Shown here one piece after another: positions 1 to 64,000 of a stretch of DNA of 64,000 nt. Location of the stretch: the NCBI RefSeq assembly GCF_036373705.1, contig NC_089854.1, positions 25,185,225 through 25,249,224 of the forward strand, in the 5' to 3' direction. The DNA comes from Amia ocellicauda. Its lineage: Eukaryota > Chordata > Actinopteri > Amiiformes > Amiidae. Within the stretch, counting starts at the first letter, position 1. Every line of letters begins with the position of its first letter. The notes under the pieces are model-generated. The model ran no database searches. It had not been told where the DNA came from and saw only the letters and a list, made by a program, of their open reading frames with translations. The position numbers were made by a program, and so were the translations under genes.

Positions 1-368
1 ATTTCTAAAGTAAATAAACAAATCCATTTTTCAACAGCTTTAAAGAAGACTTTGAATAATCACTGGTAATTTAGAAGACTAAGACAACATCTGGGTAACA
101 TTAGGAGCCACAAATCTTTCTAAACCTGTTCCCATTGTCACTTCTACCTCCAACAAAAGCCACAAGGGGGAGACAGACCCTCCCCAGGACATGCAGAACA
201 AGGACTCTAAAAACATTTTACAAAACATTTCAGATGATTAAATTACTACCCATGAACATAGTGGTCATGGTTTGAATGCATGTTTTGAATGGCCTGTTTG
301 CTGAACCTTACAGGAGAGGCCAAGTGTGAGGAGGTGACGCATGTGTATGTGAGTGCATGTGCACTTAC
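1..368 (-). other. CANT1: CANT1 intron (downstream of first coding exon)
   Basis: This stretch follows the AAG|GTAAGT donor of the CANT1 coding exon and has no further exon that I can recognise. The remaining CANT1 exons, which would encode most of the apyrase domain, must lie to the left of the window. Confidence 0.6.
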
Positions 369-1043
369 CTTTAGAGACGGACCCATCACCATCGGGGAGG
401 ATGACCCAGGGTATGGCGTTGTTGCAGTCGATGTGGTACACCACGCCAGTGCGGTCGTCCACGCTGTACAGCCTTCCATTGAAGGCCACGAGCTCCGACA
501 GCTCCATTCCTCGGCCCTTCTCGGCCAGGTGCGTCTCCAGCACCACGTCCTCCGAGTCCCACTGCACGGCCACCGAGTCCCCGCTTTCTGACACCAGCAC
601 GTGGCCCCTGCGCATGTAGCTGATCCAGGTGAGGTCCTTGCTGCTGCGTGAGTTGGTGTCCAGGTCGGCAATGACGGCCACGCGATACCGGATCCCCTGT
701 GCGGTGCGCTCAGCCGGACTCAGGGGGTAAGTGTCATTGTAGCGCTCGCCTGAAGCCTGGCCGACCCGCAAGGGCCGGTCGCTGTTACCCGGGGAGCGCA
801 GGCCCGTCCTCATGCCGCCCCCCGGGGAGCGCTGTAGGTACAGCAGCAGTGCCAGGCCCAGCACCACCGCCACCGCCACGATGGGCTTCCACTTGAGCCG
901 GAAGCGGGGGTCCGTGGTGTTGGTCATGGAGGCCAGCACAGGTAGCCCGCCCACAGAGATGCGCAGGGGGTTCATAGACTCATTCCGCTCGGGCAAGGCA
1001 TAGCCTGGGAGAACGGGCATGGAGGAGGGCACACGTGCGGGAC
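369..1043 (-). CDS. CANT1: Calcium-activated nucleotidase 1, first coding exon (partial gene)
   Basis: CANT1 is a Ca2+-dependent nucleotidase of the ER/Golgi that hydrolyses UDP and GDP and supports proteoglycan synthesis. The exon runs from acceptor CCTCAG|GTC to donor AAG|GTAAGT. I place the ATG at 1020-1018 because it gives MPVLPG...[10 protein letters not shown], closely matching the mammalian N terminus; an upstream in-frame GTG at 1032 is not needed. The 217 residues encoded here cover a short cytoplasmic segment with the conserved [13 protein letters not shown] block, one hydrophobic signal-anchor at about residues 45-63 (type II Golgi topology), and the start of the apyrase domain with [22 protein letters not shown] and [12 protein letters not shown]. 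The mammalian enzyme is about 400 residues, so roughly half is present. The identification is very secure. Confidence 0.96.
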
Positions 1044-4000
1044 CTGAGGTGGAGGAAGAGGCAGAAAGAGGATTAGTACCACACTGCAGTCTGCCGTGTC
1101 TCTGGCCGCCCCTCTATCTAACTTGTTTATTCCCGTATCACTGTGTCCCGGTCACTGTCTGAACGTGAAACCCAAGTACCCAGGGATGCGTTTTCTTTTT
1201 CACGGTGCGCCAAATAAATTACATTTTATTTGCAAGCCATTGTTTTTTATTTGCAAACTATTGTTTTTTATTTAACTTAATTTAATGCAGGTGAATTATT
1301 TTCACACAAAAACACACTTGATACCTGAAAAATAAAGACATTCATGCGAGCCTCACATCCAACTGCATTACAACAAAAATAATACATGTTATGAAATGAA
1401 AAATAATGAACAAGTCCTGTCCAGCTTAACTAAAAATATTGCAGAGCTTCTGAATAAACAAGTCTCCTCATTTAAAAAGTTTGTTAAAATGCCTCTTCAG
1501 TCAAACATGAGTTACAATCAATTGGTAGGGACTGTAACTGACTTTAACAGATCTCAACACAGAAGATCCAGAAAAAATATGCTGCAGGACAAATTACATC
1601 AAATCAAAAATAAAAAGATTTGCCATATCAGTTTAATTAAAAAACAAACTTTGCTGTAGGGCGAGACCCAAATATAAAAATATTATAATCTGCAGGCTAA
1701 TTGAACTGAAACAGATGGTTTACATACATTTTCATACTGCTCTTAGATCTCACTTCCTCCTACCAAAGGGAAAACCTCAGATCTCAGACAAATAAATACG
1801 GAAAGCTCTATAACCACACAGTTCTGCCCAGAACAGAAGTTAACAGACCTCAAAGATTGCAGGAGGCATTTAAAAAGACTTATAATTAGATCCTTATCCT
1901 GAATCCTCCTTCTTCCTTCTAATGGATCTATGAAGCCATAAAGTCAGCCACAGCTATGAAGTACAACAAGCTGTGAAGTACAACAAAACTTAAAATTACC
2001 CGACCTGGCTGTCTCAGCACGCGCCTGGGATGACAGGAGGAGAACCCCCTCTTCTCCCAGAGACAATACGGGAGGACTTCTATCCAAACAAGAGAACGCA
2101 GCAGCTCCTGTCCCCTGCAAGGTGTACTGACCACACTGGCACACAGCCCAGGTCTGCGGAGCAGGTGTACCGGGGAGTGCCTGCAGACGTGGAGCCGGGG
2201 AGTGGCTCTAAGTCACAGATCTTGAGGTAAGAGTATATGCGAACAAGTAGAGCAGGAAGTGCAAGAGGATACCACACCTGTTCTCGCAGCATTAGTGGGA
2301 CTGCACAACATTACTGCACCGCTTTCAGTCTCCATTCCCACCCTCCACAAGTCATGAGGAGAATTCTCCCGCAACACAACCAGTGCAAGAGAAGCACAGC
2401 AATGACAATTTCTCACAAAGGAAATTAAACAAAAACACGTATCGTAGAACAAAGTAGCTGGATCACCCATTTCAGTGTAAATCTGTGTCGTGTTTAACAG
2501 TGACAAGTATACAACGTGTGGTGTACATTTTGTACAATGAAGACTAAACCTACACTGTGGAAAAAATATGCTGAATACTGAATGAGAGCACTGTGTGGCC
2601 CCTCAATTAGAGCAGTTTATATTTAAAACATAACTTAGCCGATCCCTTTTTTATCAATAACTTTTATATAATTACTTATTTTATTCACAACTCTCGATGG
2701 CTGAGGGCACTGCAGCACAGTCTTGTCTGTGTATATAAAGGATTTTAAAATGACATGGGTGTAAGAGTCAACAACAGATGTGGGTTCCCCCCTCCCCTCC
2801 ACCAACACAAAACACAAGACCCTGGCCTCCTGGAGCTGCAGGCCGATAACACGTCTCAGAACAACACCTCCACGAGAGCTGCGCTGTGTTTGTGTGAAGC
2901 ACCGAGCCCTGTGCCTCAATGGCCCTTTTCAACACATGCCTCTCATTGAACAGAACTCCTTTATTGAATGCCATTGCTGGGGAGGAGCCACTTTCTGACG
3001 GCCACACAGCCCAGCCACTCACCGATTTCTTTCCTTCACTGTTTCAAATACATTTCCTCTGCTGTACCGGAGAAGTACAGAAGAGGAAAGTAACTGAAGC
3101 AGTAACTTTCAGTTGAGTTTTGAGTTTAAACAAATTAATACACAGAGCAAATATTCAGCACAACATTTATTGCTGGTATAGGTGTCAGGTTTGACAATCG
3201 ATTCTTGGAGCTGCCCATAGAAAATACAGTACAGATCAGGAAGAAGTAGTACTCACACAAAACCTACATTAAAGCCTAACATTTCCCTTCACAGCTGCTA
3301 TGGTACCCCCGGGTCTTCAGTCACAACGCTGCCTTACAGGGATCCCAACACAAAGTCCAAGTCAGTCACTCAGATTTACCTTTTCTTTTCTTTCCTGATC
3401 GCTGGTTGACGGGCATCTTACCTGAGGCACAGAGCACAGCACACTGCACTGCTGTTTTTAAGCTCATGGGAATGATTTGAATTTTTACAGGGATATGGCA
3501 ACAGTCAGACGCACACAGAAAGTGCTGTGAACTTTACCTAGACTAGGATTAAACTGTAAATGCTTAACTGTGCAAGGGGCAGGTTCCAAGGGGCAGGTTT
3601 ATATGGATTCTTACCAGGCTAACACATTGATTAGCTAGGCATTTAAAAAGAAAAAGAGGGGGAAAAAAGAAAAGCAAGGCAGAGAAATAAAAATAAATAA
3701 AAGCTAATTTGCAAAAGTTTTTTTTTAAATGTAATGCATGTTTTCTAAATTTTAATATACATTCCGGCACAATTTGTCCTCTGTAGCTCATTGCATAAAA
3801 GTTAAATATGCCAAGCACTAACTTATGAACATACCCAAACACAGAAGTCATGCTCCACACAACACACGGTCCCACTGACTGTACAGACAAACATCCACCT
3901 TGTAACTATGTAAACCGAAGCTTTAACATGAAAGTCACACCTTGCATCTTGCGGTTATTTCCCCTTTGGAAGTGTTCTGTGGGTCGTGCTGTTTGTGCTT

Positions 4001-5586
4001 ATTCTGACATCCTAATCGGACATTACTGCCCTCCTGAGAAAGACCTTCAGAGCTTCCTAGGTTGGGAAAGAAGTATTAAGTATTACACAGACCACCACCC
4101 CCTCCACCCTCTGCCCTCCCGATGGGATTCAGAGCGATGCACAACACTTAATAGCACCTCTGGTTGTTTTGTGGTGATGGGAGGTCTTTTCAAGTGATAT
4201 TTTTGCTAGAAGGGGAACCACTGGATTATGCAAAACTGCAATGTATTGTAATCATTTCAAAGATAATGACTGTAAACTGCCTGGCACCAAATGATAAAAT
4301 GGTGCTCTTATCATAGGTACTTTTGCAAATGCACACTGCCTTTTATGTAACTTAAAGAATGTGACATAATAGGTGGGCAACACCATGACAGTCTTGTTTG
4401 TTGCTTGCCATGCTGACATCAGTTATGTGTGCAAAGACAGCTTTGTGGGAAGACTTCACAAAGCTGGTGGAGAAGCGGTCATATGTAATGCAAGGTCACG
4501 AAGTTCACTGGGGAAGCTCTGTGCACTCAGGACTGTGCAACCCCAGTGCTCTTCCCTCCACAACCGTGCAGCAGTTATAGTCTTCCCTGTCTCACACAGA
4601 CACGCGGTTTTATAATCAAACAGATCATCAACCTGACTGAAAATGTAAGCCAAATCTATAGCATCTATAAGTTGTAAAATATAAAAAAAGATACATTAAA
4701 TATGACATTTAGTGTCATTTACATCTTTCTAGCAACTAATAATGAAATGCTGAAGCTGCAAGTGAATGTGGTTTTACACATTGGGCAACCTATCCATGGA
4801 CCCTTAATGCCTTTATAACATGTACATATATACATTTGATAGAATATACTGATTTCAGGTTTCTGCACGTTGCTTCAAGAGATCATTGTTAATTAACACA
4901 ACAATCACGTACGATGATGAGGATGAGGTTTGAATCTATAGTAACATCCTTGACACCAGATCATGTACGTGTTAAAAGACTTGTAGGGCATCTTCTTGTA
5001 TAAGCAATCGCTGAAATAATTTTATAAATATATATTTTTGGGTCTTTAACAATTTGTTTATTTTCTGTATTTATGTCAAATGACAAAATCTGCCTTGTTG
5101 CCCTTCAACCTCTGAAGCACCACTCTTCTGAAAACTGCTACCTCTGCATTACTGGGGTAGTATTGTGATAATATACAGCAGCAATCTAATGGGTAATAAT
5201 AGCTGATCAATTCAGATTCATTGCAAAAACCTACAATTAAAAAAAGCCTCAAGCCTCGGGTATGAGGTTACGGCTGTCACAGCGTAAACACTGACACGGA
5301 CCCCCGGACAGGAGCTGTTCCGCTGGACTGTATCAGGGAAATGAGCAGATCTGTATCCAACAGGGACTCGTCTGTTTTAAGTGCTGTGCAATGCAAGACA
5401 CAATCCTGCGATGCACCAAACTGCAGGGCAAATGCATGAAATGCTACAGATGCTGTGCGTCGCATTTACCACCGCTATAAAGTACCCATCCTGTGCTCAT
5501 ATGATCCAACATGCACGTCGCTGCTTAGCACTGCTGCACAGCCACAAGCAACCTAGAAGTCAAGCATCTTATACATCGATACTTAC
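1044..5586 (-). other. CANT1: Long 5' intron of CANT1
   Basis: About 4.5 kb separates the CANT1 coding exon from the CpG-rich promoter. It holds only short open frames that resemble no protein I know. I see no RNA gene and no intact mobile element in it. Confidence 0.5.
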
Positions 5587-5830
5587 AGTGCGGTGCAATC
5601 CTCCCGGTGTAACAGCCCGTTATGATCTATGAAGAGGGGCGCGGAAAACGGCTTTATTTTGCGCTACACCGTCCCCAGCCGCCACTCCATCGCTCACACA
5701 GCGTCGGCACGGCGAGCACTTCCTCCCTGCCCGCGCCAGCGGCCACGTACGGCACGGCGCCCCGCCCACATCACGCCCCGCCCACATCACGCCCTGCGTA
5801 AGCGCCCTGCAACAGCGCAGCAAGTGCTTC
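5587..5830 (-). promoter_or_regulatory. CANT1: CpG-rich promoter and putative non-coding first exon of CANT1
   Basis: The sequence turns abruptly CpG-rich at about 5,630-5,830. On the minus strand a strong donor, CACT|GTAAGT, ends a putative untranslated exon at 5,587. A 17-18 base GC-box-like unit (cgccccgcccacatca) is repeated in tandem at about 5,757-5,795 and could bind SP/KLF factors. Its position upstream of CANT1 and the orientation of the donor suggest this is the CANT1 promoter. That is an inference; the first exon has no coding signal to confirm it. Confidence 0.5.
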
Positions 5831-5839
5831 ACATTCACC

Positions 5840-7086
5840 TTGCACCAAATGGCCGGCTCTCCTGCCTTTTGATTTGTGCATCACTGAGCACTTTTCTTTC
5901 ACACTATTTCACAGTATTCTCAATGTTACTGCAACCAGTGTCAGAGTAATAATATGCATAGAGAAAATGTTTTAGCCTAACTGTAGTGTGGTAATGGTTT
6001 AAGTCAGGGGTTTTCAAACTGGAGTCCTAGAGTACCCCCTGCCCTGCTGGTTTTTGTTCCAACCTAGGTCTTAATTACCTAATTGAATGGCATATTGCTT
6101 TGTTAGGTCAATTAAGCAATTATGACCTTCGTTGGAACAAAAACCAGCAGGGCAGGGGGTACTCTAGGACTCCAGTTTGAAAACCACTGGTTTAAGTTAT
6201 TGGCATGGCTAAAATCTTTCTACCTCGATTGAATGGCCCTATTTTCTACAACACATACACTAAAATAAAAGTTTCCTTTGTAAGTGATGATGCAGCATCT
6301 AGGTATTTGATGACTGTTCTTTGTGATGCGGGTCACAGATATGGCCTGGTTACTGCCTAGTCTGTGGTCAGTACATCTTTTTCTTAAATGGCACAGTACA
6401 ACATTTTAAGAAATCAGATAATCCCACCATTTGAACTGCAACATTTTAATAGGCATTATCACCAGCAAGCCTATTACAGTAGTTATCTACTCTGTAATTT
6501 ACCAAATTAGGCATTCAAGACACTGCAGTGATCTTTGTTAAGACGTTAAACAGAACATACCACAGAGCTTTGCACTGTATTATTCATTGTAGAAGTTACC
6601 GCTCCCACTAAACCCTTCATCTACCCAAACTGTTTAGTTTTGTTATAGCAGCCTTTTTAGGAATTAAGTTAAAATACAGATGCAAACACCTTGTCCTTCC
6701 CATGAACACAATGAATATCACACAACACTATAATTCACAGTCAGCTGTGGTAGTGAAGGGGTCTGGTGCCAAAGACAGAGTGACAGTATGTATGTGGGGG
6801 GGGATGAAAGTGTTAGGCCTTTATTAAGGGTCTCAGGCTCGATCTCTCTTCTTCAGGTGTTAGATTTGTGCCAATGTTGAAAACATGTCGGCCCCCAAGC
6901 AGAGAAGATGAGCTGGCGGGACTGTTCATTGTGGAGATATTCAGACGCTGATCCCTGGGGCTCCAGCACCTCTTCTGATCATTTTGAGCAAGAGCTGCAG
7001 ATAAAAAAAAAAAAAAAACTTAATTGGAGGGAATTTTTGTATCATGTATTATTTATTGGGATTGAAGGGTTTTATTATGTTGCACA
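5840..7086. other. Intergenic region between CANT1 promoter and AFMID 3' end
   Basis: This contains the hAT-type MITE described separately and otherwise unremarkable AT-rich sequence. On the minus strand AATAAA (plus-strand TTTATT at 7,052-7,057) lies about 30 bases after the AFMID stop and could be its polyadenylation signal. Confidence 0.4.
6005..6189. mobile_element. Non-autonomous hAT-type MITE with 8-bp target duplication
   Basis: The 185-bp element begins CAGGGGTTTTCAAACTGG and ends CCAGTTTGAAAACCACTG, and its two halves are inverted copies over about 60 bases (including CCCCCTGCCCTGCTGGTTTTTG). It is flanked by a perfect 8-bp direct repeat, GTTTAAGT, at 5,997-6,004 and 6,190-6,197. 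Eight-base target duplications and CAGNGG-type ends are hallmarks of the hAT superfamily. It has no coding capacity, so it would have been moved by a transposase made elsewhere. Confidence 0.88.
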
Positions 7087-10000
7087 TTAGATTAGGTCAG
7101 TGAAGCCATATACCTGAGTGAGATAATAATCCTCATCAACCAGTTGTTCGATTACGTTGAAGTGATCGGTGTTGGGCACGTCCTCGAAGCTCACCTTCAG
7201 CCCAGAGGATTTCAAAGCCTGCGACACAAGAAAAAGGCTCTCAGCTGCCTCAATGAAAGGCACTTGCATGGATCTCTGAATTGCCACTGACTTCCTCAGT
7301 ACCTTGAAATACTCCAGAGACTGCCTCCTGAACTCGGGGGAGTCATGCTGTGCTACGGCCACCACAATCTCACAGCCAGCAGAGAACGTCTTCAACTGGG
7401 ACACCAGCTGCCCAGGGCTGTTCCTCAGAGCATCCTCCCTGAGGGGCAGGAGAGCACATCGTTATCACCCAGACAGCCCAGGGTTAAGCTTGAAAAGTGG
7501 GAGAACACACACAAGTTCATGTCTCCCAGATTCAGATCAACGCTGGGTTGTAGCTTTTGATTGACTGGTTTAACAAAAGAATAGCAACCCTTTAAAGAGT
7601 TTCTATTGAGCTTGCAGGTGTGTCAAGAGGTATGTGGGGAAGAATAATTCAACAATTTCAATCATGGATGAGAAATGTGACCGTGTGTAGCCGTGACCAT
7701 TTCCTTATATAAGCCCTTTAATCACACTTGCAATCAAGACAAAAACAAAACAAAAACAATCACTATACAAGTCACTGAAATCTGACTCTCTTATAAAGAC
7801 AATCCTTTTGAAATCAGCTCAGATCAGGTTTAACCCAAAGAGGTATTTACCGAGTGAAATAGGTTTGGTTATGGTCATTCCAATCCTTTCTTTTTCTTTG
7901 TAATTGTCATGAGTAAACAAATGTAGGTGTAACAGGGCTGAAACTGTATTAGCTCGTTATGTTGACATAATCCCTCTCCGAACAAAGTAGTGTACAAATT
8001 CCCTGCGTCAGGAGACTCATCTATTGGCGCTCAGAGATGACGCAGTTTGATTCAGGGTGGGGGGCTCTGGCCACAGGACAATCTTAATAGAAGGCATTTG
8101 CTTCACAACCTTTGCAACCTTTTGTAGTTGAATTTGAGTCTCTATGAATCAAACATACTTGGTCATCTTCAGGGGATCATTGACGTAAGTTGAGATGATT
8201 GGCAGTAAATCATAAACCCCGCTGACAAGGAAGGCACCTGCAAAAAAAAAAAACCTTCCATGCATCAGTCACAAGTATAACCAAGTATTATTGTTTAGCA
8301 TGATGAAAATTCACTATGGGACCACTTCTTAATGGCACAGCTTTCACTTGTTCTGCAGCTTTATGAAACAATGACAGATACTGTTAAAACACACATTAAC
8401 TGATCAAAAGGCTCCATAAATTAACACAAATAAACATACCATACCCTCGAAACACTGCACATTTGAAGAGATATAAATGCAGCTCAGTCCATTATATGAG
8501 CTGAGGATGATCTTTACCTTTGGGTTCTGTATTTTTACATTACTTCAGCCACACACCACGAACACAACTCACATGCTCATAACCGCTACCAGAGGGTGTT
8601 GGCGTCTGGCTGTTATACATCTGCATTAAGTTACATTCGTAGCACTTCTCAACACGTCCCACTGGTATTTCAGGATGTGGAAGAAAGGCTTTAGCTGACA
8701 AACCTTTGATGTTGGGGGTGACATTGTACTGGGACCAATCAGTGCAGAGGACCATAGCTGCCAGCTGAGCCCCGGCCGAGTGGCCACAGAGGTACACTCC
8801 ACTGCAGACAGACAGAGCGGTCAGCACCTCACAGCCTACTCCCACACTGCACACACAGCCTCCAGAGAAATGTGTACCATTTATTTTCATCTCTGTGCTC
8901 TGCTTTAAGACTTTAAAAGGGTTGACTGTTTTTTCTGCAAAGTGTCCCCGCCTCCACCCAACCCCCTTCCACCCCACCACCACAGCCTGTAGTCTTATAC
9001 GATTTAGAGACAGTAGAAGGTTGTGTATCTATTTAATCTTTTCATCCCCTCTGAGGGTGAGGTTAGCAGCCAAGTAAAGAAAAAAAACAAGTTTGATTGA
9101 TTAAGAGAGCCGAGTGCACAGCACAGAAGAGCTTCCTCACAACCACACAGGTACTCTGTGTGACTACAGTCTTGTACTGCACATTACTGTACTGGGGTCT
9201 GTACACAGATACTACAGAGTGGCTTGGCTTTTGCATCTGAATTCCCCCTGGAGAAGCAGTGTATGTGTGTTTTATAGTCCCTGTTACTGTGAATGCTTAC
9301 ATTTATGCTATAACGATTGTTTTTCATTGTATTTGGTACATAATAAAGACATCTGGCTAGGGACAGGAGAAAATACACTGTTTGTGAGTTACCTAATGTT
9401 AGCATACTGCTGGACAATGGATGCCACACTCCGCCTCACCTGTGACACCATCAAATCCATATTGCCTAGAGAGAGAGAGAGAGAGAGAGAGGTGATCAAG
9501 ATTCTATACTGAAAATATGTGAATATTTCATTTTTACTAATTTACTAATAATATCTTTTTACTTTTTCCCTAAAGCAAATACTATAATTCACATACCTAT
9601 TGAATTCAACATATAAATACATCAATTAGTAAGAATATGACTCACCTTTGGGTGCAATGTCATAATCTACTGCCACTACTGCAATACCTCTTGGAACCAA
9701 AGGGACAGCCATAAACCCAGACTCCTCTTTACTGTCAAAATCAAAGGGGAAACATGTCTTTGTCCATTATAGCCCCCAGAATAATGTTTTAGGACAGCAT
9801 TAGCATTTAAGATGAATATAACAGATTTAAAGAGTAGTTATGTGCCACAATGAAGTTTAAATGTGAACTAAGATTCCACAGAATAACAGAATGCTTGGAT
9901 AATTTTCCTAAATAAAATAAATTAAAAAATCAGGAAAGATATGTCTTTAACTTATACTGCAAACTTGGAAAAGCAAACATATCGTGACGCATTCATCCCG

Positions 10001-11441
10001 CAGAGCACAAACCTATCGGTTGACCTCACATTCCACATACCTTAAAAACTGCCAGTAGCCACCGTGAATGTAAATGACCAAAGGCAAATCTGAAACAAAG
10101 CAGATGTTATATTTTAATTTCATCTTTACAAATATCTATTTGCCCACAACAAAATACTCTCTAACCACCTCATCTGTGCTGATCACACTTTATACTGTGG
10201 ATATAAGTCTTGCTAACAGAGGCTGCTCGTTACAAGTCTGGAAGTGATACTGAGAAACCTGAGACCTGCAGTAAGGCATGGTGAGACTGAATCAAGCACA
10301 TAAAAAAAGAGTTTAAACAGTTGGGTCATACCAGGTGGGGGGCTGCTGGGCACATAGACATCCACTCTCTCGCCCTCTCCTTCTCCGTACGGCACATTGA
10401 ACAATGTCTGTGCCACAGTGCGGGCCTTCTGTGTACCTACAGGGAGAGAGCAACATGGTACAGAGGGGGTTTGAATTTCCTTTCAGCTTCGACTTGTATT
10501 AGCAGAAGGTTTTATTTGAATTCCCAGTTGTGGTGTAGTTTCAGCTGCAGTCATTGCCATGGGCTGGGGTTAGTGTTTATCTTAGTGTTAGGCCCCCTGA
10601 CGTGGTAGGTAGGTAAAGGATTGGGTTCAGGCTGAGAGGTCAGTTACAGGAAGAGTGAGATTAAGGTGGTCAAATGGGTAGGTTGAATGCAGTGTGTGAG
10701 GCTAAGGGTTGAGATGGTTAAGATATCTACCCCACAGTAACCCTTAGCAATAACTCCAATCCTAGCCAAAGTCAAAATGTAAAGCTACATCCAGTCCACA
10801 ACTCAATTTGTGTTAGTTGTCTGGGTAGAAACACGACCCAAAGAAGTCCAAGCTTCTTAAAAAAAAAATAACAATAACCTGAAGCCTAAATTACAGCAAA
10901 AAAAGACGGCCAGAGGCAAAACACAAGTTCATCTTGCATTCCACATTCACTGTGCATAACACTACACAGCACCTAATGACAGGATGAATCTAAATCACTC
11001 TACAATATGCATTTAAATTACTGCTCAGAATGATTGTTCTCCTGGATTGTTCTCAGCAGTGTCCCAGATAATTTCAAATTCCTGCAGAGTTGGAGAGAAC
11101 CATGAAGGGTTGGCAACGCCACTTAATGGATGCCACAGAACTAGCAAACAATAAGGAACACTAGGAGGTAGCTCTCTGCTCCCACCCTCTCAAAGGCACA
11201 CAAGCCCTACTAATTGTGTGAGTGTGAGTGTGTGTGTGTGTGTGTGTATTTAACAAATAGATTGTATATTCATATTAAATCATCATTTATTAAGCTCTCC
11301 CTTAAGCTCGAAGGAAAAAAATAAATAAAAGAACAACAGTAACAGCAAACCTTCAGTGAGCGATGCTCTATGAGCCTGAATCACCTCATCTGCAGCCATT
11401 CTGTGAGACCACTGACTGGGGGAGAACTGCCTCTCCAGCTC
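7087..11441 (-). CDS. AFMID: Arylformamidase (kynurenine formamidase)
   Basis: AFMID hydrolyses N-formyl-kynurenine to kynurenine in tryptophan breakdown; it is a cytosolic alpha/beta-hydrolase. Nine exons were reconstructed in 5' to 3' order: 11441-11351, 10436-10332, 10089-10041, 9731-9646, 9465-9393, 8801-8704, 8237-8159, 7438-7303, 7218-7087 (stop TAA). All phases join, giving 282 residues. Key motifs are HGGYW (oxyanion loop), GHSAGAQ with the nucleophilic serine, QHDSPEF with the likely acid, and [10 protein letters not shown] with the catalytic histidine. The first exon, which should add a short start before [11 protein letters not shown] in phase 0, was not found. An open frame running upstream from 11,441 to 11,531 looks fortuitous because TTACAG is a good acceptor. 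The last intron (7219-7302) is only 84 bases and in frame, so a naive translation includes 28 extra residues. Confidence 0.93.
9467..9491. repeat. (GA)n microsatellite
   Basis: A pure GA run lies directly upstream (in gene sense) of an AFMID exon, so it forms the pyrimidine tract of that exon's acceptor on the minus strand. Length changes could affect splicing. Confidence 0.85.
11219..11248. repeat. (TG)n microsatellite
   Basis: A TG-rich simple repeat in an AFMID intron, with a few interruptions at its left edge. Confidence 0.8.
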
Positions 11442-13445
11442 CTGTAACAGAACAGCGTTTCCACAGTCACAGCCCTGCCGCTCTGCCGGCTGGCTGCACA
11501 CAGCACAGAGCTCTGCTAAGAGACTGCACACTCCAGTTACTGGGCTACCAGCTGCCCGTACACAGCGCCACGGTGTGACAGTCAGCCTGGGAGCTCCGAC
11601 GCATGAGTCATCCTGAGCTCTCTGTACTCATAATATCTCTGTGCAAATAGACACACATTGGGAGTTGTGATACCTTTACCCCGCATTATCGTTGATGAAG
11701 AAAACCTGCTGTTCCTCTTTCATTTCCCCTTTGCAAGTTATTTTTTTGACAGAAGCATTTCTTAAGTGATCTATTCTAAAACATAAATAGAAGCCTCTAT
11801 GTGAGTGTCAAGCTTGGGCGAGAACTCAAAGGAATACATATAAATACCAGAGGAAAAAACATGCCATAGTACTGAAGTTAGACTACATATGAGAACAATG
11901 CAAATGTCAAGATATAGCCTATTTGATGCATTCAGTCACAAGTACATGCAATTTAACTGCAGCAAAAATTTAAAATATATCTTTTTGAGTTACCTGTACT
12001 GCTCTAACTGAGATATCTTTTCAATTTCAGTGACCAAAGAAACAACATAACCTGGAAAAAACTGCAAAATTGAGTATGAAACCCTACTGCAGCAAACACT
12101 GAAAATACCCCAGGACCATATCCAGTGAAGGTACCAAAACGACACTGTCACTTACATCTCTCTTCATTTCCTTCCAGCCTGTCATTCTGTTCGAGAACTT
12201 TTTCTGTTAATCCCCTTATCAAACAACCTTTGGAAAAAAGAAAAAAAAGACTCACAGCCTGTAGGCGTTCCTCAAACTGTAGCCAATGAACAAGCTCTTC
12301 CCTTCACTGTGTGAACTCTAAATGAGGATCTTATTATTTATTACTTTGCTATTACTTGACACTCAGTTCTCAAAACATCTGATTTCCCTTGCCTTGACAC
12401 TTTCAGAGAATGAGGTAAACATGGATATATTAATAACGAACCTTCCTGTTGTTTCCGAGAGTCATCCACAAGGTTAGAGAAGTGGTGCATTGAAGAGGGT
12501 TTGACATACCTAATCATTATCAATATTGTTTATTATTGAGTAGCCAATATAATCTGTTAGCTTTGCATATTAATCAGTATGTAATGCATATTCATTGATT
12601 CCTCTTAATTATTCCCATGTATAGACTTTTCTTTGTTCGCTTTCGAGGATCCTCCATATCTCTGTCACCTGTTTCTCTATATTATTTTATTATCATTATA
12701 CAATATACATCTTATTGATTCACCATGGTCCCGTAGATTCCTTACACATCACATTTCTTACAATATGGACAAAGTATGCATGAACTGCTACTGTATCTAC
12801 ATACTCTGCACACACAAGGGATCTTGATCAACTGGATCATCAAGAAAAATAGAATTTAAGTGAGTCATTCATACTAAAGTCCCACAAAAATCAGGTAAGT
12901 TCTATGCGGACTGCTGAAATGTATTTATTGTGGGTTATTTAAAATGATACACCTGTAAGAGGATTTTTTTATCTATGTATCATTGCCAGCCAATCTGTGT
13001 ACCAGTTTAACTGAAACTCATATGATCACCTTAATAAGACTATTTTCTGAGGGAAGATGTGGTCAAGTCACAGGTGTGCAATAATCATTTGTGACAGAAT
13101 TAATGTAAAACTCATATAATTTGATTATATTCCTAAAACATGTAACTCAACAGAAGTTAATTTTACAGAAAATAAACCAGATTTCTCTCACTGCTCCTTA
13201 TAGACAGGTCTTGATCAGCAGCCCCTCTTCTTCCTCCTGTCCTTCTTCTCCTTTTTTTGTGTTCATCTGTAACTTCATAGGTTAAATCTCAATCAATCAT
13301 ATTGGAGCACCTCTAAACCAATACATGATGAGATCATTTGTTACCTTGAGCCCCTGTGCCCATGCCTAAGGTCATAAGGTGAACACAATAATGCACTGGA
13401 TCCTATTTGTTTGGATGAGTTCTTCCAGCTGTACATAGGCCTATA
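11442..13445 (-). other. AFMID: AFMID 5' intron, right of the first recognised exon
   Basis: AT-rich intronic sequence with no exon that I can support. The missing first exon of AFMID should lie either here or, more likely, near the divergent promoter at about 15.5-15.8 kb. Confidence 0.4.
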
Positions 13446-14921
13446 CAGTGAGGGAATAAAGTATTTGATCCCCTGCTGATTTTGTACGTTTGCCCACTGA
13501 CAAAGAAATGATCAGTCTATAATATTAATGGTAGGTGTATTTTAACAGTGAGAGACAGAATAACAACAAAAAAATCCAGAAAAACGCATTTCAAAAAAGT
13601 TATAAATTGATTTGCATGTTAATGAGGGAAATAAGTATTTGACCCCTTCGACTTAGTACTTGGTGGCAAAACCCTTGTTGGCAATCACAGAGGTCAGACG
13701 TTTCTTGTTGTTGACCACCAGGTTTGCACACATCTCAGGAGGGATTTTGTCCCACTCCTCTTTGCAGATCCTCTCCAAGTCATTAAGGTTTCAAGGCTGA
13801 CGTTTGGCAACTCGAACCTTCAGCTCTCTCCACAGATTTTCTATGGGATTAAGGTCTGGAGACTGGCTAGGCCACTCCAGGACCTTAATGTGCTTCTTCT
13901 TGAGCCACTCCTTTGTTGCCTTGGCTGTGTGTTTTGGGTCATTGTCATGCCGGAATACCCATCCACGACCCATTTTCAATGCCCTGGCTGAGGGAAGGAG
14001 GTTCTCACCCAAGATTTGAGGGTACATGGCCCCGTCCATCATCCCTTTGATGCGGTGCGGTGCAGTTGTCCTGTCAGAAAAACACCCCCAAAGCATAATG
14101 TTTCCACCTCCATGTTTGACGGTGGGGATGGTGTTCTTGGGGTCATTCCTCCTCCTCCAAACACGGCGAGTTGAGTTGATGCCAAAGAGCTCGATTTTGG
14201 TCTCATCTGACCACAACACTTTCACCCAGTTCTCCTCTGAATCATTCAGATGTTCATTGGCAAACTTCAGACGGGCCTGTACATGTGCTTTCTTGAGCTG
14301 GGGGACCTTGCGGGCACTGCAGGATTTCAGTCCTTCACGGCGTAGTGTGTTATCACGAGGTGAGATCTTGCATGGAGCCCCAGACCGAGGGAGACTGACA
14401 GTTATTTTGTGTTTCTTCCATTTGCGAATAATCGCACCAACTGTTGTCACCTTCTCACCAAGCTGCTTGGTGATGGTCTTGTAGCCCATTCCAGCCTTGT
14501 GTAGGTCTACAATCTTGTCCCTGACATCCTTGGACAGCTCTTTGGTCTTGGCCATGGTGGAGAGTTTGGAATCTGATTGATTGATTGCTTCTGTGGACAG
14601 GTGTCTTTTATACAGGTAACGATCTGAGATTAGGAGAGTCCCTTTAAGAGAGTGCTCCTAATCTCAGCTCGTTACCTGTATAAAAGACACCTGGGAGCCA
14701 GAAATCTTGCTGATTGATAGGGACTCAAATACTTATTTCACTCATTAACATGCAAATCAATGTATAACTTTTTTGAAATGCGTTTTTCTGGGTTTTTTTG
14801 TTGTTATTCTGTCTCTCACTGTTAAAATACACCTACCATTAAAATTATAGACTGATCATTTCTTTGTCAGTGGGCAAACGTACAAAATCAGCAGGGGATC
14901 AAATACTTTTTTCCCTCACTG
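13446..14921 (-). mobile_element. Tc1/mariner transposon, nearly complete
   Basis: The 1,476-bp element is bounded by CAGTGAGGGAA...TTCCCTCACTG and sits between TA dinucleotides (13,444-13,445 and 14,922-14,923), the Tc1 target duplication. Its inverted terminal repeats match for more than 150 bases with few differences. Inside the right repeat region, 14,597-14,697 forms a second strong palindrome around a loop at about 14,640. It lies in the large 5' intron of AFMID. Confidence 0.95.
13653..14555 (-). pseudogene. Tc1-type transposase, disabled
   Basis: The frame starts [20 protein letters not shown] at 14,555, the usual N terminus with its paired-like DNA-binding helices. The DD34E catalytic residues are all visible: LWSDETK, HDNDPKH and LNPIENLW. 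Two defects are clear against the family. About 35-40 residues are missing in the linker between KISPRD and [10 protein letters not shown]-to-T change also turns an expected CGA arginine codon into TGA after VAKRQP at about 13,791. Homology resumes after the stop with [13 protein letters not shown] and ends GFATKY at 13,653. With so few defects the copy is probably young, but it should not make active enzyme. Confidence 0.92.
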
Positions 14922-15755
14922 TATCATAAATGTTTCAGAAGTCACACTGGATTAAGGCGTCTGGTAATAAATAAATAAAATATGATTACGCTATGGCCTT
15001 GCAGGCTCCTAAACTCACCGGAAGAAATAGTACAGAGATAGAAAATGATATTGCAAGCCAGAATATCATACACACGTCTTCATATACCGCTGCGCACAAA
15101 GTCATCCACTTGATTTGAAGAATGCAAATGTCTGGTTCATTTTGTTGAAAAAATAACTTATTTTAAAACATATTATGGGTTGGAATATGTTTTATCCATA
15201 TAGGTTTTATCATTTTAACCAGTGTAGAATGTTTACTTCATAATAATAGGGTGGAATCAGTAGTTCATACAATCTGAAAATGCATCATTGTTAAACAAGT
15301 ATAGTTTAATAAACAACACTGATTTACATAATAACATTGTTTCAAATACAGTGTAAATATGTAAGACCCCAGTGTGTAGGCGATACATAATGTCTACTGT
15401 GGTGGTTCTTCACTGTAATATTCTTTATCAAAACAAATATTTTCTACATCTGTGTCTGAACTGAACCACTCATACTAGGATACAATATTCCTGTGAAATG
15501 ATACTGATTTACAAACATCATCCCCTGCACGGAAGATATCGCAGGCAATACCTTGACAATCCTGCAGGTCGCTCGGTCATTTCACCCACCACACACCATA
15601 CACTGCCCGACCATCTGCTTTGCTTACTTGGTTATTCGGTAACTTTGCAGGTGAGGGTTTTAATTTTTAATCAGGAAGCGGGAAACAAAGCCAAAAGACA
15701 ACTACAGCGCACCCAGACCTACACTACCTTAATAACTACCGACTACACTCCCTGA
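14922..15755. other. Region between Tc1 element and AFMID/TK1 promoter
   Basis: No exon could be assigned with confidence. Minus-strand ATG codons at about 15,580-15,625 are followed by possible donors, but none gives both the right phase and a recognisable AFMID N terminus. Confidence 0.35.
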
Positions 15756-15759
15756 GCGC

Positions 15760-15955
15760 CTGCGCAGTGTGGGACTGGTCGGTCTCTTATTACGATGACG
15801 TACGTCTGCATGCGCCGTTCTGATTGGTCCTCCGACACTAGTGGGCTGACGTCAGAGCCTTCGAGTCGCCGCACATCCGCGTATTTAAACATCTGGCGGG
15901 ACGTTCGACTTTGTCACTGAACGGGGGCTCCCTCTGATTAGGCGTCTCTGCAGGT
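15760..15955. promoter_or_regulatory. Divergent TK1/AFMID promoter
   Basis: This short CpG-rich segment lies just upstream of TK1. It holds a CCAAT box in reverse (ATTGG, 15,823-15,827), a perfect palindromic CRE (TGACGTCA, 15,847-15,854), a TATA-like TATTTAA (15,882-15,888), and an E2F-like TGGCGGGA (15,894-15,901). NRF1-like TGCGCA/GCATGCGC motifs are also present. CCAAT and E2F elements are known controllers of S-phase TK1 transcription. AFMID and TK1 lie head to head here as in mammals, where a shared promoter has been described. That the segment also drives AFMID is inferred. Confidence 0.75.
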
Positions 15956-16033
15956 TTAACTTATTTTTTGAATGTTATATTGTAATTTATAATTATTATT
16001 GTAATTATTTTGTGTACTAGCACTTGAACAAAG

Positions 16034-19000
16034 ATGGACTGCTTGAACGTGCCAGAAATTATGCCCAATTCTCCCAGGAAAACGAGGGGACAAATTCAGG
16101 TAAACCATTTACACTAAAAGTAGAAAATTATACTTAAATACATACATGTGTAGCGAAAATGCTACTACTAAGCTACTGAAGTGTGTTTTAAGAAACCATT
16201 AGGAGAAAATTAGTATATATTTTAAAACATCTTAAGTTACGGTGCCTTTTTTAATAGGCTACACTAACTATTAAAAAATTAAAATATATACCGTTTATGT
16301 ACATAAACGCACAATATATAATACGTAATACAATGCATTTGTACGTGATGTATAATAATAGCATATGAGGTATACATAGCTTTGTGTTTGTTTTTTAAAC
16401 GATGGCGCGTAACGTCAGCAAGCGCGGCTGATGGGACACCAGGCTGCAACACAGACAGTAAATCCATTTTTATTTTAACTTTTATTACAGGTTATTTTCG
16501 GGCCGATGTTCTCCGGAAAAAGGTATTTCTATTTATTTGTTGCAATGCAAAATCTATGTGTTGTCCTGCTTTGTTGGATGAGGTTGGCGCCAACAGTAAC
16601 GCAGACTTAAGATTTAGCTTAAAAAAATGTTTTGCATAGTATTGTACAATCCTGAAGTCATGATTTATAAGTCAGCTTTTAACAAAAACGCAGCATAATT
16701 GTATGTATTTTAAGACAAACTGACCGAATTTGCGCCTTTTCATGACGCAATGTGTCCACAAGGAGTGGCTATAGATTCAGGCAATGAAACGGGCGTTAGT
16801 ACTGTAAGCACTGCATTATGGTTAAGTTGCAGTCAGTTTCTGGACATGTTGTGCTCAGACTCTGCACATAAATGGGAGACTGTTGCAACACTTGTGCACC
16901 GGTCATTTGAGAGGACACTTGTCTCTTACTGTCTTATTGTCCCTAACGTGGTGTCGTTTTCTTCCTCAGCACCGAGTTGATGCGCAGGGTGCGGCGCTTC
17001 CAGATCGCACAGTACAATTGTCTGGTCATTAAATATGCCAAAGACACCCGATACTCCGACAGCGGGATGGCAACCCACGATAGGTAACATTGCAAAGTAT
17101 ACAGCTCTGGAAAAAATTAAGAGACCACTTAACATTGATTTCTGAACTTTGAGTGGTCTCTTAATTTTTTCCAGAGATGTGTGTGTGTGTGTATGTATAA
17201 TTATATATGTATACATTTCCCCTCCTGCATCAGTACCTAATTGTGTTTTGTTTATGCTCAAACTAGCAAGATGGGGGGTTCTAGACTTGTCTAATTAAAA
17301 AAGAGAATAGTACACTACATGCAATAATCATCCTAGATAATTGCATATGTCCATAAATAATCTATTAATGCTTTTGCATGTGTCACACAATTCTGGAGTG
17401 AAGTTGCTGTAGACTCATCTCTCTGCACCTGTTCTGTCCCTGGGTAGGAGCACGATGGAGGCAGTGCCAGCCAATCAGCTAAAGGATGTATACACACTGG
17501 CTATGGAGAGCTCTGTCATCGGCATTGACGAGGGCCAGTTTGTAAGTGTGATTCACTTTCTTGGAGCACTCTTCAATCTGTGGCTCCTCAACTAGAAATT
17601 GTGTGATTACCCATGGGAAGATGTCAAACTGTCCACCCTGAATTAGAGTTAAGAGTTCTCAACCCACAGACACTACATAGTAATAAATAACCTATGGATT
17701 AAAATGTCCACAGCATGATAAAAACAAAGTTCTACACTGAAATGCTTCTAAATGTGCTTTATGAGGGCATCGTATACTACAGTTCTGCTTTGGTAGATAT
17801 TGCTAAGTTTTCTGTGAGGTGTATTTTTGCAGCTATCTGATTGTCTGCATGTCTTTTTATTTCTCACCCAGTTCCCTGACACAGTAGAGTTTTGTGAGGA
17901 AATGGCCAACAGGGGCAAGACCATCATCGTAGCAGCACTGGACGGGACATTCCAGAGAAAGGTAATTTTTGTCTGCAGTAGATGTCAAGAACGGTTTTAG
18001 TCCTAGTTGCAGCTGCCTGAGAAGGTAAAAAGTGGGGAGCTATGGTAACTGTGCAGGGAGTGTGCAGAGTTTGCATGAAAACAAGTCACTTTCTGTTTCC
18101 TGTCCTCCCTTTCACAGTGGTCATGGTATTTACTGAACTGTATCGCCCATTCTTACGTTGTTATATTAATATGGACTTATGTCATAAGAGTGTTAAGCCG
18201 TGCTTTTAGCTATAAATGGGTTGTAGAGTGTGTGCTTATTTCTCAAAGAATTTACATATCTGCAAACACTCGAACATTGCTTTTGGTGTCAATGAGCTGT
18301 CTGCTTGTTTGTACAGAACTATATAGGAATATGTAGAAAATGCAAAAATGTTATGTGTGGTTAATTTAACTTTACATTTTGGGGAAATGAAAGAAGGGGC
18401 GTGGCTCTAAAGTTCTGCCAAATGATTCCCTGGCAGCAGCTGCACACATGCAATAAGCCTGAACAGGGGCACACTATACTATACGTGACTCCATGGTGAG
18501 AGAGAACCTCTGAAAAATAAATTAGACGATTCTGAAGCTCTTCTGATCTATTGTTCCTACGCAGCCATTTGGGAATATCTTGAACCTGGTGCCGCTGGCT
18601 GAGAGCGTGGTGAAGCTGCATGCAGTGTGCATGGAGTGCTACAGGGAGGCTGCCTACACGAAGAGGCTGGGGGCAGAGAAAGAGGTGAGAGCACCTTCAG
18701 CACTTCACTGCCACTGTGGCATCCTGGAATTAAGCGTTCGAGCAGGATCACATCAAAACTTTGACTTCCCTGCGAAAACTAAATCACAAACCCAATGGCG
18801 AAGCAAGTTTGATATGTGATACGACATGGGTTTTAATTATTGGGATTCGTGGGTAGGTCACAGGATTGATTTGATCTAACCCTTAATTTTTGTCTTGTGC
18901 TTGGTGTAGTCTTTTGGTTTGGAATGTGTGATCTAAAATGGCTTACCTGACTTCCACAAACAGACACAGAATGGAAACAGGCAACATAACCTTGAGTCTT

Positions 19001-19373
19001 TCTGTCAAGAGCCTGTAAAGAGCTGCGAAAAGATAGTTTCAGCCCGTTTGCTTCTTTGAGAATGTTTTTTTTTTTGGGGGGGGGGGGGGGGGCAGCCTTA
19101 TGTCTGACATTTGATGTCCACCGTCAATCCGTGAATGAAAAATCTATGTTCACTCACCTTAAGTCTTGCACTTGCCTTGATCAGGTGGAGGTGATCGGAG
19201 GGGCAGATAAATACCACGCTGTGTGCAGAGCCTGCTATGGCGTGTTGCAGATGCAGGGGAAGGAGAATGGTGTGCCCCAGCTGAGGAGGGAGGAGACCCC
19301 TCCCCACACTCTGCCTGGGAAACCGCTGGACCCCAGAGTGCCCCGGAAGCTGCTCGGGACACTCCAGCTCTAA
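16034..19373 (+). CDS. TK1: Thymidine kinase 1, cytosolic
   Basis: TK1 phosphorylates thymidine to dTMP in the cytosol (nucleotide salvage). There are seven coding exons: 16034-16099, 16491-16522, 16970-17083, 17448-17541, 17872-17961, 18565-18684, 19185-19373. All phases join to 234 residues, the same length as human TK1. The sequence shows the P-loop GPMFSGKST (26-34), the GIDEGQFF segment with the catalytic glutamate near 99, the lasso region around [10 protein letters not shown], and two zinc-binding cysteine pairs (CMEC, CRAC). Two regulatory features are kept: Ser13 in SPRK, matching the mitotic CDK site, and a KEN motif at 198-200, matching the APC/C-Cdh1 degron that removes TK1 at mitotic exit. 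It is the only plus-strand gene assigned in the window. Confidence 0.97.
17101..17180. repeat. Short palindromic MITE-like hairpin in TK1 intron 3
   Basis: ACAGCTCTGGAAAAAATTAA...TTAATTTTTTCCAGAGATGT is an almost perfect inverted repeat with arms of about 30 bases and a loop of about 20. A TA dinucleotide precedes it. It resembles short Tc1/mariner-derived MITEs common in fish introns; I could not identify a TA on the right side with certainty because a GT repeat follows. Confidence 0.65.
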
Positions 19374-20345
19374 GCGTTGGGTTGCCTACCGCTGGTTCAA
19401 CTAGAGCGTGTTTCAAATGGACTAATTTATTTTCTAGAGATAGATCTGCCACTAAAAGGGGCACTCTGTAAGAGGATTTACTGTTGTAATATATGGATAT
19501 GAAGGGTTTTTAAAAAAAAACGCAAAGGGAGTGTGGGCTGGGGGGGGCGGTTAGTGTTGAAAGCATGTGATAAAGTATGTTAACAGGTTTATATTTTCAA
19601 ATGAAAATGAACAGATTCCAAACCCCATTCTACATCTAATTTGAAGGTTTGTCTTGTATCCCCTTTAGAAAGCACACAAGTGGCAGGGATGCTTGTGTTT
19701 TACGACCAGAAAAGGGCTCTTCAGTCACAAATTGATAGTGTGCTGGTCATAGTATACAGTATGTGTCATGTAGAGTCTTATATTTAGACTTTTTTAAGTA
19801 TCCCATAACAGATGAGTGATAGAAAACTTAGAACAATATATATGAAGTTTTATTAATCTATTGCCAAACCTTTGGAATGAATAACAATAATTGGCTGTTA
19901 AACAGGAGAAACTTTGGAAAAAGACAACATATTGTAGCTAAAATATGTGACCACATTCCAGTCCTTGAAGAATGCACCTTAATCTTATTAAGGCATTTCT
20001 CTCCCTAAAAAGGTTAGAACTTGGAACGCTTATAAACTTGAAAAATTGTAGCCTGTTACACTGCAAGATCTACAGTACTGACAAACTTCAAAAGTAGACA
20101 GACGCTGTGACCTCTGGGTGAATTGGACTCAAAGAGCATGGGGGCATTACTGTGTGAAAGATGTATGCAAGATCTCTGAGTGAGACTCCACTACAATACC
20201 AGCTAACTACCATAAACTCACTGCCAAGGTCATCATTTCAGAGCTTTTCCTTGTGTGTAATGTCTATTTTAAAATGCACTGTGTGTCTGTGTTGAAAATG
20301 TAAATGATTGTACATATTTTAAATAAAATGCCGTAGTAAACTGCC
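19374..20345 (+). other. TK1: TK1 3' untranslated region
   Basis: Non-coding sequence follows the TAA stop and ends at an AATAAA signal at 20,322-20,327. The length of about 950 bases is plausible for a TK1 3' UTR. Confidence 0.6.
20322..20327 (+). terminator. TK1: Polyadenylation signal of TK1
   Basis: This is a canonical AATAAA in the motif TTTTAAATAAAATGCC, the first well-placed signal at the end of the presumed TK1 3' UTR. Confidence 0.6.
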
Positions 20346-23300
20346 AAAGGTTTCTTGTGATCTTAGTTTCTGTTACAATAAAAAGCCTTTGTAAACTCGC
20401 TATGATTCATTTTAAGAACTTCCAGGTCCTGATACCAGATTGTAAACTTCTGCTATTTGTCAGTGGGAACAAAGTCAAGGGACTTTTTTCTCGATTTGGA
20501 GAATGTTGTAGTGGGAAAATTTACTTTTATTTTCTTTAGTTAAAAGTTTAATGTTAATTACATTTTGACTATAAAGCAATCATCCGTTTGTACTTACTAA
20601 TTTCTCGGGGCTACTTTACTTATTAGGTTCGTGGAGTTGTATTACACCTATTTATTGCCTTTAGGTTATTCAGTCAGCTACTGTCTTTATGATATTCAAT
20701 CAGCAGCTAAAACAGTGTAAAGGTATGTTTTGGGGCACAAGTATTTGGTTGAGGACTTAAAACCATCTGCCTGAAGAATGCTGGCTAGCACCAATCAACA
20801 CAGCAAACAACTAATAAACTCAGGCCTATGTTAATTATGCATGTGCTAAATCGATTTTGTCCAACTACAACCAACACTATGTAGTCACTTCTGAGAAGAA
20901 TGCAAACCTATTGTCTATCTGAAGATAAAAAAAGGCTTCTCCAGCTCACATCCCTAGTTCTTTTCTTCATGTGAGAGGAGGGCTCTGGGTTAACCTGCAT
21001 TCATTTTATTTGTAAGAAACTTGTTGCTTCTTCATGCGAGTGTATCCTGAGAATTTGTGAAACCACTACAATGTACAAATTGAATGCATAAATAATGAGA
21101 GCTAGGCAATTGGCATCTACATCAACATCCTTCGATTCCCCCGAGTTTATGGATTTGTAAATTAAGCATTAGTGCAAAAAACGCTTGGGCCAAACAGCAC
21201 ATTAAAGAAATAAATGAAAAATTAAATGCCTAGATACAAACAGGATTTGTGTGTTTATTTGGTTAAAAGGACAGGAGTGTGATGCTGAGGCAATGGCAAA
21301 AAAAACGACAGAAAGAACCAAAGTCACACAATTAAAATTAGCACAGAGTGGCACCATATTACTGTACATCTCAACCACTGGCAACTGCTCAAGTGCTTCC
21401 ACTAGCAAAACAAGTCTGGTAACTTGCATTGTTCGTCTTTGACCACATCCTTGATGTACCATACCTGTCAGTTGCTCAAAAAGCCTTAATTCCTCTTTTC
21501 AGTGTTCATAGTTCACAATTCTACGGTTCAAGAGGCCGCCAAAGCGAGCATTTACAGTGGATGGATGATGCATCTTTACTGAGAGAGAAAAAGGTTATGC
21601 CATCATGTAGCTTAACGGTTAAGTGGTTTTGTAGCCTGCAGATATTTAGCACCACACCAGAGCGGACAAAAAAAACAAAATGATAGGCTTTAGTAAATCT
21701 TTGGCTTGTTCTGTATTTCAGAATTCTCAGATCTTCATGAGTTTTAAATGCTTACTGGAACACTTGTTTCCTTGTTTTGAATCGAGTAAAAAAAAAAAAA
21801 AAAAAAAAAATGAGCTTTTATTTTTTTAAGGAAGATACTGATACACTCTTTTTGGATAAACAACCAATTTAAATAAGATTAGCAGATCAGCACCTTAAGT
21901 CCCTTAATCTCACAATGAAATGACCCTCTCACTACAACTCAAGCAAACATCACTGTGCCCACATTAGCAATCTACACAAGACACACCTGACATCCTTTAC
22001 AGTTCACCACACTTTAATAATGTAAAATGGTCATCTGCACATTCAGTAAAACTGGGTTGGTTGTACAATAACATGCATGCCTTGAAGTGATGTAAGAAAA
22101 TATGAATGTCCCCCCAACAGGCACTGAACAGTCTGAAGAGAACAGCAATATATCATTAGAAAATATGGACTTGTAATTCCTCTCAATCTGATATTTATCC
22201 TATAATACTATTTAAAAACAAACAAACAAACCTTAAAATACACCAAACATCCAGAGGCATTTCCTTTGTACAAGTGACATACTTAGAAAGAACCCTACCC
22301 CAACCCTCCAACAGTGGTAACAGAATCAAACTATGTGGTATCAAGAGCTACTTAAATTTATCACACACCCATTAAACCTGGATTTAATAATTTAGCAAAA
22401 AAAACAGCACACAAAATTATCAGAAGCACAGCTTTCTAGTGCAACTCAAACCCCTAAATTTGAACAACCCCCAGCAATAATGTGGTAATTTATCATTTCA
22501 GCCATTGTAACCTTCTTCAGTGTGCTTAACTACCTTCCAAAAAGTGAATACGAAACAGCTGTGATTCTATGGGCCCTGTGTGTAATGAGAAGAACTTGCG
22601 CTCTTATGAAGCTGGCATAACAGTTTTTCAGACAACTAACACACAGCTGTGCATGTTGAACAGAAGCCCTGAGGAAAATGTGACAAGGCACTGGAGTAGT
22701 AGATTGCATAAAATTCTCTCTCTCTCTCCAAATAATTGCACTTAAAGTCACACAAAGGCACTTAATTTAGATGATCAAAGGCTGTCTATAGATGCGATCA
22801 CATTTTGTCAACTACAGACAAATTAGGCACATTAGTGGTTTTTTTTTTTTTAAATTTTTGGTAACTTCACAATACTTTTTCACTTTGTCTTTGGTGAAGT
22901 CTACATCCCTTGCGTCTGTAATGTATCCTTTGAATTAAGGATGCATCAGAAACTACTTACATTTCCTCCGATTGTATATGGGAAACAGTTACAATTACAT
23001 TATTTTTTATGCAGTAATATTGGGGGAAAAAAGTGCATTGGCTTTTATACTAATTGCTTAGTGGGGCACAAGGCACAGTTATTAGAACTTACATTGAAAG
23101 CACACATAAAACCTAAAGATTAGACAAAAACTATTCTGGGCTCCTGTTAGGCAGCACACTGCATAAACTTTACACAGGTGCTTAATCATAGCAGAATTTT
23201 CTTACGTACACAAAAAGCATCCTTATTCATGAAAAAAGAAAATGCAAAAGAAAATCTTTGTATAAATATACAAACAAAATATAAAAATGAGAACCACCTC

Positions 23301-25144
23301 AATGCAACAGTTTTTACATTAGAAAACCAGTACTATTATGGTTTAGCAATTGTAAAAAGTAATATACATTGTACAAGAACAAAAGAAACCACAACATAAA
23401 CCATTAAAGCACATATTGATCCAGTGCATGAAATTGCTATTGAAAGAGCACTGCTTGTAGGTAACAGGGGTGCAGATGGGTTTGAGAATGGCATAGCAAT
23501 GGCTGCCCAATACATTTTCTGTCAAGAACTGCCTTAAGTAGGGATGGAGTGACATGGCTCAATTGCTTGTGATTAAGGCAGCGCAAATACACTCCAGTCA
23601 CAATGTTAAGATGCAGTGCAGTACAACAGATTGTGTCCATGGGCTCTTTGGTGTAAATCTCATCAATCAGATGAGGAGGAAATGGACAAAATCATCATTT
23701 TATAATATAGTGAGCTCAATCCTGAACTCCACACCCCGCCAAACAAAACAAAGGCTTCCGATTAGCTGAACTTCTTTAGGTCTGAATAATGATGGAAAGG
23801 AACATTTCTGGAACATTAAAGTACAATAGTAATACTTTGTGTTGTGCATCATAATAAATGCATTTGATGTTGCAATGCAGCATAAAAAGGTCTCTTCACT
23901 TGTATACATGAGGCAATGTTTTCTCCCGGCCTTCTGAATTTCTCAAGCTCACCGCACCCCAGTACCGGTGTCTTTTATTGCACTGGGCTGCACAAGTTCC
24001 ACCAAGAACTGGGCTATAGCATTTAAGTACTTAACCTCCAAGGCAGAATGCAGGACAACTCTATATTAAGTTAATTGAAGCTGGAATTAAAGTTTAAAAG
24101 TAGAATTCTAGAAGTTGTTTTATTAATGTTTTTGCCCAGTGTTGCCAGATTTAGTATAAAATCTTTAAAGTACAAGTATCTTTCAATATATACAAAGTGC
24201 ACAATGTATTAAATCTCAACATAAACAAATGTCACATGGAGTTCTTCAGTTGCATCTTAATTGGCACATATTCTTTATCCATTAAGTTGTCAGCCATCTT
24301 TAAAAAATGGAAAGCCCTTAACCTAGTCTTATTGAGGTTTCACTTTCAAATTTGTGTTGGATTTAGTTTTGGATAGTATTCTGGCAGTCACTTTTGTCAA
24401 CTGAATTAAAAAAAAAAAAAAAAAAAAAGTCTTAAATGTGGAATTGCCACTCAGGCATTGGCCGCATGGCTGTAGGCCATAGGTGTGGCACATCTTAATG
24501 GAATTGACAGCAATCATCAACCTGATGGAAAATGCAGTGCAATTTAAAATGCAGAAATGGAGCTGGAGGGGAAATTAATTCATGGAGCATCTGCACAGTG
24601 GGGGATGAGATCAATTGCAGTTGTTTTGTTTGCCATTAACCTAATAACTTTCCTTCACCACCACATCTATATATTTTGACACTTTAATTTGATCTCTCCT
24701 ACTGCCTGCATCTGTTGTGAACAGAAAACAAGATGCATATGGCATTTTTGGTAGCATGTTCACTTTTGTGCTTTTTGAGTATTTTTATTCAGTTGTCCCA
24801 TATTGACTTATGTCAATTCAATATTGTTTGGTAAAATTATTTTCTGTACATATCCTTTGGATATATGTAGAAAATCATGACAAAAATCCTTAATTCTGAC
24901 ACCTGTTAAAGAACCTAGTTTGTGTGTGTGTATGAATATGCATCAATATTATGTGTAGATGTATATATACACAAATACATACCATATATGCGTATGACCA
25001 AAATTGAATAGCAGAATGAATGTTTCTTTAGAAAAAGCATCAACAGTTAGAATACCGAGACCAGTCCTTACAGTAAAGCTAGTATTGGCCACTTTAAAAA
25101 TCCCCTTCCCCTCCATGTCTCGGGTCTGAATCTTCCCACAGGCC
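20346..25144. other. Region between TK1 and SYNGR2 stop codon, including SYNGR2 3' UTR
   Basis: The two genes converge here. The sequence is AT-rich, has poly(A) tracts at about 21,788-21,810 and 24,408-24,428, and holds only small open frames without recognisable similarity. Part of it must be the SYNGR2 3' untranslated region on the minus strand, but I cannot fix its end. Confidence 0.45.
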
Positions 25145-28100
25145 TCAGTAGACAGGGGGCTGATATCCCCCCTCCCCAACAGGCTCTGGGTTTGGCGTGA
25201 AGGGGGGATGCTGGTAACTGTCGGTAGTGCTGGGGTAGGGAGGATACGGAGTGGTATGGTCACTGGCTGGGTCTGTGTAGTTCTGGCTAAAGTCATCCAC
25301 TCCCTGCCGGTACCTCTTCAGTGCAAATAATGTCAGCAGCCCCTGTTTAGGAAGAGATAACTACTCATTCACACACCAAACTCTTTAAACAATTACTTTT
25401 CAAAGTAACATCAACAGTTTTGTCATGTTGGGCACCACTAACAGTATTATTAGAGTATCAGGACAGTATTGAAATTTATACAGATTTTTGCATGAATGCA
25501 CTTATTTAGTTTTTGGTCAACAATTCCACAGCCAGGCAGCGGGTAGGCTGGGAGAGAGCAGGTACATACCCAGGAGAAGATGGAGAAGAAGCTGAATGAA
25601 ATCACAGCTCTGGCAGCATCCCCGGTCCATACCAAATTATCGTTTGTTAACGTCCACTGATTGGTGAGGAAGCAGAACCCTACAAACCACAGGAATGTCC
25701 ACACCCCTGGGACAGGGTGAGAGACAGCCAGGAAAGAGAAAGATTACAGATTAGTCAAACCCCCCACAACTCACTGATCCACATCTCTCCTTCTTCACTT
25801 GCTCTTCTTAATTTTGGCTAGTTTTTAGTTATGTACTGCACACTTAATTTTGTTTAGGAAATGTTGTAATAGTTTAATTAGTTGATAATATATATTTTTC
25901 TCTCCCTTGTATACGACTTCCTGTCCTGAAAATAAGCTTCACATCTCAACACCTAGGATCCCCACCTTTTACACAACCCCTCCTTTCCATAATGAAGCAG
26001 TGCCCTTAGTGAGGAGCAGAGAGAGAGAGAGCAGAGCGACTCCCTACCTGAGAAAATCAGATCGGTCATGACGATGTACTTCCGCTCTTTGGCGTTGCTG
26101 ATCTGAGGGAAGTAAGCATCCAGCATGAAGAAGGCCACACACGCCAGGAAGGCCAGGACGCCGATGCCAATACCATAGTGACAGGCATTCTCGTTCTTGT
26201 TGAACATGCAGTGAGTATCCAAGGACTCAATGTTGTTTACGTAGCCCTCTCCAGTGATGCAGGCAAACACCACAATGGCAAAAACCTGAAGGGACAGCCA
26301 GCACAACAACCCTGTAAATTAATTGTAGTCCACATTTTGAATCTTCTTTTCACAATAACCAATGCAGCTGTAGTTTTGAATAACTCAGTACATCATTGTC
26401 AAAGGACCATGGGCTGTACAGTACCTTGCCCGATAAAGCAGTGGAGTGACTGGTTAATGGGGGCACTGATTTAGCACTACACAAGTGTTGAGGTAACATT
26501 CTTACATGGGCCTGAAACCCACAGATTGAGGGCATAGCTTTGCGTTTTTTAATTAAGCAGTTCTTACTGAAATAACTGGATGAGTTTAAGGTTTTAAAGT
26601 TGTAGAGACCATAGGGGAAAAATATATAAATGAAGGAGTGTACCCCTCACAGTCTTTGAGACCTAGACTAAATGTCAGTGGGTCCAGTTAATCAAAAAAT
26701 GTGTGTAATCAAAATGGAAAGTGCAGGTGCAGAGGAAACCACAAAACTATGCAGGCTGAGAACCTCTTCCACAGGAAGTCATGACAACACATGACCACCT
26801 TGTGACTTCCCCCCACTCCCCCTTGTAAACTGTGAGACCCTGAGAGCATTGGGGGGTGGTTTGGGGGAGAGAGAGATATTTTTTCATTAACTTTCTCTGT
26901 GGTTTTCCAGGTCCAATAATAATAAAATAAAACCATCCACCATTCATGAGCCATGTGCGATGCTGAACCATTATTAAACAAATAAATAAATGCAGTTTAA
27001 TGTTGTTTGCAAGTCACCAATACCAGCAGCCTGGCAGTACTACAGCCTGCATATTGTGTTACCAGCCATCTGCTCTTGTTTATATTTTCACATATCTGAG
27101 AGAAGGAGGCAGAGAGCACATACTGTTCTACCAGAACACATTCACCCCCTTTTCATTGCCCTCCCAGGAAATAAAATTTAGGAAAGGATTCCTTTACTTC
27201 GGACCCATTTTCTGTTCAGTTTTCACTCTCCACAAACTGGCCTCTCCTAGCTTAATTTCCCTAAGTCACAAGATAGGCCTTGTGGTTTCCCCACCATGTC
27301 AATGAACACAGACATAAATGGCGCGCGTGCGCACACACACACACACACACACAAAACTGTATGCATCTCATTGAACCGATGCACTTTACTGAAGGTATTA
27401 GTAGAAATTAGTACTTATACAAAAGGGCACTTGAGATCAGGCTGAAAAAAAAAAAAAAAATGAATTCCTTAGCTGAGAGGAAAAAACTAAAAAAGTTTGG
27501 AAAATAAACTAGATTATACTAGATGTGCTAGATTATCACATGGCATTGAGAATTCAAAACTTGCATGCTTTAGTGCAAGTTTCCCAAAGAGACTATTTAC
27601 CATGTAATACCCCACCCCCCTACACTTGCATTATTTAAAATTAAGAAAACCATTAATATATATTCGCACATTTTTAAATCTGTTTCTACCGAACAACTGA
27701 AGGGGAATTCATTGAATAAAAACATCCCTTTTTCAGTTTCACACTTGCACATAGGAAATTAAACGCACCAACAATGAAATCACCAATACCCATTCTAAGA
27801 GTCAAGCATATTCTGGCATTCCAGGGTATTTCCAAACATCTGTAAAGGGAATTAAAACATTTCCATGTGCTGAGCCGAGATAAAACACCTAAGCACTTGC
27901 TCAGTCTTGTGGAAAGCATTAAATTTAATACGCGTGTTAAAATAGCATACCAACTTTCAAGTGTTTCAACGATTTTAAAATAAAATAAAAACATATACAA
28001 GTCTAAAAAGCCAGTGAGTCTGCGTAGTCGAGTCATGCAAATATTTACAAAAAGGGTGTGTATGCCTTTGGATACATTTTGTCTATCCGATCTAGCATGC

Positions 28101-29040
28101 GTCTTGAACAATGCAATCGGCTTTCAATTCTGTATGCAAATGTGAGCTATATTATTATTGCTTTCATGTTCAAAAGTCGCGATTCTCACCTTCCGAAAAA
28201 GGAGACATTTGAAATATCCTCATTTCTACAATCTAATCGTCTACCTGAACCCTGCGCAGCTACAGGTGATTGCACATCCATCCAGATAAACTACTTTAAA
28301 TTCGGGCTTTTAGAAGCAGGTGTCTCAATCCAACAGAAAAGGTCATCTTACCAAATCTGAATTTCATTGCACTTCAATTTAATGCGTCATTACTATGCAT
28401 TATATTAATAAACCGCCTAAGAATACACTGTATACATTACTAATGTTATAATATAGTTTGCTACTTCCCAAACATGTAATCTATATACTGCCGGTGTGTA
28501 ACTTAAAACACAGAAATGCTAATCTTAAAATTGAAGGATTTTGGTTTAATAATATCCAAACCAAATTTACATTTAATAAACAGCAGAAAATGGTGGTTTA
28601 TGCGAAAAGAGAAACTATTTCAATGTAATCTGAAAAGCTGTGTCATTCTACCGTGCTACCCCTACTGGCAGCGCAGATATCCGCGGATCTGCGCAGATGT
28701 GCACAATCCCAGCGCTCCCATTCGCGGAGCCGCGCAGACCCCGGCACAACTGCGCACATCTGCCCGAGTGCAACTGTAACAAACAGTTTAAAAACGCCAC
28801 GCTAGCTCCCAATTGACTTATACACTTGGTGGCCACACGTGTACTCTTCGACTAATAAGTCAATCGTAACTCTATGGTGAGAAACAAATGTTAGCTCTTT
28901 AAAGTCAGGGAAACCAAACAACTGTGCGTGTCGACACTCACCCAGCTTAAGAGCCGCAAAATCGTCTGCGGCTGCGAGATGAAACTCACAAAGTCGAAGG
29001 CACCTCCGGCCTTGGCCGCCCCGTAAGCCCCCGTCTCCAT
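25145..29040 (-). CDS. SYNGR2: Synaptogyrin 2
   Basis: SYNGR2 is a four-pass MARVEL-domain protein of microvesicles and trafficking membranes. The exons in gene order are 29040-28942, 26285-26048, 25706-25570 and 25342-25145 (stop TGA). Phases join to 223 residues, against about 224 in human. Conserved landmarks are the start METGAYGAAKAGGAFDF, the first lumenal loop with GEGYVNN and the cysteine pair in HCMFNKNENACHYG, VDAYFPQIS-like LDAYFPQISNAKERKY, WTFLWFVGFCFLTNQW in the third membrane segment, and a Pro/Tyr-rich cytoplasmic tail ending GGYQPPVY. Exon 1 sits in a CpG-rich region with the start codon at its end. Identity is clear from both ends and from the exon layout. Confidence 0.96.
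27331..27354. repeat. (CA)n microsatellite
   Basis: A CA repeat preceded by a short GC-alternating run (gcgcgcgtgc), so the whole stretch is a purine-pyrimidine alternation that could adopt Z-DNA. It lies in SYNGR2 intron 1. Confidence 0.85.
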
Positions 29041-29240
29041 TTTCTGTTTTGAGCTCAGGACAGCACAGATCTAGGTCACACGAAGGCAGGCTGCTGCTCT
29101 TGACAGATCCTGCTGCTTATTATTTTCAGCTTCTTCCTGAAAGTGACAGACCCCCCCGCGCGTTAAAGTACACGTCAGGACGCCGCCGCCGCGCACTGCG
29201 CAGGGACCGCGCTCAAAGACCCGGGCGCAGTCAGACGCGA
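28660..29240 (-). promoter_or_regulatory. SYNGR2: CpG-rich promoter region of SYNGR2
   Basis: CpG dinucleotides are dense around SYNGR2 exon 1, in two clusters: 28,665-28,760 inside intron 1, with repeated GCGCAGA-type motifs, and 29,140-29,240 upstream of the ATG. The second cluster is the likely transcription start area. Confidence 0.6.
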
Positions 29241-29244
29241 AGAG

Positions 29245-30637
29245 TGCGGGCCGTGCTTTTACACAGTAATACCCCATTCAGAAAATAGTGGGCACTAATA
29301 GATAATGACGCACATACATTCCAAACTCTTCACTAAATGTCCGTGCTAAGTTGGTTAATTACAATTATAACGGGCTTGAGGAGGTGGTCTTATTTGTTTT
29401 CAGTGCACACACCAGCGCTATACCGCCTCAGCCAAGGACAGACTGGATTTGCACACGGAATTTGTAGACGATCTCTAACTGTCGTCATATGATTTGGTCT
29501 TGAAACGGGATCTGTAATCAGCGTCGGCGTCGAGATTAGAAAAACGAGTTCAGAGAGAGGCTTATTTCCAACTTTATACGAACATATTGCATTGCCCAGT
29601 TCAGAATTAATGCATTATTGCAAGTGCTGCAGAACAACAAGCCATTACTATCAGTACTATAGCGCTGCTGCATTTATATGCCACTCTGGGTGTATTGAGA
29701 AACGCCCAAGTTCAAGAGAACTGCCACAAACCTCAAGTTCGTGCACCATCTTTCCAATAAAGAGAAGGTCTGGTTGAATATGTCAGTTTGCATTTAGAAA
29801 TGTATGATATGGTGTAATAAGCTGCGGTTACTACAAAAAAAATGTTACATTTTAATGAACTAATTGCATTAGATGTTACTGGGCATATTGGCATTAATTA
29901 CTGACAACCACGAGGAAAGCAGCTGACCCTGATCCGCCAAAAATGTCTCTTCACCTGATTTCCTGGTATTTTATATTGAGAATAAGTAAATATATTAGAC
30001 TACTAGTCATCCTCATTTATATGTATTGTCTAGACTAAGGCCTGGATATGTATATTCCACCAAAATGTACCAAGCTGATGGCATATACTTTTGGATAGGT
30101 TAAGACTAAAAGAAGTAGATAAAGGGCTGGTTTCACAGACTGAAATTAGCACTACTCAATGTAATTTTAGATAGAGTAGTCCTAAACTAGTGGTGAAACC
30201 ATTTCATCTTGTTTGTACAAAATCATTTTTAAAGGGCCTTTTGTATGTTGGGGTGGAAACCAAGTGTGTCATTATTTTGAATGACACACACATACTCAAA
30301 CTGTACACACTGCATTTACACTGACACACTATTAGAAATAATACATATTTTACTGGGTTGTGATGCCAGATATATATCCAGTTTCCACACCCAGGCTGGT
30401 AGCCTAGTTAGCCTGGCTCAAACTTCACAGCTTTTTCCCCCCAAGCTGGCCTAACCTGGTTTTCTGTCAAAGTGATAAGCAAAGCATATCTTTGCTTCTG
30501 TGTTCCCATATCTTATATTTTGTCAGTTTCACCAAAGACATGACAACCAATCATGCCAGTTCCTCAGCCCTCCACTGGTATTGTTATAATGGCAGACACT
30601 AACTTTTAACCATATTATTTCCAGTCCCCCAACTTGG
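29245..30637. other. Intergenic region between SYNGR2 and the Ig gene cluster
   Basis: No gene was found. At 30,124-30,202 there is a fragment beginning GGGCTGGTTTCACAGAC and ending TGGTGAAACCA that looks like a decayed short inverted-repeat element; I am not confident of its family. Confidence 0.4.
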
Positions 30638-32003
30638 GATGTGGATGTTTTCTTGGTTGTGGTCTCAGATAAGGGGGGTTTTATAATTGGTCAGTTGTTT
30701 AAGAGGTTGGACTTGCAATAAATGTACAGTGTTTCTTTTTAGATTGGGCATCACGCACTTTGGAAGACCACTTCCTGTCTTTCTAAAACTTGAAACTGAA
30801 GCTTTAGTCTTTCCTGGAAACAGAGTCTTAGATAAAAGCTGTCTACAGACACCTTCCTTTTCCAGGCAGCTATCATTAGTGCAGTTGTGTGTTTGCATTG
30901 CCCCTTATCTCTGGTGACAAAGAAGAAACTCTGTTTCTTACAGAGACCATATGCAGGGTGTGGGCTCTCTGCAGACACAGCCACTGTAGGCCTGGTAAAA
31001 CACTGAGAGCCTTGTGTTAGTTAATTATCAACCTCTTTTGTTCTTGGAGCCAGTACCAAAAGGTTTCATGTGCCCTTGTTTCATAAGAAGCTCTTGTGTC
31101 CTATTGGTACTTCTATTCAATTTAGACATTTTAGACTTTAATTTTCTTCTGCCCAATGTCCACATCAAGCAAACTGAGATGGTAATTATTTCCAAATTTC
31201 TAATCCCACATCTTAAGTGCTACACAGTGTAACTTGGAAATGCAAAACTTATTTAAAATACAAAGAAACATAGGAAAGGAAGATAATAATATTGTTTTGT
31301 TGGAAGCCAGAAAACATCCCAAGGTGTATCAATTAATCAGTAAGAGCTGTCAGTGAGTCAGCCTTAATGTCCTGGGCATAGCAAAGGGATGGATGGCAAA
31401 AACTATGTTACACAACTACGAGAACAGAAATCTGGGGAATGCAGAGACAGAGCAGGAAGTTGTGTTGATGAACTGGCATGGCCTGGGGAAACCCACAACA
31501 GGATCTATGCATGTAGAAAGCAGTAGAAAGTAGAAAGCACTGTGTGACAGAGAGTACTATCTCTCTCATATCTCCCTCCTCCATCCTCTTACTCAGCCTC
31601 AATGATTGAAATTCCCACAGCATACTTGAAATCATGAGAACCATCTGTGGTACCAAGAGCCAATCCAGTTCTAAATCCCTCGTGCTCTGACTGACTGAAA
31701 AATTTCCATCTCTTGTGCCCTACTAACCTGAATTCACACAACAGGTTGACTTCTCTAGATGACATATATGAACAACAAGGGGAATACAACAGCAGATGTT
31801 TCTGTTCATTTATTGACTATTTGAGATGGTGTGTAAAATTATACTATTAAAATAGGCATATCTGTTAATCTGCACAAAAGACACATCACTTCTCACTGAA
31901 CTTTAAACTGCTGTCATTCACACATCACACTGTGGTATCATTCCATGTAAGGCTGAAATGGAGGTGCCACTCTCTATACACTAGATGTCTCTAGAAGACT
32001 CAC

Positions 32004-34393
32004 CTGGTATTCCTGCTGTTCTTTGCTGTCCTTGGAAGATAGACAGGCTCTGTTATTGACCCCTGACCCACAGTGACATGGCTAACAAGGTTCATAGGCA
32101 GCTACAACTGTGGGCTGCACTCCTCACCACTGTTACAAATCAGTGTGCCAGTAAACTCAGTGGTGTATTTTGGCATATACATGCAGCATGCGGACACCAG
32201 AACCAACAAGAGGAGGTAGCAGCCGAACACCAGAGCAATACTTCATTGACGAGAATTCTGAAGAGAGAATGGGGCCTACCTACTTAAAGCCTAATGTCCT
32301 TACCTATTTCCAGCCTGAAATGCTCACTAAACACCTCACTCTTTGCCCCATTGTCTGCTCTGCAGTGAAAATCCCCCATGTGTTGATTCAGAGCGATTTG
32401 CACAGTGAAGGTACTGTTCAGTGCCTCTGTACTTTTGTTCTGGAGGCTTCTGTTAAACTTGACAAGGATGAAGGTGACCGGTGGAGTTCCTCTGACTGAC
32501 TTGCATAGTATATGGGCTTGGTAAATCAAGTTTTCTTTAGTGACTGTATATGAGATGTTCGGTTTAGACACTCGCACTGTAAGAGAGACAATTAATTGAA
32601 TAAAGCACAAAAGGCTGGTGGCACACAGAAACAAAACTGTCAGAAAGTTGTAACAAAGGCTAGCTGCACTTTACCTTTGATCGTGACTGTGACTGTGTTG
32701 CTCGCAGTGTTATATTTGTTTGTTTCATTAACCTGGTTTCTTGCTACACAATAGTAGTCCCCTGATTGGTTGGTCTTGACATGATCAATTAGCAACCTGT
32801 TCCTGATAAACTTGTGCAAAACTGGTTGCATATTGAAGAACCAATCATAAGAGAGGTGGGTGCCATTCACTACTTCACAGTGAAGGGTGAGCTGGTCTCC
32901 CTCAAAGAGAACAAGTGCGTCATTTTTAGCATCAGTCGCAATATATGTTCCAACAGGAGGTACTGCAAGAGATCAAGCACATAGTCAGACATACTTCAAG
33001 CAACTGATCTATTCAACATTATTCCTTTAGTCTTCTCCAGTAGCTGGAGCTGCTCAATTGTGTATTTGGATTCTAATTTGAAATTAAAGACATGAATAGA
33101 TCTAAGCTCTGACTGAACTTACCTATTACTTTAAACTGAATGCTGTTGCTTAACTGAGGTCTGATGGTGTTACTGTCTTCCACCTTGGCTTCACAGCTGT
33201 AGTTTCCATTGGAGCGCCTCGTAACTGGGAGGGTGAACCGAGCGGGTTCATTGTTTACTGATTTTTGGATGCCGACCTGTTCCTCTCTGTTTCCTCTCCA
33301 TAGGACATACACAATGGTTTCTGGTATTGCAGGTGCCACACACTGAAAGTATGTGTTTATTCCCAAAAGGGCTGCGTCTGGTCCTGTGAGGGTGGGTTTC
33401 TGTAAGACTGATGCACCTTGAGGAACACGCACAGGAGAGAAGACAGCTCTGCTCAACAGATCACTCAGGACATACAGTAATTTAGCCTGGTCACTGCAGA
33501 CCATAACACTTAAAGAGATATCACATCCACACTGGCAAGAGGTGCTATATGGAAGTCCTTATTAACTACCTGGCTGGTTCAGATTAAAAGGAAAAAGAAT
33601 AACATTTTGTATTTTCTGTGACAGACACTCTCCTGCAACATTGTACCACCTGGATCAGAAAGAAGAATGCAATCTGCTTTAGGAACTTGACCAACTTGTA
33701 AAATAAAAAAATAAATAAACATGACAACAGTACTTACTATTAACGATGTCACAATTCAAACCTGTAACTGAAAAAACAAGGTATATGGGTCAAAATAGGA
33801 ATTTTGCATGTATGCATGTTTAAGCATATATTTGAAATAAAAAAACAATCACAATTGTAATGGAAAATAAGCTAATTAAACACAGACATTGCTTTTCAAG
33901 ATTTAATGTTGTTGTTTTTATTTTACTCCGAGCTTTTGACATATTGCTGCATATCAGGAAATATTTGATGAAACATTGAGGTAAGTATCATTACATTATC
34001 CATATACAGTACAGTATTCTTAGACAAACACACAAAAAGCCTTTACTGTACAATTGCTTAATAAAAGCTGTGGAAAGATGTTCCAAAAACAAATCTTGCA
34101 ATAACAGAAATTCTTGTATACATTAATCCTCAGTAGTTTAGAAAAGGTTACATTACATTTAGGTTTTTACAACTTATAGAGCGATACATAATTTCAATTC
34201 TGAGAGGAGCAGAATAATACACAATGTTCACATTAGCAGGTTCAATGTCAATGGAGTTAGTCACTTAAGGAAAATACAAAAACTGCAGCCCAATATCTGC
34301 ATGGCTATGCATTGTCACCTTGGGTGCTTTTCCCCAAATTAAACGAATGTCTCACTTACTGAAAATCAGCAAAGCAAACCCATGAAGCTTCAT
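32004..34393 (-). pseudogene. Ig gene A: truncated Fc-receptor-like/PECAM-like copy, possibly secreted
   Basis: Exons shared with gene B are signal exon 1 (34393-34360, MKLHGFALLIF), signal mini-exon (33767-33738), Ig1 (33416-33123), Ig2 (32962-32675) and Ig3 (32576-32304). The membrane-proximal Ig exon of B is missing. The membrane exon survives only as a remnant (about 32,257-32,165) that is two bases short against B and has lost its GT donor. The first tail exon (32030-32004) is one base short, and the other two tail exons are absent. If the intron after Ig3 is retained, the frame adds GKDIRL and stops at 32,284, giving a 312-residue protein with a signal peptide, three Ig domains and no membrane anchor. 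Whether this is expressed is unknown; the membrane form is clearly broken. Confidence 0.8.
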
Positions 34394-34888
34394 CTTCACC
34401 CCTCTCTCCTCTGTTGTTTTCACACTTGAGGAAAGATTATGCACTTCAGCTACTAATAGGAAGAGAAAGTTGTGCTTGGCTGTTGGAAAGACACCCCCCC
34501 AACGACCCACCCATGGACAGTGGGAGCGCAATGTGAACACTGATATCATTTGTCTTCATCTGCAGTGCAGAGATAGTGAGTCCCTGTCTGTCCCTCACAG
34601 TTCACAGCCTAATGTGTAAGAGCTGAATACAGAGATAGCACTGGTTAGGCACTGCAGAATATAATACAAGGTATGGACTAAGGTGTGGAGATTAACCTAT
34701 AGCATCACAAATATTGGGAGATGATGGGTGACACAATTTAAAATAACTGGTCTAGACTGTGCAGCTATACAGGCAAAAACAACAACTAATTTAGTACTGG
34801 GCTGATGCTCATTTTCTTTGTCATGCTTTATTATGTGTGTGTGTTTAGAATAAACTATCAATGACATGATGATAAGTAGTGGTGATAT
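32324..34888 (-). repeat. Near-identical tract shared with 39,427-41,991 (gene conversion)
   Basis: Every position is offset by exactly 7,103 bases from its partner, and I found only two differences (32,559 T against 39,662 C, and 32,663 G against 39,766 A). Just outside both edges the two copies still align but differ at many positions. Confidence 0.9.
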
Positions 34889-35389
34889 GCAGTCATGCAA
34901 CAAGCTGAACTATGTTTTGTCCTGTTTCTCTGGCAGTAAAGAAAATACAGTTGCCGTACACAGACTGTGCACTGGACTGTGGCATCAGTGTGGTTGTACA
35001 CAGAAAGGATCTTCACCTGCTACTGATTTTGAACCCTTGATATTAATAGAGATGTGAGCATGACTTGCTGTGCTGTTCATTGATGTTCCCACCTTTCTTT
35101 GCAGTCAGTAGCACACTTTAGACACCATTCTGTCCCATTTCCAACATGGCAGAAAGAACTCAGACAGGAAAAATGTTCTGACCTTTTAGAAATACTGCCT
35201 TACCTTCTTGCCTGTTCCTATAGACCCTGAGACCAGAGTCCAGAGGAATGTAGCCACTGCGCTTTTGTCTCCATAACATCTACAAGTGTTGACTTGGGAT
35301 GAGGTCGTTTAATTCCTTGTATCTTAACTACTGTTTTCATTTCATTTATGAATTATACACACCTGAATCTTATTAACTTCTCACTCTCA

Positions 35390-35985
35390 CCCTTCCTCTC
35401 CTGCAGGATACATCCTCCAGCAAACAAACTCAGATTCCTTCTTATTAAATTCATATTTTAATCAGTGAAGTGGACAAATGACATAAAGCAATCCAAGGCA
35501 TCATTTAAAAAAGGACAACATATTGTTTTAGGAATAGCTAGTTTTAATGTTTAAATGCACACCAGGAATCAATTCATATGTATTTGTAATTCAAAAATTA
35601 CAAACAAACAAAAACATACAGGGAAGTAAGGATTAAAGATTTCGATTAATTTGCACTGTCAGCTCTACCAGTGAATGAAGAACAAGTTCTCTGATGAAGG
35701 TATGTGGTCCATAAGGAAGCCACATGGAGTACAGAATTCTGGGGAAAGCAGAGGTAGAGGAGGAAGTGATGCTGATGGACAGCAGGAGGGCAGACAAACC
35801 CAAAGCAGGATCTCAGCAGGACAGTAGAGGGCACGGTGACCCAGGGAGCAGCGTCACAGGAATGCATCTCCAGCAACCTCTCTCTACCACAATTATTTAA
35901 ATTCAACATTCCTGAAAAACTGAGATCCACCCCTGGTACCACCAACCCGTCCAGCCTGCCTGGTCTCTCTTAATCAATCCTGTTG
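35390..35985 (-). pseudogene. Orphan 3' end of a gene C copy at the duplication boundary
   Basis: This matches the sequence left of gene C at 42,200-42,850, including CAGGATACATCCTCCAGC and GACCAGGC...GGTAGAGAGAG in gene sense. No Ig or membrane exons accompany it, so it is a leftover of the duplicated segment that was cut within gene C's downstream region. Confidence 0.65.
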
Positions 35986-36072
35986 GCTGTGGATGCCTTA
36001 ATATGTTTTTTTGGTTGTGGTTTCAGATGAGGGGGTGCTGTGATCGGTCAGTTGTTAAAGAAGTTGGACTTA

Positions 36073-36160
36073 CAATCAATCAATCAATCAATCTTTATTT
36101 GTATAGCGCCCTTCGCAGGGTAGCCACAGAGCACTTTACATACAGCAAAATAAAAAACAT
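36073..36160. mobile_element. Short interspersed repeat with CAATCAATCAATC and TTTATTTGTATAGCGCC
   Basis: A (AATC)n stretch is followed by TTTATTTGTATAGCGCCCTT and CAGAGCACTTTACATACA. This block is a widespread 3' tail of fish SINE/LINE retroposons. The full element and its exact family cannot be told from this fragment. It is present only in duplication unit 2. Confidence 0.6.
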
Positions 36161-37343
36161 AAATACAATAAAATCAAATATAGACCTGTAAACATTTTAC
36201 ATGACTTACAATCCAACTTACTTACTTCAAACATTTTCTGAGATAGGGCCACTACAACCGACAAGTTCAGACCGGAAAATCTTGAAGTTGAAGCTTGAGT
36301 CTTTACTGGAAACAGAGTCCTAGATACAAGCTGTCTACAAGCACCTTCCAGGCAGCTATCATTAGAGCTCTATTTCTTACAGAGACCATAATGCAGGGTG
36401 CAGTCTCTCAGCAGACACAGCCACTGCAGGTCTGGTTATTCTCTAAGAACCTTGTTTTGCAGTTAGTTAATTATCAACCTCATTTGTTTTTGGAGACGGT
36501 TTTTGGTCCTTCTATTCAGCTTATAGACATTTATGACTTTAATTTTCATCTTCTCAATTTCCACATCAAACAAACTGAGATAGTAATTATTTCCAAATTT
36601 GTAATACCGTATCTTAAGTTCTACACAGTGTAACTTGGAAATGCAAGACATGTCATTTAAAATACAAAGAAACATAGGAAAGGAAAATAATAATATTGTT
36701 TTGTTGCTGCTGGAAGGCAGAAAACATCCTGAAGTGTATCAATTAGTCGTTAAGAGATGACAGAGATTCAGACATCCTTGCCTGGGGATGGCAAAGGGAT
36801 GGACCGCAAAAATTATGTTATACAACTACGAGAATAGAAATCTGGGGAATGCAGAGACAGAGCAGGAAGTTGTGTTGATGAACAGGTATGGGCTGGGGAA
36901 ACCCACAACAAGATCTAAGCATGAAAGTAGAGAGCACTGTGTCACAGGGAGTACCATCTCTCTGATGTCTTCCTCCTCCATCCTCTTACTCAGCCCCAAT
37001 GACTGAAATTCCCACAGCATCCGTGAAATCATGAGAACCATCTGTGGTACCAAGAGCCAATCCAGTTGAAGTCCATAAAACCAGGTCTAAATCCCTTGTG
37101 CTCTGACTGACTGAAAAATGTCCATCTCTTGTGCCCTACTCACCTGGATTCCCCCACCGAAGAGGTGATCTGGAGAGCATTAAGGATAGTATCTTTTGTA
37201 AAACATTGCAAGAATAATATTGCTTTTAAATTAATAGGAGTGTTGTCTGCTTGGGTACAAAAGCAGTGTTGATCTGAGGCCTTTCCTTCTGTCTGAGATT
37301 TGGCTCAAGATGAGTTCTCCCACAATTCAGTCTTTTGACAGTG

Positions 37344-40300
37344 TCACATTTTGGTTGCTTCTCTCATTTCTGAGTAAGTTATAGAATCTTCTTCAAGCTA
37401 CAAGAGAGAAAATTCTTGCATGACAGTGCATGAACACATGCATTGAAATGTTGTTTACACTGTGTTTTGGGCAATGCTGACCCCTATGGGGAAGGCAGGG
37501 CTTCACAAGTACAATGTGGGAGAGGAGACATTTACCTGGGTCTCAGACACTGACTTCATCTTTGGCTCCTCCGGCTCCTTACTGCTGAGAAAAATACACT
37601 AATCAAATGCTAGATCTGACGCTACCACTGAAATTTCACACAGCAGGTTGACTTCTCTTCTTGACATTTCCACATATTTTAATCGTGCCGAGTCAGGAAC
37701 AACAAGGGAAAGGGGGTGGGGAAGGCATGTGACAGGAACAGCAGATGTTGCTGTTCATTTATTGACTATTCGAGATGTTGTGCAAAATTGATTCTTACCT
37801 TATACTATTAAAATAGGCATATCTGTTAATATGCACAAAACACACATCGCTTCTCAGTGAAATATGAACTGCTGTCATTTACACATCACACTGTGGTATC
37901 ATCCCATGTAAGGCTGAGACTCAGGCGCAGTATTTACTTGCTGTGCTGTTGCAGCTTGTGTTGAACACTAGATGTCTCTAGAAGACTCACCTGCTATTCC
38001 TGCTGTTCCTTGCTGTCCCTGGAAGATAGACATGCTTTGTTATTGACCCCTGACCCACAGTGATATGGTTAACAAGGTTCATAGACAGCTACAACTAAAG
38101 GCTGCACTCCTCAGCACTCTTAAAGGTCAGTGTGCCAGTAAACTCAGTGATGTCCTGTTTTGACCACCCTGTTTTCTATCAGTTATTTAGCTGAATTGCT
38201 CAATTGTTTTAACTAACTGTATTTTAAGACATATAAATGGAAAACATTTACTACTAATATGTTAAATGTCTTGTAGGGGACTTTGAGAAACCTTTATGAA
38301 AGGAGATATATATCATGGCGATATCATTTTCTTCCCTGGCAGTGGAAAACTGCATCTTAAACCTGTTTACATGCATTTTCTGTGGAAATGTATAATATAC
38401 TGTAACATCCTAACATCTTACAGACCCCCACCAGTGCGAGGTGAGTAATGGATGAACTTACTGTATCTTGACATGTAGATGCAGCATGCAGCCAACAGAA
38501 GCAACAGGAGGAAGTAGCAGCAGAACACCAGAGCAATGACTTCAGTGAAGAAAAATTCTGCAGAAAGAACGGGGCAACAGCTATGAGAGAGAAGCACGGA
38601 TCCAATCATGGGAACACCAGAAAGACTGTGAAGAGGACAGGAATAAGGACAGTGTTGTGGAAAATACGCACCATAGTGGCACTATTAGTGCTTTAGCTCT
38701 GGGATTTAGATAGAACTGCTGGAATGCATTAACTCAAGTTACAGTTTATCAACACACAAGATAAGCTACACCTTCCCTCTTTCTAGCTCCCACTGCGTCT
38801 CACTCCTTAATATTCAAAGCATGAATAAACAACAGGGCACCTTTCATTTTGACAACCTGCGGTTGGCTTCTTATCCGGTGAGTGTCGTCGAAGCTGTCGC
38901 GGGCCTCGCAGTGATAGGAGCCTGTGTTTTGTGGGTTGATATGGGACAGCACGAGGGTTCGGCCCTTCTCCATGGTTGAGTGAAAATCGCCCTTCTCCTC
39001 CAATTGCGATTCATTTAAAAACCAGAAGTACCGGGGGAAGGACCCTCTCTCCACGGAGCAGGTGAGTATTATCCCCAGCACCCTGAAGCTTTCATGCAAG
39101 AAGTGCTCAGTCTGCAGTGTCACGGGACCCCCCACTGGAACTGAAGGGATAGAAACAGTGGATATGCACACAGTCACAAAGCAAAGAGTTTTTAAGTGCT
39201 GAAGAACTCAAAGTAATCCATTATTTTATTAATGTTTAAACAGATTGTAGACTTATACACAGGATAATGCATTTGGTGGAGGTTGAACTAATAATGTGGT
39301 AATTGTGGAGAACGTTCTGTATTTTTAATGTCCCACAAAGAGAGTTTGTTTATTGAATGAGTATTAACATGCAACAATAGAAAAAAGCTTTATATTTCTT
39401 CCTTACCTACTTCCATCATTAAAGGTTCACTAAACACCTCACTCTTTGCCCCATTGTCTGCTCTGCAGTGAAAATCCCCCATGTGTTGATTCAGAGCGAT
39501 TTGCACAGTGAAGGTACTGTTCAGTGCCTCTGTACTTTTGTTCTGGAGGCTTCTGTTAAACTTGACAAGGATGAAGGTGACCGGTGGAGTTCCTCTGACT
39601 GACTTGCATAGTATATGGGCTTGGTAAATCAAGTTTTCTTTAGTGACTGTATATGAGATGTCCGGTTTAGACACTCGCACTGTAAGAGAGACAATTAATT
39701 GAATAAAGCACAAAAGGCTGGTGGCACACAGAAACAAAACTGTCAGAAAGTTGTAACAAAGGCTAACTGCACTTTACCTTTGATCGTGACTGTGACTGTG
39801 TTGCTCGCAGTGTTATATTTGTTTGTTTCATTAACCTGGTTTCTTGCTACACAATAGTAGTCCCCTGATTGGTTGGTCTTGACATGATCAATTAGCAACC
39901 TGTTCCTGATAAACTTGTGCAAAACTGGTTGCATATTGAAGAACCAATCATAAGAGAGGTGGGTGCCATTCACTACTTCACAGTGAAGGGTGAGCTGGTC
40001 TCCCTCAAAGAGAACAAGTGCGTCATTTTTAGCATCAGTCGCAATATATGTTCCAACAGGAGGTACTGCAAGAGATCAAGCACATAGTCAGACATACTTC
40101 AAGCAACTGATCTATTCAACATTATTCCTTTAGTCTTCTCCAGTAGCTGGAGCTGCTCAATTGTGTATTTGGATTCTAATTTGAAATTAAAGACATGAAT
40201 AGATCTAAGCTCTGACTGAACTTACCTATTACTTTAAACTGAATGCTGTTGCTTAACTGAGGTCTGATGGTGTTACTGTCTTCCACCTTGGCTTCACAGC

Positions 40301-41496
40301 TGTAGTTTCCATTGGAGCGCCTCGTAACTGGGAGGGTGAACCGAGCGGGTTCATTGTTTACTGATTTTTGGATGCCGACCTGTTCCTCTCTGTTTCCTCT
40401 CCATAGGACATACACAATGGTTTCTGGTATTGCAGGTGCCACACACTGAAAGTATGTGTTTATTCCCAAAAGGGCTGCGTCTGGTCCTGTGAGGGTGGGT
40501 TTCTGTAAGACTGATGCACCTTGAGGAACACGCACAGGAGAGAAGACAGCTCTGCTCAACAGATCACTCAGGACATACAGTAATTTAGCCTGGTCACTGC
40601 AGACCATAACACTTAAAGAGATATCACATCCACACTGGCAAGAGGTGCTATATGGAAGTCCTTATTAACTACCTGGCTGGTTCAGATTAAAAGGAAAAAG
40701 AATAACATTTTGTATTTTCTGTGACAGACACTCTCCTGCAACATTGTACCACCTGGATCAGAAAGAAGAATGCAATCTGCTTTAGGAACTTGACCAACTT
40801 GTAAAATAAAAAAATAAATAAACATGACAACAGTACTTACTATTAACGATGTCACAATTCAAACCTGTAACTGAAAAAACAAGGTATATGGGTCAAAATA
40901 GGAATTTTGCATGTATGCATGTTTAAGCATATATTTGAAATAAAAAAACAATCACAATTGTAATGGAAAATAAGCTAATTAAACACAGACATTGCTTTTC
41001 AAGATTTAATGTTGTTGTTTTTATTTTACTCCGAGCTTTTGACATATTGCTGCATATCAGGAAATATTTGATGAAACATTGAGGTAAGTATCATTACATT
41101 ATCCATATACAGTACAGTATTCTTAGACAAACACACAAAAAGCCTTTACTGTACAATTGCTTAATAAAAGCTGTGGAAAGATGTTCCAAAAACAAATCTT
41201 GCAATAACAGAAATTCTTGTATACATTAATCCTCAGTAGTTTAGAAAAGGTTACATTACATTTAGGTTTTTACAACTTATAGAGCGATACATAATTTCAA
41301 TTCTGAGAGGAGCAGAATAATACACAATGTTCACATTAGCAGGTTCAATGTCAATGGAGTTAGTCACTTAAGGAAAATACAAAAACTGCAGCCCAATATC
41401 TGCATGGCTATGCATTGTCACCTTGGGTGCTTTTCCCCAAATTAAACGAATGTCTCACTTACTGAAAATCAGCAAAGCAAACCCATGAAGCTTCAT
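37344..41496 (-). CDS. Ig gene B: four-Ig-domain Fc-receptor-like/PECAM-like receptor
   Basis: Ten exons in gene order: 41496-41463 and 40870-40841 (split signal peptide), 40519-40226 (Ig1), 40065-39778 (Ig2), 39679-39407 (Ig3), 39140-38841 (Ig4), 38557-38462 (membrane), 38018-37991, 37584-37536 and 37397-37344 (tail). All phases agree, giving 481 residues. The Ig exons are all phase 1-1, and a tiny second signal exon is present, as in the FCR/FCRL family. Each Ig domain shows its cysteine pair, for example FQCVAPAIP...GNYSCEA and LTCSVERGS...GSYHCEA. The membrane exon encodes EVIALVFCCYFLLLLLLAACC. The tail ends LEEDSITYSEMREATKM; ITYSEM fits an ITIM-like site apart from its final Met and resembles the PECAM1 tail (TVYSEVRKA). 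The ligand is unknown, and the exact orthologue cannot be named. Confidence 0.88.
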
Positions 41497-42999
41497 CTTC
41501 ACCCCTCTCTCCTCTGTTGTTTTCACACTTGAGGAAAGATTATGCACTTCAGCTACTAATAGGAAGAGAAAGTTGTGCTTGGCTGTTGGAAAGACACCCC
41601 CCCAACGACCCACCCATGGACAGTGGGAGCGCAATGTGAACACTGATATCATTTGTCTTCATCTGCAGTGCAGAGATAGTGAGTCCCTGTCTGTCCCTCA
41701 CAGTTCACAGCCTAATGTGTAAGAGCTGAATACAGAGATAGCACTGGTTAGGCACTGCAGAATATAATACAAGGTATGGACTAAGGTGTGGAGATTAACC
41801 TATAGCATCACAAATATTGGGAGATGATGGGTGACACAATTTAAAATAACTGGTCTAGACTGTGCAGCTATACAGGCAAAAACAACAACTAATTTAGTAC
41901 TGGGCTGATGCTCATTTTCTTTGTCATGCTTTATTATGTGTGTGTGTTTAGAATAAACTATCAATGACATGATGATAAGTAGTGGTGATATAGTTGTGCA
42001 TCAAGTTGAACATTCCCTTTCCAACATGGCAATGAGAACTCAGACAGGAAAACTGCCCTTTTAGAAATATTACCCTACCTTCTTGCCAATGCTTTGCCCA
42101 TGCAGGACAGGCTATGTTCCTATAGGCCCTGAGACCAGAGTCCAGAGGAATTTAGCAAAAACATAAAGGGTAGCGCTGTGCATTAAAACTCTTGAATCTT
42201 ATTAACCTCTCACACTCACCCTTCTTCTCCTGCAGGATACATCCTCCAGCAAACAAACTCAGAATCCTTCTTATTAAATTCATATTTTAATACATTTAAT
42301 CAGTGAATTGGGCCAATGACACAAAGCATTCCAGGGCATTTTATTTGTTTATTTTTTTAAAATAACTAGCATTAATGTTCAAATGTACATCAGGAATCAA
42401 CACAAACAAAAAAATACAGGGATGGGAGGGATGAAAGATTTTGAAATGGAACTAAAATCATCAGAAACAGTCCAAGCCAGTAAAGGTGCAAAGAGACACA
42501 TTCATTTGCACTGTCAGCTTGATCTGTGGCTCTACCAGCGAATGAAGAACAAGTTCTTTGATGAAGGTATGTGGACTATAAGGAAGCCACATAGACTGAC
42601 ACAGAATTATAGGGAAATCAGAGGAGGAGCAGGAAGTGATGTTGATGGACAGCAGGAGGGTAGACAATCCCAAAGCAGGATCTCAGCAGGACAGTAGAGG
42701 GCACGGTGACACAGGGAGCAGCATCATAGGAGTATATCTCCAGCAACCTCTCTCTCTACCACAAAGACTGAAATTCAGCATTCCCGAAAACCCAGAGATT
42801 CACCCTTCGTAACAGGAGCCAGTCCAGAGCCTGGTCTAAGTTTTTCTGAATCAATCCCTCTGCATGTCCATAAATGTATTTATGAGATTTGGAGCATTTG
42901 TGTCAAATGTACATTAATTAACAGCAGTGTTGTTCATAAGAATAGGGATACTGTGTGTTGGGGCACAAAGCCAGCAAGGACTAAGATCCTCCCATGTTG

Positions 43000-45900
43000 T
43001 CACAGTTTGGTCATTTCCTTTGGTTTCCCAACATCCATGTACATTTCAGGCTCTTCTTCGAGCTACAGGGGAGGACAAAACAACAACACAAACATGAAAA
43101 AAGTTACAGTCATTCTCAAAACCCAAAACAGGGATCTTTTTAACTAAATTAAGTGTTTTGTTGTTGTTCTTTAACAGTATCTTGTTTGTGTGTAAAATTA
43201 TCCAGCATCCAATTTATCTTTAAGATAATCTATATCTGAGTTGGAAATATTTCAATATATTGTAATGAAAGACCAAAGAGCTGTCAAGCCCATTCTCAAA
43301 CAGCTGTTCCCAATAGCCTTAACTGGGTGGTACACGCTTGGAAAGAGTTGGTTAATGCTGCATGGTATAACCACTGACCAGCTCCTGTGGCTCATTGTTC
43401 AGCTCTATCTCCTCTGTCTTCTTACTGCTGGGAAAAAGAGACTAATCAGACACACAAACTATGAAGTCATCCCTACTGAATTTCCAGCCCTGGAAACTTC
43501 ATAAATGAACATGAGATTGACTATTTATTAAAGTTACATTTTAAGTTGAGTCAAGAAGCAGAAAAGCAGAGGGCTGGCAGATATAAGGAATGCCATTGAT
43601 AACTGTTTGGTTGTGTGATTGATTGATCGACAGTTTTAATACTTCTAATCTCATACTGCTTTTAATTGGACAATAAAAAGAGTTAAACAATGTGCTGAGA
43701 ATTCACACACACATTTCAGTCTCTTCATCTTTCTGAATATGGGACTGGGTTGGTAACATACAATGAAAGTTTTAATTTTTAATTACATTTTTTATAGAAC
43801 ATGTATCAAAACTTAAATAGATTTTTTTGTTACATTCTGAAAAGAAAACATTCCTGATAACTGATAGTGACACAATCTGAAATCACCTGAATCCTTGTGT
43901 GAGTGTGGGCACTTACAAATATGTCAGTACTCATTGAGATAGGAACTGTGGTCATTCAATCATAATAAGTGTCACATTGCACATTGTTTTATCGTCATGT
44001 GTAACACAGAGACCCTGACAGTCTTCAACTGCTCTGGGCCTGACTGAAATGTTACCAATGTCTCACTCTGCTCCGCTGTGTAGCCTGCTCTACACACTAG
44101 ACGTGTCTTACTCACCAGGTCTGCCTGTCATTCTGTGATCTCCCTGGAAGACAGAAAAGCTCTGTTGCTGACCTCTGACCCACAGTGACAAGACTCACAC
44201 AGCGATAACAACCCAACGGTGAGCAGGTGCCACATGGTTCGGTTCTAGTTCTCATGTTAATTAACACAGTTGTGACACTCTGCTGTAGGGCAGAATTAAA
44301 CCACCCCCTCCTTCACCCATGTCTCTAATTAAACCTTGCCCTGACCCCAGGCACAATCCCCAAATGAGGAAACACTCAAATCTGAAACCATCTGCAACTA
44401 CAGCCATTTTAGCCAACTAAGCTGTAGCTTTTCCCCAACTGGTGTTGAAGTTTACTACGGATACTTAGACTCAGGTGCCCCTTGTTCCAACACATCTTAA
44501 CAGGCTTTCAAGACAGTAAGGTGGGGAATGGATAAACTCACTGTATAGAAACCCCCAGATACAGCATCCAGTCAGCAACAACGTCAGGAAGAGGTAGCAG
44601 ACAAACACTAAAGCAATCACTTCAATGGAAATGTAGTTAAATTCTGTAAAGAGAATGGAATGATGTCTGTCAAAGAGAAAGTCAACACAGACCATAAAAG
44701 CACCACAGAGTGAATTAAAGGATGTTCAAATATAATGCCATATAAAACTGGTGGATTTCTGTAGTGCATTGCTACACAAATGAGATCAGTGCCATGGCAT
44801 TCAAATATATCAATATACAATTGCATAAACAAAACAACATACATACATACATATATACATAAAACAAATATAAACTTGTATTAACAGTAAGACCTCTTTC
44901 TCTCTCTCGTTCTCTTACTTTCACTCCTTACATTTAAACTATAAAGAAAAGTAAAGATTATGGGGTACCTTTCATGTCAATAAAATAAGGTGAAGCCTTT
45001 ATTGTGTTTGTGTCGTTAAAACTGTCGCTGACCTCGCAATGATAGAAGCCCGTGTTCTTTGGGTGAATAGAGGACAGGACGAGACATCTGCCTTGCTCCT
45101 GTAATTGGGAGCCATTTAAATACCAGGAATACCTGGGGTGGGATCCTCTCTCCACAGAGCAGTTGAGTATTATCCTTTCAATAATCCAATGTTCATTATG
45201 TATCTTTTGAGACTCCAGTGTAATTTGACCCTGCACTGGAACTGAAGGTGAGAACAAAAGAAAAGAAGATACAAAATGCTTTATACATTTAAATAACAGA
45301 ATTCAGGAACCCAGAATGATCCATGATTTTGTGATTGTATAAATAGGGCTTACTTTAACACACTATCATCATAGGACAATTTACACTGTGGAAGGTTTAT
45401 TCATTATGTATTATGACAGCTGTGGAAAACATTAATAACTTTTTTACCAACCCCCCTAAATGTTCAATACTGCGCAGAAAGTGCTTTACCTCTGACTGTG
45501 ACCTGGATAGGGAGGCTTGAGTTGCTAAACTGAAGTGTTCCGTTCATGTGATTTTTTGCCAAACAGAAGTAGCTCCCAGATTGATGGCTGTTGACCTGTT
45601 CAATAATCATCATGTTATTGATGAACCTGTGAGCTGTGGAGTTCACAATTGGTTGTGAATTGAAGAACCACTCATAAGAGAGATGGGTGCCTTTCACGAC
45701 GTTACAACGCAGGGTCAGCTTTTCATTTTCAAAGAGGACAGCGAATTGAGGGTCAGACACAAGACTCACTCCTTCCTGCACTGCAAAACAGCAACCAACA
45801 CGGGCAGGCACTTTAAAACAAGCAGTACAGCAAACATGTATATATCCAGCATATTTAGTATTAACATGGTATTCATTGATTAATTTTGCTTGCTGCTGCT

Positions 45901-47078
45901 GAAACTGAAATGCAGGTATTGGATATAATCTCTCCTTATTAACAGAAAGAGAAGTGCTCTGTCAGTACCCATGAACAGATCAGTGCTTTAACTTACCTGA
46001 CTCGAAATTTTAGCCTGTTGCTATACTGTGGACTGGAGGTGGTGCTGTTTGCCACCTTAGCTTCACAGAGGAATTCTCCATCAGAGCGGGCATTGACCAC
46101 ATGGCTGATTATAGTAGATTCATTGTTCAGAGAACTGTAATCCCCCATATTTTTACTGTCTTTCCATAGAGTATAATCAATGTTTTCTGGAATCGCAGGT
46201 GCATTACAATTAAATTCTATTATGTCATTCACATAGGCAGCCTCTGGGCCCCTGAGGATGGGTTTCTGTAAACCTGATGGAATTAAGAGAGTTCTGCCCC
46301 ACATGCAGCTAGACACTACATCACATTGCTGAGATGTAACAATGGAGGTTTTTTTCATGAGGTAGTAAACAAGGCTAATCAGCAAACAGTTTTTTAGTTT
46401 AGTTTTTTTGAAGGAAATTTGACTTTTTTTTATGTCATTATAACAGACCAGACCTGGCCATCGGTGTGATTGATAACCATGAGAATTTCAAATAGAATGT
46501 ACTTACAACATTTGGTGCAGAGATTAGCCCAAACTGAAAAACAACATCAAAAACACATTACAAGTGCACACAACATGTGAAATGAAGCTGAAGTTTCATT
46601 GTGTGATTCTCCAGAAGCTCTTCTATAACCCAGCTGCTTGTATCTGTGCACCTCCTACAGAGAACCCCATTTGGGAAACACACTAACAAAATGTATGTAT
46701 TATGTTTAGTAACTGTTAAATAAATTTCACATAAGAACAAAAGAAAATATATAGATATATATTTGTAGAAAAACTAAATCTAGAAAGGAAATTAAATAAT
46801 TAAATGTAGATTATTTAAAACAGCACATTTGGTAATATTTACAATCAAATATACTATTAAATGCAAATATATGTGGGAAATTATGAGACAAAAAAAGTGA
46901 TTGCATGTAACCTAAATGTATGTTAATTAAGTTATCCTAATTTTATGAAAGATTACATACATTTTTAAGTTCGTAATGTTGATAAATTAATCTTGGATAT
47001 ATACTAAAAACAATAAAAGTAATACACATACACTTAAACTGCTTACAAAACCTATGGAATATTCTAAAGGTGCTCCAA

Positions 47079-47127
<49 letters not shown>

Positions 47128-47427
47128 AAAAAATGTATAATTCTTTGTGTAAAATATTCCTGAGTATTGTAAGAGTATACAGTTGCTTTACATTTTTAGA
47201 CTAATTCTCCATCATAGAGGTGTTTGTAATAATCAATTATTTAATTGGAGAGAAACAGAATATAACACGATTTACAAACGTCCACCTTTTCTGATAAAGC
47301 GACAGTGGAGGCGATCAGAAAACTAAAAAAAGAAAATGGAAAGTTTAGCTTTCTCTATGGCACACATTGATATCTTTCTTAAATCTCACTCACTGAAAAT
47401 CAGCACAGAAACCCTCACACTCTTCAT
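43000..47427 (-). CDS. Ig gene C: related receptor with a frame conflict
   Basis: The exons in gene order are 47427-47394 (MKSVRVSVLIF), 46533-46507 (signal mini-exon WANLCTKC), 46273-45997 (Ig1), 45780-45490 (Ig2), 45241-44969 (matches B's Ig4), 44643-44542 (membrane, YISIEVIALVFVCYLFL), 44143-44116, 43427-43379 and 43062-43000 (tail, stop TGA). There is no counterpart of B's Ig3. The tail ends with the tyrosine motif PEMYMDVGKPKEM. Ig1 ends in phase 2 (GTC AG|GTAAGT), whereas Ig2 must be entered in phase 1; B is phase 1 at both. Against B, two bases are missing just before the donor. Joining Ig1 to Ig2 therefore breaks the frame, but skipping Ig1 gives an open 288-residue protein. The gene is either defective, alternatively spliced or affected by a sequence error. 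Confidence 0.75.
47080..47127. repeat. (TA)n microsatellite
   Basis: A pure AT dinucleotide run of about 45 bases lies in the first intron of Ig gene C. Confidence 0.9.
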
Positions 47428-48328
47428 CGTTGTCACTTTCCGCTGGTTGTCTTTCTCAGCCATGTTGTTGAAGGATTGTGCCCCTCAGCACCAAATGAGA
47501 AAGTTGTGCAGTGACAGTTACAGTAACAGCCCCCCAACGGCCTCCCATAGACAGTGGGAGGGTGGTGGGTGAGATAGGGTCCAGCTGCATTGTATAGATA
47601 GCACAGGCCCATTTCTGTCCATCTAATTTGACAGTGATGTACTGAGCTTGGCACACTGAATGCATGGGAGGGAAGAGCCTCAGAGTATACACTTTAAAAC
47701 TGCTTTTTCAGTTGCTACTTACAAATTATTACAACTATACACCTTTTTACATCTCCTTTTAAAATCTGTATCGGTGGTCAGTTCACATTTATTGGTGAAA
47801 AACCTCAATGAATGTTAAGGGATTTGCAGGACGTGTGTGAAGCTGTTTCCAGGAATACAGACCCAACACTGAAGTTCAGAAGTCATTTAAATTGGCAGGT
47901 TCTTCAAAGTAACACAGCAGCAAAAGTGTTATATCCGTCAAAGACTTGCAGACCCATTGTAAACATATATAACTTTATTTTACCATTGAAAATATAAACA
48001 ATGTTTAGATATTAAAAAAGGCAACACTATATGGTACTTGAACATACATTTCAAATGAATACAAAAATACCACCATCCCAAAACTGATACAAGAGGCACA
48101 AGAGGCACAATTGTACTCCTACACACGTTTACATTTTGGCATTCATCTTGTGCTGTGGATGGCTTGCCTTTTTTAAACATAAAATAAAACAAAGCATTTT
48201 TAATAGTCTAACATTCATTGTCACATTACAATAAATCAAACAAATGACATGAGCCTGTGCGTCACGCTGAAAGATGATAATACTGACTGGGTGAACGTGT
48301 ACACTGACCGAAGACATTCAAACTTAAT
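47428..48328 (-). other. Region between TMC8 stop codon and Ig gene C
   Basis: This holds the TMC8 3' untranslated region and the upstream region of Ig gene C. On the minus strand AATAAA (plus TTTATT at 47,974-47,979) lies about 350 bases past the TMC8 stop and is a possible polyadenylation site. No other gene was seen. Confidence 0.5.
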
Positions 48329-51300
48329 TCAGTGGCACGACTCAGGGGGGGATGTATTGCTCTCCACCCCCATCTCCACACTGACCCCTCTGCTCAGACC
48401 GGGCTGTAACTCCAAGGGGTCAATATGGTCCTTCCATGGAACATCCGCCCTGCTCATTGCTGAGGTATGTCCCTTCTGGTTCTTTCTCTTTTTTTTGTCC
48501 ACAGCAGAGAGGTTTTTCACCAGGTATCTCTTATCGAAACTTTCCTGATGAAAAGAAGAAGGAAGAAAGAAGAAGTGCTCAGTGGTTTCAGTGGTTACGC
48601 TCTCAGAGAGACGGCATGCAAGGGCGATCTCAAACACTCACCAGCACAAGTCTGTCCTTCAGTCTCTCCATGGTTTTACGGTTCGCTGTGGCCAAAGATA
48701 TGTAGGACGTCAGGAGAATACTGTGGAAAGGAATATGGTCACTGACGCCAGCACACAGAGACTGTCATACCTACTGTGTTTCAATTTACATGTTTACATT
48801 TTCACCATTAAGGATTACTTTATGTACACTTGGACATTTGAAGTTACATTTTACCCCTGGGGAATTAGTCATTATAGAAGGCATCCCTTGTTAATAAGAG
48901 AATCAAAAGCCTTCTTACTAGAAAAATAAATGCATGTCTTACCAGTAAGAGAATAGTGACCATCAACAGCAACTGTTTAAATCTGCACATATTTAACTAA
49001 TTGAAGACTGGGGAGCTTTATAATTTACTGCAACCATTCCATGGGCAAGACATACGTACATCTCTGTCAACAGCAAGGGGATAGCAAAGGCCTCAGACAT
49101 GAGGTAGAAAAGGACATTTTTGGCAATTGTGGGTAGGCTGTTCAGACACGTGGCTACCACATTGAGGACTTGGAGACTGCCTTGGAATGGCCCACAGACA
49201 TCGGAGGGTTGGAACCTGAAAGAGATACTACCATCATAAAGGAGAAACTTGGAGGCATATAAACATGCAGGGCCTTTCAGAGCCAACTAGTTATTAGCAC
49301 TGTTTGGTTATGATATTTTGAATACATAAAAACATTGCAAGACAAGAGATATGAGCTGCACTAGCCCCCTTTTTACAGAATATTGATTAAAATCAATGGG
49401 TGGTCTAACCTTGTAACAGAATTTGTATGGGTAAAATAATGTTGGGCGCCAGGTGAGCATTTTAATCCCACCAAATGAAATAAAAGACCATACAAAAACC
49501 AGTTACGTAGAACCCTGTAGCAAAACAATGTTTCTACTCACAGAACCCCCCGTGAAACCCTTTACACCCACATTATTTGGTATTCACTAGCTTAAGATAG
49601 GACAATACACTGTAAAGGTCGAATTTATATTTAAACATATCACAACTTTAGGAATGTGCACTTAATCATATTACAAATAACACACAAACATATGTACTAT
49701 CTATTTCTTACATCTCATAACAGCTCTAGAAATGTGCAAAGTTGCAAAATCACAAGCTAACAAACATATGCAAGCATTAAATAGAATATTTCTTTTAGCA
49801 TAACAATTCTAGAATTATGTGCAAATAGGCAACATTTCAAAGAGGACACCATGTGCAGATATGCAAAATACCTAGAGACAATCACATAACCACTCTAGAC
49901 ATGGGCAAATATGCAAATCACAAGCAAACATACATATGCAGGCATTGATTAGAACGTTTCAGTTAACATAGCAATGCTAGAATTGTGCAAATTAGCAAAC
50001 CTTCATAGGAGACACTAATGTCAGGGCAACCTAATACAGATATAAGAAAGCATATATGTACCCACCACAACACAAATAACTGCAACATACTAATATACCC
50101 ATATGCATCCACCACTCATTGATTGATATTCCAGTTATCCCGTGAACAAAACAAAATCTTTCCCACAGCTGTTTTCTAAGATCCTTATGTCCCACAATAC
50201 TTCTCCACAGTTCTCCTTGAATCAATTCATAATGTCGATGTTATAGTCTTACAGCTGAGACCGCCGTAGAGATGAACAAAAGAGATTCGTCAATTCCACT
50301 ACCCTATCATTGATATCCCAACAATACCGCAGACAACCAAACCAACCAAGTCCCAACCGTCTCCTGCCTTCAGTATCCAAAGCAATCACAAACATTCAAC
50401 ACAAAACGGCAAAGCGAAGGCTTCGTTTCAAACCATGATCGACATCTGCTCCGGTCCAAAACTTGAGTGAGCCACAGCGCCCAGCTTTCCCCACAAATGC
50501 CAGTGCTGTCTGCCTTCCCAGTCTGCAGCACGCACTCCACACAGTAGGAAAATAAACAGCCAACCAAAGAAAGAACCAAAACTCTCCAGGTTCCAAGTCC
50601 TCTTCCCTTTAAGCTTGGTACTTGAACGCTAGAAAACAAAATCTCCACCCACTAAACCAACTTAAATTATCTTCTTTCTTCACTCCCTAACACTTCTCTC
50701 TTTCCCTCTTCTTCACATCTTAACAACATCATCATCATTCGGGGATGCGTCTGATCTCTAACTCGTGCGACCTTCCTCAGTAGGACCCAGCCATTTTAAA
50801 GGCCATTAAACATAACACGACCAATCAAATGCCGTTAAAGAAATACAATACGGCACAACCTTTTCTGAATCAGTCTGGGTTAATGACAGCCCACAAGGCT
50901 AGAGCTTTGCAAGTTGTTCTTTCTATTGAGAAAGGCCTCCTATACATATACCCTGACAAACACAGGATTTCCACACATCGCCCCAACAGAGTTACAGACA
51001 GAGTTACCTATTGCAGGGAAACAGAAGTCTCAAACTAAGACTACTGCAAACACTAAAGAAATCCTGGGTTTACAGCTCAAATATGTAGATCTCACCAGTC
51101 TTCAAGGCCATCTCTGCTCCTATTCACTATACTAGGATGTTGTTGTTTTTTAATACAGAGACCTGTTTCATGTTATTACAGCCATGACACAGTGGATGAC
51201 CTAAATTATGACCCCTTCATCTGAAACTGCCACTGGTCAGCTGGAATTACACACAGACAGAAGAGGGACACCACCTGCCTGTGGAAGTGGATGGCCAAGG

Positions 51301-54300
51301 TAGTCAAAGACATCAGGAGACCCAACAGCAGCATGAAGTGGAACAACACGGAGGAACTGGATGGCCGAAACATCCGCCTGGCTGGCTCACATGTACTGAA
51401 GAGATAAAACTGAGGGGAGGAGAGGGGAGGGACAGTTTTGAAATATAGCATGTAAGTTTACCCTGGGCACTACAGGCCCACACTCACCTACTGAACACCA
51501 GACTTCAGGCCCACTGGGGAAAATATAAGCCTGTTACTGTATATTGACAGATATACAGGAAAAACAGGTGTTTGGAATTTATAAGAGGGGATCACTCAAT
51601 TCTGTAGGAAGTGGGAAAAGGGCTGAGGTAGGGGGTGCTGCATTGCTATGGAAAACGACTTGCCTTTTTGAGGTAAAACATGATGATCAGCTTGAGAACG
51701 AGGAGAAGGGGCATCAGGGGAGTGTAGAACAGTCCTACCCAGGTGACAGTCTGATTGTACACAATGTCCAGTACGTTCAGCGGGATGAGGAACTGCGGCT
51801 TCCCAATCTTCTGCACCAGGCGCCACGAGCACTTTTCCACCAAGTACCTACCAAGATGCATCCGACCAGCATTACATTTCAGCACAGCAGGCCTCTATCA
51901 GGCATATATCTTAATGTTTGAAATAAGTATCTACCAGTTCATGGACACCATCAGGTTGTCAAGTTAGACAAGATGTTTGTTCAATTATCATTTAAGACGG
52001 CAGTGGAGGTAACTTTGTCCTCATCATGGCATGCCCCAGTTTGACAAGAGGAGGTGTGGCCTCCTTCTGCCAAAGATTGCAGCTCCACAAAATGTTTACT
52101 ATTCAACTGAGGAAACTGCAGACAAAGTCCACTTAATCTATCCAGACAACTCTGTCGAAAATGTTTTCAGCCACTGTTGATGTTTTTTTTTTTTATAAAT
52201 ATGAAGACATTTTCTATTTCTTCAGTGTAGTTTCATCCATTACCAGGATTACAACAGATCACAACATTTAACAAAATAAGTTGCCTACTTTCTTGTGTAT
52301 CCAGTGAGGAAAGTGTGCCCAATGCAAGCCAGAAAGTCAAACATCATCAGCTTGTACATCTCCTGGCCAAATACATTTTCCCAGCACTGAAATGTACAAA
52401 ACAGGAACCAAATATTTTTTGAATTAAAAAAACAGACAGGTATCAGAAAGACATGCATTTTCTAAAATATGTTGCCATGCAACGAGTGTGTACACTCTGT
52501 ATACTGGAATACCTCTATGCAGACACTCATCCTCCAAACAGTGGTTCATATTCTACATAAGTGGTTCTGAAACTGGGCAAGAGAGTCGTAGAGGGTCAGA
52601 GTTCACTTCACATCCTAGGCTTTTATATTCTCACAGATGTGATAGAGTTGTAATTATGAAAATAATGTGAGCAGAACCATTAGTTTTAATACACTTTTTG
52701 AATTACAGAGCTGATTGTTTTTTTTGTTTTTTTTTACCCTTTCACATTTGCTACATTGCTTGGATTTTCCTATGCATAGAATCTGCTGACAGAGAAAGAA
52801 CAGGAACATCCCAAGACTGGCTAGCTTCAGGAAGATGCTCCTGTGGGGAAAAAAGAAAAAAATGAACTTCAGGCCACAACACTAAACTGTTTTTGTACTG
52901 TTCATCTTTAAGCTTAGAGCTGAGGGAAGCTGGGAAAGACCCTGCAGTAACAGGAAGAGCTAAAAAACAAACAATCCCAGAGGACTTGAAAGTGGAGGAA
53001 TAATTCAAGCGATTGTGGTTCAGGACAGGAAAGGTGTTTGAGAATCAGAGAGAGCTGGTATAGTGGTAAGGTGACAGTGATTGACAGCTGGTGAAGGTAG
53101 CTGGAAAGTCGGTGAGAGGGTGGGTCATTGTGGAAGGGTGCCTAAGCTGACAGAGGTCCTCACCTCACCAAGGTGATGTTGACCTGGACAGTGAGGGAAT
53201 ACTCCTCAAACTTGGCGATACCGCGGAACATGTGCGGCAGCAGGAAGTTGACGAGGGTGATGGTGATCGATGGGAGGTACTGCAACACGAGGTTGAAGAT
53301 CCAGCTTTTATCTTCCTAAAAGCAACAGAGGAGGCAGGTCACTGTTTGTCCACCACTGTGTTGGACGTTTGTGGAGAATAATTACAGTAACATCACCCTG
53401 TGCAGACAAAAGACTAAGATCCGAAGAATTAATTTCCCATTGGAGACTAAAATTAATTCACTTGAACTGGGCATCTTTCAATCGACATACCAGGGCAGTG
53501 TACCTGCGCTGACTGAGTGAACAACAGCACACACTCTACGAAGCCATTGATATTTAAGTTTGAAGACAACAACAAAACAGACTTCTTATAATTGTATGTG
53601 TTCTGTGCAAACTGATATGATCACCTGGGGTTTCTGGGAGACCTTGGTGGCAAAGTAAATGAAGGTGAATGCTCCAGAGAGCAGGATCAGGACGACCAAG
53701 TTCAGGACGACACGAACAACATAGATCAGAGCCCACTGCTTTACTGTCCGACGAGACACTTGCTGAAGAAATTTCTCCTCCTCCAGATCCACCTACAGAG
53801 AGATAGAGGGAGCGGAGGCAGGAGAGAGAGGAAGAGAGAGAGAGAAAAGTACTTGACTGTGAAAGCCTTCTGCTTTCATACATCACTGCCAACACAACAT
53901 CAAAATGATTCTATGAAGAGGACCGGCATTCAAATGAATGGACTGAAAGTTGAGAGCTGTTTTGTTCCTCCAGAGCTAAGACACAGTGGCACAGTTGACA
54001 CTAGGACAGCAGCCCCTTCCACACTCACTTTCAGGTCATTTAAGAAGCTGCTCTGTTTGAGCGAGGCGGAGCTGGCATCCTGGATGCAGAAGTCCCAGCC
54101 GCAGAACATTTTGTAGCACGTTGTCACCTTGTAACGGTCTGCCAGCATCCATTTCATCTTGTAGCTATTGACCATCCTGTCAAAGGAGTTCAGAGGTACA
54201 CGTACACAGATACAGACACATCCAGAAATGTATGGAACAACAGACAAACCTCATATCTCTCTTCCAGGTCTCTCATATCTCTCTCACATGGTCAAGTTCA

Positions 54301-57300
54301 CATGGATGCTTTTGGAAGCTCAAAACATGACCAGATGGGCCAGCCTTAACTAAGCTGTCTCACAGCACTTTCTCAATATCCAATGCTTTCCTTTGTTGTA
54401 ATGTTTTTTACCAAATTTGCACAAGGTTTCATTATGTGACAGTAGCATGGTAGCTATTCGGTGACTGCAGGGAATCAGCATTCGACAATTCAGTACAATG
54501 ACGGCTGTCTTTCAACTCCACTCCGGAAACACCTTCAGCTGTGACAAAATGTTTAAATAGCTAAGGAATACAAGCTGACTTAGAAGAACAGGGCTCTTCA
54601 ATGCATACCTTCTCACAACAAAGACCAGACTGACAAACAGAATTACAAAAATGTTGAGCAGAAAGAACAGAGGGATGTTGAGGCAGGCAGTGTCCAGGGT
54701 GCCCCTCCTGTAGAATCCATAGAAGAGAGCAGAGCGCCCCAAAATACCCTGTGGAGATAGGTGTGTGTGTAGTTTACTCAGTGTTTGATCCCAGCCTTTT
54801 ACGTAGCTATGTACTTATGTATACAGCTTTGCAAAATATGTGGAATGGCACAATTGCCCTCTTGATAATAATCCATATCCTTCCATATCTTTCTTATCTT
54901 GTTAACTTATTGTTTTATCTAACGTGGAAAGTCAGAGGAGAGTAAACACTGAATATTTGGTATTCAAGTGCAGAAAGTAGCCATTATTTTCAGAGGGATG
55001 ATTTTTAAATGGAAAGAAAAAGGCAAGATAACAACTTACCGACCCTGAAAAGACATCCAGAAATGAGTCATCTGTATTGCAAGGTTCTACAAGAAAAGAT
55101 TGTGAAAAATGGTGTTGGATTTAGTACAGTACAAAGAGAGATACTACATTAAATATTAAATATATACAGTTATGTCCATACATATTTGGACAAGGACACA
55201 ATTTTCATAATTTTGTCTCTGTATGCCACCACAATGGATTTGAGTGTGCTTTAAGTGTAGACTTTCATCTTTAATTTGAGGGTAGTTGCATCCAAATTGG
55301 GTGAACAGTGTAGGATTTACACCCATTTTTATATGTGCTCCCCCCAATTTTAGGGACTCAAAAGTATTTGGACAAACTAACATAATCATTAATTAAATTG
55401 TGAGTTTCAATACTTGGTTGCAAATCCTTTGCAGTCAATGACTGCCTGAAGTCTGGAACCCATAGACATCACCAGATGCTGGGTTTCTTCCCTGGTGATG
55501 CTCTGCCAGGCCTGGACTGCAGCTGTCTTTAGTTCCTGCTTGTTCTTAGGGCGTTTTGCCTTCAGGTTTGCCTTCAGCAAGTGAAATGCTGCTCAATTGG
55601 ATTCAGGTCAGGTGAATGACTTGGCCATTGCAGAACATTCCACTTCTTCACCTTAAAAAAGTCTTGGGTTGCTTTCGCAGTATGCATCATTGTCCATCTG
55701 CACTATGAAGCATCATCCAATGAATTGTGAAGCATTTGGCTGAATCTGAGCAGATAATATAGCCCTACACACTTCAGAATTCATCCTGCTGCTTTTGTCA
55801 GTGGTCACATCATCAAGATAACATGCTTCAGAGATGAGGTGGTATGCTTCAGATCATGAGCAGTTCTCTTCCCTTCTCTATACGCTTCTCTTCCCATCAT
55901 TCTGGAACAAGTTGATCTTTATCTCATCTGTCCATAGGATGTTGTTCCAGAACTGTAGAGGGTTCTTTATATATTTGTTGACAAACTCTAACCTGGTCTT
56001 CCTGTTTTTGGGGCATTTGGGACCAATGGTTTACATCTTGTGGTAAACCCTCTGTATTTACTCTGGTGAAGCCTTCTCTTGATTGTTGACTTTGACACAG
56101 ATACACCATCCTCCTGGAGGGTGTTCTTGATCTGGCCAACTGTTGTGAAGGGGTTTTTCTTCACCAGGGCAATAATTATGCTGTCATCCACCATTGTTTT
56201 CTGTGGTCTTCTGGGCCTTTTTCTGTTCCTGAGCTCACCAGTGCATTATTTCTCTTTAAGAATATACCAAGTAATGGATTTGGTCACACCTAACTGGTTG
56301 GACTGGTTTGTTTTGATTTCTAAGGCAAAACACCCCAAGAACAAGCAGGAACTAAAGACAGCTGCAGTCCAGGCCTGGCAGAGCATCACCAGGGAAGAAA
56401 CCCAGCATCTGGTGATGTCTATGGGTTCCAGACTTCAGGCAGTCATTGACTGCAAAGGATTTGCAACCAAGTATTGAAACTCACAATTTTATTTCATGAT
56501 TATGTTAGTTTGTCCAAATACTTATTTGTTAGTTTGTCCCTAAAATTGGGGGGACAACATATAAAAATGGGTGTAATTCCTACACCGTTCACCCAATTTG
56601 GATGTTATTGCCCTCAAATTAAAGATGAAAGTCTACATTTAAAGCACATCTTGTTTCCTTTCAAATCCATTGTGGTGGCGTACAGAGACAAAATGATGAC
56701 ATTTGTGTCACTGTCAAAATATTTATGGACCTAACTGTAGTTTTAAATCTACCTGTAGGACTAGGCCAATGGCACCATAATCATTTTCTCCCCATGAAAG
56801 AAAGGAAATGGCTTAACAAAATATTTGAGGTAGAGATAACTAGCCTGTTTAATTTATATTGTTTGTATTTTGTGATATTACATCAATCTGATTAACAAAC
56901 CAACGCTTCCCATACGCCTACACGTCAACACTTGCCTGGTCTCTGGAAGAGTGTCTCATTTCCCCTTCCAAACAGCAGAACAGGTACCACCAATAACCCC
57001 CCAGTGATGAGGCAGTGCATCATGTTCAGGTACACCAAGTAGCGAAGAAATGTAAAATATGACTTCACACCTGAACCAAATTTACCTGGGGAATGAAGAA
57101 TATTTAACATGCATCTAGACTTTGCATTACACCAATATAATATATAATATACCTCATATCTCATGTGTGGTCCTAAACATAAGCAGAACCCCAACCGTAG
57201 CTTGCACTACATTTTGAACTTATCTTCAATGTGAACTTAACCCTGGTCTGAATGTTAAATAACAACAATAAAATGAGCGTGTTGCAATGTTGCACAATTA

Positions 57301-59597
57301 ACAAGCTAATTGGTAAATGTCTGGTGGACAAAATAAATGATGACCCAATTTTTTTCCCAACAGACTGAAAAACGTGGTCGTGCTGTTAGCGCAGAGCTGT
57401 CCGCAGGCCCGGCGGCTCACCCTCGATGCGGTGCAGGGTGCTCCTCCACAGCTGCAGGCTCCACAGCGCCTCCGCCAGGTTCTCCTGCAGCCGCCGCCTC
57501 GACGTGCGCTGGCTGCGCTTCCACGACTCCCAGCAGTTGATGCTGCTGTGCTGCTGCTGCCGCGCATCCCTGCACAGACACCCAGCACAGCGTCACTCAC
57601 ACGGCATGGTGACTTCAGATGACCCGAGGAGTCAAATGTGATCATCAATTACTTATGCTTCACTTTCCATAACTACCAGAAGATGGCACTGCTGTTCTGA
57701 CACATGTATCATGTAATGGAAACGACGTCCTCTCTGCCCAAGAAAAACTCTTACACCACAATATTATATTTGCCTTGATTATATTTTCTGCACTTTGCAA
57801 TGTTTCCTTTGAACACAGTGAGTCGCCCTGGCTAAGGGTGTCTGCTAAGACAGTAAGTAACGATAATATGTGAAGAGTGCTGTTTCAGTGTGTTTGGTTA
57901 TTATTAATTGAACATAGTTTCTCGCCACTTGTCTAAGATGTATGTGAAAAAACCCACTTCCTTTCATAAAGGACCCTTGCCCCATTTACAATATTCATGC
58001 AGTGCAGTTTCTCTGGAGCCAGCTCTGCATTTGAAGGTCTGTGAGCTTGCAATCTTGCAGAACAGGTATAGGCTCAGTGGCAGGCCTGCCCTAGCAGCCA
58101 GAGTACCAGTATGCACTGTAAACACAGACTGGGCAGAGACCACACATTGGGCACAGTGTTTTCAGACCCCCTAAAGCCGCTCCCATTCAGTGTCAAAGAC
58201 AGAAATATTTACCTTCTGGCAGAAACTGTGCTCAATAACACAGTGAAAGGAAGGTCATTGCACTGTTTATCAATTAAAAAAAATAATAGAGAATTAACTG
58301 ACATTGAGTAGGGGTGGGGTAGCTAATACATTTGCCTTTATCTGTATTTATTTCCTTTATTTTCCCAGCCAACTGGCATTCAAGAGAATGAATGCAGCTT
58401 GGGAATAACAACACTGCATAGCCCTTGCATCAGCTACCAACAATGGAACATGTATCATGTGCAAAGTAGGAGTAATCCTGCTTTCCTCTGATGCCATTCC
58501 AGACTTCTGCATTCCCAATGACTAGCAAATGTATATAAAGTGCAGTTCACCACATTCATTAACTTTCCAGACCTGGTAACTCTCTTCTCAGTCATGGAGA
58601 GGGGGAGTGATCGGAGAGGCTGTTTGGCATCCCATTCTCTGGTGGCGATGGGCCAATGGCTCTCCTCCTCCTCTTCCTCCTCCTCCCCCTCCTCCTTCTG
58701 TCTCTCTGCCTCCTCAGCCACCCCAACAGGCTCCCTCTTGCCCGTTCTGCGGCGCAGGGACTTGGAGCTGGGGAGCTGGGTGAAGATGTCGGTCTGGTGG
58801 TAGCTGCAGGACTCCTCAGACAAGGCCGAGGCGGTGCTCTCATCTGCATCGACACAGAACGCAGAGGTGAAGAACGAGGGTCTGCTCAACTGCCTCGCTT
58901 TCTGGAAACTACAGTTAGCAACTCATCTCCCTGGGCGCATTTTTGGGGTGAAGATCATATTGTCATATTGGATTTCTTCCTCCATAAAGGGGTCAAAAGG
59001 TGGCAAGTGAGAAGATGGTAACAAATTGAGGCACTGTGGAAAAAAACTGACTCAACCCAACAGCTTGCAAATTTAGTTTTTGTTTCAAAGAGTTATGTTC
59101 AAAGTATTTATTCAAATGCTACATCCATGGATTAAGCCTTCTAGGTGACCTACTGAATCAGTTCAGCAAATAACTGATTTTTTTCTCAATAGGCATGTTG
59201 ATTAATTTCCAGCCATAAAATCAGAGAAATCCTTCTGGATCTGAAATCTGAGTTATTTTCAACAGAAACACTTACTGACATTCTCTAAGATGGAACCGGT
59301 TACAGAACCCTACTACTTGCTTATTTTTTGCTTCATGCCATGCCAACACATTGCCAAACAAAGAGTGTGTTCTTAAAATTAGTCTTAGCAAGTGACAGTA
59401 AAATGTATTTATACTCTAAAGGAGATGGGGAGGAAATCAGTTGCTTCTATAGAGAAAAGAAAACAGTGCTGGCAGTGAAGCAGGAAGGAAGCACAGAAGA
59501 CCTTAGCTGTGCTCAGATTGGCGGTGGTGCAGAGACGAGAGTGTTTACCTGATACCAGACGCAAAAACTCCACGTCCCCACAGGGGGTCAGCTCCAT
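48329..59597 (-). CDS. TMC8: Transmembrane channel-like protein 8 (EVER2)
   Basis: The mammalian protein sits in ER membranes with TMC6, interacts with the zinc transporter ZnT1, and restricts beta-papillomaviruses. Sixteen exons in gene order: 59597-59549, 58843-58573, 57569-57421, 57085-56936, 55086-55040, 54748-54609, 54176-54029, 53792-53625, 53315-53164, 52840-52738, 52386-52289, 51847-51664, 51409-51279, 49215-49060, 48720-48642, 48544-48329. Phases join to 746 residues (human about 726). Exon 2 has a Glu run ([12 protein letters not shown]). [16 protein letters not shown] begins the first membrane segment. [21 protein letters not shown] (from residue 460) and [18 protein letters not shown] are TMC hallmarks, the last favouring TMC8 over TMC6. 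Introns after exons 4, 12 and 13 use GC donors. The gene is adjacent to the SYNGR2 block in the same orientation as in human. Confidence 0.9.
49725..50010. repeat. Degenerate tandem repeat, two units of about 165 bases
   Basis: CTCTAGAAATGTGCAAAG... (from 49,725) and CTCTAGACATGGGCAAAT... (from 49,891) run in parallel, sharing CAAATCACAAGC, CATATGCAGGCATT and GCTAGAATTGTGCAAAT-type blocks and ending near GAGGACACC/GGAGACAC. It lies in the large intron between TMC8 exons 13 and 14. Confidence 0.7.
55167..56737 (-). mobile_element. Fold-back Tc1/mariner element in TMC8 intron 4
   Basis: The ends CAGTTATGTCCATA... and ...TATGGACCTAACTG are flanked by TA (55,165-55,166 and 56,738-56,739). The inverted arms are unusually long, about 400 bases each (55,167-55,562 and 56,322-56,737). 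Both arms carry the last part of a Tc1 transposase frame ([20 protein letters not shown] to GFATKY), on the minus strand at left and the plus strand at right. The middle holds the N-terminal transposase part on the minus strand ([25 protein letters not shown], about 56,000-56,190) and a decayed catalytic core. No open transposase frame remains. Confidence 0.88.
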
Positions 59598-62500
59598 GGC
59601 TCTTCAGTGCTGGGGTCTCACGGGTCCAGAGAGGTGGGGATTTCTTGGATCTTCTGAAGTGGACATAGCCAGGTTACAAAAATACAGCACGCATAGCCTG
59701 CGTCACTGGGCTGCAGGTTGCTGCCGTCATGTGACAGGAAACAGATGGGGTGGGGGAGGGGGGGGTAATTTCTTCCTTCTCTTAAGTGTACGTCTTTATT
59801 TTGATGCAGTTTTTAGACACAATGCCGTGACATACTTAATTTCTCACTTTCTCAGCACTGCAGCTCAGGAGGACAGTTAAAGGCCCGGAGTCTCAGCCTA
59901 CAGGTAAGATGGGGTGGAAGTAACCTCATGGTTGCCTTTGACTGTGGGCTGGTGGGGTAGATACACTCTCTGTTAATTAGATAGGCAGTGTTCGGTTGAT
60001 GATATATTGAATGTTACGGTTTTCAGTCAGATGCTGTTTTGCCACCTAAGAATCTAACAGCAGCATCTGTTTGCAGTTCAGCTAGTGACTGTTGAGTCTT
60101 CTGAATGGTTTTCTTCTTATTTTGTTAGCCACCACCACCATTTATCTATATATAACAACTTGGCACTACACTATTATATCATTCTGATCTGCCTAATGAG
60201 TTATCATATCCAACTGTGGACCTAGACATGATTGAATGCCTCTTGATCTTATCCAGTCTTTGATTCCTTATTAAAGAGTGCATTGATGATATGCCATAAT
60301 TGTTTTGATGCTTGTACTTGCATTTCTCAATTTGTATTTATGTAACTGTTGTAATTGTTTGGGCCTTGCTGAACCCAAGACAGTTCTTCGCTTTTTGACA
60401 GGGATGGGGGGAAGGGTATCAAAAAAGTAACTAAACAAATAACTCCATAGATGCTCTCTCTGTGGGTTTTCAATTAATGTATGGCAATGAATATGCCATT
60501 AGTGTTGTTGTAAAAAGGCGTGCTACTGCCTGGATAGAATTATTATTCTACATATGTTTGCTACTGGTTTACTTCAACCATCAAATTATTTAATTCCTAT
60601 AAATTTGTGATTTAAGATTAACCTAACCATATTTTATTATTTTTATCATTCATATTTTTGTTCGTAGTGGTTGTTATTTTTGTACTATATGTTACATGAT
60701 CATTTTAATCCTTGTGGAGTGCTTAATGTCTCTTACATGTCTATTACACTAAATATAGCTAGTCTAGAAATACAGTTGTTCGGAATTATTGAAACAAGTC
60801 ACATGGGCCCAACACTTAGGTGACCCAATGAATCAAAAGGCTACTGTACAAATAAGAACACAGATGGCAATGTCTGAGGCAGTGAGTGGGGGAGGTGTGA
60901 GTCAGGGTCTTGTGACAGTCTGCAGGGTCTCAGTGCAGCACAGTTGGCACTGCCAGTCAGCTGTGTTTTCATAACAGTGCAGATGCTGCCCATAGACCAC
61001 ACTGACCAGAGCTCCTGCACCACACACACACACACACACAGACTGCCTGACCACCAGCTCACCCTGAGACAACCAGCCCAGAACAGGACCATACACTACA
61101 GCACCTCAGAGCGGTAGAACCTGCACGTGCTTGTTTTACTGGGTCAAATCCCACTATTTACTGATAAACACAAAGCTAAGGTAGACTTCAATGACAGTGA
61201 AATAATAATCTGGCCTTACATTTGGGGAAAGATGTGGTCATTAAGAAATCCAATCTTAAATTGGAGGACAACACACACAAAAAGGTGTCGAGACCAAATG
61301 GCAGTTATTGGGAGACCAAAGAAAGAACAAGAATAACCAAAATAACAACAACAGATAAGTAATGACAAAACAAGCAAGCATTTTACATAATCAGATTGTC
61401 AGACGTTGTTTATTAAAAGTAAGCTTAACATCTAATACAGAATGAGAAAGACTCCTTATTAAGCAAGTTGAGACATGACCCAACAGAGCTGCAGGCGTCC
61501 ACGAGCAAGGACCTCTCTCTACTGTGAGTCCTCCAAGCTGACACTCCCTCACAGCTACAGCAACAAAAGCAGACAGGACAGGAAAAAGCTTACAGTATTG
61601 AGTAACAGCCTGGGAATTGTATAAAACTGCTGTGTTGTTTCTGCAGAATACCTATTATCAAACAAACAAAAAATTACATTTAAAATGAAAACCATGTTGT
61701 GGCACTGTTACACTTTATCGTAGCTCAGACCTCAATATTTTAAATGGTACACCACTGAGGTTACGTGTTTATGCATTTCCTTTACTGCTGTGACTTTTGC
61801 CTTTGCTGCATGTCAGTCATCTGCTGTACTGCTGGACATTCAAAGTCATTCTGCTCTGTTATGTAGTGCTGATGTGTCCGTGTTCACCCAGCCAAGAGTT
61901 TGACAAACCAGGCCAAAATAGGTAGTTTTCTTTCTTTCTTTGTTTTTCCATGTTCAGTCATACAGAGAGTAAACACAAAACCTGAGATTGGTGCACTGGG
62001 TGTTTGATGTTTGCTGACGCAGTGTGGAAAAAAAATCACTCTTGGAATAGCCCTGTGGTATTACAGACAATTGGAGTTGGTTGTTAACTGAGGGAATGAT
62101 ACTTGTTGATTGGTGAATGCTCTACATTGGTTTATTATCAGGAGAGGTTTCTAAAAGCACACAGTTCATGGTGTTCATATGAATCCGCAGACTGCAATTA
62201 TGCCCGAGAAACAAATATCACTTAAACCAACCTGTTTTAGTCGAAGCTAGTGTGCTGCAGTCACCTGAAGCCACTGCATTATGTCTTAACCTGAATATAT
62301 TTTGTGTCTAAATGGCTGCTTTTCCTGTTGTACAGCACCAATGATAGCTACTGATGCACTGGTAATTTGTACAATATGCACTATAAAAAAAGAAGTAAAT
62401 TTTTAAAAAAAAGTGTTAATTTGAGATGTTATTTTTTGTCCTCTGTGGTCCCACAGTGTGCACTTTCAGTATTTCCTTTTCTATTAACTGGTAAACTAAT

Positions 62501-63620
62501 TCTAGGTGAGGGAATCTCAAAGTAAACTAAATTTGCAAAGTAAAATTCAGGGACAGCTGAGCTTTCTAACTCCATTCCTGGAAAACCATAATCCGGCTTG
62601 AAACCATAGCAATTTTTGACTAGTAAAGCCCAATAAGTCAGTTAAGGAAATAAGCACTAAGGTTAAGGAATGATAAGGAATAAGGTTAATAAACCCAGAA
62701 TACATTATGGCTGTCCAGGACCGAGGTTCACGGCCACTGGGGTTATTGGTCTTGATAGTGGTAAATATGTTTGAAACTACATTATATGATTTATTAATAC
62801 ATGTATCTGTGCACCATGGCATTAAAACATTAAGGTGAGATGGTTTATTTATTTTAGATGAATGCTACATATAACCTTTACAGTTGCTTCTTGTTGTCCA
62901 CTTTGAGAGTACATTTCTCCTGACAAAAAGCTAAAATATTGTGTCTTTTGGAACTGTGTCTTCATGGACATCAAATTGCTCTCGTAAAAGTACAGGGACT
63001 TTTAGCTAACTTCAGTGGTAAACTTGTGTCGCTAAAACATGTGATTTCCTGGTTTCCTAGTTTCTATGTGTAAATGCCACATTTGGTGATAAGATGCCAC
63101 CTTAGATATAGTGATAATAGATAATAGTAACTTCCTTTCTGAAGAAAACACCTAGATGAGTCTTACTGACAGGATTGACAACTGAATACAATTATGCATG
63201 CGTTCAGTAAGCCACAGTGTAAAACAGGGTTTTATGCACACAGATGCACACCCACACATATGTGCTTGACCTTTACAGTGTATCAAACTAACAAATGGAG
63301 GAGATGTTTTAAAGAAATGGGATGACATTTAAATAATTGCACAAATTATTGGCATTCATACACTAAGTAAATATATGTGTAAATAAAATCATAACATTGC
63401 TATACTGCTCAGTATACTGTATATACTATACTGTAGTCTTCTGGTTTTGATCCCATCTAAGCTGAGTTAATTATATAGTCATATGCAGGTAATTAAATTG
63501 AATCCCGCTGAATGGCGCCCTCCAGGTCCACATTTATACATCACTGGCCTGCAGGCAATGTTTTGAAAAATACCTTGAGGTCGAGTAGTACAATGTCCTA
63601 CTTTAGCAAATCAGGTAGTC
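59598..63620. other. Region upstream of TMC8, no gene assigned
   Basis: About 4 kb with only short, unsupported open frames. A possible plus-strand exon end, CCTACAG|GTAAGA, occurs at 59,903. A CA repeat lies at 61,019-61,040. At about 62,560-62,745 a stretch from CCATTCCTGGAAAACC to GCTGTCCAGGACCGAGG resembles a decayed short fish interspersed repeat. In mammals TMC6 lies head to head with TMC8, so an intron or upstream region of TMC6 could occupy part of this stretch. Confidence 0.4.
61019..61040. repeat. (CA)n microsatellite
   Basis: A pure CA run of about 22 bases in the non-coding region upstream of TMC8. Confidence 0.85.
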
Positions 63621-63624
63621 TTGA

Positions 63625-63770
63625 CTGCCTACATCTCCCACAATGCTCTGCGCCTATAGGTGCGGTGGATGACTTGCTCAGGTAGATTTTCTTCTCACCT
63701 TTTGGAAGAAGGAAAACAAATTCCTATAGACTGAGCTGCGTCGAGAGGGACTTCCTTGTTAATGTGAGTT
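63625..63770 (+). promoter_or_regulatory. Putative promoter and first exon of a plus-strand gene (TMC6?)
   Basis: CCTACATCTCCCACAATGCT followed by CTGCG (63,628-63,652) is close to the long ZNF143/Staf site (ACTACANNTCCCANNATGC), which is typical of promoters in vertebrates. About 110 bases downstream a strong plus-strand donor, TTAAT|GTGAGT, ends a putative untranslated exon at 63,763. Conserved synteny predicts TMC6 here in this orientation, but no coding sequence within the window proves it. Confidence 0.5.
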
Positions 63771-64000
63771 ACTATTCATCTATTAATAGATGTGTTTGTA
63801 CAGTTAGTAGTAAAGTAGTTACTGGTATCTGTACATGACATAATATTATAATATATATGCAAAGTTCACTTCTGTAAGTTTTATCTTTAACAAAACATAA
63901 CATGAATCTTGGTTTCTCAATAAATCTGAAGTTGGAGAAGTAGGCTATTTCGTTCATAGGACTATGATGTTTTATAATTCAGGGTAAGGTATTTGCTTTT

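What the first reader, a model, noticed from the sequence alone, without database searches (positions are those of the whole stretch)
32004..47427. Fc-receptor-like/PECAM-like gene cluster occupies the interleukin-40 (C17orf99) slot
Seen: three minus-strand Ig-domain genes lie between SYNGR2 and TMC8, and the order and relative orientation TMC8-Ig-SYNGR2-TK1-AFMID match human 17q25. Known: in human this slot holds C17orf99/IL-40, a secreted two-Ig-domain B-cell cytokine reported as restricted to mammals. Inference: IL-40 may descend from a receptor gene of this kind that lost its membrane exons. Remembered IL-40 features fit: a CxAPxxP-type start of one domain resembles CVAPAIPETIVYVL in Ig1, and a C-x5-GSPPIT stretch resembles the CKSVRGTPPVT of Ig3. 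The same motifs also occur in PECAM1 and FCRLs, so this is suggestive only.
Basis: partly seen in the sequence, partly recalled or inferred. Interest (0 to 1): 0.88.

Follow-up and report, generated by a model that had tools for sequence, protein, structure and literature searches.

The report
Likely receptor ancestor of cytokine IL-40
In the bowfin, a fish, the chromosome slot that in mammals holds the immune cytokine IL-40 holds a small cluster of receptor-like genes, one of them intact with a predicted four-domain cell-surface product, and IL-40, so far an orphan without known relatives, is likely a cut-down descendant of such a receptor.

Summary
The window is bowfin (Amia): the middle Ig gene encodes the protein NCBI calls Fc receptor-like 3 [Amia ocellicauda]. 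Between a TMC gene and SYNGR2 lie three minus-strand Ig genes. Gene B is intact: split signal peptide, four phase-1 Ig exons, transmembrane exon, short tail. Gene A, almost identical at its 5' end, has lost Ig4 and its transmembrane frame, so a product would be soluble. Gene C has lost Ig3.

The IL-40 link holds up in part. IL-40's second Ig domain matches fish Ig3 better than the PECAM1 or FCRL5 domains tested (profile-profile scores 90 vs 42 and 52; at equal depth means 54.9 vs 42.0 and 45.9, with overlap), and the careful tree groups them (98/97). But 2 of 5 other trees do not and AU tests reject no rival. IL-40's first domain is unresolved. Non-mammalian tetrapods could not be surveyed; that is the missing test.

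The parts
41463..41496 (-). gene B exon 1 (signal peptide, first part)
   Evidence: ATG, donor GTAAGTGA, phase 1
40841..40870 (-). gene B exon 2, 30-bp signal-peptide mini-exon
   Evidence: same splice in NCBI protein P0001
40226..40519 (-). gene B Ig1 (C17orf99-type Ig)
   Evidence: PF17736 26.8 bits, cut-off 26
39778..40065 (-). gene B Ig2
   Evidence: Pfam Ig_3 42.1 bits; no PF17736
39407..39679 (-). gene B Ig3 (C17orf99-type Ig; likely counterpart of IL-40 D2)
   Evidence: PF17736 25.8 bits, just under cut-off 26
38841..39140 (-). gene B Ig4
   Evidence: Pfam Ig_3 35.6 bits
38462..38557 (-). gene B transmembrane exon
   Evidence: predicted helix 462-497 of P0001
37991..38018 (-). gene B cytoplasmic exon 1
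37536..37581 (-). gene B cytoplasmic exon 2
37344..37397 (-). gene B last exon as modelled here, tail LEEDSITYSEMREATKM with one tyrosine; NCBI isoform X3 has another 3' end (ITSSVGESR)
   Evidence: and sequence of P0001
34360..34393 (-). gene A exon 1, identical to B
33738..33767 (-). gene A exon 2, identical to B
33123..33416 (-). gene A Ig1, identical to B
32675..32962 (-). gene A Ig2, identical to B
32304..32576 (-). gene A Ig3, 7 differences to B in 273 bases
32164..32275 (-). gene A relic of TM exon, 83% to B, frame lost, no donor
   Evidence: frame and donor by eye
32297..34910 (.). duplicated block, 99.5% identical to 39400-42011
47394..47427 (-). gene C exon 1
46507..46533 (-). gene C exon 2, 27-bp mini-exon
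45997..46273 (-). gene C Ig1; ends in phase 2 instead of 1
45490..45764 (-). gene C Ig2 as read from a phase-2 acceptor close to the B-like site; the B-like acceptors (45780, 45810) are out of frame
44969..45241 (-). gene C Ig4; no Ig3 exon between Ig2 and Ig4 (the intron is only 248 bases)
44542..44643 (-). gene C transmembrane exon
43000..43062 (-). gene C last exon, tail LEEEPEMYMDVGKPKEMTKL
25154..26312 (-). SYNGR2, flanking gene
18547..19370 (+). TK1, C-terminal exons, flanking gene
   Evidence: Pfam TK for ORF 18547-18816; second exon by eye
48332..51894 (-). TMC gene (TMC8 by position), 3' part
   Evidence: Pfam TMC for ORF 51649-51894; the ORFs nearer the Ig genes by eye

Best explanation
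Gene B encodes a predicted four-Ig transmembrane receptor of a ray-finned-fish family that sits in the IL-40 slot, and mammalian IL-40 is likely the orthologous gene after losing the Ig2 and Ig4 exons. Shown: B has a split signal peptide, four Ig exons bounded by phase-1 introns, one transmembrane exon and a short tail; relatives of the same build occur across ray-finned fishes under unrelated names. Shown: in profile-profile comparison IL-40 D2 scores higher with Ig3 of this gene than with the PECAM1 and FCRL5 domains tested, and 68 of 99 scored IL-40 entries end in a hydrophobic segment where the receptor has its transmembrane exon. Inferred: because the Ig exons begin and end in phase 1, whole exons can drop out without a frameshift, and the bowfin cluster shows such losses (Ig4 and TM in A, Ig3 in C); the same route would turn a four-Ig receptor into two-Ig IL-40 with an anchor, and alternative 3' ends would then give the soluble form. 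Inferred function: B likely binds a cell-surface or soluble ligand through its Ig domains and signals or docks adaptors through the one tail tyrosine (SITYSEM, a YxxM/ITIM-like site by recalled consensus); gene A, if expressed, would be a soluble decoy of B.
For: Gene models. Bowfin identity, and 25 relatives besides one shark hit: (some partial, one a fusion of two). Flanks; IL-40 next to SYNGR2. D2-Ig3: Ig3 profile scores D2 up to 49.6 bits (mean 39.5) against at most 36.5 for FCRL5/PECAM1 domains; hhalign 90 against 52 (FCRL5) and 42 (PECAM1 D5), matched depth means 54.9 (42.7-70.4) against 45.9 (32.2-55.2) and 42.0; 12 of 13 within-protein choices; tree 98/97. Membrane-like end in 68 of 99 scored IL-40 entries, also in xenarthrans and afrotheres; predicted C-terminal helix in armadillo IL-40. 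IL-40 mini-exon of about 11 codons inferred from six models with other 5' ends that rejoin at the same point and three models that skip D1.
Against: D1 has no clear partner: matched-depth hhalign gives Ig3 35.7, PECAM1 D5 35.7, FCRL 31-33, Ig1 28.1. The reverse search is less clear: the D2 profile gives FCRL5 D7 35.5 and D6 33.7 against a fish Ig3 mean of 30.3 (best 46.4), and with 12 IL-40 rows 8 of 13 fish Ig3 domains score above FCRL5 D7 (31.5), 5 below. Two of five quick trees do not group Ig3 with D2; one puts D2 beside Ig1 with support 42. AU tests reject neither an FCRL5 nor a PECAM1 D5 partner. Mean pairwise identities hardly differ (29.6, 28.9 and 28.8%). No sauropsid, amphibian, lungfish, coelacanth, marsupial or monotreme link was found, but the searches are word-based and capped and could miss them. 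The PECAM1 D3-D6 letters used are recalled. The helix at the end of the IL-40 model has low confidence (pLDDT 52-57).
Confidence: 0.67

Rival explanations
1. The bowfin genes are ordinary Fc receptor-like (FCRL) genes that moved to this place, as NCBI's name says, and share only a common Ig type with IL-40.
For: NCBI name FCRL3/FCRL5; FCRL5 is the best PDB sequence match, E 3.4e-43; Ig1 is closest to FCRL5 D4-D8 (hhalign 78); Ig2 and Ig4 group with a shark FCRL domain (98/80); the D2 profile scores FCRL5 D7 above the mean fish Ig3.
Against: D2 with FCRL5 D4-D8 is a group in none of the six trees; the identified neighbours are not those of the SLAM-linked FCRL group described in PMC2413239 (passages); names of the fish relatives are inconsistent (hemicentin-2, brother of CDO, CEACAM5-like, PECAM).
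Confidence: 0.14
2. Both the fish genes and IL-40 are separate offshoots of a PECAM1-like gene, and their shared slot is chance or repeated insertion.
For: PECAM1 D5 lies next to Ig3+D2 in the careful tree and ties with Ig3 as D1's best match at matched depth; AU p 0.31 for D2+PECAM1 D5.
Against: Same place beside SYNGR2 in fish and mammals (the TMC8 side of the mammalian slot is recalled); PECAM1 D5 scores lower than Ig3 against D2 at full and matched depth.
Confidence: 0.1
3. Genes A and C are decaying copies and only B works; the reduced copies are no model for IL-40.
For: A has lost Ig4 and the TM frame; C breaks phase at the end of Ig1.
Against: Reading frames of A (exons 1-5) and of the separate exons of C are open; B is intact and has relatives across ray-finned fishes, so the IL-40 comparison itself does not depend on A or C.
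Confidence: 0.4

Closest known systems
IL-40 / C17orf99 (placental mammals)
   Same: Neighbour of SYNGR2; PF17736-type Ig domains; D2 best paired with Ig3; inferred signal-peptide mini-exon; membrane-like C-terminus in 68 of 99 scored entries.
   Different: IL-40 has two Ig domains, B four; IL-40 is described as secreted and as found only in mammals (PMC8566875, PMC12967690, passages).
Fish proteins named Fc receptor-like 1/3/5, si:dkey-93h22.7 and others
   Same: Same four-Ig + TM build; this is the family B belongs to.
   Different: Bowfin has three copies, two of them reduced.
Human FCRL5
   Same: Best PDB sequence match; D7-D8 also hit PF17736.
   Different: Nine Ig domains and another locus (recalled); D4-D8 group with IL-40 D2 in none of six trees.
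PECAM1
   Same: D5 is of the same Ig type; tail motif resembles TVYSEV (recalled).
   Different: Six Ig domains, ITIM plus ITSM, another locus (all recalled).

Membership tests
IL-40 (C17orf99) | lies between TMC8 and SYNGR2, same direction as both | tested here: met
   TMC(-), Ig(-), SYNGR2(-) in the window; mammalian side: for SYNGR2, TMC8 recalled
IL-40 (C17orf99) | Ig domains matching Pfam PF17736 | tested here: met
   gene B whole protein 49.1 bits, two stretches (Ig1 26.8, Ig3 25.8 alone, cut-off 26); not exclusive
IL-40 (C17orf99) | two Ig domains only, no receptor build | tested here: not met
   B has four Ig exons, TM and tail
IL-40 (C17orf99) | domain D2 groups with Ig3 to the exclusion of FCRL and PECAM1 | tested here: inconclusive
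   careful tree 98/97; 3 of 5 quick trees; AU rejects no rival
IL-40 (C17orf99) | domain D1 groups with Ig1 | tested here: inconclusive
   56/91 in the careful tree; not a group in the four quick trees that hold D1
FCRL | locus linked to CD2/SLAM genes | tested here: not met
   neighbours identified in this 64-kb window are TMC, SYNGR2, TK1, apyrase; no wider search for SLAM genes was possible; criterion from PMC2413239 passages
FCRL | signal peptide split by a 21-bp second exon (recalled) | tested here: inconclusive
   30 bp in A and B, 27 bp in C
FCRL | sequence closest to FCRL domains | tested here: inconclusive
   true for Ig1, not for Ig3
PECAM1 | six Ig domains (recalled) | tested here: not met
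   four in B
PECAM1 | ITIM and ITSM in the tail (recalled) | tested here: not met
   one tail motif, SITYSEM

The most novel reading that the evidence does not exclude
IL-40 is not an orphan cytokine: it is the two-domain remnant of an old bony-vertebrate receptor (Ig1/Ig3 kept, Ig2/Ig4 lost), still made with a membrane anchor in most placental mammals, and secreted IL-40 is the ectodomain of that receptor made by alternative 3' exons; bowfin gene A shows the same receptor-to-soluble change happening again in the same slot.
Probability: 0.45. Interest if true: 0.86.

Novelty: new variant of a known kind. Interest (0 to 1): 0.74.

Why it matters
The papers seen describe IL-40 as an orphan cytokine, found only in mammals and with no receptor identified (PMC8566875, PMC12967690; passages). 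An origin from a four-Ig receptor would give it a family, non-mammalian relatives to study and a reason to look for receptor-type ligands. The membrane-like C-terminus in many species' models would also offer one testable reason why assays of human IL-40 disagree (PMC12967690, which itself only speculates about different structural or modified forms): soluble and anchored forms.

Tried and rejected
Pfam PF17736 as proof of IL-40 kinship: rejected, it also hits FCRL5 D7-D8 (59.8 bits) and fish PECAM1 (41.5 bits). Fold comparison: not discriminating; the bowfin model matches generic Ig chains (Robo1, contactin, titin, Sidekick), the IL-40 model matches FNIII pairs and PECAM-1 D1-D2 at low TM-scores. 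The idea that 'VVPPGG' after IL-40 D2 is a remnant of the 'VVPVGG' start of Ig4: dropped, because IL-40 isoforms diverge right after 'PPG', so it seems to lie inside the D2 exon. The idea that A and B are an assembly artefact: unlikely, since their 3' parts differ by 9-17%. Gene C as a plain pseudogene: left open, since an acceptor at 45764 keeps the frame. NCBIfam: no hit for P0001 or P0064. Literature: C17orf99 (43 papers, 30 listed), at least two of IL-40, FCRL and PECAM (24, 20 listed), IL-40 with evolution terms (925, 15 listed), bowfin with Fc receptor-like (0), TMC8+SYNGR2+Fc receptor (0), interleukin-40+fish+homolog (3), FCRL/PECAM1/teleost terms (6): nothing in these listings and in the passages read links IL-40 to a fish receptor; only a few of the papers were opened, and the founding IL-40 paper is not held.
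Full report
What the window is. The spliced product of the middle Ig gene aligns at 100% (rounded) over 97% of its length with P0001, 'Fc receptor-like protein 3 isoform X3 [Amia ocellicauda]'. The window is bowfin DNA. P0001 differs by one extra serine in the tail and by its end (ITSSVGESR instead of LEEDSITYSEMREATKM), so the gene likely has alternative last exons.

Genes. Gene B (41496-37344, minus) has ten coding exons and a 480-residue product: a signal peptide split over a 34-bp and a 30-bp exon, four Ig exons each entered and left in phase 1, a transmembrane exon and three tail exons. AlphaFold2 gives four all-strand domains and one long helix (mean pLDDT 80). Gene A (34393-32304) is part of a 2614-bp block 99.5% identical to B; exons 1-4 do not differ at all and Ig3 differs at 7 of 273 bases. 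Behind Ig3 it has no Ig4, and its TM exon relic is out of frame and lacks a donor (by eye). Read through, the frame stops after LEIGKDIRL. A product would be soluble. The regions further 3' differ by 9-17%, so the copies are separate. Gene C (47427-43000) has Ig1, Ig2, Ig4, TM and tail; Ig3 is gone, as the Ig2-Ig4 intron is only 248 bp. Its Ig1 exon ends in phase 2, while the B-like acceptors need phase 1; an acceptor at 45764 would keep the frame. Whether A and C work is open.

Flanks. SYNGR2 (minus), TK1 (plus), an apyrase gene, CANT1 by recall (minus), and a TMC gene (minus). AFMID was not confirmed. On the mammalian side, human C17orf99-SYNGR2 read-through transcripts (PMC7544212, passages) and a camel model that fuses IL-40 D2 to SYNGR2 (P0143) show that IL-40 sits upstream of SYNGR2 in the same direction; the TMC8 side is recalled.

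Relatives. One search scored 7996 candidates and listed 27 proteins at E of 1e-5 or better: P0001 itself, 25 from ray-finned fishes or unnamed sources (some partial, one a fusion of two) and one shark FCRL; 24 of the 27 carry PF17736. One search, with gar P0004, listed 17 of 2770 candidates at E up to 1: the query, 13 from ray-finned fishes (one a PECAM1) and three weak chimaera hits. Their names are inconsistent: FCRL1/3/5, PECAM, hemicentin-2, brother of CDO, CEACAM5-like, perlecan. PMC4016189 (passages) counts four zebrafish 'FcRL5L' genes on chromosomes 3 and 7; whether these are the same genes was not tested. with human IL-40 gave 122 hits (120 listed); every listed hit with a species name is a placental mammal. 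These searches need shared five-letter words, so absence from them is weak evidence.

IL-40 comparison. Pfam's C17orf99 domain hits Ig1 and Ig3 of B, not Ig2 or Ig4, but also FCRL5 and PECAM1. Group HMMs (21 fish rows per domain; 54 D1 and 44 D2 non-redundant rows from 87 and 80 cut by motif out of 120 entries): the Ig3 profile's best outside match is IL-40 D2 (mean 39.5, best 49.6), ahead of FCRL5 D7 36.5 and PECAM1 D5 30.4; in reverse the D2 profile gives FCRL5 D7 35.5 and D6 33.7, fish Ig3 mean 30.3 and best 46.4. hhalign D2 against Ig3: 90; Ig1 57; FCRL5 52; PECAM1 D5 42; with two-sequence profiles Ig3 mean 54.9 (42.7-70.4, 12 pairs), FCRL5 45.9 (32.2-55.2, 10 pairs), PECAM1 D5 42.0 (one pair). 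Asked which domain of each fish protein D2 prefers, 12 of the 13 proteins with an Ig3 answer Ig3, one Ig1, none Ig2 or Ig4; 8 of the 13 Ig3 domains score above the best FCRL5 domain. For D1 the 14 proteins split 10 Ig3 to 4 Ig1. Tree of 102 domains on 96 columns (12 of the 36 IL-40s with both domains): Ig3+D2 98/97; Ig1+D1 56/91. Against: AU p 0.26 for D2+FCRL5, 0.31 for D2+PECAM1 D5 and 0.29 for D1+D2; of five quick trees three keep Ig3+D2 (93, 73, 70) and two, both with global alignments, do not. In the one of these examined, D2 sits beside Ig1 (support 42) inside a group of Ig1, Ig3, D1, D2 and PECAM1 D5 without FCRL (84). D2 with FCRL5 D4-D8 is a group in none of the six. So the D2-Ig3 link is likely, the D1 link open; the shared slot carries much of the weight.

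Membrane end of IL-40. Of 120 listed IL-40 entries (isoforms included) 99 had a scoreable tail; 68 hold a 19-residue window of Kyte-Doolittle mean 1.6 or more behind D2, one of them the camel SYNGR2 fusion, where SYNGR2 may give the peak (21 not scored). The common form is [EQ]LPxGPxxVLAGSLxSIAAITSGMLGWxxWTRL, seen in armadillo, anteater, tenrec, aardvark, bats and, in other spellings, mouse and carnivores. The human canonical end (P0028) lacks it; human isoform X2 (P0031) has a weaker version (1.42). AlphaFold2 puts a helix at 221-242 of armadillo IL-40 (pLDDT 52-57; the alignment rows were chosen for having this end). Whether it is a transmembrane segment, a GPI signal or neither is untested. 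A script looked for exon joints in IL-40 models: 84 of 120 had no recognisable second signal-peptide stretch; of eight models it listed with other 5' ends I set two aside as misreadings (P0044, P0059); the other six rejoin just before SSFSK-type sequence, and three whale and camelid models run from there straight into PVSQ. An exon of about 11 codons, like the 30-bp and 27-bp exons of bowfin, is inferred.

Mechanism. Phase-1 exons can be dropped singly; the bowfin cluster shows such losses. The proposed path from four-Ig receptor to IL-40 is the loss of Ig2 and Ig4, with the anchor kept in many lineages and bypassed by other 3' ends in some. Function of B is inferred: a predicted type I receptor with one tail motif (SITYSEM in B, EMYMDV in C; some teleost paralogues keep a tyrosine among acidic residues, e.g. 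EYMED in P0012, others have none). Ligand unknown.

Mended on re-reading the calls: number of relatives, the reverse profile result, how far the quick trees were inspected, the pLDDT range of the IL-40 helix, and the counts behind the mini-exon. Confidence was lowered from 0.68 to 0.67 for the reverse profile result, and the odds that A and C are decaying copies were raised from 0.08 to 0.4, since that rival concerns only A and C and nothing tested here speaks for their expression.

Noticed in passing
window 13443-14924: Tc1/Sleeping Beauty-like element: transposase ORF 13794-14657 (Pfam HTH_SB, DDE_3, HTH_Tnp_Tc3_2) between 200-bp inverted repeats, 97.5% identical.
   Followed up: partly
window 55165-56739: Second inverted-repeat pair (about 400 bp, 90%) around a short ORF that by eye looks like a Tc1 transposase fragment.
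   Followed up: no
P0131, P0136, P0137, P0143, P0144, P0147 (pig, pygmy sperm whale, camel, alpaca): In these even-toed ungulates and a whale, the listed IL-40 models lack the first Ig domain or show it degraded, leaving D2 alone; IL-40 may be decaying or reduced to one domain there.
   Followed up: partly
P0003; P0005/P0012; P0009/P0154; P0015/P0025: Two paralogue types seem to lie side by side in teleosts: consecutive locus tags in two Albula species and in Umbra, and a fused Clinocottus model.
   Followed up: no
one search hit list: No marsupial or monotreme IL-40 among the 120 listed hits (worst listed E 2.7e-22); 'mammals only' may mean placentals only, but the search is word-based and could miss diverged ones.
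   Followed up: no
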